Part shown: positions 1 to 64,000 of the stretch, piece by piece
How the letters are laid out: the number at the start of each line of letters is the position of its first letter
Numbering within the stretch: the first letter of the stretch is position 1
Source: Amyelois transitella
Taxonomy: Eukaryota > Arthropoda > Insecta > Lepidoptera > Pyralidae
Assembly: GCF_032362555.1 (NCBI RefSeq)
Contig: NC_083525.1
Coordinates: forward strand, 1,659,501-1,723,500
DNA: 64,000 nt
Reading direction: 5' to 3'
Position numbers and translations under genes: made by a program
The notes under the pieces: generated by a model
Seen by the model: the letters and a program-made list of their open reading frames with translations, nothing else
Told to the model about the DNA's origin: nothing
Database searches by the model: none

Positions 1-1080
1 CAGAAACAAATGGAAAAATTCAAACGAGTTGAACCCACGATAGTCCGAGGGGTCTAAACATGGCCACCGGTATCTCATAATAATAATTAATACGTTTAAA
101 AATCGTCGTTTTTAAAAACCACGGCACGGACTCCGAGAAAAGAATAACAGCCGGCGACACACTGTGTGTTTTCAATTCATTATCTCCAAAACAAAATTTT
201 CATTAGCCCCGAGATTTCCTTTTTAAATTTAATTATTCATATTTAAATTAAACAAAATATAATAGAGGGCCGCGGAGTAAAAAAGCGGCTTTATCGTATC
301 ATATTTTATTAACCGAATTTATAATTCTACACCGATTCGAGTAAATCCACCGAGGGGGTTGCGATGCTCGGGAAAATATTTATGAATGCCAAGCAGAAAA
401 ATCCACAATAATATTTCAGCGCGGACGTGAGTCTTACTCGCGACCGCCGATCTATTTAAAAAAGAGGCCGGATGGACAAAAGGGATGTGCTCGTAAAAAA
501 AAAACTGGACGCGTATAGAGGCGACCCTGTGCCGCTTTGTCTGCTTCTTATTTTTTACCGAATCGGAACGTTTTCCAGTTTTTATCGGTTTTTGTTCCGG
601 AGACTCCGTTGTTCTAATGTGGCGTCATTTGTAATTTCATGTTATATATGCGACGGTTTTTTTTTTTAATTTTTCATTTTTAGTTACTTGACAAATGTTG
701 GGTCAACTCTTTCTGCCCGTGTTTTTGACGATTTCATTGTTTGCTCTTTAAGCTGGCTCGTTTTTCGTGCGTCGTCTTAACGTTGTGGTTTTTGACTTAT
801 TAGTCAGTAGGTTTTTTCTTGATTTTGCTCGCGTACATAGTTTTTGTGTTCGCAAGTTTAACTGGTACTTATGATTTTCTTAGAACTTTTATTTGTGCGA
901 AATTTCAATTAAATGAAATAAATTTTACTCAGACGAGCGAAAACTACATATGTACATACATATATGACTAACGTCTTTATTATGTTAATAGGCAGACAAA
1001 GCCAGTACAAAAGACTAAAGTCTCATTTAGTTGGATGGCTTTTAATAAGTTATAATTTATCACAAGTTTACCAACCGAAA
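1..1080. other. AT-rich sequence, no recognised gene
   Basis: No coding exon, SINE or Helitron-like element that I can name. Homopolymer runs and short ORFs only. It probably belongs to an upstream Nup88 intron, since Nup88 N-terminal exons were not found to its right. Confidence 0.35.
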
Positions 1081-1081
1081 T

Positions 1082-1335
1082 CCACATACATACATACATA
1101 TAGTCACGTCTATATACCTTGCGGGGTAGACAAAGCCAACAGTCTTGAAAAGACTTATAAGACACGTTCAGCTATTTAGCTTGATGATAGAATTGAGATT
1201 CAAATAGCCACAGGTTGCTAGCCCATTACCTAATAGAATAAGCCTATCCCTTAGTCGCCTTTTCCAAACATCCATGGGAAAGAGATGGAGTGATCCTATT
1301 TTTTTTTTATAAGTGCCGGGAACCTCACGGAAATC
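1082..1335 (-). mobile_element. TATG-tailed SINE (family A) copy
   Basis: Typical family A copy. In sense (minus) it should start at GTGCCGTGTGGTTCCCGGC, pass through a conserved body (CACTATTTGAATCTCAATT) and end GTCTACCCCGCAAGGGATA, then a (TATG)n tail; here the tail is the CATA run at 1082-1098. It recurs more than forty times in this window in both orientations. Confidence 0.75.
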
Positions 1336-1603
1336 CACTATTTACACAAATAAGGTCATCTCTAAAATCGATGGCCATGCGCCATGCGGCCTCCCAGCTG
1401 GCATCCACCGCTCAAACGTCCAATTCGCACTAATCGCGTTGTCCACGATTCAGTTACACCGCGATAATTGAAGACAACTTCCACATTCGGACGTATTACA
1501 GTTTTGAGTGTAACAGCTGAATTTTGAACGCTTGGGAACTCCCAATAATAATAAACATTAAATAATAAACTCAACTCTTAAATAATTAACTCCCAATAAT
1601 AAT

Positions 1604-1649
1604 AAACATTAAACCAGATAATGCAACTGCATTATCTGGTTTAATGTTT
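1604..1649. repeat. Near-perfect palindrome, 22-bp arms
   Basis: Arms 1604-1625 and 1628-1649 are exact inverted copies (AAACATTAAACCAGATAATG...) with a 2-bp spacer. The left arm start is also part of a direct duplication (CAATAATAATAAACATTAAA near 1545 and 1595). Confidence 0.8.
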
Positions 1650-1785
1650 GTTTCATAGTTAGTTTATTTTTTGTTTAGTATAGTAAAGATTTCAAGACAT
1701 TTTTTAATTTGAAGAATGATTAGTTTCTACATAATCCAAGCGGTAATTTAACCTTCACATTCGACGGATTCGAATTAGACATTTT

Positions 1786-2004
1786 GACGGCCTCTGTGGC
1801 GCAGCGGTAGTACGCTTGTCTGTGACACCGGAGGTCCCGGGTTCGAATCCCGGCCTGGGCATGATGAGAAAGAACTTTTTCTGGTTGGCCTGGGTCTTGG
1901 ATGTTTATCTATATCAGTATTTATTATAAAATATAATAAGTCTCGAACTTACTTCGAGGCTAACTGAATCTGGGTAATTTGTCCCGTATATATTTATTTA
2001 TTTA
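1786..2004 (+). mobile_element. tRNA-derived SINE (family B) copy
   Basis: tRNA-like head with A box (TGGCGCAGCGGTAG) and B box (GGGTTCGAATCCCGG), a conserved body ending GTAATTTGTCCCGTATAT, and an (ATTT)n tail. It sits within a sequence repeated on both sides (CAGTTTTGAGTGTAACA at about 1499 and 2005). Confidence 0.85.
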
Positions 2005-2501
2005 CAGTTTTGAGTGTAACAACTGAATTTTGAGCGTTCGGGAGTTAAAATGTTGGCATGCATTTTCCTGTTTAATGTGTTTAGTTTTTTAACCTAGGAT
2101 TCTTATATTTTGAAATGTACTCGTATGTATATTTAAAACATAACCGATTAATACACACAATTTTGAAGATCTCTTTCACACAATGGGACATTAGGAGTGT
2201 AGCAGCTGAATTAAGACGCGATTGGGAGTCAAAGGTACCTTTTCTAATTTTTTTATATATTTTTTGTAAGCTCTTTAAGGAGGATAACTTAATTTTCAAA
2301 AGGTGAAGATGCAACTGGGCTACCGTCATGAGTATCATGGTCCTGGAAAAGAGCGCAACTAACTTCTCAAAAACATTTTCATTGACAATGGCTTCCGCTC
2401 AAACTTCAAATCAATTTCACTTACGGCGTGTTTCCAACCGAATCTCATCTTCATTTTACCATTGATTCATCGTCAGACGATGTGATTATTTGCATGGTTC
2501 A

Positions 2502-2695
2502 TACACACATACATACATATGGTCACGTCTATATCCCTTGCGGGGTAGACAGAGCCAATAGAACTGAATTAAAAGACTGAATGGCCACGTTCAGCTATTT
2601 GGCTTAATGATAGAATTGAGATTCAAATAGTGACAGGTTGCTAGCCAATTGCCTAAAAAAGAATCCCAAGTTTGTAAGCCTATCCTATGCATGGT
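2502..2695 (-). mobile_element. Family A SINE, partial
   Basis: CATA run, then the complement of the family A 3' half, breaking off after the TTTGTAAGCCTATCC segment. Confidence 0.7.
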
Positions 2696-3140
2696 TCTCA
2701 GTTAAACTCTCATGTACAACCAACAGCACATCAACCTGCCCAAATTCATTGCAATTTCGTCTCTGCTACCGCGTCATAGGCTTAGTAACTTGAAATGCTG
2801 TTGGCTGTACTGCACGAAGCATAGCGTAGTCTCAGGTTTGTTTTCCGTATTTTATCTCTTCACTTCATCCGGTCAAATGCTTCTTTTTTGCAACAACATC
2901 GTAACCCAAACGGCTTGTTTGAGCGACGCGATAACCAACTAATTGATGGACAGTTTTTGCTAGTAGGAGTGAGTTTTATTCGAGTAGGGATTGAACCGGT
3001 CGAATCCCTTCTCGACTGGAGTTGGAATGTAATTTGAAATGTGAAATCTCACGGGCGCCGCCGCTTACGGTGTAGGCTGGTATGGTTTACGCGTATTCTA
3101 AATACTCTTTTGCTAGAGTTGGAGGTTAGTGTTAAAGACT

Positions 3141-3262
3141 ACATACATACATATTATATATTTATATTTACGTCTATATCCCTTGCGGGGTAGGAGCCAA
3201 CAGTCTTGAAAGACTGATGGGCCACGTTCAGCTGTTCAGCTTTATGATAGAATTGACCTATA
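3141..3262 (-). mobile_element. Family A SINE, 3' fragment
   Basis: Only the tail-proximal about 110 bp remain. The following 3263-3990 holds no recognised gene or named repeat apart from GC-rich unassigned patches near 3360-3440 and 3600-3780. Confidence 0.6.
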
Positions 3263-4274
3263 AATTATAGAATAGATTAGATTTATTTTCGGAAAACCTA
3301 AATCGCGCAAGCAAAGTTTTCACGGATTGGAGCATATATACAACCTCCGACACAACATCGTCGGAGCCGCCGTTCCCCAGACATGACACCTAGCCTGGCA
3401 GAAGATCTTCCCTTTGGTGGCGGTCGAGCCGAATCATCGCTCCCGCTACAAATTCTATGATAAATAATCGTACTCTCATTTTTAAAATAGTCTTTTCAAT
3501 TTGAAATCATTCATCTCTAATCCACATTCATGAACTATAAATCTATTACCAACAATACCCAAGTAATTATCTTTTTTTTTAACCCCTCGTAACCCTAGCG
3601 TCTCAGGGCCGGAAGCACCCTGTGTCAGGTGGTTTAAGGCCCACCCCTATTATCGGAGGAAAAAAGGCTTCATTCATTATTCCGTGTGATAAATACAGGG
3701 AAGGATTCGCGGTCTGGCCCTTGCGCCGGCCCTGGGCTAATAATTTGATTACGGCGGCCATTTTGTCCGGCTTTTTTTTTTCGTTGTCCCGGTCAACGCT
3801 GGTTTAATCGTGCGTTTAGAAGTTGGTTTTACGGTTTTGCAACGGTGAGGTAAACGGTTGTGGGATTTTTAATTGAATTTGTCAAAGAATGAGGATGTTT
3901 TGTAATTTTTTCATATTGATTTTCAAAAGTTTAAGTGTAAGTGGATAAAAGGAAATTCAAATGTTAGTTTGTTCTTTTAGTTTTTATAACGCCTTGTTTG
4001 TTTGTTTACAGTTTGTGTAACAAATTACAAAACAGTTATTGGATTGAGAAGAATAGGTACAATGGCGGACTTATCCCCAATGGGATTTCTTCCAGTCAAC
4101 CAAAATGTAAAGGGAAATCCGTCATTAAAAAGGCAGCGCACATAAAAAGCATATTAATTTGTTATTATTTTTCCCTTATATTGGGAAATACTGAAGCGAT
4201 CATGAAAATTCTTAAACCATTGAAAACGTACATTGCCTGCGGGTGTTATAGGCTGTTATGTACAACGGGTGATA

Positions 4275-4512
4275 TGTATGTGCCGTGTGGTTCCCGGCAC
4301 CAATAAAAAGAAATAGGACTTCTCCGTCTCATACCCATGGATAGCGTAAAAGGCGACTAAGGGATAGGCTTTTAGGCGATGGACTAGCAATCTGTCACTA
4401 TTTGAATCTCAATTCTTTCATTAAGCCAAGCAGCTAAACGTGGCCTCTCAGTCTTTTCAAGACTGATGGCTCTGTCAACCCCGCAAGACGTGATTATATG
4501 TATGTATGTGTG
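4275..4512 (+). mobile_element. Family A SINE copy
   Basis: Sense orientation, from GTGCCGTGTGGTTCCCGGC to the TATG tail, about 100 bp upstream of Nup88 exon 1. Just before it, 3998-4150 resembles the element end at 27750-27905 (GGCGGACTTATC). Confidence 0.7.
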
Positions 4513-4618
4513 GCGGGCCGCTAATAAACTTATATAAAGCGGATTCTCCTCTATTGAGTATAATCAGTTATTATTCCTTATAATTTATTAGTTTATTTTT
4601 TATTCTCTGTTATTCCAG

Positions 4619-7600
4619 GAGTCACACCCTCGACGAGCGCTTCCTGTACTCCCAAGGCGAGGTTCGAAGGGTCCACTGGCATCCCACCTCACTGTCACAT
4701 CTAATGGTGTTGGTTTCAGATAATACTATCAGGTAATTGATATTATGTCTCAAAATTCAAAATTCAAAATTTTTATTCATCATTATAGGATACTTCATAT
4801 CGCTTAATAATTGTCAAAACGTATGGTTTAACAACATTGGTTGACGTCAAATAAATTACGTAAGACTAAGTTTACTGCCGCTTCCAAGGCGTCAGTGCAG
4901 AAGAAGCGGTAACAAACTGCACTGCAGCATTTTTTGTCTCTTGTCTCTGGTATGCTGGAAGAGATTTCTTAAGAAATAAGCAGAACCTATGTACTAAGTA
5001 TTGCAACTTGTGTTCATCATTCTTTTATGTTATCTCATCATTGTCATTTAACCACGTCTCACGTTTTTGAGGTAGACAAAGCCCATTGTCTTAAACTACT
5101 TATAGGCCTCGTTCAGCTGTTAGGCTTAATGATGGAATTTAGATTCAAATAGTGAAAGGTTGCTAGACCATCGCTTAAAAAAAAAGTTTCTTTAAGCCTA
5201 TCCCTTAGTCACCTTTTACGAGATCTTTAAGAAAGAGATTGAGTGGTCCTATTCTTTTTACATTGGTGCCGGATATTCTGCCCGTGAATGGACTCATTTC
5301 TTTAATCGCCTTTATAACATCCACGAGAAACCTGCTCGCCGTTACATATTATTTTAAAATTGCATGCCCTACAGGGTTCATATTGTACCTATTTATAAGC
5401 AGTAACTGTATATGTACAAAAGATTTTGAATTGAACTGAAAAAGATGGAGTTTAGAAATTCTGGAAACCACACGGCCTAGTTCATAAGAATGTCCATCCA
5501 TTCATATAAATAATTTATCATAATTCAGTTTATAAAAATCTAACAACACCACCATCTTTGACGGCCTCTGTGGCGCAGCGGTAGTGCGCTTGTCTGTGAC
5601 ACCGGGGATCCCGGGTTCGAATCCCAGCCAGGGCATGATGAGAAACGAACTTTCTCCGATTGGCCTGGGTCTTGGATGTTTATCTATATAAGTATTTATT
5701 ATAAAAATATATTATCGTTGAGTTAGTATCTCGTAACACAAGTCTCGAACTTACTTCTAGAGGCTAACTCAATCAGTGTAATTTGTCCCGTATATATTTA
5801 TTTATTTTTACAATCACTACACTACAATTAGAAAATTATATTAACAACCATTACCCAAATTCCAGGCTGTACAACATAGCGATAAAAAGCGGTCCGAAAC
5901 TGGTCAAGATCCTGACCATAGGAGCTAAGCCTTGCAGTCAACTCGCCGGCAGGACCATCCTGGACAGTTTGGGCGATACGGCCGTGGACTTCACGACACT
6001 ACCCACGTCCGAAGACCTGCTGATCTTGAGGGGAAACGGAGACGTCTATATGATGCGGTGTGAACTGGACACTAAAAGGTTTGCCATTGATAATAGGTAT
6101 ATCAGTCGATCTATACTAATATTATAAACATACTACAAACATATGTATTCGTCACGTCTATATCCCTTGCGGGGTAGACAGAGCCAACAGCCTTGAAAAG
6201 ACTAAATCGACGGGTGCAAAGTAAAAAGACTTAACTGCAAAATAGCTACTTTACAGTAGAGCAAAAAGAAAGAAAAAGTTTTATATTTTTTTAATGGATA
6301 TGAATTTAATTTTCTAACTTTGCAATTTCTTTGTTTATACTCTAAGGCATATTTTTATTATGTCGGGGTTAGTAATTTGTTGTTAATTTACGAGATTTTG
6401 CAGTTAACCCTATCTACGTTGAATTAAAAATAAAGTTAAATAAGTCAACTGCCTGTTGGTCGTGTATACAAGGGACATTAATTTTATTAAATAAAAAAAA
6501 ATCCTTTTAATTAATTTTATTGAATCTTTAATAAAACGTTTCATTTTAAGTAAAGCAACTTCCAATTCGTATTAATTAACAATATAATATAAGAAACAAC
6601 AAAATAATGCACATAACTTTTTATGCTTCGTTTTTGAAAAATGATGATTAAAGTACAATGAGGTCAAATGAAGTATCATATTTTGTGTAGTAACGTTTTT
6701 GTTAGGAGCAAAATTTTTAAATAACATGTAACATAAACGAGAAACTCTAAACCCGTGAACATAACAGGAAATAACTTTTTTTTCCATAAAGCAAAGATTT
6801 AACTTACATTAATCAGTCTTATTAATCAGTCTATTAATTCAGAATCACAGAAATCAACAAGAAACTTATCTTTTCATGATGATTAATGATTAGCCAAACA
6901 CTAGAATCGACATTCACACTCCAGCAGGAATATAATTACTAGTAATAACAATTAATTAGTTGTTTTCTTGTGTATAAGAATTACATGCATGTTTCAAATT
7001 TTTGTAAAATTCGTGATACCTAAAAGGAATTAAATTTTGCTCACAAAGATTAACCAAGTCATTGTATTTAGAATGTGTTATCATCAAAGTATCATCATAA
7101 CAAACATTGGGTTCGTTTAAAATATTATCTCGACGGGATCGCGTATTTCGTTTTTGTAATAAATCAATTCTCTTAGATTCTTCTTCATGTAAATTATATT
7201 TATAAAATATGGTGTTGGGAAAATCCGATTTTACTACAACTTCACGTATTTTACTCCATTTTACAGTTTCGTTGTCTGTGTTTTTATCCCACTTTAAATT
7301 ATCCAAACATCCTTTGAAGTCAAGAAACATGTTTTGTGTTATATTTATTACTTCATAGGGATCTCCAGAGGTTTTGCACCACCTTACAAGTGTATACCAT
7401 TCTTCCGGACTGTAAATTGATTTTCTTTTGGAAGACTTTTCTATCATTGCGTGTACACTGTCCCCTTCTTGTTGGGTATGCCCCTTTTCTAAGAACCTAT
7501 GACAGATATCGATTTTAAATTTTGAAGAACAGAATGCGTACATAAAAAATACTGCTCGGTTTCTATTCTGTCCGCCGCAATTATCCGACCAAAGACGGAC

Positions 7601-10600
7601 ATCCTTGATTCCTTTTCTAGCAGAATTTTCAATAAAATGAAGCAGGCAACTAGCCACTTCATTGGACCCCCTTTTAGCTATCGTTTCAGGCCACATATAA
7701 CATATTCCTTTTTTAAGACCCATTTCAAATACTGTAAAATTAAATATAGAGAGTTTGCGTTTATAATAAAATGAACTAGTTTCGCCATGAGGAGTAGATA
7801 ATATTTTTTGAAAGTCAAATGTAGCTGAAGTTATAGTTTCAGGATGTGTAGTGGCTTTGATTTTATCTTGTTTCTTTAAAGACCTAGCAACATCTTTATT
7901 TTTCATATGTTCTTCAAACTTCTCGGCGGGTTGAGTATCAGGGCAATTTTTAAATGCAGTACATACATCGCATTGGTCTTTTTTGGGGATAAAAAAGCAT
8001 ATGTTCATTTCCTTGTTAACAATGTCTCGATATTGGCGAACTGTACGTACTCTTTCTAAAATATTATTTTCCTCTGCCCATTCCTTATACAATTGAAACA
8101 TAATTGAGAAGTTCAAGTCACCAGACAGATATAATTTACTTGAATCTTTCCTTATATAATGAGACTCTACGGGCTGGAATGATCTTACATGATCACAAAC
8201 ACCTTGTATGACAGCCGCTGTGTTTATTTTGGTTTTATTATTATGATGACCTCTCAAATCCTTCGAACAGTTACCAGTAGTTTTATCATATTTATCTAAA
8301 GCGCTCATTATAAATTGATTACTGATAGATAAGGTGTTTTTAAACATTGTTTTGCAAACTTTCACACTTCTAGGGCTAGACTTGTCTAAATCGACCGGAA
8401 GATTGTAAGTTACACTGAAATTGCGTTTAGAATCATTTTCGGTTGTTATTCGTTTTTTTGAATAACGTTTGGCATATTTACTGATAAATACCCATTGCTG
8501 TTCATGATTTGAAAGGCCCCAAAAACGATCAAAAATATTTTTTCTTTCCTGAAAAGATATCTTTGAATTACATTTAAATTTACAAACATCACATGGTGGC
8601 TTAATACATTTAGCGGGTTGAATTTTACCGTTTCTTGACAAGTGTTGTTTTCCAGAATTCAACAGTAATTTTCGTTTTATATCAATCCAATTATCTTTGT
8701 TTCTCAATCTCTTCTTTTTCGACCTATCTATATAAAACTGTCGTCGTTTTCGTCCACTTGCATTAGTTGGAGTAGAACATTCACTTGATGCGTCAGCTGC
8801 AGAGGACGCGTCTGTGGTAGTTATTATAGGAGACTGACAAGTGACAACTGACTCAATTGAATCAATGTCGAAATTCACTGATTGACCTGTTTGATTTGGT
8901 TCTAATAAATCATGTGATGGGCTGGAAGTAAATGAATTGTTCTCTGACGGAATAGGTGTGATTGACATTTTTTCAGTGATATCATCTTCAATATGATTAG
9001 CATGAATTTGTGTAGATTGGGAATTAGAAGGCGTCAATATAGGAGGAGAGATACACGGCGTCGTCGGTTCGATTCGATCTGTTTGAGGTTTAGTTTTATT
9101 CAAAACTGATACGCCAAGATCGTCCATAAGTCTAGTCATTACTTCATCTTCCAATGGTTGATGTTTATCGAAAAATCCAGTACTTATATTTGGTAAACTT
9201 TCATTATATTCCTCTTGAAAATTTAAAATTGAATTTTCTGTAAATAAGAACAACAAACCTACATACAAAAAAATTATAAAAATATCCTGACTCTGCCTCC
9301 TGATTCCGTATAAACTAGTAGTTTCAATTAGAGGTTTCGATGCCTTATAAGGCTATATATTTATGATTTACTTAACTATTTTGCAGTAAAAATATAACAA
9401 TGTAACTTTTTGAATTTGATATTTCTAAGTCAACGGCCTATTAAATTTGATTTCTTTGAGAGTGTTGAAATTTGCGTTTTATGCAAGGCCCTATAATTTT
9501 TTTTTTAATTTAGAAGTATTTTTTAGTAGCGTCAATTGATTGTAAACCTAACTACGAGTACTTATATGATTTTAATAAATTACTACTTGATATCTCAACA
9601 CAGACTTGACAGAGGGACAAACGAACAAACAACCAAATTATCCTATAAGAGTTTCTTTTTTTGAGGTAGGGAACCCTAAAAATAATATATTTGTATAAAA
9701 ATAATTACGGAGTAAATCGTAACATCTACTATAACAGCGAAGTAGAAAGAGTTAAATGGCAGATGTTCGTTTATGCGCCGGAACGTAAGTAAAAACGAAA
9801 TCACATACATTGTTATTCATTCAAAGACAAAAATAAGAGAAATAGAACTTCAAAAAGTATAATAAACTAGAATACATACCAGCCACAGTTTCACAATTAT
9901 ATTTTGTGAGGTTTAATAGCTCGTTTGTGTCTGTGATAGCAATTTGTTTTCTTGTTTTTCCTAATTTTACCAACAGCTTGCGTCGTTCTTTATTCATTTT
10001 AAGGATTATAACAATGAACTCAAATGAGGACTACAATGAAAACCTCGAAATATCACTGATATCCAACAAAAACCCTCACTTAACCTAAAAATGTGCGCTA
10101 GCCGGCGAAGTTCGTGTCAACTGACTGATAACGTTTTGTGTTTGCGCGCGGGAAGTCCCGCGCCCCGCGTCAATGCGGCCAACGTAACTTGGTCGCATTC
10201 ACTACGTACTATTTGAAAAAAATGTGTAGTTGGCTTTTTGTACGTACGAAAATAAATTGAAATAAAGTGATTTGAGAAAAAAGAAAAATGTCACATTGTA
10301 GAGCATTTTTTAATTAAAACGATAATGATAAAAACCGAAAATCGTGAATTTTGTAGTTGACACATTTTACTTTGCACCCGTCGAAATGGCCACGTTCAGC
10401 TATTTGGCTTAATGATAGAATTGAGATTCAAATAGTGACAGGTTGCTAGCCCATCGCCTAAAAAAGAATCTAATATTATAAAGCTGAAGAGTTTGTTTGT
10501 TCGAACGCGCTAATCTCAGGAACTACTGGTTCGAATTGCAAAAATTCTTTTTGTGGTGATTAGACTATTTATCGAGGAAGGCTTTAGGCTATGTAACATC

Positions 10601-13600
10601 ACGCTGCAACTATAAGAAGCGCGGAAATAATGGAAAATGTGAAAAAAACGGGATATATTATTCATCCTCGAGGTCTTCAATGATGCCTAAAATGACTATT
10701 TTACGCGGACGAAGTCACGGGCACAACTACTCTATTTATAAATCTTTTCTGTTACTACTCAGTAAAGTCAGTCAACGCAAATCCCAAAAGCTGGTTCTGG
10801 TGATTTGAAATTTGGCGTTTAATCCGAATGAAACGCATATAAGATATTATTCTGCGCAGAACTAAATACATTTTAAACACCAACTATGTGTTCACAAAAT
10901 TCTACACATACGTATACACGTATGTATGTATGTTTTTCATATTCCAGCGGGGTCAAACCGATCCTGAGCGGTCCACTGGCTATGTATCCACCGGCCGACG
11001 ACAACTACGGCTCCGAGTCGTGCTCCATCGCGGCCGTGGGCGCGCACAGCCCCGCGCTGGTGGTGGTCGCCACTTGCAGCGCCGCGCTGTACCACTGCCT
11101 GCTGCTGCCTCACGTGAGTGTGTGTTCTTGTGTTTGCTGTTTCACTGTCTTTCTGATGAATGAAATGAATGAAATGAATGAAATGAATGAAATGAATGAA
11201 ATGAATGAAATGAATGAAATGAATGAAATGAATGAAATGATGAATAAGGTGAATGAGACGTATGAAATGAATGAGATAAATGCACCGTCACGGCCGTGGG
11301 CGCCCACAGCCCCGCGCTGGTGGTGGTCGCCACTTGCAGCGCCGCGCTGTACCACTGCCTGCTGCTGCCTCACGTGAGTGTGTGTTCTTGTGTTTGCTGT
11401 TTCACTGTCTTTCTGATGAATGAAATGAATGAAATGAATGAAATGAATGAAATGAATGAAATGAATGAAATGAATGAAATGAATGAAATGAATGAAATGA
11501 ATGAAATGAATGAAATGAATGAAATGAATGAAATGAATGAAATGAATGAAATGAATGAAATGAATGAAATGAATGAAATGAATGAAATGAATGAAATGAA
11601 TGTGAAATTAATGAGATAAATGCACCGTCACGGCCGTGGACGCCCACAGCCCCGCGCTGGTGGTGGTCGCCACTTGCAGCGCCGCGCTGTACCACTGCCT
11701 GCTGCTGCCTCACGTGAGTGTGTGTTCTTGGGTCCCACTGACTCATTGTCTGAATGAGACAAATGAAATGAATGAAATTAATGAGATGAATAAGGTGAAT
11801 GAGACGAATGAAATTCCGCTTCTTCTACACATGCCTTTTAGAAGAGGTAGTAGTTATAGTTAGATTCAAGTGATGTGACGTCAATAAGTGATACCTTGTG
11901 TCTGAAAATATATCTATTCTATTCTGTGTGTTTCCGATGAATGAGACCAATGAAATGAATGGAACGAATGAAATGAATGAGGTGAATGAGACGAATGATA
12001 TGAATGAGGTGAATGAGACGAATGAAATGAATGAGGTAAATGAGACGAATGAAATGAATGAGGTGAATGAGGTAAATGAGACGAATGAAATGAATGAGAT
12101 AAATGCACCATCACGGCCGTGGGCACACACAGCCCGGCGCTGGTGGTGATCGCCACTTGCAGCGCCGCGCTGTACCTACCACTGCCTGCATACCGTCCAC
12201 CTGAGGGTGGGAGGAAACTAAAAGTATATTAAAACTCACCAACCTTACTTCACTTGCAGACGTCGGAAAAAGATGACAGCGACACTCACGCCCTCTACGT
12301 GGTGGAAGCTGTTGAACTGAACATCGCTCTCAATCCGGACCAAGACATGGAGCATTCCTATCCGGTGCATCTGTACCCGGTAACAATGATAGAATAGTAA
12401 CAATGATAAACATAGATTGATTGTTACGCAAACAATCTGCAATCTTGCATGTTGAGTATAGGTAGTGTAAACTTTTAGTTAATCGGATGTAACTAATGAA
12501 ATCAACGTTTTGTTTTTTGTGTGCCGGGGTAACTAAAAAGTCATCCAAGATATGATAATCGTAATTATAAAATTAAAAAATATTAAATTAATTTCATCTT
12601 ATGTTCTCGCATATACGTGCATAATTCATGAAGCAGATTTATTTTTGAACGCCTCAAGCGCAATGCACATACATATATACGAGTATATATCAAGTCAAAT
12701 CTTAACTTTAACTTAAATAACCAATAATGTTAAATCAAGTTTTAATGATGATAAATAAAATACCTTCCGAAAGAATATTCTACAAATCAAAATATTTGAC
12801 TAAATATGTGGTTCCCGGCACCAATAGAAAAGAGAATAGGAATACTCCATCTCTTTCTCATTGATGACGTAAAAGGTGTCTTAAAGATAGACAAACACTT
12901 GGGATTCTTGGGGACACAATGATAGAATTGAGATTCAAATAGTGACAGGTTGCTAGCCCATCGCCTAAAACGAGAATCTCGTGTTTATAAGCCAATCCCT
13001 TAGTCGCCTCTTACGACATCCGTAGGAAATGAGATGGAGTGGTCCTATTCCTTTTTTTTAGTGGTGCCCCACACGGCTTTCAATTCTATCATTAAGCCAA
13101 ATAGCTGAACGTGGCCCATCAGTTTTTTCAAGACTGTTGGCCCTGTCTACCCCGCAAAGGATATAGACGTGACCGTATGTATGTATGTTTGTTTCAGTGC
13201 ACGTCGAACACGTACGCGTGCGTCCACGCCGGCGGGGTGCACTCCGTGAGCGTGCCGCTGTTGGCTCACCTCAGAGACTACGCCCTCGCCGATGATGGTA
13301 CTCGTAAGATTCTACATGCATACATATAGACATACATACATGAATACACACATACATGCATGCTTACATACATGAATACACACATGAATGCATACTTACA
13401 TACATGAATACATACATACATGCATACATACATACATGAATACACACATACATGCATACTTACATACATGAATGCACACATACATACATTCATGAATGTA
13501 TGTATGAATACATACATGAATAGATAGATGATAGATAATTCATTTATTTGATTTGCTACACACAATTTACAATTTCATATGAAATACAAATTAATTAGGG

Positions 13601-16600
13601 TGTGAGTTGCAGCAATACAAAAAGGTCACAACTCAACGTATTTATTGCTATAGAGCAATACGCTTTTTTTTCAGTTATGACCTAGGTGCTAGTGCAGGTC
13701 AATCAGCGCACGTAATAAACAAATAAACATAAACAAACAAAGAATCGTGTCGTGACTTAAAAGTTTTAATTGTATAAGTGTGATAAATGTAGCGGCTTAA
13801 TAACCAAAAGAGTATCCCAAAATATTTGAAAATTCGATACACGCCCCGGCATAATACATGCATACATATAAACATTCATACGTTCATACATACATTCATA
13901 CGTACATACATATAGACATACGAGTACATGCATACATACATCACGCCTATTTGACAGAGGCGTAGGCAGAGACCACATCTTTCCACTCGCCACGATCCCT
14001 GCATACTTCCTTCGCTTCATCCAAATTCAAAATTCTCTTCTTGCAAGCTCCTCAGTTTCGGGTTTTTACTTTTTCTAGAAGGTCTTCGTAAGATTATGTT
14101 ACAGTATTATCTCTGTGGCGCAGTGGTAGTGCGCTTTCCTGTGTCGCAATTTGCCCCGGGTTCGAATCCCGGCGAGGGTGGGATAGAAACGAACGTCTAC
14201 TGATTGGCCTGGGTCTTTGAGATGATTATATAAATACTTTTTACGAATTATTGTATCGTTGAGTAAGTATCTCGTGACACAAGTCTGGGACTTGCTTCGA
14301 GACTAACACGGTATGTGTAGTTCGTCCCGTATTTATTTATTTACATCAAATATTCGATTGACGACAGCCAAGGAGAAAAAGAAACTAGGTATCGTGTGGT
14401 TCCTGTTACTTAAATAGAATTGGAGCACTCCGTCTCTTACTCGTGGATGTCGTAAAAATCGATTAAGAAAATGGTTAATAAGCTTTGGATTTCTTATAAT
14501 AGCCGATGCACTGTTATAAATCCCAAGTTTATAAGCCTATCCTTCAGTTCCATTTTACAACATCCATGGTAACGAGACGGTCCAGTTATTTGTATTATTT
14601 TTTAAATATTATCAGAGGAATCAGAAACGGCCCTATCCTCCTTATGGTCCAAAACGATCGTAGCGCGCCATCTCGTTGGAAAATAATGAATATATATATA
14701 TCTTTAATATTAACAGAGGAATTAGAAACGGCCCTATCCTCCTTATGGTCCAAAACGAGCGTAGCGCGCCATCTCGTTGGAAAATAATGAATATATATAT
14801 ATCTTTAATATTAACAGAGGAATCAGAAACGGTCCTATCCTCCTTATGGTCCAAAACGAGCGTAGCGCGCCATCTCGTTGGAAAATAATGAATATATATA
14901 TATCTTTAATATTAACAGAGGAATCAGAAACGGCCCTATCCTCCTTATGGTCCAAAACGAGCGTAGCGCGCCATCTCGTTGGAAAATAATGAATATATAT
15001 ATATCTTTAATATTAACAGAGGAATCAGAAACGGTCCTATCCTCCTTATGGTCCAAAACGAGCGTAGCGCGCCATCTCGTTGGAAAATAATGAATATATA
15101 TATATCTTTAATATTAACAGAGGAATCAGAAACGGTCCTATCCTCCTTATGGTCCAAAACGAGCGTAGCGCGCCATCTCGTTGGAAAATAATGAATATAT
15201 ATATATCTTTAATATTAACAGAGGAATCAGAAACGGTCCTATCCTCCTTATGGTCCAAAACGAGCGTAGCGCGCCATCTCGTTGGAAAATAATGAATATA
15301 TATATATCTTTAATATTAACAGAGGAATCAGAAACGGCCCTATCCTCCTTATGGTCCAAAACGAGCGTAGCGCGCCACCTCGTTGGATAATAATGAATAT
15401 TTATATATATATCTTTAACATTAACAGAGGAATCAGAAACGGCCCTATCCTCCTTATGGTCCAAAACGAGCGTAGCGCGCCACCTCGTTGGATAATAATG
15501 AATATATATATATATCTTTAATATATCACCCCGGCCGGCGGAAAAGCGACGCGTAAGATTCAGAGGTCAACGACACAATTCATTCAGCTGAGCGATCTCG
15601 ACAACTCTGTACTTTACTTGATCTTGATTTACTAGAAAAATAATTTATTTTTCAGACATTTATTTACATGTTTAGTTTTAATTTCTTTTTGTAGTATTGG
15701 TAGTTAATAAAGCGTGTGACGTAGTTTTTGAGGGTTTTTTAAATTTGAAAATGATGACGTTTAATTTAAATAAAAATAGGCTCAAACGGCTCAGAAGCAT
15801 GGGTATAGTCTATGTTTAAAAGGATGCAGTTGTTTTAAATGTCACCCTGTATATATATATCTTTAATATTAACAGAGGAATCAGAAACGGCCCTATCCTC
15901 CTTATGGTCCAAAACGAGCGTAGCGCGCCACCTCGTGTGCACGGCGGGCGCGCGCGGCCGGCCGCCCGCCGCCCTCGCCGCGCTGGCCCCGCCGCTGCCC
16001 GCCGCGCTCGTGCTGTGCCCGGACGGCCGGCTGCTCTACAGGTCAGTGGCTTGTGCGTCATTAGGGGACTCCGTTCTTAAAGTCAGTGGCTTATAGGTAC
16101 ATTAATAGGGGACTACGTTATTTAGGTTAGTGGCTTATAGGTACATTACTAGGGGGCTCCGTTCTTAAGGTTAGTGGCTTATAGGTACATTACTAGGGGA
16201 CTACGTTCTTTAGGTTAGTGGCTTGTACATCATTAGGGAACTCTCTGGGGCAGTGGCATATACAGCATTTGGGGACTCCGTTCTTTGAGGTGCTACATGA
16301 GGGGTCTACATTTTTTAAGTCAGTTGCTTATAGGTACATTACTAGAGGACTCCGTTATTTAGGTTAGTGGCTTGTACAACATTAGGGAACTCTCTGAGGC
16401 AGTGGCTTGTACATCAGTAGGGGACTCCGTTCTTTGGGTCAGTGGCTTATAGGTACATTAATAGGGAACTCCGTGCTTAAAGTCAGTGGCTTATAGGTAC
16501 ATTACTAGGGGACTCCGTTATTTAGGTCAGTGGCTTGTACATCATTAGGGAACTCTCTGGGGCAGTGGCAAATACAGCATTTTGGGGATCCCGTTCTTAA

Positions 16601-19600
16601 GGTCAGTGGCTTTTACATCATTAGGGAACTCTCTGGGGCAGTGGCATATACAGCATTTGGGGTTCTTTGAGGTACTACATGCGGGGACTACGTTTTTTGG
16701 GTCAGTGGCTTGTACATCATTAGGGGACTCCATTATTTAGGTCAGTAGCTTATAGGTACATTACTAGGGGACTACGTTCTTTAGGTCAGTGACTTGTAGG
16801 TAGGTACATTACTAGGGGAGTCCGTCATTTAGGTCAGTGGCTTATAGGTACATTACTAGGGGACCCCGTTATAAAAGTCAGTGGCTTGTACTGTACAATC
16901 ACTAGGGAACTCCGTTTTTTGGGTCAGTGGCTTGTAGGTACATTACTAGGGGACTCCGTTCTTTAGGTCGGTGGCTTGTATATCACTAGGGGACTCCGTT
17001 CTTAAGGTCAGTGGCTTGTAGGTACATTACATCTGTACATCACTAATCGACGTCACAGCCATTCATTGATTCATATAATCACATATATATCCGTTACGGG
17101 GTAGATAGAGTCATCAGTTTTGAAAGACCGACAAGCCACTTTCAGTTCTTAGCTTAATGTAGAATTGAGATACAAAAAGTGACAGGCTACCAGCCCATCG
17201 TCTAAAAGGAGAATCCCAAGTTTATAAGCCTATCCCTTAGTCGCCTTTTACGACATCCATAGGATAAAAATGGAGTTGTCTTATTCTTAACTTAACCGGA
17301 AGAAAGGTTGATAGTCCGTGCCATTGGTGATGGTAGGGTTAGAATAGAATAGATTTTTTTTCGAAATTGGATACAAGGTATCACTTTTTGACGTCACATC
17401 ACTTACATCTCATTAAAATTACTTAGTAGGTTAGTAGTTAGTAGATTAGGTTCCTCTTAACATTCAATTGGATTAAAATAACCAACATTTTGTATTTCAT
17501 AACAATTACAGAACTCTGGAACCTTACGATCTAGAAGAGGAGCTTTACAAAGAGCTGCAACTGAAGAATCCAGCTTTGGAAGACGATGATATCGCCAGTA
17601 TCCTTAAAGAGGTAAAAATTATACGCTAAATCTTTCTCTGTAAAGGCTGCAATGCTATGGAATTTCCCTTGGACACTAATTATCAACATACCTCAACATA
17701 TTATTCAAAAATAATGTATTTAAGTTCCTGTTCCGTCTTGTTTTCGGCACCATTACATAAGAAAGAATAGGACTACCCCATCTCTTTCCATGGATGTCGT
17801 AAAAGGCGACTAAGGGCTTATAAACTTGGGATTCTTCTTTTAGGCGACAGACTAGCAACTTGTCACTATTTGAATCTCAATTCTATCATTAAGCCAAACA
17901 GCTATAGGTGGTCTATCAGTCTTTTTAAGACTGTTGGTTCTGTCTACCCAGCAAGGCGTGATCTATGTATGTGTGTATGCTTTTTAGCTTATTTTGTGTG
18001 TTGTGGACCGATAAGCTACATTCAGCTATTCGGCTTGGTGATAAAATAAATAGTAAAAAAAAACACAAATAAAACGTAATATATAATATTTCAGCGTCAA
18101 AAAATGTCGTTCACCGCCATCATACAGGAGATCCTCACTCGAGACGTGTCGCAGCCGATCCTGAACGTGAACAAAGCTGAAGAACCCAGCCCTAAGGAGT
18201 CCTTAGAGGTAATTATCCAATAAGTTATATATTTCTTGAGAAATTACATATGAAAAGTTTTAAGTTTAATTTTTAATATGGGACATTTCAACGTCACTTA
18301 ATAATATCTTTTGGTTTCACATCATTGGTGGACGTCAAATGAATTTCTTAAAAGTTTACTGTCGCTTCCAAAGCGTCAGTGCAGAAGAAGCGGTAACAAA
18401 CTGCACTGCGGCATTTTCTTTGATAACATCAACTTCAAAATCAAAACTTAGATTAGAAATATGGGCGAGGAATACATGTAATATATTATTATATGTATTC
18501 CTCGCCGTATATTATTATTATATGTATTCCTCGTATATAATATATTATTATATATATATAATTATTATATATTATATATATATATTATTATATATATATA
18601 TATTGTTCATTATATTGATTCGAACCCGGGACCTCCGGTGTCACAGACAAGCGCACTACTGCTGCGCCACAGAGGCCGTCACCGAGCTCCGCTCAGTCAC
18701 CCAGGTACTGATTTTAATATACTGAACTCTTTTTTACCCTTGTTATCTTTTCAGATAGTAACTCAAGCTACGATGAAACTCCGCGCGGAATACATGTCGC
18801 GGCAACAACGCGCGTGCGATGCGTTGCACCGCAAGTTGCACGCTCTCCAGGCGCTCATGAAACAACACCAGTCCTGGGCACAGGACTTACAGGTGGGTAC
18901 TAACTAGACACAAGAATAGAATAGAATAGATTTATTTTCAAAATTGGATACAAGGTATCACTTATTGACGTCACATCACTTAAATCTAATTATAACTACT
19001 GCCGCTTCCAAAGCGCATGTGTAGAAGAAGCGGCGGAACAAACTACACTGCAGTTAACGATCTATCACCTCCTGGCTTTAGTCCCGGTCGCATCCTCACC
19101 ACTCTGGAGAGGAGCTCGGGGTATGCCTTTGACCGTGGATCCTGGATTGGGTGAGTCAGGTTTTTACACGAAGCGACTCCCGTCTGACCTCCGCAACCTT
19201 TGCAGGGGAACCTAACCCGTATTGGGTCGATCATGGTTACACATCCAGTGGCCTGAATGTGCAGGTTTCCCTTACCATACGAGCATCGGTTAGTATTCAA
19301 ACTAATGTACATTATTTCGGAAATAGTCATTGGTACATGGCCGAGGTGGGATTCCAACCTGTGCCTTTCTGTGCATCACGCATTTTAACCTGGCACTTTA
19401 CCGATACGACCACCGACAACCACAGATAACTACAAATAGAAAAAAAAAACTTTTTTGACATCAAAAATACATGTACGGTTCTTTTTGGCGGGAACTCAAA
19501 CGTCAAGTTTTTTGTACATACATACATTCTTATTATCACGTCTATATCCCTTGCGAGATAGACAGAGCCAACAGTCTTGAAAAGACTGATGGGCCACGTT

Positions 19601-22600
19601 CAGGTATTTGGCTTTAAGAAAGAATTGAGATTCAAATAGTGACAGGTTGCTAGCCCGTCGCCTAAAAGAAGAATTCCTAGTTTACAAGCCTAACGCTTAG
19701 TCGCCTTTTACAAGAGGATATATACGTGATTATATGTATGTTTGTATGACGGACGAGAGAATGCAATAATCTCTTTGCATATCTATACTAATATTATAAA
19801 GCTTAAGAGTTTGTTTGTTTGTTTGAACGCTCTAATGTCTAGAACTACTGGTTTGAATTGAAAAATTCTTTTTGCGTTGAATAGACCATTTATCGAGGAA
19901 GGCTTAGGCTTTATAACATCACGCCGCAACTTTAAGGAGCTAAGAAATAATGGAATATGTGAAAAAAAAACGGGGATAATTATTCATCCTTGAGGGCTTC
20001 AATGATGCCCAAAATAACTTTTCCACGCGGATGAAGTCGCGGGCACAGCTAGTTCTTGTATAATATTGTTTATCAAAATTTCAGGCTGAAATTAATGACG
20101 CCCATTTGCAGTCCGCCGTGTTGCAAGAGAAATGTGCCTTGGCGGAGAAGCACCAAGACGATATTAAATATAGGTGTGTACTCAATACATACATACATAT
20201 AGTGACGTCTATATCCCTTGCGGGGTAGACAGAGGCAGTGCAACAAAAATGTGTCTAGTCTTTGCTTAAACTAATTTGTTTGTTACTTTTTCGCAGTTCG
20301 AATCACTGGACTTATTTTCATTAAATTTCACATTTATGAACATAAGATGACGCCAATGACAAGCGAAAATTAGAAAATAAATTATTTTATTCATTCATAA
20401 AATCATGTTTATATCCCTTTGTTGGGGGTAGACAGAGCCAGCAGTCTTGTAAGATAAGCCACGTTCAGCTGTTCGCCTAAATGATAGAATTAAGATTCAA
20501 ATAATGTCAGGTTGCATTGAATCCAAAATTAATAAGCCAATCCCTTAGTCGCCTTTTGCGACATCCATTGTAACGAGTCCTATTCTTTTTCCAGGACACT
20601 AATTAATATAATTTGATCATAATAAGTTCAAATGATTTCGTCCTCAGATGTTCGGCGGTGATTCGCAAAATGCGCGGCAGTACCGCCACCAGCGCCGCTG
20701 AGAGAGAGTTGTTGGCTGAACTAACGCGGTACAAGGGCATGGGGGAGAGGCTGAGGGAGAGGATCAACATGCTTCAGCTACATGCCAGGAACAAGACTGA
20801 CGAGGTGAGACTTTTATTCAATTCTACTTACAATTTCTTAGATATTTTTAATAAACATTTTACCAGATGTTTATTAAGAGTTGTTGGCCGAACTAACGCG
20901 CTACAAGGGCATGGGGGGGAGGCTGAGAGAGAGGATCAACATGCTTCAGCTACATGCCAGGAACAAGACTGACGAGGTGAGACTTTTATTCAATTCTACT
21001 TACAATTTCTTAGATATTTTTAATAAACATTTTACCAGATGTTTATTAAGAGTTGTTGGCCGAACTAACGCGCTACAAGGGCATGGGGGGGAGGCTGAGA
21101 GAGAGGATCGACATGCTTCAGCTACATGCCAGGAACAAGACTGACGAGGTGAGACTTGTATTCACGAATTTTACTTACAATTTCTTAGATATTTTTAATA
21201 AACATTATACCAGATGTTTATTAAGAGTTGTTGGCTGAACTAACGCGCTACAAGGGCATGGGGGAGAGGCTGAGAGAGAGAATCAACATGCTTCAGCTAC
21301 ATGCCAGGAACAAGACTGACGAGGTGAGACTTGTATTGAATTCTACTTACAATTTCTTAATTTTAATAAACATTATACCAGATGTTTATTAAGAGTTGTT
21401 GGCTGAACTAACGCGCTACAAGGGCATGGGGGAGAGGCTGAGAGAGAGAATCAACATGCTTCAGCTACATGCCAGGAACAAGACTGACGAGGTGAGACTT
21501 GTATTGAATTCTACTTACAATTTCTTAATTTTAATAAACATTTTACCAGATGTTTATTAAGAGTTGTTGGGTGAACTAACGCGCTACAAGGGCATGGGGG
21601 GGAGGCTGAGAGAGAGGATCAACATGCTTCAGCTACATGCCAGCAACAAGACTGACGAGGTGAGACTTGTATTCAGGAATTCTACTTACAATTTCTTAGA
21701 TAATTTTAATAAACATTTTACCAGATGTTTATTAAGAGTTGTTGGCTGAACTAACGCGCTACAAGGGCATGGGGGGAGGCTGAGAGAGAGGATCAACATG
21801 CTTCAGCTACATGCCAGGAACAAGACTGACGAGGTGAGACTTGTATTGAATTCTACTTACAATTTCTTAATTTTAATAAACATTTTACCAGATGTTTATT
21901 AAGAGTTGTTGGGTGAACTAACGCGCTACAAGGGCATGGGGGGGAGGCTGAGAGAGAGGATCAACATGCTTCAGCTACATGCCAGCAACAAGACTGACGA
22001 GGTGAGACTTGTATTCAGGAATTCTACTTACAATTTCTTAGATAATTTTAATAAACATTTTACCAGATGTTTATTAAGAGTTGTTGGCTGAACTAACGCG
22101 CTACAAGGGCATGGGGGGAGGCTGAGAGAGAGGATCAACATGCTTCAGCTACATGCCAGGAACAAGACTGACGAGGTGAGACTTGTATTCAGGAATTTTA
22201 CTTACAATTTCTTAGATATTTTTAATAAACATTTTACCCAGATGTATATTAAGAGTTTATTCACGAATGGATTAGTCGACTCTTTTTTCATGTTGACCTT
22301 AAACTATTCACGTTTGTTATTTTGGCAAATAAAATATAAAATTACATACATATAATCACATTGCGGGGTAGACAGTCATAGCAGATGTGAATAGGACCAC
22401 TCCATATCTTTCCCATGGATGTCGTAAAAGGCAACTAAGAGCTGGGCTTACAAACTTGGTATTCTTTTTTAGACGATGGGCTAGCAACCTGTCACTATTT
22501 GAATCTCAATTCTATAATTTAGCCAAATAGCTGAACGTGGCCATTCAGTCTTTTCAAGACTGGTGGCTCTATCTACCCCGCAAGGGTTATAGACGTGACC

Positions 22601-23894
22601 ATATGTATGTATGTATAGAATAGACTGATCAAAAGTACATGGTCTACATTCAGCTGTATGGTTTACTGATAAAATTGAGGTTCAAATAGTGACAGCTAGC
22701 CCATCGCCTAAGAGGAGAATATTAAGTTTATAAGCCCTATCCCCTAGTCGCCTTTAACGATATCCATGCGAAAGAGATAGAGTGGTCCTATTACCTTTTC
22801 TATTAAAACCGGAAACCACACGGCAAAATAAATAATAAACTATATTGTTATTTAATTTACATGTTTTCAGCTGAAAAAATGGCAGGAGGACTACAAAAGG
22901 AAAGACATTGCGCTGGGCAAGTCTCACAGCGACACGATTTCCTCAATATTGCAACAACAGTAAGTTTGTTTGTTTGTTTGTTATATCTTTATTGCATAGA
23001 AATTGACACAGTAACAAAAAAATAGTAAGTTTTACTTGTCTCTCACTAGCGACCCGCCCCGGCTTCGCACGGCCACCATTTATATGTTGAAAACTTGGGC
23101 ATCCATTTTCTTCAAATTAATTCGGTTCTTGGTTTTTTTTAATATCATTATCGTCCTCGGACCACTCCATCTCTTTCCCACGGATGTCGTAAAAGGCGAC
23201 TAAGGGATAGGCTTATAAACTTGGGATTCCTCTTTTAGGCGATGTGCTAGCAACCTGTCACTATTTGAATCTCAATTCTATCACTAAGCCAAACAGCTGA
23301 GCGTGGCCTATCAGTATATTCAAGACTGGTGGCTCTGTCTACCCCGCTAGGGATATAGACGTGATCATATGTATGTTATCGTCCTCGTAGCGACCCCTGG
23401 GTTCACCGTCATAGTGACAAAGTTTCGATGTTTTTTGTATGTGATGCTAATTCCGCCGCTTTTCCGTAGATGGCGTTGTAATCGACGCTTTTTGTAGATA
23501 GCGCTAAATTTACGCTGGCAAAGCTTCGGGCAAAAGATAGTTCGTCCACACATACACACACATGGTCATGTCTTTATCCCTTGTGGGGTAGACAGAGCTA
23601 ACAGCCTTGAAAAGACTGACAGACCACGCTCAGCTATTTGGCTCAATGATAGAATTGAGATAGTTCGTCCATAAAATCACAAATCTTTTCCAGAGAGGTA
23701 GGCAGAGACTACATGATTCCACTTGCCACGATCTCTGCATATATCTCTCGTTTCATACACATTCATAACTCTCTTCATGCAAGCTCGACAGTTTTGGCAA
23801 TTAATCGGTGTATTCATTTTTTTACAGAACAAGCCAAATATCCACCCTCATTGAAGAAACGAAGCTTCTCAAAGACCAACTCAGCATTGTCTAG
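4619..23894 (+). CDS. Nup88: Nucleoporin Nup88 (5' partial, 13 exons visible)
   Basis: Nuclear pore protein of the cytoplasmic face (Drosophila members-only), partner of Nup214 in CRM1-dependent export. Exons: 4619-4732, 5866-6078, 10948-11113, 12260-12379, 13198-13297, 15876-16041, 17512-17611, 18095-18208, 18755-18892, 20085-20173, 20648-20804, 22871-22959, 23828-23894 (stop TAG). All junctions have GT/AG and matching phases, giving about 543 codons; roughly 170 N-terminal residues expected from the human protein (741 aa) are missing and probably lie left of the window. Visible order: beta-propeller blades (VHWHPTSLSHLMVLVSDNTI in exon 1; PLAMYPPADDNYG in exon 3; CVHAGGVHSVSV in exon 5), then a charged helical coiled-coil tail from exon 8 to the end. 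Exons 3, 6 and 11 have tandem partial copies in the adjoining introns. The exon 5 donor at 13298 was chosen over GTAAGA at 13312 because it joins in frame to exon 6 (DDEESETAL, like human DEEDKDSL). Confidence 0.93.
4745..4945 (-). mobile_element. GCCGCTTC-hairpin repeat (LINE-like 3' end)
   Basis: Shares TTTACTGCCGCTTCCAAGGC, AGAAGAAGCGG and CAAACTGCACTGCAGCATTT with 18235-18430 and 53555-53720. The two CCGCTTC/GAAGCGG segments can pair into a hairpin. Likely a non-LTR element 3' end; inference. Confidence 0.5.
5036..5262 (-). mobile_element. Diverged family A SINE
   Basis: Recognisable body (TTAATGATGGAATTTAGATTC, GCCTATCCCTTAGTC) with many substitutions and an eroded tail. Confidence 0.55.
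5560..5808 (+). mobile_element. Family B tRNA SINE copy
   Basis: A box, B box, body and ATTT tail all present; ends about 55 bp upstream of Nup88 exon 2. Confidence 0.85.
6208..10383 (-). mobile_element. Complete 4.18-kb DNA transposon with TIRs
   Basis: Terminal inverted repeats begin CGACGGGTGCAAAGTAAAA at 6208 and end with its exact complement at 10383; weaker similarity continues to about 37 bp. The element is flanked by AAAT on both sides (6204-6207 and 10384-10387), a 4-bp target duplication. It split a TATG-tailed SINE whose halves (6130-6207 and 10384-10470) rejoin into a normal copy, which gives the empty site. An alternative reading, TIR TCGACGGG with a 2-bp AA duplication, cannot be excluded by eye. 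It lies in Nup88 intron 2 in opposite orientation and carries one transposase gene. Confidence 0.88.
6956..9997 (-). CDS. DDE-like transposase, DUF7869-type, 799 aa, two exons
   Basis: Probable transposase of the surrounding element. Exon 1 is 9880-9997 (ATG at 9997; MNKERRKLLVKLGKTRKQ), donor GTATGT; exon 2 is 6956-9237, acceptor TTTACAG. The phases match, giving 799 residues and TAA at 6956-6958. The ATG at 9268 upstream of exon 2 would be intronic. Visible parts: a Ser/Thr-rich acidic N-terminal region, a basic patch (GRKRRQFYIDRSKKKRLR), two Cys clusters (PPCDVCKFKC, QCDVC), then an RNase-H-like core with D514 (TFDFQ), D591 (WSDNCGGQN) and D632 or E639 (EGDSVHAMIE) as candidate metal ligands. 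This core matches insect proteins usually annotated only as DUF7869. Assignment to a named superfamily is not possible from sequence alone. No frameshift or stop is seen, so it may be recently active. Confidence 0.8.
10471..10733 (+). mobile_element. Helitron-like non-autonomous element (Lep1-type)
   Basis: Starts TAATATTATAAAGCTGAAGA and ends near GGACGAAGTCACGGGCAC. The same body recurs at 19782, 26936, 34168 (-), 58086 (-) and 59665. Such short Lepidopteran elements ending in CTAG are known as Lep1-type Helitrons. Here it directly abuts a truncated family A SINE. Confidence 0.65.
11031..12200 (+). repeat. Array: Nup88 exon 3 3'-end copies with ATGAATGAA minisatellites
   Basis: The last 83 bp of exon 3 plus its donor (CCTCAC|GTGAGTGTGTGTTC) recur at 11291 and 11631, and a fourth degenerate copy at 12114 has lost its donor. 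Between copies lie long 9-bp minisatellites (ATGAATGAA and variants, roughly 11152-11275, 11417-11612, 11748-11812, 11935-12105). Copies 2 and 3 keep a good donor but have no acceptor-like AG, so they look like donor decoys rather than exons. The fourth segment is separated by a LINE-like end at 11815-11935. Confidence 0.9.
12808..13190. mobile_element. Rearranged cluster of three family A SINE parts
   Basis: A sense 5' part (12808-12905), an antisense 5' two thirds (12918-13075), then a sense 3' part (13078-13190). The TATG tail of the last part runs to within a few bases of the Nup88 exon 5 acceptor at 13196-13197. Confidence 0.65.
13310..13530. repeat. CATA/CATG microsatellite
   Basis: Imperfect CATACATA/CATGAATA/CACACATA run just after the exon 5 donor; a shorter one lies at 13855-13945. 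From 13535 to 13735 there is a probable LINE 3' end. Confidence 0.7.
13938..14040 (-). mobile_element. LINE ORF2 C-terminal fragment
   Basis: On the minus strand this matches the end of the LINE fragment at 50048-50430 (region encoding [12 protein letters not shown] followed by a TATG tail). Confidence 0.55.
14109..14344 (+). mobile_element. Family B tRNA SINE copy, diverged
   Basis: CTCTGTGGCGCAGTGGTAG head, GGTTCGAATCCCGGC B box, ATTT tail. Confidence 0.75.
14616..15530 (+). repeat. Array: nine 101-bp units copied from Nup88 exon 6 acceptor end
   Basis: Units start (first exon-like base) at 14616, 14717, 14818, 14919, 15020, 15121, 15222, 15323 and 15428; the real exon 6 at 15876 is the tenth copy, preceded by the same ATATATATCTTTAATATTAA. 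Each unit has TTAACAG plus about 60 bp of exon 6 ending at CTCGT, then AT-rich intron. Spacing is exactly 101 bp except for the last step (105). Units differ by only a few substitutions. They carry an acceptor but no convincing donor. Confidence 0.93.
16042..17046 (+). repeat. Minisatellite starting at the Nup88 exon 6 donor
   Basis: About two dozen imperfect units of roughly 35-48 bp (GTCAGTGGCTTATAGGTACA, TTACTAGGGGACTCCGTTC). The first unit begins with the exon 6 donor itself (ACAG|GTCAGT), and most later units repeat AGGTCAGTGGCTT or close variants, so the array presents many donor-like sites. Confidence 0.88.
17070..17290 (-). mobile_element. Family A SINE, diverged
   Basis: Body and 5' segments recognisable; no clean CATA run. 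It is followed by a LINE-like end at 17340-17440 (GATACAAGGTATCAC, TTGACGTCACATCACTT). Confidence 0.6.
17738..17980 (+). mobile_element. Family A SINE copy
   Basis: Sense copy in Nup88 intron 7, with a diverged head and a short tail. Confidence 0.65.
18235..18430 (-). mobile_element. GCCGCTTC-hairpin repeat
   Basis: Same family as 4745-4945. It is followed by an inverted AT-rich segment (GAGGAATACATGTAATATAT repeated and inverted, 18475-18530) and a TA-rich tract to 18605. Confidence 0.5.
18617..18680 (-). mobile_element. Family B SINE head fragment
   Basis: Complement of the tRNA-like head only (B box GATTCGAACCCGGGACC through A box CTGCGCCACAGAGGCCGTC), about 75 bp before Nup88 exon 9. 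Confidence 0.7.
18905..19430 (-). mobile_element. LINE-like end followed by family D tRNA SINE
   Basis: 18905-19055 is a GCCGCTTC-hairpin LINE-like end. 19060-19430 is a near full-length third SINE family (D): on the minus strand a tRNA-like head (GGCACAGGTTGGAATCCCAC), then a body through TGCACATTCAGGCCACTGGA to a GACTGAAGCCAGG end. Other copies: 31090, 41005, 50495 and 61910. Confidence 0.6.
19519..19750 (-). mobile_element. Family A SINE copy
   Basis: Antisense, with body and tail; its 5' end is replaced by a short TATATACGTGATTATATG segment. Confidence 0.65.
19782..20052 (+). mobile_element. Helitron-like element (Lep1-type), complete
   Basis: Starts TCTATACTAATATTATAAAG and ends GTCGCGGGCACAGCTAG; CTAG terminus as expected. 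It ends 33 bp before Nup88 exon 10. Confidence 0.7.
20187..20590 (-). mobile_element. Two family A SINE fragments
   Basis: 20187-20232 (tail only) and 20400-20590 (most of the body), separated by unassigned sequence. Confidence 0.55.
20709..22253 (+). repeat. Array: nine copies of the 3' part of Nup88 exon 11 with donor
   Basis: Units begin (TTGTTGG) at 20709 (the genuine exon), 20881, 21053, 21228, 21396, 21564, 21739, 21906 and 22081, spaced 167-175 bp. Each holds 96 bp of coding sequence ending GACGAG|GTGAGACTT and about 75 bp of intron. A phase-0 acceptor TTAAGAG|TTG is present in each, but with a poor pyrimidine tract. G-run length keeps copies 2-6 and 8 in frame for 32 residues; copies 7 and 9 are shifted by one base. 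Copies 6+7 and 8+9 form a duplicated dimer. Confidence 0.93.
22365..22825. mobile_element. Tail-to-tail pair of family A SINEs
   Basis: Sense copy 22365-22610 and antisense copy 22620-22825, joined at TATGTATGTATAG, about 45 bp before exon 12. Confidence 0.65.
23155..23665. mobile_element. Family A SINEs in the last Nup88 intron
   Basis: Sense copy 23155-23385 and antisense 3' fragment 23545-23665. 23040-23110 has a short CACTAGCGACCCGCCCCGGC segment common to Lepidopteran repeats, and 23680-23795 resembles the minus-strand LINE tail. Confidence 0.6.
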
Positions 23895-24055
23895 TTCATT
23901 TTGTGATCTCAGCAACTGATGGTAAGCGGTTACCGTGTCAATTTTATACCCTTCACAATGATACGTAGTTCGTGACGAGGTATATTGTTTTGATTAAATT
24001 AACGTGATTTGATTTTGTATTCCTGTTTTTGTTTTTTTTTTTCATTCAAAAGTTA

Positions 24056-24061
24056 AATAAA
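24056..24061 (+). terminator. Putative Nup88 poly(A) signal
   Basis: AATAAA about 160 bp after the Nup88 stop codon, followed by a T-rich stretch. Position and strand fit the 3' end of Nup88; no transcript end is visible, so this is inference. Confidence 0.45.
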
Positions 24062-25848
24062 AATGATGATGATTAATGAAGAGTTTTATTTTTGGAGCTG
24101 GTACCATGCTTATTGAACACATGTCCATTCATTTGTGCCGTGTGGTTCCCAGCACCAATAAAAAAAGAATAGGACCACTCCATCTCATTCCCATGGATGT
24201 TGTAAAAGGAGACTAGGGTTAAGAATTTGGGATTATTCTTTTAGGCGATGGGCTAGAAACCTGTTACTATTTGCTCCTTAATTCTATAATTAAGCCAAAC
24301 AGCTAAACGTGGCCTATCAGTCTTTTCAAGACTATTAGCTCTGTCTGCCCCGCACAGGATAAAGACGTAAATATATGTATGTATGTGAATATATTTATTG
24401 TATTTATACTTATGTACATCGAATAGTAGATAAATACTCTTCTTAATATTGTCTTAATATCCATCTAATTCTCTCTTCGTGAAATGTTCTTGTGGCTGCC
24501 TAAAAATGATTGTAGAATGCGATAAGGCCGCCTTTTGTACACCACATTTGCATAATTTTAGGATGAGTTAATTTAGTTTTAATTTATGTGCAATATAGGA
24601 TACATACATACATAAAATCACGTCTTTTAGTAGCTATAAACATGAATTTGGGTAAATTTAATAAATAAATCAAGTTTAGTGTTTTTAATTTTTTTGAGAC
24701 TTCATTTTCGATATTCTTGATATTTTTGTCTACTTAATAGTATCAACAAATTCAATAACGAATGGTCATTCCTTAAATCATAAAATTAATTAATTCTTAA
24801 ATAATAATGTAGTTTACAATTGAAACATGGATTGTTTTTAGTTTAGAAAAATAAATTGGCCTACCTCGAGGTCTATTTCTGTGTAAGTGATGAAAAGCAT
24901 TCGATAATTATTTATCGAACAAAAAAAAATTCGACTAGGCAGGTTTAACTAAGATACCCTACTCAAAAATAAACCTCGAGGTGGCTAAAGAAATGTTTTT
25001 ATGTTATCACATATATATTATTATTTATATGTTAAGCACACTGAACATGTCCAAAAAAGTACGTATACCAAAAATATACATTCATGTTTTTAGCATAGCG
25101 CGTTTAAATTTTTACAATATCAGTTTACTATTTCGTAAAATTAGTTTTATAATATCTGAAAAGGCGTCAAACTTGTGGCAAATTGAGTTTTATTTGTTAC
25201 AATCACAATGTCGCAAAAGGCTGCCTTAAAATAACCTAAATTTAAAAATCCTAAATTTAAAGATGGGCAATTTCTTTTAACGACTCACAGTCGAAGAATG
25301 TGATATTCGTTTATTAAAAACGAAATGCATTCGAGATAACACATTGTGTATGAAACGAAAATCATTTCTCACGTTTTGAGCGAGTTTAAGAATAGTCACC
25401 CAGTATAAATTTTTAAGCTGAAATGATAGATTTGAAATGGTATTTCAGCCCATACTTAAAATTATAAATGCTGCGTTAGGTTTTCACGACTTGACCGTAG
25501 GATCAATTTTTATGAGCTTATGTTTGAATATAGCAAATTATGTTAAGTCAATCATATACCATTCTTTTTGGTAATTCCCACGGGCGTAAAACCCCATTCA
25601 AAAATTTGACATAAAATGATTCCTTATTCAGACTTCTTACCTGAAACCCTACTAAACTTATCACTTTATTATTTCAAACGTATCTTTGAAATAACAATAA
25701 TTTTAAAATAAACGCTAAACGCTATTATTATAGCTTTGGAATATCAAAAAATTAAAGCTTAAATTCTAATCAGCTCTAAATTGCGATAAAAATTGATGAT
25801 TTTCACTGTTTCTGACCAATTTGCCCATCTTCAGTCATTCTCTCATTG
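24062..25848. other. Nup88 to calcium-binding-protein intergenic
   Basis: Holds one sense family A SINE (24135-24390). The rest (24390-25848) is AT-rich with no recognised repeat; a minus-strand AATAAA at 25665-25670 could end the calcium-binding gene. Confidence 0.5.
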
Positions 25849-28800
25849 TCACACCTCCGTCAGCGGTCCCCAGAACATTTTGGACACCCTGGCCTCGTCT
25901 TCCGTGAAAAAGAAGTCTTTGCCAAGTTTGACAAACTCTTTTTGTGAAAGTTTTCCGTCCTGTAACAAAAAATTTGTTACATTTATACTTTTGTAATATA
26001 ACCACAGAGTAGCTTTAAAATTATAAATGCTTATTTCAAAATAGGCAAATAATTTTAATTTGAATCAATTTAGAATTTTTTTTATTTTATGTGTAACAAG
26101 GTATTGAACGCGACTTCGCTCGCAGTAAAAGTTCACTGGAAAAAGCTGACCCCCTGTATTGCGTCTAAGAGGGGTGGAAGGGGGTAGATATTTCTGTAAA
26201 CCATTTTTTGAATTGGACCAAGCTTAATACATCTGAAAAAATTGCATTCAAATCAGAGCAAGTTGTCGCGTTTTACGAGCACAAACATACAGACAGATGG
26301 AAATTCTAAAAATCAGATTTTTCATTTTTAAAACAAATTTTTTTTTTAAGGTGTAAAGCGCGCACCTCTAGCTCCTCTGCAGAGTGGTGAGTACCGCTAT
26401 AAGTGGCTATACAGGCTGTCAGCTTTCACAGTGAACTTTAATGGCGAACTATATACATACATACATATGGTCACGTTTATATCCCTAGCGGGGTAGACAG
26501 AGCCACCAGTCTTGAAAAGCTGATAGGCTACGCTCAGCTGTTTGGCTTAGTGATAGAATTGAGATTCAAATAGTGACAGATTGCTAGCCCATCGCCTAAA
26601 AGAGGAATCCCAAGCTTATAAGCCTATCACTTAGTCGCCTTATACGACATCTGTGGGCAAGAGATGGAGTGGTCCTATTCTTTTTTGTAATGGTGCCGGG
26701 AACCAAACGGCGAACTGTATAACTAAATTTCCCCTCGGCACCCGTAAAATAGTCTTTAAACTTACGCCATTAGTGTCGATGACCGCAAACGCGACGGCCG
26801 CGTGTTCGTTGTCCAGCCCGAGACATTGGAAGAACAGCTTGAACTCCTTTATCGTTATGAAGCCGGACTTGTCCTTGTCTACCGCCTGATGACAAAAAGA
26901 TACAGTTTTATATAGCCATACGTACAATTAAATCTATATCTATACTAATATTATAAAGCTGAAGAGTTTGTTTGTTTGAACGCGCTAATCTCAGGAACTA
27001 CTGGTTCGAATTGAAAAAGTTATTTTTTGTTGAATAGACCATTTATCGAGGAAGGCTTTAGGCTATTTATCATCACGCTGCAACTATTAGGAACGAAGAA
27101 ATAATGGACAATGTGAAAAAAACGGGGAAAATTATTCATCCTTGAGGGCTTTAATGATGCCCAAAATAACTATTCCTCGCGGACGAAGTCGCGGGCACAG
27201 CTATAAAAAATATATACGGGACAAATTACACAGATTGAGTTAGCCTCGAAGACTCGTGTTACGAGATACTTACTCAACGATACCCAGGCCGATCAGAAAA
27301 AGTTCTTTTCTAATCATGCCCTGGCCGGGATTTGAACCCGGGACGTCCGGTGTCACAGACAAGCGTACTACCGTTGCGCTGCGCCACAGAGGCCGTCAAT
27401 TGAAATAGTAACCGACCGATGTTTGTCGACTATTAGAATTTTTTGTCTGTCTGTCTGTATGTTTCTACTGAGGTCATCTACTGAATTAATCTTCATGAAA
27501 TTTCACGTATATTATAATTAAAAGTCTGGAGAAGGACATAGGATATCTTTCATCCTGGTAAAAACTTTAGTTCCTATGGAATTTACGAAAAACCTGTATT
27601 TTTTTGTAGGTGGCGCTAAAATCGACGCTTTTTGGAGGTGGCGTTAAATTCGTTGCTTTTTGTTAGTGGTGATAATTTTATTCGTTGATTTTTCTAAATG
27701 GCGCTTAATCCACGCGGGTGAAGCTGCGCGTACAGCTAGTAATGAGATATTACAATACAATACAAATTATCTTTATTGCCCATAAAAAAATACCAACGTA
27801 GTAGAAACATACATTATGAATATGTTGAGCAAAGGCGGACTTATCGCTAAGCAATCTCTTCCAGCCAACCTTTGGGTAGTGAAAGGTAAAATCCTGGAAC
27901 CGGGTGGGCAGCATACTTAAGATATGTTAGTTAGTGTATAATAAATAAACAACACACATATATAAACTATAAATAAAAACTTACACAGACTACATACATA
28001 ATATTACACAAAATAAATAAATACATAATAATATACATACCTATATAAAAATAGATTTATTAAAATGAATATTACCATGAATAAAGTTAAGAAGAGAGAT
28101 AGTACTTCTTCAAGTTCGTTCTAAAGGTACCTATTGTTTGTGAGGTGCGTATGTCAATGGGTAAAGCATTCCACAGATATTAACCAGCTTCTCAAAAAAA
28201 GTCAATCACGCGAAAGGCTTAGCGACTTGAACACAACCTTTCACTGTTCGAATCTCAATTCCATCATTAGGCCGTTCATAGACTTTCACAATCTTTTCGA
28301 GACTGTTACCTCTGTCTACCCCGTAACAGATAAAGACGTGTAATACCTTAAACAAGTAAGGCAGCCAGCGGTGAGCCTTCTTCTTCAACGTCTTATCATT
28401 GAGCACGTGATGCATGTCTTCTAAATACTGTTCTACTGTCACGTAGTTGTACGGGTCTATAGCACCCCACTGTTCCTCCCAGGTCATCTGGAAATATAAG
28501 ATTATGATTATATATATATGTCAGTTATACATAAATCATATATATATATCTATGTATGTTAAGTCAGACAGAGAGAAGTAAGATATATATGTATATTAAT
28601 TAGTCTAAAAACACTAAAGATACGACTCATTTTTTTTTTAATTTCTTTTAATGTACGCAATTTGCATTCGTCCAAGATTTATATTTAAGAGATCTATACT
28701 TGTGAATTGACGTACGGTAAAAATGCTGCAGTGTAGTTTGTTCGGTCGCTTCTTCTACGCATGCTTTGGAAGCGATAGTAGATATAATAAGACGTAAGTT

Positions 28801-31800
28801 ATGCATCGTCAATAACTGATACCTTGTGTCCAATTTTGAAAATTAAATCTGTTTTATTCTATTCAATGCATATGTGCCTAGTGAGCGTCAGATCTTATTA
28901 AAAATATTATGTATAGGTTCTGTCAATAGAATTTTTAAGTTCGTGGGTCATCAAAATCGGTCAGGTAGTTTTTGAGACTTTCAAAATTTTCTAAAAATAT
29001 TAAAACGTTTGCGAGATCTAAGTTTGCGGCGAAAGACTAGTGTAGTTAAGTTATAGGTAATTAATTTTATCGGTCATCAGTCCCCGTAGCATTACACGCG
29101 CGACGCTTTTTTGATCGCGTGAGATATATATAGCGCTATAGCTGTCCCGTTTTCACGTCATAATAAAAAGCGAAACAGCGAAATAACATGCGTCCGGGGG
29201 CAGTATTAGTAATCGTCTAATTAAGTATCTTACTTCATACTCGTAATATTACTCGTAATATTATAAATGCGAAAGTTTGTATGTCAGTATGGATGTTTGT
29301 TACTCTTTCACGCAAAAACTACTGAACCGATTGCGATGAAATTTGGTATGTTGGTAGCTGAAGTCCCAGTATAACATATAGGCTTTTTATCCCGGAGTTC
29401 CCGCGGGATTGATAGGGTTTTCATGCGGACGAAGTCGCGGGCGGCCTCTAGTACCTTTATAATTTCCGAGAACTCCTTAGCTTGACTCTCTCCTAAATGC
29501 CCGAGAGCTTTGAACCTCTCAGAAAACAGCACGAAATCGTTGAATGAGATCAGTCCGTCCTTGTCTACGTCGAGAATGTTGTGGACCGTGCGCATCTTGC
29601 GTCGCCAGAATTCTGACTGGAAAGAAAGAGAGGCGTGACGTAAGTTTTTGATCATTTATACGCAGAAGTTACGTGCAGCACTAAAAATAAAAGGTTGGCA
29701 CATTTCAGAATTGGCATTTTCAGGATCAAAGGATGTGCTATTGAACTTGGGATTCCTCTTTAAGGCGATGATGACAATACATACATATATAATCACGTCT
29801 TTATTCCTAGACAGAGCCATCAGTCTAGAAAAGACTAGAGGGATACGTTCAGCTGTATGGCTTAAAGATGGAAATAAATCTGTCATCTCTTTCTTATGGA
29901 TGTCGTGAAAGGTGACCAGGGGTAGGCTTATAAACTTGCGATTCATTTTTTCGGCGATGTGCTTGCACCCTGTCATACCTGTCACTATTTGGAATCTCAA
30001 TTCTATCATTAAGCCATACAGCTGAACGTGGCCTTTTAGTCTTTTCTAGACTGATGGCTCTGTCTAGGAATAAAGACGTGATTGTATGTATGTATTTTCA
30101 TCATCATCATCTGTAATCTCTTTCTCGTCCTGTAAGCAAGACTAGGGGATAGGCTTATAAACTTGCGATACTTTTTTTAGGCGATTGTCTAGCAACCTGT
30201 CACTATTTGAATCTCAATGCTATCATTAAGCTGAACGTGGGCTTCTAATATTCTCCAGACTGATAGCTCCGTCTACCCCGCAAGGAATAAAGACGTGATT
30301 ATATGTGCGTATGAACATACATACATACGTATGGTTACGTCTATATCCCTTGCGGGGTAGACAGAGCCAACAGTCCCGAAAAGAACAAATGGCCACGTTC
30401 AGCTGCTCGGCTTAATGATGGAATTGAGATCCAAATAGTGACAGGTTGCTAGCCCATCGCCTAAAAAAAAAAGTATCGCAATTTTATAAGCCTATCCCTT
30501 AGTCTTTTACGAGATCCACGGGAAAGAGATGTATTGGTCCTATTCTTTTTTGTATTGGTGCCGGGAACCACACGGCGCTACGTATGTATGTATGTGGTTT
30601 TACAAAATCCTTACCCTCTCCATGCCCTTGCATTCCGTGTCGGAATCCGAATCGCTTTCGCTGTCGGAATGTTTCCTCCTGTCCTCCTCCGGTCTCCCGT
30701 GTTGTTTGCTGTACCTCCTCAGAGCTACCACTCTGTCAACAAGCTCGTCCCGCGACTTCTCCTGTAGGAAGCAGACGCTTCCGTTGCATACTGGTTTCGT
30801 GTGGATTAACTGTAAGAGAAATGTGTATTATTAATGGTTTAATATGTTCTTGTTATCAGAGCGTCTGTGGTCTTATCGCTATAATGCCGGGTTTAAATGC
30901 GTATTAAAAGGGTTGTTAAATGCGTTTAAAGGGTCAGGTCAAAAGTGCCAGAAACCGGCGAGCTTGCATGAAGAGAGTTATGAATGTGGATGAAGCGAAG
31001 GAAGTATGCAGAGGTCGTGGCAAGTGGAAAGAGGTAGTCTCTGCCTACCCCTCCGGGAAAGAGGCGTGATTTTATGTATGTATGTATGTTATATGCGTGT
31101 GGCGCAATAAAGCACAGGTTCGAATTCCACCCCGGCTATTCAGGTACCAATGAATGTTTTCGAAGTTAAGTACGTACATTAGTTTGAATATAAACCGATG
31201 CTCTTCGATGACGTTCGGTCATTTCGTAACTGTTGGCTCCGTCTACCACGCAAGAGATAAAGACTTAATTGCATGTATGTATGATAGAGATCTCATATGC
31301 AGAATTGACATGAAGTCGATGACCTGATTAAGACAGACAATGACAAAAGATATATTCAAAATGTTGCAAATTTCAAAACTTAACCTAATGCAGTTTCCAA
31401 TAATAGAACCTAACACTTTCAAATCTATGCAAAACATAACCTCGCAAACTGATAAAATCCGTGCCACCGCGCGTTCTCACGATAACGGGGTTATTGACCC
31501 CGTGCGTGTGCGCATTCTACTGCAACTGCATAAATATGAACTACTTGGTCAATGCGGTTTTAACGAAGCGTTTCTAAAGACTTTTGTATAACTGAGTGAC
31601 TGACAGACAATGCATCGCCCAAACCGCCTAGGTCTAGAAACTTTAAATTAGGCATGTAGATTCCTTATGGTCTAAGGGTGCACTTACAGTGATTTTCACA
31701 AAATTCCCGCGGAAACGAAAGTAAACGGGTTTTATGTTTTACGCAAACGCTCTCTAATTTTTACCTACTTATAAAGAAAATATTTGTATGTATTTTTTCT

Positions 31801-34800
31801 TCTTTGCAATAACTGAATTTAATACAGTGATAGCATAGATCGCACTTAACAATAGAACCACTCCCATATTATTTCCATGGATGTCGTAAAAGACGGCTAA
31901 GGGATAGGCTTACAAACTTGCAATTCTTTTTTAGGCGATGGGCTAGCAACCTGTCACTATTTGAATTTCAATTCTATCATTAAGCCCAACAGCTGAACGT
32001 CGCCATTCAGTCTTGTCAAGACTGTTGGCTCTGTCTTCCCCGCAAGGGATATAGACGTGACCATATGTATTTAAATATGTATGTAAATGCGCTAGAATAA
32101 ATGCTAAGTGGACGTCGGATTAGTAAATATTACTACAAGAGGGCTACTGTTCATTTATACTTTAAATAATTGTATGATATAATTGTGTGATGCTAACAAT
32201 CTCTTATTCATTCAAAGATTTAATTTGCACAATATCATAATGTCAAAATTCAAAAATTCTAATTCAAATGTGATTGAGCAGTCGACGTGCCTTTATAAAA
32301 GAAAGACAAAAAATAGTTATTTGTTAGTTAGTAAATACTTTATCGTACATAACAGAGTTACAGAAAACATTATAACGACGGACTTTTGACTTATTATTTT
32401 TTTTTTGTGAAACTTCAAAAAGTTGCTCATACAAAATTAGGTTATTAGGTATTTAAGCTTAAAAAAAAAGCTACAAAACATAGTAGTATGGTGCGCCATC
32501 CTTTTTCAATCAGTCATATCAAAACATAAATGACATAATATATCTCCTTTTTTATCTATATGACCTGCACTGACAAGCTATTTGGGTCTACAAGATGAGC
32601 GAACATCCGGCGACTCCACAAATTGCTTTGTTGGATCCAATGGCCCACTTTTATTTATTTATAATACAAAAAAGAAAAGGACCACTCGATCTCTTTCTCA
32701 TGGATGTCGTAAAAGGCGGCTTACAAACTTGGGATTCTTTTTTAGGCGATGGGCTAGCAACCTATCACTATTTGAATCTCAATTCTATCATTAAGGCAAA
32801 TAGCTGAACGTGGCCATTCAGTCTTTCCAAGACTGTTGGCTCTGTCTACCCCTCAAGGAATATAGACGTGACCATATGTATGTATGTATATAGTTTGAAT
32901 AAATAAATAAACACAATCTGCTTCAATTTACTTCTAAAGAAATTAATCAAATATAGTTAGGGTCTAGCTTAATGTGTATAATGTTCCTATGTTTATTTAT
33001 AATCACTATGTTTACAATTCTGATAGTGATAAGTTATTGTCATTATCGTAGGTCTAAGGGTCAACGACCGGAGGGCTTTCAATTCAACGATGACATAATA
33101 GTTCTATATATAATTCTGTGGTCTATTTATAATAATAGTAAAAAGTGACTAAGGAAATACACACATACTGGTCTGTTTAACTAAATACTATGGCATACGT
33201 ACTGTATATCACGTAATCTGTTTACAATTTATCTAAATTCATTGTTACCGAAGACCTTGGTCACAGACTTATCTGTTACCACATTACCTCTATACGTGAC
33301 CAATACCACGAGCGTCCAAAACAGCTCAATAGGACGAAGGCGGAAGCATATTGTTTTGTTTGTATATCGTTAATTTAATATCAAGTATCATACATATATA
33401 CAATGACGCCTGTCTCTCATTGGGGTAGGCAGAAACTATGGATCTCGAATTGCTACGATCCTTACAGACATCTCCCGCTTCCTCCACACTCATTACTCTT
33501 TTCATGCATATTCGACGATTACGGGTACCTACTCCTATCATCTCTCTTTTTTAAGACATACGAAATTTGGTCCTTGAAAGTTCGACGAGGCAGGCCGTGT
33601 CCCATTTTTACAGTCAGCTCTGCCTTATAAACTCTTTCTTTAATCTATCCTCATCCATTTACTCGACATGTCCATACCATCTCAACATACCCTTTTCAAC
33701 TGTGGTCACCACATCCTATTTCGCTCCATACATTTCACTTACATCGATATTTCTAATTCGATCTTTTAAACTTACTTCACACATAATTCTTAAGGCTTTC
33801 ATTTCAACTGCGTTTACTACAAACTGATTTTTTGGTTAGAAAATCGCAAAAAACAGTTGAACGCCTCTTGATGAAAACGTTATAAAGTGCACTTTTTGTC
33901 TCAACACTTACAGAAATGAGTCAGTATTTAGTACTTATAAGTTTTTAGGGTCACTGACCCTTGCAAGGCGGGTTTTAGAAGCTTGTCAAACCAGATGGTT
34001 AGAATATCTCTGAGATATAGCTTAATAAGCACACTGCACTGTATGTATGTACGTCCTTTACTCGTATGTAAAATTACTTGAATAGTTTAGTAGTCATGCT
34101 TAAATATTACATATTTGCAAAGAGATTTATAAGCATTTGAGAGGAAGATTTAGACATCGTCATACCACCATTATTTCTTCGCTCCTAATAGTTGCAGCGT
34201 GATGTTATATAGCCTAAAGCCTTCCTCGATAAATGGTCTATTCAACACTAAAAGAATTTTTCAATTCGAACAAGAAGGTCCTGAGATTAGCGCGTTCAAA
34301 CAAATAAACAAACAAACTCTTCAGATTTATAATATTAGTATAGATTTGGACTTTTATATTGGCACATCTCAAAATCTAATGTACTTACTTAATTTTGATT
34401 TGTTTAAAATATCGAATTCATCAAGCAAAATTACTGTGACACACAAAAATAAAATAAAAAAATTACCTAACTACTTATTTACAAATAAAACTTAATATTT
34501 TTTTTTATCATAAATATTCATTCTAAGACTTTTGGCCCTGGGATAAGAATTGTTATGGCGGCGTGGCGAAATAAACAAACAAACAGTTACGTGGCCGTGA
34601 GTTCAAGGCGGTTCATTTTGTTTACAGCGTACTTATAATCGACTTTATTGCTTGCCGGTTTTTTTGTTTACATGTTACATGAAGTTTTGAGTCCATATGT
34701 GAAAGTTTGTTTACATAGTTGTTACTCAATTTTACAGGTATATACATATACTAATTACGTCTACATCCCTTGTGGGGTAGACAGAGCCAGTAGTCTCCAA

Positions 34801-36505
34801 AAGACTGAAAGGCCACGTTTAGCTGTAAGGCTTCATGTCAGGCTATAAACTTGGGATTCCTCTTGTAGGCGATGGGATAGCAACCTGTCACTATTTGAAT
34901 CTCAATTACATCATTAAGCAATACAACTAAACGCGGGCTTTTTGTCTTTACGAGATTGTTGATTCTGTCTACCCCGTAAGGGATAAAGCGTGATTTTGCG
35001 TATGTATAAACCATAGTAATGAGGTTTTGTTATCTATGCGGGTGAAAAGTAGGTTGCATGACTTATTACAGTTTAGCTTGCATCCGCTACGATATAACCT
35101 TATTATTTAATGGTTTTCTAAATATGTATGTTTGTAACAAACACAGTTGTTTATTATAATAAACTTACATACATACATATAATCACGTCTTTATCCCTTA
35201 TGGGGTAGACAGAGCCAACAGAATAAAGCCAATAAAGACTGAAGGCCACGTTCAGCTGTTAGGCTAAATGATAGAATTGAGTTGAGTTCAAATAGTGACA
35301 GGTTGCTAGCCCATCGCCTAAAAGAAGAATCCCAGGTTTATAAGCCTATCCCTTAGTCGCCTATTACGACATCCATGTGAAAGAGATGGAGTGGTCCTAT
35401 TCTGTTTTACATTGGTGAAGGTACACGGCAAAAACTAAAAATTGTAATTCTTGCAAAACACATCGATGTCATATAAAATTAACATACAATCGACCAGCAT
35501 AATGACCGGGAGACATCGGTTATCTAAACTGCATGTAATATCACCTCTATTCCGTTGAAATAAGAGTCATTTGCAACCAAAAGTTAAGATAAAAGGTTAT
35601 CGGACGAGAAAAAAAATTATAAATGCAGTAGATAAAATGAAAGACCAAAATGAGACTAAACTTTTTATCGTTGTCACGAGGTAAGCTTTCGATAATTTGC
35701 GCCCCCATTTTAAATCAATATTTTATTCAGAAAATAGACTAAGGGATAGTAGACTATATAGGTACTTGGGATTCCTCTTTTAGGCGATGGGCTTGCAACC
35801 TGTCACTATTTGAATCTCAATTCTATCATTATGCTAAACAGCTAAACTTGGCCTTTCTTACTTTGTGGGATAGACAAGGCCTACAGTCTTGAAAAGATAC
35901 ATTGCTTACTTATCTTGCGGGGTAGACAGAGCCTACAGTCTTAAAAAGGCTAAAACAATAAAAGCCTTTTCTACAATCTTTGTAATGGTAGAAAAGGCTT
36001 TTATTATTTTAGCATTCTAAGACCATAAAAATGGATGAATCTTAATAAGGTTCATTGTAAGTGAATTTATGTATTCCATATAGGTCGATAAATATATTTA
36101 AACCGAAACCGATGCGTAAAGATATCTTTTTAACGCTATTGGTTAAAGTTATTAAGGCCAGACTTAAAAAAGTTCAGGTAAAAAAGATCTTTAACACGCT
36201 TTTAAAGAGAAAGAATTTAATGATCTAGAGCGTCTCGTTTCGCTCCATAGCATCTTTTTTTTTCTATAAAAAAAGTTACGCTTTGTTAGTAGAAAATTAT
36301 TTACTTGGTACATCGCATCTTATTGATGATTTATCATGAAGAGGATTTGCTAACTTGAATATTAGTTTAGAAAGTAAATTTTTTAAAGCAACAACTTATA
36401 ATGTACCTTATATTGACTGTTGACACTGGTAGACACGATAGCTGCACTCCTCTCCAAATTTACGGCCGCAGACCGGATTCCTAATCTGATAAATGAAATC
36501 GCCAT
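25849..36505 (-). CDS. Sarcoplasmic-type EF-hand calcium-binding protein, 275 aa
   Basis: Six coding exons: 36407-36505 (ATG at 36505), 30615-30809, 29455-29616, 28347-28487, 26766-26885, 25849-25959 (stop TGA). All internal junctions are phase 0. Three EF-hand loops look canonical: residues 114-125 (DVDKDGLISFND), 202-213 (DKDKSGFITIKE), 236-247 (DTNGDGKLSQKE, split across exons 5 and 6). A fourth at about 163-174 is degenerate. This I/III/IV pattern and the ending fit the sarcoplasmic calcium-binding protein/calexcitin group, normally about 190 aa. The extra N-terminus comprises a 33-residue first exon rich in Arg, Ser and Ala (MAISFIRLGIRSAAVNLERS), resembling a mitochondrial presequence, and a Ser/Asp-rich stretch (HSDSESDSDSDTE). 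The first exon was assigned from its good start context, donor and phase; exons 2-6 are much more certain. Confidence 0.82.
26090..26345 (+). mobile_element. Degenerate interspersed repeat
   Basis: GAACGCGACTTCGCTCGC and the ACAAACATACAGACAGA region resemble short Helitron-like or LINE debris of Lepidoptera; not assigned. Confidence 0.3.
26448..26712 (-). mobile_element. Family A SINE, full length
   Basis: CATA run at 26455, complete body, ending at the complement of the GCCGTTTGGTTCCCGGC head at about 26711, 54 bp from exon 5 of the calcium-binding gene. Confidence 0.75.
26936..27203 (+). mobile_element. Helitron-like element (Lep1-type)
   Basis: TCTATACTAATATTATAAAG start and GTCGCGGGCACAGCTA end; immediately followed by a family B SINE. 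Confidence 0.7.
27209..27397 (-). mobile_element. Family B tRNA SINE copy
   Basis: Complement of tail, body, B box and A box; the A-box region has a small GCGCTGCGCC duplication. Confidence 0.75.
27420..27742 (+). mobile_element. Second Helitron-like element
   Basis: Ends AAGCTGCGCGTACAGCTAGT, again with CTAG; the body (GTCTGTCTGTATGTTTC, AAAATCGACGCTTTTTGG) differs from the Lep1-type copies. The 5' end is unclear. Confidence 0.45.
27750..28120. mobile_element. Probable LINE 3' end
   Basis: ATACAAATTATCTTTATTGC, TGAGCAAAGGCGGACTTATC and CCAGCCAACCTTTGGG resemble antisense 3' ends of Lepidopteran LINEs; a related piece lies at 3998-4150. Confidence 0.4.
28236..28343 (+). mobile_element. Family A SINE 3' fragment
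   Basis: Sense 3' half ending GATAAAGACGTG, adjacent to the donor of exon 4 of the calcium-binding gene (first exon base 28347). Confidence 0.5.
28720..28860 (+). mobile_element. LINE-like end, GCCGCTTC family
   Basis: Contains TGCAGTGTAGTTTGTTC, CGCTTCTTCTACGCATGC and TGATACCTTGTGTCCAATTT, the sense of the pieces at 17340 and 18905. 28860-29240 has no recognised feature. Confidence 0.5.
29241..29452 (+). mobile_element. Helitron-like element abutting a splice donor
   Basis: AATATTATAAATGCGAAAGT start and GTCGCGGGCGGCCTCTAG end; same family inverted at 49738-49998 and 61683-61900. Its CTAG end lies just 2-3 bp from the exon 3 border (exon base 29455), so the minus-strand donor reads GTACTAGAGG. 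Confidence 0.7.
29745..30100. repeat. Inverted duplication of one family A SINE
   Basis: Antisense arm about 29775-29870 and sense arm about 30010-30095 share private changes, including loss of the usual TTGCGGGG segment (GTCTTTATTCCTAGACAGAG) and AGTCTAGAAAAGACTA, so one was copied from the other. Confidence 0.65.
30115..30585. mobile_element. Two family A SINEs
   Basis: Sense 30115-30315 and antisense 30318-30580, meeting at their TATG/CATA tails, 30 bp from exon 2 of the calcium-binding gene. Confidence 0.65.
30924..31225 (+). mobile_element. LINE 3' fragment followed by family D SINE head
   Basis: 30924-31090 encodes the LINE C-terminus (region of [14 protein letters not shown]) and a TATG tail; 31091-31225 is a tRNA-like family D head (GCACAGGTTCGAATTCCAC). 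Confidence 0.6.
31226..33390. other. Intron 1 of the calcium-binding gene, first part
   Basis: Sense family A SINEs at 31840-32080 and 32665-32890 and a tail fragment at 31225-31280. The remaining sequence is AT-rich with no exon or repeat that I recognise. Confidence 0.5.
33393..33830 (-). mobile_element. Degenerate LINE ORF2 C-terminus
   Basis: On the minus strand, stretches such as VSLKDRIRN and GMLRWYGHVE, then MKRVMSVEEAGDVC, correspond to the LINE at 50048-50430; multiple stops and frameshifts. Confidence 0.6.
34168..34345 (-). mobile_element. Helitron-like element, truncated
   Basis: Complement of the Lep1-type 5' two thirds, ending AATATTAGTATAGAT. 33831-34167 and 34346-34730 show nothing recognisable. 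Confidence 0.65.
34733..35430. mobile_element. Three family A SINE copies
   Basis: Antisense part 34733-34835, sense part 34840-35010, antisense near-full copy 35163-35430. Confidence 0.6.
35735..36013. repeat. SINE fragments ending in a 26-bp hairpin
   Basis: 35735-35945 contains pieces of family A. 35949-35974 and 35988-36013 are inverted copies with one mismatch (AATAAAAGCCTTTTCTAC and complement) and a 13-bp loop. Confidence 0.7.
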
Positions 36506-39500
36506 TTTGTCGTCGCCGAGACACCAAATGCAACTAAACTTTAGTCCATATGTTTTTAAACTATCACTTCAAACACACACCCGAACGCCTCAACGATTGC
36601 GGAGAGACTGTTTGAAATTCGAACGCGCGTTCGGTTTTATTTGGACGCCCTAGGAAGGGAGTGTTTTGAACCGGTAATATTTTTGTTTTTTTTTTTAGAG
36701 GATTTTCGACTTTATTACATGCCAGTATTGAGAGATAATATAGGATGCATTTAAGGCTATTCAATAGTGTTGTTTACTACACTGTCTCTGCATGCGGGCG
36801 TTCACGTACGCACGGACAGACGATTTGGAGGTGTTATTAGATAATTGCAATTTGGGTTACATTGACACAGTGATTGTTTGATTAAGTTAAGGTTTTCCTC
36901 GTTTTAATTATAAATCAATTAATTTTTGTTAACATGTTGTGTAGCACGTAGGTATTTTTGATGTCATTAGTCTAGTTTAGGTAAGTGATACCTTTTAAAT
37001 CGTTTTAGTTAATATGATAATAAAATCATGATATTGTTTTAAAACCAGTTTAAATCGAAGTTGGACCACTTTATCTTATTTCAGTGGATGACACGTGATT
37101 TGAAGTCCTAAGTATGTTCTTACTATAAATAATTATGTGATAATATCTACCGTGCGAAGCGGGTCAGGTTGTATGTAAATAATAAGACGGAAAAATAAAC
37201 AAATTGTTATTGTGTCAATTATTATAAATATTGACAAGCAAACTCCGAACAGGAAAATTGTTTAATCCGTTAGGGACCCAATATACTTACAGTTACTGTG
37301 TACATATTCATATAATCACGTCTATATCCCTTGCGGGGTAGACAAAGCCGGCAGTCTTGATAGATTGACGTTCAGCTTTTAGGCTCAATATTAGAATTGA
37401 GATTCAAATAGTGACAGGTTGCTAGCCCATCGCCTAAAAGAAGAATCCGAAGTTTATAAGTATAGGCTTATAAACTTGGGATTCTTCTTTTAAGGGATAG
37501 CCTTTAGCCGCCATTTACGACATCCATGGGAAAGAGTGATCCTATTCTTTGGTCCTATTCTTTTTCAAATTAGTGCCGCGAACCACACGGCACGCTACTA
37601 CTACTACTTACTATGTACCTTTGTCTCTTTCCCCGGGGGGTAGGCAGAGACTACATGTTTCCACTTGCAACGATCCCTGCATACTTCTTTCGCTTCATCC
37701 ACATTCATAACTCTCTTCATGTAAGCTCGGCGGTTTCGGGTACTCTTGACCTGACCTTTAACATGCAACGCTCCATTAACCATGTTACCCGCATTCACTC
37801 TTTGATTATTGTAAAAATATTCGTATTTTTGTTTTCTTTGTATCAAATAAACTGAAACACTGAACTGGACTGATTTGGTAAACGTAGAATTCTCTGTCTA
37901 TCAGAAAAAACCTATAGGTACAGAAATTCCCACAGGAACAAATCCACGCTTAAAAGCTAGTACACATACATACATATAGTCACGTCTATATCCTTTGCGG
38001 GATAGACAGAGCCAAAAGTCTTGAAAAACAAAGATTTATATATGGTGCTAGCCCAAGTTTAAGCAAGCTACAAGAGGAATCCCAAGTTTTACGACATCCG
38101 TAGGAATGATATGAAACACTTCTATTATATCGTTATATAAAGTTCGGCAAACCACACGGCACTTTATATAAAGATATAATGACTGACATATCATTACGCA
38201 TCCGAAACCGCTGACTACAAATTTGGCATGTGAATTCCTTATGTAGTCTAGAAATACAGAGTCCCGACTGTCTCTTCCCGAAAGGAATGAAAATAAACAG
38301 GATTACTGTCTGGCTTTATGATAGCCCCATCGCCTAAAAGAAGAAACCCAAGTTTATAAGAATAAGTAAAATGAAAATAAGTTACTAAAATGATTTTTTA
38401 TTCTTTTCAGGTATTGGTAAATGTCATGATTTATATTTTTGTTAGTAAATATATAAAACCTAAGTCTAAGCACTTTCCCGAAAACCGCATCAAAATCGGT
38501 TCAACGAAACGCGAGGTTATCGCAGACAAACATACCTACATACAATTGAGAACCACATTTTATTAAGTCATTTAAAATTATAATTAAAACAAATCTAAAT
38601 TGTTAAGAATTACGTTTTGTCACAGTTTCTACCGCATGCCTATTTTCCCATTTTTGGTAGGCACTTGCTCGATTTCTTTTTAATTCCAAATGAACTCTAG
38701 TCGCCTTCTACAACTTACAAACGCAAAGATGGGGTAAATAAAACAAGACAGCCTTCTTTTATGTAAATATAATATTATAAGTTATAACTATTAATGTAAC
38801 TTAAATCCATTTTAATCTTACAGTAACACAATATTATAAACCTTTTACACATATGTATATTAAAAAAAAAGCATTTTCTTACAAAACCTCAGTATATATA
38901 TAGATACAGTATGACAATTAAAAAAATTTATATCACCGTTTTCCGGAAAATAACAATAATCACAAGTTAATAAACTTCCTAGTTAATTTATAAACTTTCG
39001 TAGGATTCTAAATGAGAGATGAATTCTATTATCTACGTCCGCATTGACACAAATTGATCATTCATGGTAAATTTATAACCCATATAAACCAGCGGATATG
39101 TATGTATGTATGTAAAATTCTAAACGGCTCGACCAATCACAGAAGAGCTTTTAAGGGAAGAAACATGTCACTAATTCAACCAATCAGAGCGCACATGTCA
39201 TTCGATTATTGCTTAAGTAGATATAATTTTACGCGTGAGTTCGGTTAGTATATCAATTTACGGAAATGTACGTACATACATACATATAATCACGTCCATA
39301 TCCGTTGCGGGGTAGACAGAGGCAACAGTCTTAAAAAGACTGATAGGCCACGTTTAGCTGTTTGGCTTAATGATAGAATTAAGATTCAAATAGTGACAGG
39401 TTGCTAGTCTGTCGCCTAAAAGAAGAATCCTACGGAAATATGAACGTAAAATTATACAATTCATCTCTCGTTTAGAAACTTGCTGTTCTTGTTATTTTCC

Positions 39501-39745
39501 AGTGACATATACACAGACAATATACATTTATAATTAATTTTTAACACTAAGAAAAGTGAACTTAAACCTGAACGTAATATTAAAAAAAAAAAAAAAACAT
39601 TGATTTATTACTTGTTTGTGTAATCAATCATTAATCAATCAATCGATTCCAAATGACGCTTGATTCAATAACTCATTTAATTTATCTCAACTATCACTCA
39701 TGTCTTTTACTTCTTCCAAATACTGGCCATAAACGTTATTCGAAA
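36506..39745. other. Calcium-binding gene to Vps29 intergenic
   Basis: Antisense family A SINEs at 37310-37595 (with a small internal inverted duplication at 37435-37490), 37965-38165 and 39268-39430; a minus-strand LINE tail at 37604-37780. 36506-37300 should include the calcium-binding gene promoter and 5' UTR; 38200-39260 has no recognised element. Confidence 0.5.
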
Positions 39746-42496
39746 TTACTGGGCCTTCTTAAACTCGATCCTCTCAACCTTGACTTCGTCGCCGAGGAGT
39801 TTGTACACGTATGTGACCACGGTGGAGCTCTGGATGTCCATGAGGACGAAGGAGGGTGTGGCGTTTCTGAAATAAGGAGTATACATACATACATACATAA
39901 AATCACGCCTCTTTCCCGGAGGGGTAGGCAGAGACTACCTCTTTCCACTTGCCACGATCTCTGCATATTACCTTCGCTTCATCCACATTCATAACTCTCT
40001 TCATGCAAGCTCGGCGGTTTCGGGAACTTTTGACCTGAGTATACATATGTAATACATACATATATAATACATAACACGGCCTCCGTGGCGCAGCGGTAGT
40101 ACGCTTGTCTGTGACACCGGAGGTCCCGGGTTCGAATCCCGGCCAGGGTGTGATGAGAAAAGAACTTTTTCTGATTGGCCTGGGTCTTGGATGTCTATCT
40201 ATCTATATATAAGTATTTATTATAAAATATAGTATCGTTGAGTTAGTATCTCGTAACACAAGTCTCGAACTTATTTCGGGGCTAACTCAATCTGTGTAAT
40301 TTGTCCCGTATATATTATTTATTTATTATCCACATAATCACGTCTATGTCCCTTGCGGGGTAGACAGAGCCAACAGTCTTGAAAAGACTGATAGCCTAAA
40401 AGAAACACCTAGAAGAAGAATCCCAAGTTCCAAAGCCTATCCCTAAGTCGCCTTTTACGACATCCATGGGAAAGAGATGGAGTGGTTGTTCTCTTTTTTT
40501 CTATACTGGGAACCACACGGCAATAAGGAGTGTGCAACATCTATTTCAGAATCTCTTTTGTAAAGGTTGGCTTGAGAACAATGCTTATTCATTTAATGTC
40601 TTAATCTTAACCTAAATCTATAGATATATATTTATTTATCAATTTCTAATTCAGTCAAACATTTTACCTGAATAGCGGACTGTAAGCCCCTGTAGCCGAG
40701 CCCGGGTTAATGTAGAACTTATTCTCATGCTCATAAGCCTCAAAGCGGTGCGTGTGACCGGAGATCAAGATGTCCACGTCTAGTTGCCTTTGAACCAGAG
40801 CGAGAGACTCTTCATCACCCCATGGAACCACCTGATGGCCGTGAATGAGCCCGATACGGAACTGACCTACTGTTATCACCTTCTGCTCAGGATATGTTGA
40901 GTTCTATAACATAGAGATGTTACTAAAGTTAAAAGTCAGTAGTTCTTATTATATCTTACAGGTTTGTTATGTCATTTCGTGTAAACCTAACATTGGTGGT
41001 TGCATCAGTAAAATGCGTGTGGCGATAAAAGGCACAGGTTCGAATCCTACCTCGGCTATGTACCATAACTATTTTCAAAGTTATTTGCATTAGTTTAAAT
41101 AAATAATAATAGATGGAGAGGATGAATGAAAACAGGTTGACTAAGCAGATATACAAGGAGAGTGTGGAGGGAAAGGTCGGGGTGGGAAGACCTAGACGAA
41201 CATATCTTGATCAAATTAAGGACGTCCTGGTGAAGGGTCAGGTCAAAAGTGCCAGAAACCGCCGAGCTTGCATGAAGAGAGTTATGAATGTGGATGAAGC
41301 AAAGGAAGTATGCAGGGATCGTGGCAAGTGGAAAGAGGTAGTCTCTGCCTACCCCTCCGGGAAAGAGGCGTGAGTTTATGTATGTATGTATGTTTAAATA
41401 AAAACCAATGCTCTAACGGTGACGGAATACATTGTGAGAAAACCTGCACATTCAGGCAGCTATATGTGTAACCATGATCAATCCAATACAGGTTAAGTTC
41501 CCCTGCTAAGTTATGGTGGTCAGACTTATCCAACCCAGGATCCAGGAGAAAGAAGTTGTGTAACCCTATTTTCGGTTTCATTTATTCGCAAAAGACTTTA
41601 ATGCAGTGAAGTGACTTTTAAAAGACTGCCTTAATTAGATGCATCCGTTAAACAGGATCTCCTCCCAATAAGAACCCCCCAAATATTTAATGCAATTCTC
41701 TCAATTTTGAGAATTGGAAACAAAATTTTACACATTATTAACTTAACACATAGCCTGCCATGTCCGTCACCATATAAAATCTTTGTATTTGCAAATCTAC
41801 TATGGCAGGCTAAGGAACAGGTTAAGGAACAAATGCTAATTGGCAATGAAAATAAAAAAATACAATTACCTCATCAAAATCCCCTCTCACAACATGGACG
41901 TCACTGGCCAAAGTCTTCAAATAATCATAAGACTCCTTCGTACAAAGATTCCCAGTACATAATATATGCTGAATCCTACCCGGAAGGAGAAGTTTCTTGA
42001 ATTTCGGAGGCAGGCTACTGCAGCGATGAGGGATGTGAAGGTCACCAAGCACCAGCACTAACTGGAAATTTTTAATTTCAAAAATTAAGTATGGATTTGT
42101 GTTGTCCCTGTTATTGTTACGGCCAAAGGTAAATTTGCGGAAAACTTTAGCCAAGGCAAATACAATTCGCAAGACAACCAGCTTCATTCTCTAAGACAGA
42201 TATACTTTTTAAGGTATTTCCTGGGTTGTTATTCATATAAAAGTTAATCAGACCCATTCTTATTGGATGCCAAAGATATTTCATCAATTTGGGAATTCAA
42301 ATTTCAACACATCACCAAAGTGTTTATGAATTAGTTTCCTCTCAATTGTTCATAGCCTTAGTAATGATTTTATTAAAATTTACCAACTAGTGCATGATAG
42401 TTGATTTACACTTAACTTTTTAACTAGTTCAAACAAAAAGAATCCTGTAAAACGATATAAAAATAGGGCGTAGTAAAGATCTAATTAACTCACCAT
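39746..42496 (-). CDS. Vps29: Vacuolar protein sorting 29 (retromer subunit), 183 aa
   Basis: Retromer cargo-recognition subunit that binds Vps35 and acts in endosome-to-Golgi sorting. Exons: ATG alone at 42494-42496 followed by donor GTGAGT; 41870-42061; 40668-40903; 39746-39866 (stop TAA). Total 183 aa against about 182 in human. The metallophosphoesterase-like fold is clear: GDLHIPHR (residues 7-14), [23 protein letters not shown] and [10 protein letters not shown]. Placing the start codon in its own exon is inferred from the conserved N-terminus [12 protein letters not shown] and the first in-frame ATG with a strong donor. Head-to-head with egl, 1.1 kb apart. Confidence 0.93.
39889..40040 (-). 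mobile_element. LINE tail fragment
   Basis: CATA run then the complement of the LINE C-terminal end (GCCTCTTTCCCGGAGGGGTA), in Vps29 intron 3. Confidence 0.65.
40075..40328 (+). mobile_element. Family B tRNA SINE, full length
   Basis: Head, A and B boxes, body and ATTT tail; in Vps29 intron 3. Confidence 0.85.
40330..40525 (-). mobile_element. Family A SINE copy
   Basis: Antisense copy with an internal deletion of the middle segment, directly after the family B tail. Confidence 0.65.
41005..41545 (+). mobile_element. Family D SINE split by a LINE 3' fragment
   Basis: Family D head 41005-41103, LINE insert 41104-41391, family D remainder from 41403. The LINE is flanked by GTTTAAATAAA at 41093-41103 and 41392-41402 (11-bp target duplication). 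The insert is 5'-truncated, keeps an open frame for [11 protein letters not shown] and [14 protein letters not shown], and ends in a TATG tail. Confidence 0.75.
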
Positions 42497-43620
42497 TTTA
42501 TTGACCAATTAGAAATTTAAATAAGAGAAATTACAAGATCGCTGTAGTGAATCGGCCTCTGCTATTGATGAAAATTTATGTTAAATAACTGGATAATTGC
42601 GTGATTGTAGTATTTGCTTAAGAAATGATGTTTATAAATTTCTTGTTGAATTGAAAGTTATCCAGAAAAATATTAAGTCACAATGACATCAATGACAAGC
42701 CGACAGCGGGACAATCTTGTTGACAAATGTGACGGACAGTAGATTTTGACTTTACTTTTTTCAAAACGTTCCTTATCATGTCATCATCCTTATCATACTT
42801 TATATGCAAAAATAAATAAATAAATTACTACTTATTAAAATGAAAGTTGATAGTCCTGGGATGTACGTACAATATGTACATACCTATTTATGTTAAAAAT
42901 GTTTATAATTTTTTACTCAAAAAACTCCAGAATTTTAACGGAATTCCACATGTTCTGGTCTTATGTGGAACGAAATGTGTACTAAGTTTAAATAAAAAGT
43001 TGTAATTCTCTATGGCAAGAATGTTGTCATAATGGCAAATATTTCCCATAAAAAGTGATTATAGTAAACTCGGTCGGGCTGCTAAACGCATACAAAACCG
43101 GTTATTGTCGAAATTTTTGTGAAAAGCTAATTTTCATGACCTTCCTGACTTCTTAATACTTGTTTATTTGGTTCGTTGCCAAAAATATACTTACAGAACA
43201 TTGAAATTACTTAACGGGTTAATACCTAAGTGTCATACTCCGTGGGGGGACCTGGTGACCTGCAGTACATGTGTTTTTGACGTCTACACCAGATCTCTAC
43301 ATCATAAATAATTTATTTGATACTGTTATTAACTTCAAAATTAATTATAACTAGATTTGAGGTTTGTGCTAAACCTACATCGATTGTGCTGTGGAGTGAA
43401 TAAAGATGTTGTCATTTTTCTCTCCCCTCATAGACCGGACGTCTGATGTTGTAACAAGGGTAGTCGTATACATAATTATGGCAACATTGATCTGATTTCC
43501 TCTATTTTCTATGGCTCAGGTGTGCGAGTAGAAAAGAAAAATTTAATGGTGTTGTGTGTGACACATATACGTAGAAAAAATTTAGTGTAAGATTATCACA
43601 TTGGCACCAACGGCAGGGAA
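42497..43620. promoter_or_regulatory. Vps29-egl shared upstream region
   Basis: 1.1 kb between divergent start codons with none of the common repeats. It must hold the 5' UTRs of both genes unless further upstream exons exist; no specific promoter motif is claimed. Confidence 0.4.
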
Positions 43621-46185
43621 ATGGAATCAATGGAATATGAGCTCGCCAGAAACCTCACTCTGTTGTTTTTCGTGGAACGCCTGCTCGACAAAGGCGAGCC
43701 GCGTACGTTGCACGATCTTTCCTGCCAGTTTGGTGCCAAGGGTTTCACGAAGGAGATGCGACAGATCGCTGGCGGGTCGCAGTCGGGATTAAAGAAGTTC
43801 CTGGCCCAGTACCCGGCGTTGTTCAACATAGACGGGGACTATGTTGATATCAACACATTCCAGAAGCATCCTAGTGGGGTTGGCGCATCGTCCAATAACG
43901 ATTACATCGAAGAGGCGAAGGAATACTTCGCGAGCAAGATGATCCAGTACGGGGAAGGTACAGAAGTTCCGATTAAAAGTCTCCTTGGTCACCGCAGCCA
44001 GGCGTCGCCGCAAGTGCGTCACATCTCCGGGCAGCGCATCAAGGAGTTCAAGGAATTCCTTATGAAGCACCCGGACACCTTCCAAATTATCGAAGACAAC
44101 GTCGTTCTAGTCAGTGAGAATCATAGGAGAGGTAACACACACAGTAATTCTGAACAATTTCACAACCTACCCGTAGCTAATATAAACACAGATACTGCCC
44201 AGCAATTGTTGGACTACGTCGCCCAATGTATAGAGGCAAAAGGCCCTGTTATGGTCGATCAACTCTTCCATCTTATCGTATCTCGTTTCCCTCAAGAATA
44301 TTGGTATCAGATGTTCAAATCGCCTGCTGATTTGAGTGCCTTCCTTAAGTTATTCTCAGATAGCTTCCACGTTCAGTCAAATCTGGTGACTCTTATTAGT
44401 AAACCAAAAATTCCTGTAATGTATTTAAATGCAAAATCTAAAGTGAAGACTGAAGCACCAAAGCCTGTGGTGGAAGAGAAGTCGTTATCGCCGGCTCCAC
44501 CTACAGTAGTGAGCCCTACCCCGTCTGATGGTAAACAAAGTCCAGCAAACAGAATACTCAGCCCCATAGAATCTCCCCGTGGTCCTCAGGCAAATATAGC
44601 AAATCAAACCTTAAAACAGAGGATCAATTCTATTGTTATAAAAAATTTAGCAGAAAACATGGTCAGGGATAGGGTTAACAATCATTTGAATGCCCGCAGT
44701 TCTGAAGAAATGAATGGAACACCAAGCATAAGGAATAATATGATGGGTGATGCGTGGCGGCAAAAAGTGCTACAGTGCACCGCTGTCATCGCTAGTGTTA
44801 GAGAGTGCGCCACACTCATGGATAGTATTATGCTCCCTAAACGTAACACAAAAGCCATAGTGTCCTTCGACTGTGAGGGAATAAACTTGGGCTTGAAGGG
44901 AATATTAACGTTATGTCAGATTGCGACCATGAATGGCGAAGTTTACATATTGGATATTATGGCATGCCCTGGAATGGTTATGGAAGGTAAAATAAAAGAT
45001 TTACTGGAAAGTGAAAATGTTGTCAAAATCATACACGACTGCAGGAATGACTCTGTCAATTTGTATAATCAATTTGAGATTACTTTAAAGAATGTTTTTG
45101 ATACACAAGCGGCCCATGCTGTGTTGCAGTTACAGCAACAAGGTGTGCCTGTTTACAAAGTTAAAAATTTGAGCCTCAATGCATTGTGTGAATTGTACAA
45201 TGCCCCTATGAACCCAATGAAGGAACAACTAAAAAATGTTTACCGCAGGGATCAACGCTACTGGGCTAGAAGACCGTTGACAAAAGATATGATTATTTAT
45301 TCCGCCTCAGATGTGCTTTCATTAGTCAATCCTGCTATATATGCTTATATGTCTAGCAATATAAAGCCAGAAAACCAACAGCTTTTTGAGGAATTGAGCA
45401 ATGAACAGGTATTCATGCACATCCAGCCTACAGAAGTCAAATTAAGGAAAAGACAGAGGAAGATCAATACAGAAGTTGGGGAGCTCAAACAAAAATTAGC
45501 AGAAACTACTAAAAATATTGTGTTGAGCAACAGAGAGATAAGATTGCTTAGGTATTTGGAACTCACAGAAGAAGAAAAGGAAAAATTAAAAGGATGTCAC
45601 AAAATATCGAAGAAGTTGGAGAAATTGGAAGCTATTGGCCAAGATAAAGATTCTGACTCAGATGACGATGAAAGAGAAAACGAAATGGCCAGCTTAGAAT
45701 CCAATCCTTCCGACCCTATCTCTTCCCCACACTCTACTCAACCTCCAAGCCTCACAGAATCCATGCAAATGATGGACGAAATATTGTCAGACACAAATAT
45801 GGACAAAGTTGAAAAGATAAATCGTTTGGAGGCCATTTTGTCTGCCGTGGCGCCGCTTAGTGGAGAACTCGAAGACAAGTTCTCGCAGACTATGGAACAG
45901 ACACTGCCATTGCTCAAGAATAAAGATTGGTCCAACCTGAGCCAAATTTTGAACATAGGGGAGCCTGACAGAAAGAACTGTGACTGCAGATGCCATAGTT
46001 CCAACTATGACGACCCCAAATGCAATGATCTCAATGAAGTGAAGAAATCAGAAGTGGGATCTCAGACTCTCAGTACAGGGGACATAGTGATTACAAGGAT
46101 CCACTTCAGGGAAGAAGATAAAGCTAACGAAAGGATCCTCGACGCGAGTCCGGCCAGTAAACGTGCCGGGATAAACATGTCTTGA
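43621..46185 (+). CDS. egl: Egalitarian, dynein/BicD RNA-transport adaptor, 854 aa
   Basis: RNA-binding adaptor linking localised mRNAs to Bicaudal-D and dynein light chain. The N-terminus (MESMEYELARN, TLHDLSCQFGAKGFTKEM) matches the insect Egl BicD-binding region, so the first ATG is used. A DEDDy 3'-5' exonuclease-like domain spans about residues 410-585, with D417 and E419 (FDCEG), D473/D477 (HDCRND), and Y560 with D564 (YSASD) all kept. From family knowledge the exonuclease fold serves mainly as an RNA-binding platform and catalysis appears dispensable. The C-terminus holds an LC8-type dynein light chain motif, GSQT at residues 813-816. The CDS is one uninterrupted exon; Drosophila Egl is about 1,000 aa, so this protein is somewhat shorter. 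Confidence 0.95.
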   Translation: MESMEYELARNLTLLFFVERLLDKGEPRTLHDLSCQFGAKGFTKEMRQIAGGSQSGLKKFLAQYPALFNIDGDYVDINTFQKHPSGVGASSNNDYIEEAKEYFASKMIQYGEGTEVPIKSLLGHRSQASPQVRHISGQRIKEFKEFLMKHPDTFQIIEDNVVLVSENHRRGNTHSNSEQFHNLPVANINTDTAQQLLDYVAQCIEAKGPVMVDQLFHLIVSRFPQEYWYQMFKSPADLSAFLKLFSDSFHVQSNLVTLISKPKIPVMYLNAKSKVKTEAPKPVVEEKSLSPAPPTVVSPTPSDGKQSPANRILSPIESPRGPQANIANQTLKQRINSIVIKNLAENMVRDRVNNHLNARSSEEMNGTPSIRNNMMGDAWRQKVLQCTAVIASVRECATLMDSIMLPKRNTKAIVSFDCEGINLGLKGILTLCQIATMNGEVYILDIMACPGMVMEGKIKDLLESENVVKIIHDCRNDSVNLYNQFEITLKNVFDTQAAHAVLQLQQQGVPVYKVKNLSLNALCELYNAPMNPMKEQLKNVYRRDQRYWARRPLTKDMIIYSASDVLSLVNPAIYAYMSSNIKPENQQLFEELSNEQVFMHIQPTEVKLRKRQRKINTEVGELKQKLAETTKNIVLSNREIRLLRYLELTEEEKEKLKGCHKISKKLEKLEAIGQDKDSDSDDDERENEMASLESNPSDPISSPHSTQPPSLTESMQMMDEILSDTNMDKVEKINRLEAILSAVAPLSGELEDKFSQTMEQTLPLLKNKDWSNLSQILNIGEPDRKNCDCRCHSSNYDDPKCNDLNEVKKSEVGSQTLSTGDIVITRIHFREEDKANERILDASPASKRAGINMS

Positions 46186-48650
46186 TGATGCTCAGGTTCT
46201 TCCATATTTCCGAGTGCCACAGTTAATTTTCTGAGCTCTTCTGTATGTGATCATTATTTTGTAGTTTAAGTTCAATCACTGATCTAGTTCTGGAGTATGG
46301 TAGCGGTGCGACGCCGCGAGATGAATAAATTAAGTTTAATATGAGGTCTTGCATTACCGAGTGTATGAACGCCTACGCTATTTGCTCATTTGAGCGAGAA
46401 TGCGCGTGTACATTCGAATAATGCAACTGTTATTCGCATAATATTACAGCTACTTCGTTCCTACATCGGGAACGAGTAGTATGTGCTGACCAGACTTGTA
46501 TTAATTTATTTATGTTGGCTATTGCCTGTTAAGTAATTCAAACTTTGTGATACACTATCAAGGCCTCTTTTTCTCGGTCTATTTTGAATTGTAAATAAGA
46601 TAAACTCTGTTTAGCATGCATAATCTTTACATCCCAAATCACGATAGGAGTGCTTCTCTGATAGGCTTATAGTGATGTACATACCTACATATTTATTTAT
46701 AACACTAGGTATGTCTGTAGCGTGATCGTTACTAACCTTTATCAAGGATGGCAATAATAGCTGTATACAATAAAGTGGTTTTTTTATTGTAAAATATTTA
46801 TAAAATTAGGTGTACACTTGTATTTATAAAACATGTTTTAAAAATATTAAAAATGGTATAGGGTTAGTGTTTATTGAATGAAGTTTTATATCGTAGGGTG
46901 AAAGTGGTGCTTTTAAAGGGTTGGTTTCGACCATTTTGTTTCGTTGGCGCGTAGGCATTTGCAAAGTTAACTGTTACACCGTAGAATGACTGAAGGTCTA
47001 GTATTTCTGTTCTAAAATGTGCCTTCGAGTCATATCCGACGAATGCCTTATCGAAATGTGAATTTGTAGTACTTTTTATACGTATTTTGTAGTGTGAATT
47101 CAGTATCAGACTTTAGACGGGTTACTTTGTAACTGGAGCGACATATCCTAGGACCCAATGTTAAAACCTCGAATGTTAGACAGTTGTAAATATTGACGCA
47201 TTTTGTCAATTTCTGTTGAATAGATTAATTCATAAGTGACGCGAACGCCGTATCAACTCATAAATATTCCGTGTTCGGCGAATTAAAAAAAAATCGCGTT
47301 TAACCGCCTTATTTGAGTGAAACTTTTCCTAAGGGGCATCACTATAAAATGTTCAGGTTTTAGCACATTGAAAGCGTAGAAGCGGGTGTAGTTCAACCAG
47401 AGACTACTTTAAAATTTATCTACGTCTGTCATTTTTTGTAAAACCTAAAGACTTACAGTAAAGTATGGAGCAGTTTGGGAAGCATGTAGAATAATTAAAA
47501 AGGATATTTAACACCTGAAATACATTATTGGACGAGTGAGTTTAATTTGTATTTTTTTTTAATCTGGCATATTTTTAGTCTTCAAAAGTTATGCATGATA
47601 ACCGTCAGTGCAATAATCAATTGTTTTCAATGTTAATGAATATCATGCATAATAAAATGTCTATAATCAATTTGTTTTTACCAACTCTGCGTGTTCTTAT
47701 ATTTTCTGTCAATTGACTACATAACTCCCGTTTCTGCGCTTGCGATATGAATGAAGTATTTTGTTGAAAATAGTGATATTTGTACCTTTCTAAGCCTGTT
47801 GAATTCATTCGAATAGTTTATTTTTACGTTATTTAATGCAGTCTAAATGTGTTAAAAACTAAGCTATATTTACACGCTTTTTGCTTATTTCTTAGAAAAC
47901 TGCCTTGTATATTGTTATAGTCTTATGTATTAAAAAACAGTATTGTATCCAAAAAAGCACAGAAAAGATAGACTTTAAATGAATGCATACATAGAAATTA
48001 TACCATTTTGGATGAATATGCTCTGATGTGTTCATTTACAGTCTTTTTAAGAGTACATTTTTTAAATGTACCCTACTATAGTTAACACTTTTTCTTTTAG
48101 TCCTCTTACACATTACACTAATAAATAGATTAAGGTAAACTCGATGTAAACAAAACTTGTCATTGGTGCATTTGTAAACAAAATTATCCTAATTTATTTT
48201 GGTATTTTAAACTTTTTTTTTATTATACATTTTGTGCCTTATCCACTCAGCACAATTTATGGTAGGTCTGTTAACAATCTTTGTATTGTATACGTGAACC
48301 TTTTTTCAGTGCCACTATAGTAATATTTTTACTATTTATAAGGAAGCATTTCCGTTAGTCAATTTAAGGCCTAACCACGTATATTATTTTTCTAATATTT
48401 GGAAATTTTAACGTATCACCGGAATCTAACCGATTGCATTGAAAAGGTGAATTGTGTAATGTGGCAAATATTAGGTTACTAATTTGCGCATTGTTTATGT
48501 TTATTATAAATAAAAAGTTGTAATAAATGTAGTCGTTTGAATTTATGCAGTTTCCCTGAGTAATGAATAAGAAAGTACTCCTTGATTCACTAACGTTTAT
48601 AAGCAATGACTTATCTTCGCTGTTTTTAAGCTGAAGGCGAAAGGTAAGAA
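46186..48650. other. Repeat-poor stretch downstream of egl
   Basis: About 2.4 kb in which I see none of the SINE, Helitron-like or LINE families that otherwise recur every 0.5-1 kb. No coding exon is recognised. The first several hundred bases are likely egl 3' UTR; the rest may be an extended 3' UTR or simply unique AT-rich DNA. Confidence 0.4.
46769..46774 (+). terminator. Putative egl poly(A) signal (distal)
   Basis: AATAAA followed by a GT/T-rich stretch. A nearer AATAAA lies at 46324-46329. Either could end egl transcripts, giving 3' UTRs of about 140 or 590 bp. Confidence 0.45.
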
Positions 48651-48813
48651 ATGTGCCTTGTCAGCGTTCATTCTACCACCGAGGCATAGGCTCGGGGCCG
48701 CGTGCGCAATTACCATGGTATACATATAAGCGAGACGCTGGTGGATTCCTCGGCACAGATTCTCTACTAGATGTTTTTAATAAAATCGTCCTGTTCGGTA
48801 TCTCTCTTCCTAC

Positions 48814-49225
48814 ATTTACATACATATGGTCACGTCTATATCCCTTGTGGGGTAGACAGAACGAAAAGTTTTGAAAAGACTGATCGGTCACCTTTAACTA
48901 TTTGGCATAATAACAGAATTGAGATTCAAATAGTGACAGGTTGCTAACCCATCGCCTAAAAAAAGAATTCCAAGTTTGTAAGCCTTTCCCTTAGTCGCCT
49001 TTTACGACATCCATGGGAAAGAGATGCAGTGGTCCTATTCCTTTCTGTATTGGTGTCGGGAACCACACGGCACTACATATACTTAGTCACGACTATATCC
49101 CTTGCGGGGCAGACAGAGCCAACAGTCTTGAAAAGATTGATAGGCCGCCTTCAGCTGTTTGGAGATTTAAATAGTGACAGGTTGCTAGCCCATCGCTTTA
49201 AAGAAGAATCCCGAATCTGTAATAA
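48814..49225 (-). mobile_element. Two family A SINEs in a row
   Basis: Full copy 48814-49073 and a partial copy 49080-49225, same orientation. 49226-49735 is AT-rich with nothing recognised. Confidence 0.65.
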
Positions 49226-49737
49226 TATGTTAAACATTGGTATTTTTACTTAAAATACTAAATATTAAAAAGGATATTGAGTACTACTTATATGTAATGA
49301 CATAAGGAATTCTCAAAAGGGGGTAAAACAATATTTTTTATCGTAGTACCTACCTATAAGAATTCCAAGTGCAGTACTAAGTGTTTAATAACTCGGTGCT
49401 ATATTTTTAGTTAATGAAGTCGGCCTTCTCATTAGAACATTTTAAACTGGAATAGAAAATAAGAATGCACCGGGTTCTTTCGTAATCAATCATGGCGTAA
49501 CTGCGCCATAAAACTAATGAGCGCTGAATATATAATTAGAAAAATATGGTTCATTAATTTCTAATTGATGACGAATTTGAAGATACATATTTGCACTCTC
49601 GACAAAGAGAATTAACGTCATACGTTCCATTCATTATATAAACATTTTAAATAGGCATTTAGTTAGATAATCATGGAAATCTGATTAAATGAGTAGACAT
49701 AAGTTAATGTTTGCATTATTTAAAAGGGTTTATATTA

Positions 49738-49998
49738 AGAGGCCGCCCGCGACTTTGTCCGCTTTAAACCCCTTACATAACGTAACAATCAATCCCGCGG
49801 GAACTCAGAGATAAAAGTAGCCTATGTGTTATTCTAGGTCTTCAGCTACCTACATACCAAATTTCATCGTAATCGGTTCAGTAGTTTTTCCGTGAAAGAG
49901 TAACAAACATCCATACTGATATCCTGATGGGTTATTCCAATAATCCCCATGGTAAATTCCCACTGACATACAAACTTTCGCATTTATAATATAAGTAA
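49738..49998 (-). mobile_element. Helitron-like element
   Basis: Complement of the family seen at 29241-29452 (GAGGCCGCCCGCGACTTTGT to ATTTATAATATAAGTA). Confidence 0.65.
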
Positions 49999-50047
49999 GA
50001 TACTTGGTTGTTTTATATTTGTATAACACTCTTTTTATATATATTAA

Positions 50048-50430
50048 ATTGAGTGACAGGATAAGGAACAGCGTGATAAGGGAATGTTGTGATGTGAAAG
50101 AAGATGTAGTTACAGGAATAGAAAAGGGTATGTTAAGATGGTTCGGTCATGTGGAGAGGATGAATGAAAGCAGGTTGACTAAGCAGATATACAAGGAGAG
50201 TGTGGAGGGAAAGGTCGGAGTGGGAAGACCTAGACGAACGTATCTTGATCAAATTAAGGACGTCCTGGTAAAGGGTCAGGTCAAAAGTACCCGAAACCGC
50301 CGAGCTTGTATGAAGAGAGTTATGAATGTGGACGAAGCGAAAGAAGTATGCAGAGATCGTGGCAAGTGGAAAGAGGTAGTCTCTGCCTACCCCTCCGGGA
50401 AAGAGGCGTGATTTTATGTATGTATGTATG
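50048..50430 (+). mobile_element. 5'-truncated LINE 3' end with TSD
   Basis: Open frame for the C-terminus of a non-LTR retrotransposon ORF2 ([48 protein letters not shown]), stop at 50409-50411, then a TATG tail. Flanked by TTATATATATTAA at 50035-50047 and 50431-50443 (13-bp target duplication). The RT domain itself is absent. Confidence 0.82.
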
Positions 50431-50443
50431 TTATATATATTAA

Positions 50444-52454
50444 GGCTTTAAATTCATTGGAACTATAATAATCATTTCTTCCTCCTATTGCCTATTCCCG
50501 ATTGCATCCTCACCACTGTGGAGAAAACCCAGGGTATGCCTTTGACCATGGATGTTGCATTGGGCGAGTCAGGAATTTACAAGCGACTCCCATCTGACCT
50601 TCGCAACCTTTGCATATATTATACAAATATAATAATTAATAAAAGGATATAACTAATTTTATATTTAATTTATTACATACATACATATGATTATTAAAAA
50701 TACAACTCATATTAATTAATTATGTAATAATAGAAAAAAAAATACTATTCTAAATTACAGACTAAAAATATTATTATTTAAATTTTGGCCCCTAGGAAGA
50801 GTTCCCATCGCGCAGGCAGCATTCCCGCGCTGTAATACAATAGCAATAGCAATACCTACCTACGCTGCGCAAGAAAGCTGCCCGCGCGAGGGTCAAATAA
50901 ATTAATAGTATAAAGTATAGGATAAACCTTCCTCAGAAATTTATCTTGCCAACTTTCAAACAAGAAAAAAATCTTGGCACAACACGAGATTATCGCATGC
51001 TTAAATACAGACAGAAAAAAAGGAGACTTCATCATTACATAGTATAAAGCGAAGTCGGTACCCGCGTCTGTTCTTCTGTATATTTGTATGTTGCTTAGAG
51101 CTTCAAAACTACACAACGGATTTTTATGCAATTTTTTTATATATATTTATATTACTAATCATAAAGCTACATTATCCGAGACAGCAATTAGTAATTTTGC
51201 TTAACTAACTTAAACCTAAGTTAGTTCCAATGCTAACTGGGTAATGTTTAAATCTATACTTTTACAATTCTGAAAGAGGGTAAATTTTGTACTTATACAT
51301 ACATCACGTCTATATCCCTTAAACTGAAAGGCCACATTCAGCTTATTGGCTTAATGATAGATTTGAGATTCAAATAGTGACAGGTTGCTAGCCCCATCGC
51401 CTAAATGAAGAATCACAAGTTTATGAGGTAAGATAAATTTAATATAAGCTTATCCCTTAGTCTCCATAAATTCTTACATTGAAAATATTAAAAAATAAAT
51501 AGTGTGTGGTGTTGCTTGACACAAAATATTATTTAAGGAATATTTTAACGTAATTATAAATAAGATACAGATATATCCACGTGCCTGATTTGTTGACCTT
51601 GCTTATAACATGGCCATTAAACTTACATACATTTAATAACAACAAAAGTCAATACGAACCACTACTTTGTATAGAAATATAGACACTGCTAATATCTAAT
51701 GTCCTATAACCAAGATCAGACGTGTGTAAACCATGTTTCATTTTAAGCAATCTATAATAAAGCTTAAGATCCTGATATTACAATTTCTGCAATAAAGAGT
51801 AATCGGTATTTTATCCTATCCTATAATGACTGTATATATTTTGGTCCCACAATTTTTTGTCTTTGTGTCTTGAGCAACTTAGTACATTGAACACAGGCAC
51901 ATTGATGATGATCTCGATACGAGTTAGGAGCGGATTGATGAAAATAATGTACAAAATATCATCGTCAACAGTTAAGATAGCGATGATAATAATGACGACG
52001 ATGGCCAGGAACAACATTGTACCACTCCAAGGGTATTAGAAGCTCTGAAGGTCTAAATCTCATCAATAGGTATTCTATTCTATCCTATAATGACTGTATA
52101 TATTTTGGTCCCATAAATTTTTCCATCTTTCTCTTTCGACCTGAGCAACTTAGCCATAATATAGAAAAGAAAGAAATAAACGTATTCTTTCTTTCTTTTC
52201 TATAACATGGCTTCCACCAGACTTTCGGTGATTCGTTGAACACAGGCAATGTGTTTGACAATGATAATTAATTAGCTTAAGCCTTAAATATTGTATATTA
52301 CTTGATTCAATGGTACAAATAGCACCATAATTACTTTTATCACAGCCTGCTGTATAAAAATGCATTTAATTTTCAAATTGTTATACATAAATCTGATATT
52401 TTTCTTACATTATAAATATTGGAATGGAAATTTTATTATATTGAGTTAGTAAAT
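50444..52454. other. Intergenic between LINE and UMPS
   Basis: Family D fragment (50495-50620, -), family A fragment (51297-51450), a direct duplication (CCTATAATGACTGTATATAT at 51820 and 52084, each followed by TTTTGGTCCCA and then GAGCAACTTAG) and an inverted repeat at 52159-52202 (AGAAAAGAAAGAAA and complement). No gene recognised. Confidence 0.45.
52432..52437 (-). terminator. Putative UMPS poly(A) signal
   Basis: AATAAA on the minus strand 17 bp after the UMPS stop codon. Close but plausible; inferred from position only. Confidence 0.4.
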
Positions 52455-54486
52455 TTACAATAATTTACCCGAAACACGCTTTTCATAACACCTCCACAAT
52501 GCGTCTTTATAAATAAGCGCTTCGGTTTCTGGGCTTTTGGACGTGACAATACCTCGTCCCACAACAATCACATCAGCGCCATTTTCAACAATAACTTTTT
52601 CCGGAGTATTATAAACTTGCCCCATATCATCCCTCGAACTTTCAAGTCTTACTCCTGGTGTTAGTTGTATAAAGCCGGGATCTTTAAAAGTGTCTTTATT
52701 TTGACAAACAAATCCCATCACCAGGTGGGGGTACCTGGCTGCCATACTTACAGTAACATCTTTGTACTCTTGAGTGATCAGATTGCCCTAAAAATATAAT
52801 TTCAAAATTACATCGGAGTTAACCAGATAGAAAAAGGTACATGTGGAATGTGTATACATAAATCATTATTTTCTTACCTCACTACTCATTTCTGCCAGCA
52901 AAAATACTCCTCTTGATGTTGGGCCCGCAGGTACAGCAGCTAAACCCTTTAAAACCCCTTCGCCAGGTAAGGAGTGTGATGTCACACAGTCAGCCCATTC
53001 TGCAATTCTAAATAGTCCTTTTTGGTGTTGTAAAGACACCGTATTGCCAATATCAGCGAATTTCCTGTCCTCCAAAATCATAAAGTTATATCTTTCGGCT
53101 AATTCCTTGAGCCGCATCACAAAGTCCCAAGTGAAATCTTCGATTATGTCTACATGCGTTTTTACCATACAAATGTGTGCTCCAATTTTTTCCAAAAGAT
53201 TCAGGATACTAGTGGAGGATGTGATATCTACAGATACGCAGAGATTGGTTTTCTTTGTCGCCATTATATTGAATAGTCGCTTCGCTAACATATTTGATGA
53301 CAGCTCCGCGCGCTTTTCAAACGGCAGAAACATTCTATGTTCAAATTTTTTATTTTCTGAAAAAAAAAAATTGTTATGTCAATGTGATTGAGCCACAAAA
53401 TAATTATAATGCTTCCCGAACTTGGTTCAAGTGTAGAAATGGGTTCACAGAAGTTTCTGTCAATTTTCAAAGAATCATAAAATGTATTTTTTTATTCTAT
53501 AATGGTGAGCTTGCATCAAGAGAGTAAATAATGGGGATGAAGCGAAAGAAATCCAATATTTTTATTAATTTTTAAGGGATATTTCAACATCACTTAATAA
53601 TTGTCATATCTTTTGATTTCACAACATTGGTTGACATCAAATAAATTACTTAAATCTAAGTTCAAGTAAAAGAGTCGCTAACAAACTGCACTGCAGCATT
53701 TCATCGACTTAAAATCAAAACGTGGATGAAAGAATACATTCATATTTTTTAATTGATAGGCACAGTAGGTACAAAGTGCTTACCTGTGGGAGGTGCTTTA
53801 TTATCCCTGATGTATTGTTTTACATTAATGGCAACATCTTTGGAAATTTTACCATTTCGTGAAAGAATCTCTAGTAAAGTAGACATAGTGAATAGAGATT
53901 TGATTTGTATATCATTTTCAGACAAATTTTTTTTGCCTCCCTGTTCTCTGTCCAATATTATAATAGCGTCATTGACTTTTAAACCTTCTTTGCGTAAATC
54001 ATTTGTAGTTTCTAACACGCTAGATCCTGAAGTCACAACATCTTCAATTATGATACATATTTGTCCAGCTTTGTAATGGCCTTCTATCATTTTTTTGGTT
54101 CCATAAGATTTCGCTTCTTTGCGTCTCATGAGCATGGGTTTTTTAGCTTGAACACTAAGCAAAGTAGCTATGGGTAATGCTGTATAAGGTACACCACAAA
54201 TGAGGTTATAATCACGATCTTTCATGGCGAAGTTAAATAATAAAGAAGATGTTAATTCCTGGAATTAAGAATCAAATTATTAATTAGCGACTATACCTAC
54301 TTATTATATTCCATATTAATAACACGTGGTTGTACTTACCATTACATCGGGATAACTGACTATAACTCTTAGATCAAAATACACCGGTGTTTTTATTCCA
54401 CTTTTAGTCAAAAATTCGCCAAATTTAATGGCATCAATCTGGAAAAGTTTTAGTGCCAATTCCTCTAATTTAGTGTCGATATCCAT
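52455..54486 (-). CDS. Umps: Bifunctional UMP synthase (OPRT-OMPDC), 477 aa
   Basis: Last two steps of de novo UMP synthesis: orotate plus PRPP to OMP, then decarboxylation to UMP (Drosophila rudimentary-like). Exons: 54340-54486, 53784-54258, 52878-53356, 52455-52787 (stop TAA). Phases match throughout; 477 aa against about 480 in human. The N-terminal orotate phosphoribosyltransferase carries the PRPP-binding motif [11 protein letters not shown] (E121, D122). The C-terminal OMP decarboxylase carries [10 protein letters not shown] with D304 and catalytic Lys306, and ends with TPGVRL and [10 protein letters not shown]. The start MDIDTK at 54486 is preferred; an in-frame ATG at 54504 would add six residues. 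Divergent from separase, with 1.5 kb between start codons. Confidence 0.95.
53555..53720 (-). mobile_element. GCCGCTTC-family repeat, diverged
   Basis: ACAACATTGGTTGACATCAA and ACAAACTGCACTGCAGCATT match 4745-4945; the hairpin region is partly lost. Lies in UMPS intron 2. Confidence 0.45.
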
Positions 54487-56030
54487 TTTATAAAAAATAA
54501 ACAAAAAGTTATAGTTAGTCAGATTAGGGTTAAGATAGGTGATTCGTTTGTTGAGTGCGGAGTGCGGCTCTGCGGTAGGATTGGGCGTTATATAACACAG
54601 ATTGTTTGCACGTCGTTATCTACTGAACGTAAACGTTTCGGGCGTGTCAGGCAAGCAACATCGCGAGATTCGTTTTCGTAGAAGTAAAATCATTAACAAC
54701 GACAACGAAAGGAATGAGCAAACATCTCTCCCACAGCCGCTTGAGCGTATTTTGAAAAGAAATGGGTATATCTAGCTTTAACTTAAGGAACTTAACTTAG
54801 GAACTTAGGAGGATTTTGGAAGTTTGCAATAACTAGTCTCATTGCATTCTAATAAGATCGATTTAGATTGCTTGATCTATGTTTATAACTGTGGTGATAT
54901 GCACCTCCACATTAGCTTTGACACCTTTTATCATAAAAGGAACATTTCATTTCTGTCACATGCTCAAAGTCATACTGTATAATTTTATTGAATAAAGCCA
55001 TATTTACTGAGAAAAGGTTAGTTATTCTACAATAACATTTCTTCTTAATTTTTTCCTTGTCCTTGAGCAGAGGAATGCACTTGATGAAAGTTAATTTTAT
55101 TTTCGTTGACGATTAATCCCTCATAGTCATTACTATACGCGCAATGACATCAATTTATCAAAAATCTATGTAGCGCTTTAGAGGATTATTTTATTTGAAA
55201 TTTAAAGAAAACTATTTATTTTGGACGTTTATTGTCAAATAGATCGTTTTGAAAATAGACGATTTGGACAACGTTGTGAAAAGATGGCAACGTTTCGTTA
55301 CGTTATGTTAAGCTACCTCTGTTAAAATCTCACAGGTCTATGGCAATTTAATGAACTTATCCTATCAAATAAAAATAAGGTACTGAGTGATAACTTTTTA
55401 AAGGCCAATTAATTATCATCAGCTACAATGTTGTCCAAGCATGCAAAAATGTGGCGTAAAGTATGTACGCAACCTGTCACTATTTGAAACTCAATTCCAT
55501 AAAGTTGAACGTGGCCCTTCATTCTTTTCGGGACTTTTTGCTCTGTCTAACTCGTAATGGCTAAAGACGTGATTATATCAGATCGTATGTAGAAAAAGGG
55601 AAACGTGGTTATTTCTTGCCTGACTTCTCACCTTCACTGGTAATAAAGCGTAGGCTCGTAGGTACCTAGGTTGTTCTTAGTATGGGATTACATACACTTG
55701 GATTTTACCTCCTGGTGAAATTCTCGGTATATCCCCATGTCTTTGGAGAGCACTCCAGGTGTGCGTGCGTCTTTGGAAACAACCTAATGGAATATAAACA
55801 CTACCGGAGTTGAAGACAGTAGCAGTTTCACGGTAGTTGAAATAAAAAGATAATATGTAATCGCTGGCTCATTGGTCATGGAACGGAATGTATGTAAAAA
55901 GAAACCAAATGTCAACTTCAAACTTTACTTTAGGCATTACTTGACATACCAGTCGTTTCAATTGAATTTGAATTCAAATAGTTATTATTTTGTGATTTTA
56001 CATTTTGTAAATATAATTTCATTTTAAAAA
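54487..56030. promoter_or_regulatory. UMPS-separase shared upstream region
   Basis: Divergent 1.5-kb interval containing a decayed family A fragment (55465-55580) and otherwise unassigned sequence. Holds both 5' UTRs; no defined motif claimed. Confidence 0.35.
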
Positions 56031-59000
56031 ATGGAAGATTTCGATGTATTCACAGACGAAATTAAATTCACTAAGCCGCTGTTGAAAAATATACTGAATA
56101 AGTATGTCAATGACGCACCCGCAACTCCCAGTGGGCCAAACTATCAAAGTAAGTTTGATCTCTTTGTAGGTACAGTCTTCCCATATTTTGTCACACTGTC
56201 TGTCTGTAATACTCTTTGATTATTTCTTCGGTATTATTCTGTGGTATAATTGGTGACTAAGAACATATTAAAGCATTTTCACATTGTGCAAACCTGATAA
56301 GGAACTGATCCTAATAAATAAATGATGCGGTTTACACTGTTGACAGTTTTCTTAAAGGTCTGTAGGCAATTGATTAAAAATTCCAAGTTTGTAAGCTTAT
56401 CCCTTAGTCGTATTTTACGACATCCATGGGAATGAGATGGAGTGGTCCTATTCTTTTTTGTACCACACAGCACCAATACAGAAAAGACACATAAGAAGGA
56501 GTTGAACAATTATTTCAGGTGGTAGAAAACTATTAGGCGAAGAATGTTTGTCAAATGGGGATGAATTGGGCTGTGCGTTCCAGTTCAGCGAGGCTGTGTC
56601 AGCATCACTGAGGACCATGGCCGTGTATAGAGATGAACAGATGCGAATTGCTGGTAAGGTTATTTATTTTTTTTCCTAACTGTCTATGACATAATATGAA
56701 TACGAATGTCTGAAACAATACGAATATTCCGCATTTGATAATGCCGATGCGAATATTTGTAACACCACCGCTGTGTACCATGGAAGGGATATATATGTGA
56801 TAATAAGTATGTACGTATGTAACTCTGTTGAAATTTTTGGTAACTTTAAACGATTAGTTTATTTGTGAATTGTATATTCTTGTTTTCAGGCAATCAAAAC
56901 CAGAAGATCACTAATTATATAAAACCCGTGCAGGAAATCATTGATTCAACTACAATGTAAGTAAATTACTATGATATATTATGAAAGGTTTAATTAACAT
57001 GCATAAAGTCAAGCCAATAGTCTTGAAAATACTGGCAGGCCTCATTCAGCCTTTTGGCTAAATGATAGAATTGAGTTTCAAATATTGACAGGTTGCAAGC
57101 CCATCGCCTAAAAAAAGAATCCCAAGTTGATGAACCTATCCCTTAGTCGTCTTTTACGACATCCATAGGAAATAGATAGAGTGGTCTTATTCTTTTTTCT
57201 TTTGGTGCTGGGAACCACACGGCACTAGGTTTAATTAAATGGCAGCATAACATGCATAGCATAAAATTTTTATAAGATAAAATAAATTAATATTTTCTTT
57301 AAGTATCTAATGTATGTAATAACATACATACATACATATGTTCACGTCTATATCCCTTGCGGGGTAGACAGAGCCAACAGTCTTGAAAGGACTGAATGGC
57401 CACGTTCAGCTATTTGGCTTAATGATAGAATTGAGATTCAAATAGTGACAGGTTGCTAGCTCATCGCCTAAAAAAGAATCCCAAGTTTGTAAGCCTATCC
57501 CTTAGTCGCCTTTTACGACATCCATGGGAAAGAGATGGAGTGGTCCTATTCTTTTTTGTATTGGTACCGGGAACCACACGGCAATACATTAAATATTAAT
57601 TTATTCCCTTTGTAACGTAAAATTTTATTAATAAAACTGTAAAATTAATTTGATCTATTGCACTGAAATAACTCAATCACTGTAATAAATAAATGTATTT
57701 ATATTTTACAGTTCAAAAGACGATGAAAAACTCATTGGTCTCCTTTCTACTAACACAACAGAAATAACAGAAAAGTTGAATAGTTTCAAACTGGACGAGG
57801 AACCATTCCACAAGAAATATTTGAGATTCGGACCCCACAACAATGCTGAGAATTTGATGAAAATAATGAAGGAATTGCCCAAAGGTGTGTGTTGCATTTG
57901 TTCCCTTATTTCCGGGCTGCTCCGATGATATATTATTATATTTTCAAAGAAGTTTGACATGTTATACAAACTCCATCTTGTTTATCTGTGGTGCCGTGTG
58001 CCGTGCGCGCGCATTTTAAAAATACATGGCATTCGTGATCAAGCTATCCTGTAGTTTTATTGCATGAATATTTATAAAAGAATAGTGCCCGCGACTTCGT
58101 CCGCGTGGAATAGTTATTTTGAGCATCATTAAAGCCCTCAAGGATGAATAATTTGCCACATTTTTTTTTCACATTTTCAATTATTTCTTTGTTCCTTATA
58201 ATTGCAGCGTGATGTTATATAGCCAAAAGACTTCCTCGATAAATGGTCTATTCAACGCAAAAATAATTTTTCAATTAGTTCCTGAGATTAGTGCGTTCAA
58301 ACAAACAAATTCTTCAGCTTTATAATATTAGTATAGATAGATATCTATAAATATATCATATGTGTGGTCGGTTCCTTTGGAGAGGTTGTTGATTTTTGTT
58401 TTGATATACATTTAATTTGCAAAAAATAATAATTTCAGAATGGACTATAATACAACTGACAGCGCCTTACAACCCCAACGAGAATCTCAAAACACTGGAC
58501 GAGTTCAAACTAGAGATAAACTCTATTTATCTGACAATGTACACCAATGACTATTTGGGAGATCACGTTCCTCTCACTGTTAATATTCCGGCTAATGTTA
58601 ATAAAGGTTAGTAGTATATACATATAATCACGTCTATATCCCTTGCGGGGCAGACAGAGCCAACAGTCTTGAAAAGAAAGGTCTTGAAATTTCCACGTTC
58701 AGGTATTTGGCTTTAAGATATAGATAAGAAGGTCAAAGGCGTACCTACCCCCAAGCTCCCTCCAGAGAATTGAGTATGGAACGGAGACTTCATACATACA
58801 TACATATAGCCTGTAACATCTGCAGATAATGTAACTTTTTAATTTTGAAAGAATTTTCATAATACATACATACATACATATGGTCACGTCTATATCCCTT
58901 GTGGGGTAGACAGAGCCAACAGTCTCGAAAAGGCTGATCGGCCACGTTCAGCTATTTGGCTTAATGATAGAATTGAGACCTAAATAGTGACAGGTTGCTA

Positions 59001-62000
59001 GCCCATCGCCTAAAATAAGAATCCCAAGTTTATAAGCCTACTCCTCAGTCGCCTTTTACGACATCCATGGGAGAGAGATGGAGTGGTCCTATTCTTTTTG
59101 CTATTAGTGCCGGGAACCACACGGCATCTATGTTACAATTTTTTTTTATACACTTTTACAGTAGGAGAGAAACCCTTGTTCACTGAGCTATATTCACTTC
59201 TCAGCGATAACTATGAGACTATAAACGACGCTCAGTTTCTAAACAACAAGCGACTAGTTCAGAATTATTGGAGTCGGCGTGAGGACATCGACTTGAGAAT
59301 GAAGGTGAATGAACGAAATTTTCACTAATATTAAAACTGTGAAAGTTTGTTGTTGCTAATAAAATTAATATACATACATACATATGGTCATGTCTATATC
59401 TCTTGCGGGGTAGACAGAGCGAACAGTCTTGAAAAGACTGAATGGCCACATTCAGCTATTTGGCTTAATGATAGAATTGCGATTCAAATAGTTTGTTTGT
59501 TTGTTTGTTGCACTAGGTATTAAAGAAAAAAACTTCATTTCAAATAAAGATAAAATTTATGAAAGTGTATAAGTTTTTGAAAATATGTGTGTGTCTGTTA
59601 CTCTTTCATGCAAAAACTTCTGGAAGAATTTTCATGAAAATTTGTAGTAATAAATGTAGATATTGATGAGTTTGTTTGTTTGTTTGAACGCGCTAATCTC
59701 AGGAACTACTGATTCGAATTGAAAATTTATTTTTTTGTTGTATAGACCATATATCGAGGAAGGCTTTAGGCTATATAAAATCACGCTGCAACTATTAGGA
59801 GCCAAGAAATAAATGGAAAATGTGAAAAAAAAGTGTAAAATTATTCACCCTTTTGGGCTTCAATGATGCCCAAAATAACTATTCCACGCGGACGAAGTCG
59901 CGGGCACAGCTAATATTTCAATATATGATAAATATTTCCACAGAGTGTAATAATGGTGATGGATAAGGAATGGCTGGGTGGCTGGGGGAGCTTGCTGACC
60001 GGCAAGTTGGTAGAAGACGGACTAAGGGACAAGATAGTTACCTTGGTCGACACCACCATTCAGGATTGGGGGTGAGTGTTTCAATGACATACATACATAT
60101 GGTCACGTATATACCCCTTGTGGGGTAGACAGAGCCAACACCTAATGATAGAATTGAGATTCAAATATTATTCAGTAGTGACAGGTTGCTAGCCCATCGC
60201 CTAAAGAAGAATCTCAAGTTTGTAAGCCTATCTCTTACACGCCTTTTACGACATCCATGTGATGTTCAATGACTTTTGTTTTTATTTATTAGGTACTTTG
60301 TTAAGTTTTATCACATTTCAAGAATTCTTCTTTCGGTGTGGGATGGACTAGATGGAGGTACCTTGATCAAATCGGGAACGTCTTGGCAGAATTTTAGGTC
60401 TCCACAGGTTTTTTTAAATAATTTTACTTAGGCATTATTTTGCCACTTTTAGCCAAGTTGAATCGGTTTTGGGTACTCTTGACCTGACCCTTTGCTAAAA
60501 CGTCCTTAATTATAGATGTTTATCTATATAAGTATGTAGTGGTCTGGGGGTATGCCGGAATAAAAACGTCTATATCCACGCAAATTCACTTTAATGGACA
60601 CACGTACAGTTTATAGAAATAAAGAAGGAGCACAGAGAAAAGAAAGATAGTCCAAGCGAAACACAAGAAGCAGGGATAGAAAGTTCTCAAACACAAAACA
60701 AGCAAATTAGCGATTCACGTAAGACGCGATACAATGGCAAGCGACGTGAGGTCTGCGGTGCATAGGTGAATCATAACTAGTAAGGTATCGGCCGGCCGGC
60801 CGTGTCCGGCGCATCGTAGGTACTCGTAGCTATACAGCTATGATGCGTTATCCTTGCATTAGTTTGCCGCCCGGCTTTGCGTGTCGATTATATTTTGTAA
60901 ATGTGTAAATATAAATTAATAAATAAGTTGTAAATAATATGTAATTAGAAAATATTATTAAATACTATAAATTATATTAATATATAAGTAATTATTATAT
61001 AAATAATGATAAATAGAAATAGGTTCCCTACAAGTAGGTATTTATTATGAAATATAGTATCGTTGAGTAAGTATCTCGTAACACAAGACTCGAACTTATT
61101 TCGAGGCTAATTCAATGTGTATATAATCTGTCCCTTAAAAAAAAGAACAAAAAAAAAAAACAGGCTGGTTTCGTACCTGGAGACTAATCTCTTACGAAAC
61201 CGATACATTAACTACTCGTCCACCGATTTCTTTTCCTTCACTAATATAAATTATTCTCCCCTTTCACAGATTCATAAAATTGAATACTAAACAGAAAATT
61301 CTACTTTACAACCTAATTGAAAGCAGTCCAGTGTTGTCATCACACCAATTGAAGTCTTGCATCAGGAGAATATTGACCGAACACGGCAACACTGAGGAAA
61401 TAAGAAGCGTGCTAAATCCTTGCCAGGAATGCAGTAAAGATTTTAGATTTTTGAACGAATTGTGTTTGAAGTGTTTGTCGAAAGCGTTCGAGAGTATACA
61501 CCATTTTAGTTTAGTCGATGGTATAAAGGCGTTTTCGCAAGCCGCGTCTATGGTCAAAGATGGCGACGAATGGTCGAGTTTGAAGAAGGCTAAGAGGCAT
61601 CCGGTTATTCTCATTGTGGATGAGGTTAGTAATATTTATTTTAGTAATATGTGTTCTTAATAACCTCTGTTATATAAATAACTAGAGGCCGCCCGCGACT
61701 TTCTCCGCATGGAAACCCTATCAATCCCGCGGGAACTCCGGGACAAAAGCAGTTTATATGTTATTCTGGGTCTTCAGCTACCTACATACCAAATTTCATC
61801 GTAATCGGTTCAGTAGTTTTTGCGTAAAAGAGTAACAAACATCCATACTGACATCCTGACATACTCACAAACTTTCGCAATTATAATATTAGTAGGATTA
61901 TCCATCTTCTTCTTCCTCCTGGCTTCAGTCCCGGTTGCATCCTCACCACTCTGGAGAGGAGCCCGGGGTATGCCTTTGACCGTGGATCCTGTATCGGGTG

Positions 62001-64000
62001 AGTCAGGTTTTTACACAAAGCGACTCCCGTCTGACCTCCGCAACCTTTGCAGGTGAACCTGACCCGTATTGGATCGATCACAATTACACATCCAGTTGCC
62101 TGAATGTGCAGGTTTCCTCACGATGTTACACAGCTACAGAGACCGCCAAGTTTACCACGTTAGGGATATGCGTTATACGTGTTAATAATTTTTAATTTGT
62201 GCCGTGTGGTTCCCGGCACCAATACAAAAAAGAATAGGACCACTCCATCTCTTTCCCATGGATGTCGTAAAAGGCGACTAAGGGATAGGCTTATAAATTT
62301 GAGATGCTTCTTTTAGGCGATGGGCTAGAAACCTGTCACAATTTGAATCTCAATTCTATCGTTAAGCCAAATAGCTGAACGTGGCCTTTCAGTCTTTTCA
62401 AGGCCGTTGGCTCTGTCGACCCCGCAAGGGATATAGACGTGACCATATGTGTTAATAATTTCCCAGATGCTCGACACATTCCCGTGGGAAACTTTGCCCA
62501 TACTGAATCATCACCCCGTGTCTAGGATGGAAAATGTGCACTTCATATACAACCTGTACAAAATACACGAGAAACGGTTTGTGGACGGATACTTCGTCGG
62601 CAGCACTGAAGTCGGACGATACGTCATCAATCCTGGTGGGTCATCATCATAATCATCTACATAATATAATCATCATTCACCTATGACAATAGTTTGAAAA
62701 ATAAAAAATGATATTACTTAATTCGTTTACTGAACATGGCCTATTGGTCTTTTCGAGACTGTTGGTTAAGTCTACCCCGCAAGGGATATAGACGTGATTA
62801 TATGTATGTATTTAAGTATACTTGCCACAATCCCTGTATATTTCATCATTCTTCATGCATCACTTTGGTCTTTTCGAGACTGTTGGTTCTGTCTACCCCG
62901 CAAGGGATATAGACGTGATTATATGTATGTATGTAAGTTTACTTGCCACGATCCCTGTATATTTCATCATTCTTCATGCATCACTTTGGTCTTTTCGAGA
63001 CTGTTGGCTCTGTCTACCCCGCAAGGGATATAGACGTGATTATATGTATGTATGTAGGTATACTATGTATATGCATCACTTCACTTCACATTAATAACAC
63101 TCTTCCAGTCAAGTTCGTCTGTTATTGTTGAAAAATAAAAGTGTAGGTCTTGAAATTGAAGACGAGGCGATAGTGGATCATAGCAAGTTTAAATAATGTA
63201 AACTCTACCTATCTCTCTAAGAAGGAGGCACGATAATATATATACAGGGTGTCTGGAAAATCGCGTTACATATTTCAGGACGTAGTGAATCATGAACACG
63301 CTCAACTTTTTTTAAATATAAAATCTACAAAATACTCATTAGTTTAAAAAATAATGATAATCTAAATAGTGCACTAAGTGTCTATCTAGCCGTTCTCGAG
63401 ACTCGTCTTTTCGCTTCGCGCCGCACGCGTGTGTTGACATTTCTTGTTTAAATCCCCTATTTTTCTAATGATTTGGCACGAGAATAAGATACCGAGCGCC
63501 CCCTTGTAGGTAATATATAATATATAATGTATTATATGGTTCCCGGCACTAATGCAAAAAAGAATAGGACCACTCCATTTCTTTCCCATGGAAGTCGTAA
63601 AAGGCGACTAAGGGATAGGCTTACAAACTTGGGATTCTTTTTTAGGCGATGGGCTAGCAACCTGTCACTATTTGTATCTCAATTCTATCATATAGCCAAA
63701 TAGCTGAACGTGGCCATTCAGTCTTTTCAAGACTGTTGGCTCTGTCTACCCCGCAAGGGGTACATAGACGTGACCATATGTATGTATGTATGTAATATAT
63801 AACGCGATTTACCAGACACCCTGTATATGTATGTATGTATATAATCACAGGGTCATTTCCAACCTTATCCCCTTGTCACAGAGAAGAATCTGGATCGTAT
63901 GGAGAAGCGGATGGTGTCGTTCGTGCAGTACTGGTGCGGCGGCTGGAGCGGATACATCGGGGAGCCGCCGCCGCCCGATTGCTTCCTACGCTTCCTTTCC
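56031..64000 (+). CDS. Sse: Separase (C50 protease), 3' partial
   Basis: Cysteine protease that cleaves cohesin to release sister chromatids. Exons: 56031-56148, 56519-56653, 56890-56956, 57712-57884, 58439-58606, 59162-59304, 59944-60071, 61270-61624, 62467-62635, 63882 to the edge. All phases agree, giving 525 codons in the window. The C50 domain begins near HPVILIVDE (exon 8) and continues through FPWETLPIL and HHPVSR (exon 9, residues about 434-450) and the NPEKNL/YWCGGWSGYIGEPP region (exon 10); the catalytic His and Cys lie beyond the edge. With the remaining catalytic part the protein would be roughly 650 aa, like the short Drosophila Sse rather than the about 2,000-aa vertebrate separase. 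The start has a fitting context (AAAAATGG). Confidence 0.9.
56370..56480 (-). mobile_element. Family A SINE 5' fragment
   Basis: Complement of the 5' part only (AAGCTTATCCCTTAGTCG to ACCACACAGCACC), about 40 bp before separase exon 2. Confidence 0.6.
57000..57590 (-). mobile_element. Two family A SINEs in separase intron 3
   Basis: Diverged copy 57000-57228 and near-consensus copy 57319-57590; the second is among the best preserved in the window. Confidence 0.75.
58086..58336 (-). mobile_element. Helitron-like element (Lep1-type)
   Basis: GCCCGCGACTTCGTCCGCGT to AATATTAGTATAGA, in separase intron 4. Confidence 0.7.
58612..59130 (-). mobile_element. Family A SINE fragment and full copy
   Basis: Tail-proximal fragment 58612-58715 and full copy 58862-59126 ending 35 bp before separase exon 6. 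Confidence 0.7.
59370..59912. mobile_element. Family A SINE fragment and Helitron-like element
   Basis: Antisense family A 3' half (59370-59490), then a Lep1-type element 59665-59912 (+) ending GTCGCGGGCACAGCTAAT, 32 bp before exon 7. Confidence 0.6.
60085..60260 (-). mobile_element. Family A SINE copy, rearranged
   Basis: Tail and body present with the middle deleted. 60335-60515 holds LINE debris in both orientations (GGAGGTACCTTGATCAAAT; GGTACTCTTGACCTGACCC). Confidence 0.55.
60535..61032. mobile_element. Solo LTR, 498 bp, inside a family B SINE
   Basis: Begins TGTAGTGG and ends CCCTACA (TG...CA with 5-bp inverted ends TGTAG/CTACA), flanked by AGTA at 60531-60534 and 61033-61036. Removing it rejoins the family B SINE body (TATCTATATAAGTA with TATTTATTATGAAATATAGT). 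No internal coding region, hence solo. Strand not determined. Confidence 0.7.
61683..61900 (-). mobile_element. Helitron-like element
   Basis: CTAGAGGCCGCCCGCGACTT to TTATAATATTAGTAGGA; same family as 29241. CTAG terminus seen. Confidence 0.7.
61910..62130 (-). mobile_element. Family D SINE part
   Basis: Matches 19060-19280 (CCGGTTGCATCCTCACCACT, CGACTCCCGTCTGACCTCCG); the tRNA-like head is missing. Confidence 0.6.
62192..62448 (+). mobile_element. Family A SINE with 13-bp TSD at separase exon 9
   Basis: Flanked by GTGTTAATAATTT at 62179-62191 and 62449-62461. The right duplication leads straight into CCCAG, the exon 9 acceptor, so the insertion lies within 20 bp of the exon. Confidence 0.82.
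62720..63060 (+). repeat. Tandem 121-bp units of SINE tail plus LINE piece
   Basis: CTTGCCACRATCCCTGTATA, TTCATCATTCTTCATGCATC, TTTTCGAGACTGTTGG and the family A tail occur twice in full (from about 62820 and 62941), with a preceding partial at 62730. Confidence 0.75.
63245..63823. mobile_element. CAGGGTG-type TIR element carrying a SINE
   Basis: Ends are inverted repeats (CAGGGTGTCTGG, then AAATCGCGTTA with few changes, about 27 bp), bordered by TA at 63243-63244 and 63824-63825. The TA duplication and end sequence suggest a mariner/Tc-like non-autonomous element. A sense family A SINE (63536-63792) lies inside it. No transposase is seen. Confidence 0.7.

Follow-up and report, generated by a model that had tools for sequence, protein, structure and literature searches.

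Tandem arrays at coding edges of Nup88 and of further genes in the moth Amyelois transitella

Four tandem arrays lie at exon borders of Nup88 in Amyelois transitella, and arrays of the same class are found in three further genes. We think, with a probability of roughly 0.6, that they began as tandem duplications which crossed coding edges by accident and then expanded, in several genes and through no property of Nup88 itself. This reading starts from what was observed directly: the anatomy of the arrays, the matching of the Nup88 units in their own gene only, the three further genes, and the unproductive reading of the decoy splice sites tested. The initial annotation had described four Nup88 arrays, each at an exon border and with unrelated unit lengths. 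All four were recovered by TRF and by copy-by-copy reading, and their spacings are indeed unrelated (260-487, 101, 44 and 168-175 bp for A1 to A4). The border lies inside the unit in A1, A2 and A4, whereas A3 merely abuts its exon. As in a minisatellite, TRF found near-identical copies head-to-tail at regular spacing, with A1 and A3 only roughly regular.

The window is the whole 64,000-nt stretch of contig C21 that was analysed; positions up to 64,000 are counted within it, and all features located in it are on the plus strand. Nup88 starts outside the window, near C21:1552420. According to the profile rows and the sequence the gene is about 131 kb long, with 15 exons and 28 coding edges, and the window does not reach its exons 1 and 2. 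The family profile search gave five PF10168 rows along C21, and translations gave two further matches, one to four joined 3' exons and one to the exon near 5880-6082. About the 3rd exon (4620..4733) was placed by PF10168 125-171 and the sequence. About the 4th (5880..6082, borders approximate) is an open frame whose match (PF10168 177-255, E 3.6e-4, 19.0 bits) is below the curated cut-off. About the 5th (10948..11113, borders read) corresponds to the row C21:1670434-1670766, and its real donor is CAC|GTGAGT at 11114. The exons at 12260, 13199, 15876, 17511 and 23829 were located only from their open frames and splice signals. That at 15876..16041, read as about the 8th of Nup88, holds two real sites, the acceptor belonging to A2 and the donor belonging to A3; its translation jointly with the next exon gave no Pfam match. 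About the 13th exon (20648..20804), with the real donor GAG|GTGAGA at 20805, matched PF10168 526-683 in a joined translation with three neighbouring exons. Thus the exons that the initial annotation numbered 3, 6 and 11 stand, but the numbering does not: the gene starts outside the window, and they are about the 5th, 8th and 13th of 15.

A1 (11031..12206; TRF 11031-11539) consists of the original edge and three spare copies, the last read by eye. Its unit is the exon's last 83 nt, the donor and intron sequence rich in (ATGAATGAA)n. Intact donors are found at 11114, 11374 and 11714 (spacing 260 and 340). The fourth copy, from about 12113, is decayed, and CT replaces the donor GT at 12201 (spacing 487, by eye). 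A2 (14605..15524, TRF) has nine copies of a 101-bp unit, which is made of the intron end, the acceptor and about 60 nt from the start of the downstream exon. Its nine acceptors run from 14616 to 15428, the last eight bases being kept in 8 of 9, and about 320 other bases separate the array from its exon, the real acceptor of which is at 15876.

A3 (16041..17035; TRF 16062-17030 in several overlapping rows) has 22 units with a mode of 44 bp. Its first unit holds the real donor AG|GTCAGT, and the GT is kept in 19 units. A4 (20705..22257, TRF) has nine donors, one of them real, from 20805 to 22176 at spacings of 168-175. The unit is the exon's last about 100 nt, the donor and about 70 nt of intron, and the donor 9-mer is identical in all eight spare copies. 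Two spare copies have lost 1 nt from their exon part, and several exon-part changes are nonsynonymous by eye; given these changes and deletions, we dropped coding constraint on the copies as an explanation. The spare copies lie on the non-coding side, with units of exon end, donor and intron, or of intron end, acceptor and exon start. Any tandem duplication across an edge gives this polarity.

The genome (327 Mb) was searched with the array units; very common words were skipped and the best candidates alone were scored. The A2 query listed the nine copies and the exon itself, the whole A3 array matched a single place, and A4 matched its own locus, that is, these three were found at Nup88 only. 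The A1 query (12000-12600) matched its own locus and, weakly, its simple repeat. These searches bear on the idea that introner-like mobile units, or a satellite, landed at splice sites. Many near-identical copies beside splice sites are what such elements would leave, but the coding sequence of the host exon is inside the units (except in A3), and the same element in many genes, as expected of introners, was not found by the searches, apart from the simple-repeat matches of A1. We therefore regard this idea as very improbable. An assembly artefact is to our mind scarcely credible either. Long, near-identical arrays are indeed spots where assemblies fail. However, copies within the arrays differ by substitutions and indels, which makes an artefact unlikely; moreover, inserts split one of the arrays described below and part another from its exon, and A2 stands off its exon.

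The initial annotation had also suggested that the arrays are a way to add alternative exons. This suggestion is not supported by the reading of 51 decoy sites, a set without the array of separase and the acceptor copy of the helicase, both described below. All 42 downstream decoy donors lead to a stop (40) or a frameshift (2) in the extended exon, and all nine upstream decoy acceptors lead to a stop. Possible pseudoexons number eight in A4, three in the ODAD1-like gene and eight in the helicase. None of these 19 is a multiple of three, and in the frame tested 15 contain a stop. In A4, TTTTACCAG or TTATACCAG precedes the exon copy and gives eight possible pseudoexons of 109-110 nt, every one with an in-frame stop; all three in the ODAD1-like gene contain such a stop too. 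Judged by their predicted translations, the tested decoys cannot yield productive protein. Tandem exon duplication with mutually exclusive exons was also rejected, because the units take one border and do not keep both splice sites and the frame.

Such stop-bearing pseudoexons, together with the preserved splice signals, would suit a regulatory use, in which the decoys might compete for U1 or U2 or form poison exons, so that nonsense-mediated decay would adjust how much the gene yields, or let U1 shield the introns. The exon parts of the spare copies are also less variable than the intron parts (21/315 versus 34/256 variable sites; pooled Fisher p = 0.0099, with linked sites), although for each of the four arrays singly p was not below 0.05. 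These counts were made on trimmed units, where the signal is weak; in untrimmed units, flank sequence inflates the figure of the ODAD1-like gene. Against a regulatory use, the units are unrelated between borders, one A1 copy lacks a donor, and one array of the ODAD1-like gene lies at a stop codon, where there is no splice site to regulate. A regulatory role thus seems quite unlikely.

The class of array is not restricted to Nup88. The window ends in an exon of separase (63882..64000, start by eye, cut by the window end; Peptidase_C50 with joined exons, E 5.1e-12). Its array, a copy of the exon 3' end and donor, lies 1.2 kb further at C21:1724729-1725119 and is parted from the exon by an insert; 66 bp around the donor gave, in 1724790-1725119, four matches (75-94%) and a further one of 29 bp. 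That no other gene in the window has such an array therefore holds only by virtue of where the window ends. Just past it on C21, a gene read as ODAD1-like repeats an exon end and donor, with the real donor and three spare ones at spacings of 201, 1797 and 203, the array being split by inserts; a second array in this gene spans the inferred stop codon. On contig C12, a DEAD-box helicase, which surfaced in a family search aimed elsewhere, carries on one exon both a donor array (195-bp unit; nine donor sites, one real and one behind a truncated copy) and an acceptor duplication of 70 bp. The ODAD1-like gene and the helicase thus have two edge arrays each, and the units of all three genes contain the border. 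We accordingly rejected a fragile site confined to Nup88. A local replication or repair problem, one of the origins first proposed, fits the arrays as a process, though not as one limited to this gene.

The arrays might also be at edges by chance and after-the-fact choice. That is, arrays could arise anywhere, and the 3' half of Nup88 is rich in short introns, so that borders would often be struck. In this compact half, the probability that one random unit overlaps a border is 0.42, 0.23, 0.11 and 0.33, and that all four do so is 0.0035. Over the whole of Nup88, in contrast, 4 of 7 arrays are at edges against 0.25 expected (p = 3.6e-5); leaving the abutting array uncounted, at least 3 of 7 has p = 1.2e-3. 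The p-values for the compact half and for the whole gene alike are after the fact, because the locus was chosen for this very feature. In 258 kb without the four Nup88 arrays, 3 of 9 local arrays are at coding edges, with p = 0.008 to 0.27 if 60 to 250 coding edges are assumed in the region. The region held 33 local-duplication clusters, of which 13 had a best match without copies more than 20 kb away in the region. One (1739845, by eye two tRNA genes) was removed, and the separase array, which clustering had merged with dispersed repeats, was added, giving 13 with seven at edges. The six others were counted as off-edge by eye (1611281, 1620968, 1636524, 1711301) or by assumption (1523017, 1534525). 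The array at 1620968 starts about 8 bp past an exon-like GAG|GTGAGT.

Seven family searches elsewhere gave one series among the 629 rows listed, which also favours chance. The rows were read by eye, each search scores the best candidates alone, the two helicase families have genes in common, and among the p450 and receptor rows there are many long open frames, in which borders are few. This screen detects an array only if the unit has enough domain codons, and the Nup88 family search itself listed none of the array copies as separate rows. The figure of 1/629 therefore probably underestimates edge arrays. Among the rows, a C4 kinase pair resembled a duplicated exon, and the fetched sequence had no internal duplication; an Ion_trans pair on C31 looks similar as judged on its rows. 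The recurrence of the pattern in the next two genes and in the helicase, two of these three with two edge arrays, speaks against chance. The excess at edges is suggestive, and we hold chance to be unlikely, if still to be taken seriously.

We return to accidental duplication followed by expansion. A first duplication would link the intron, or the 3' flank at a gene end, back to the interior of the exon. The original edge would remain in its exon, and a spare exon end with donor and intron start, or the mirror of intron end, acceptor and exon start, would fall on the non-coding side. The protein would be unaltered while the spliceosome keeps to the full exon's own site, and the duplication would be tolerated for this reason. 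Slippage or unequal exchange could then turn the duplication into an array. We infer that the duplications arose at short homologies, that exchange expanded them and that the decoys are ignored. AGAGTT stands, by eye, at the unit start in the A4 exon and directly past the last copy, which is what a 6-bp homology would leave; such junction homology is clear by eye for A4 alone. Contrary to the decay expected of ignored sites, the decoys in A4 and A2 have hardly decayed. Young arrays would account for this. The lower variation of exon parts given above also counts, weakly, against this reading. In addition, three adjacent C21 genes carry arrays as against the single series elsewhere. A local factor, which the duplication model lacks, is therefore called for, and a regional factor on C21 is possible.

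A wider conjecture, which we rate as rather improbable, is that in this lineage arrays are born at coding edges far more often than by chance, making these edges hot spots, and that many introns hold long rows of sites identical or close to the real one, which the spliceosome passes over. The spare sites number 8 donors in A4, 9 acceptors in A2 and 18 GT in A3. If the conjecture is true, they form a natural experiment on choosing among equal splice sites and a standing source of introns and poison exons. Frequent edge arrays would be natural constructs for asking whether site choice follows the nearest site, exon definition or both. Scanning models make opposite predictions for donor and acceptor arrays, and both kinds are on one exon in Nup88 and in the helicase. 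Edge arrays could also be a stage through which tandem duplications give rise to new introns and exons, and introns that bear them may mislead gene finders and RNA mapping.

In tandem exon duplication with mutually exclusive exons, the copied piece is an entire exon, including both of its splice sites. The moth arrays likewise put exon sequence into the adjoining intron, but they copy one exon edge only. Intronic minisatellites and satellites consist of near-identical copies head-to-tail; the moth unit differs in starting in a coding exon (in A3, at its end) and in carrying a splice site. A literature search, by title and abstract start among the matches listed and with subscription journals mostly outside its scope, found no arrays of this kind. 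In Drosophila, two reports (PMC2891723; PMC3296678) describe new introns that arose from regional tandem duplications in which coding sequence was copied together with a proto-splice site. There, too, insect genes gain candidate splice sites by tandem duplication, but an exonic piece is duplicated and the intron is new, whereas in the moth existing borders are multiplied within an existing intron. Another close case is a potato RdRp gene (PMC4974935), in which a tandem duplication across an intron-exon boundary left two copies and gave rise to a new intron whose splicing is supported by RNA. As in A2, the intron end, 3' splice site and exon start were duplicated and the parental splice signals inherited. 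Compared with that account, the moth has nine or more copies at some borders, on donor and acceptor sides and in several genes, and its tested copies have no productive reading. Thus the mechanism, duplication across an exon-intron border, is known, and the moth shows it at the scale of arrays.

The gene Nup88 is about 131 kb long and has 15 exons, 13 of them inside the window; some of the exons were located from open reading frames and splice signals. The genome comprises 327 Mb in 33 contigs, and the family profile search of the contigs marked Nup88 by PF10168 rows at C21:1552440, 1638904, 1664117, 1670434 and 1677577, where C21 is the contig that holds the window, at 1659501-1723500 (plain positions are those of the window). 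The joined translation of four of its 3' exons matched PF10168 (E 5.3e-10), and the exon at about 5880-6082 gave an E value of 3.6e-4, below the cut-off. Two other open frames were seen in the window: one of 798 codons on the minus strand within a Nup88 intron (6959-9352), which matches DUF7869 (PF25273, E 3.6e-9) and is perhaps part of a mobile element, and one of 864 codons (43591-46185), which matches the Egalitarian winged helix and 3'-5' exonuclease domains. Left of the window, a 14-kb satellite of 173-bp units (C21:1534525-1548989) precedes exon 1 of Nup88 by a few kb; its orientation, judged from the consensus, appears to flip near 1542676.

The copy-by-copy coordinates bear out the four tandem arrays of differing unit length that the initial annotation placed at exon borders of Nup88. 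The unit of the first, A1, consists of the last 83 nt of the exon, the donor CAC/GTGAGT and a 9-bp simple repeat; its donors are at 11114, 11374 and 11714, and by eye a fourth copy has a broken donor at 12201. The acceptor-side array A2 (14605-15524) has nine 101-bp units, each carrying the acceptor together with some 60 nt of the exon that follows, and the tenth copy of the unit is the exon itself, at 15876. A3 (16041-17035) begins with the real donor AG/GTCAGT and has 22 units, mostly of 44 bp; translated together with its downstream neighbour, the exon that lies between A2 and A3 gave no Pfam match. A4 (20705-22257) has nine donors GAG/GTGAGA, with about 100 nt of exon ahead of each. When the units were used as genome-wide queries, with very common words skipped and only the best candidates scored, A2, A3 and A4 matched no locus besides that of Nup88, and the end of A1 matched its own locus and, weakly, sequences like its simple repeat.

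That such arrays concern Nup88 alone did not hold, because the same class, that is, tandem copies of a stretch at a coding exon edge with the spare copies on the non-coding side, occurs in three further genes. Two of these lie in the surrounding 258 kb that we examined (C21:1495001-1753000). Separase follows Nup88 on the right (Peptidase_C50; two exons joined gave E 5.1e-12, the first of them singly 0.0089). The 66 bp around its donor (C21:1723479-1723544) have four further copies of 75-94% identity and one 29-bp piece, located at C21:1724790-1725119. The exon is separated from this array by an insert of some 1.2 kb (C21:1723545-1724710), whose ends are 26-bp inverted repeats. On the opposite strand are exons of an ODAD1-like gene, one matching PF21773 (E 1.9e-14) and a second below the cut-off. 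The exon ending at C21:1732930 on that strand gave no Pfam match and, from the neighbouring exons, probably belongs to ODAD1. Its last 59 nt and donor are repeated (C21:1732929, the real site, then 1732728, 1730931 and 1730728), and this array is interrupted by a retrotransposon-like insert. Further along the same strand, at the apparent last exon right of the window, units of about 156 bp (C21:1729559-1730085) seem to cover the inferred coding end, the stop codon and the 3' flank, so that this edge array contains no splice site.

The third gene, a helicase, was found on contig C12 by a Helicase_C screen aimed at no particular gene, in which eight rows were spaced mostly by 195 bp. Its exon matches PF00271, most of the PDB entries displayed as matches are DEAD-box proteins to judge by their names, and DEAD-domain rows lie about 3 kb upstream. 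Of its nine donor sites one is real, one is preceded by a truncated copy and seven by full copies, each of which holds 104 nt of the exon end. The acceptor of the exon is also duplicated, within a 70-bp duplication.

Among the local arrays retained in the 258 kb, 7 of 13 are at coding edges. Without the four of Nup88 the figure is 3 of 9, for which p runs from 0.008 to 0.27 as 60 to 250 coding edges are assumed, and which is therefore not conclusive. For Nup88 itself, a gene picked for the feature, 4 of 7 arrays are at edges against 0.25 expected (p = 3.6e-5). Seven family searches (145, 90, 21, 51, 93, 85 and 144 rows, 629 altogether) yielded by eye one series, that of the helicase. Either C21 is possibly a hot spot of its own or the family screen may be too blunt. 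The searches also contained two adjoining Ion_trans hits, 264 bp apart (C31:3424032-3424556), to one and the same part of the profile, perhaps mutually exclusive exons. In the 86-kb first intron of Nup88, a 99-bp duplication (C21:1620968-1621161) starts about 8 bp past an exon-like GAG/GTGAGT and is possibly a further edge array, of a nested gene.

The arrays had also been proposed as a means of adding alternative exons, and the predicted products speak against this. We considered 42 decoy donors, that is, sites inside spare copies (A1 2; A3 21, including three units without GT; A4 8; ODAD1-like 3; helicase 8). Paired as downstream donors with the exon's own acceptor, 40 of the 42 would give a stop and the remaining 2 a frameshift. 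All nine A2 decoy acceptors would run into a stop 22-23 codons on, provided that the preceding exon ends, as we read it, one base into a codon. Candidate pseudoexons contained a stop in 8/8 cases in A4 (109-110 nt) and in 3/3 in the ODAD1-like gene (70 nt); those of the helicase (seven of 121 nt, one of 86 nt) were all out of frame, four of the eight with a stop. Given these stops and frameshifts, the arrays tested (the A1 copies with intact donors, A2, A3, A4 and the donor arrays of the ODAD1-like gene and the helicase) do not at the level of predicted reading frames amount to a set of spare exons.

Variable sites among the spare copies numbered 6/96 in the exon part and 4/49 in the intron part for A4 (p = 0.73), 2/57 and 11/104 for the ODAD1-like gene (p = 0.14), 10/102 and 16/75 for the helicase (p = 0.052), and 3/60 and 3/28 for A2 (p = 0.38); pooled over these four, p = 0.0099. 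By eye, some of the exon-part changes are nonsynonymous, and a 1-nt deletion is present in two A4 copies. Exon-part variation could be lowered by conversion with the functional exon, by a smaller number of mutable motifs in exons or by weak selection, and the difference is too slight a foundation for any reading.

One ordinary way for arrays to form is tandem duplication, through short homology or through template switching, after which the copies exchange sequence. Such a duplication as the first step and copy-to-copy exchange as the second would suffice to explain the arrays, and an intact protein would require the spare copies to lie within an intron or the 3' flank. In A4, AGAGTT stands at the exon start of the unit and again directly past the last copy, as expected if a 6-bp homology served the first duplication. 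By eye, homology at the junction amounts to about 2 bp or less in the ODAD1-like gene and in the helicase.

Among the matches listed from the open-access literature, we found no report of multi-copy edge arrays. Intron gains through duplication in Drosophila (PMC2891723; PMC3296678) are related to the edge arrays, and in a potato gene a duplication that spans an intron-exon boundary, with two copies, gave rise to a new intron (PMC4974935); the excerpts of these three papers describe no arrays. Among the literature compared, the potato duplication (PMC4974935) is the nearest described case to the edge arrays of the moth.
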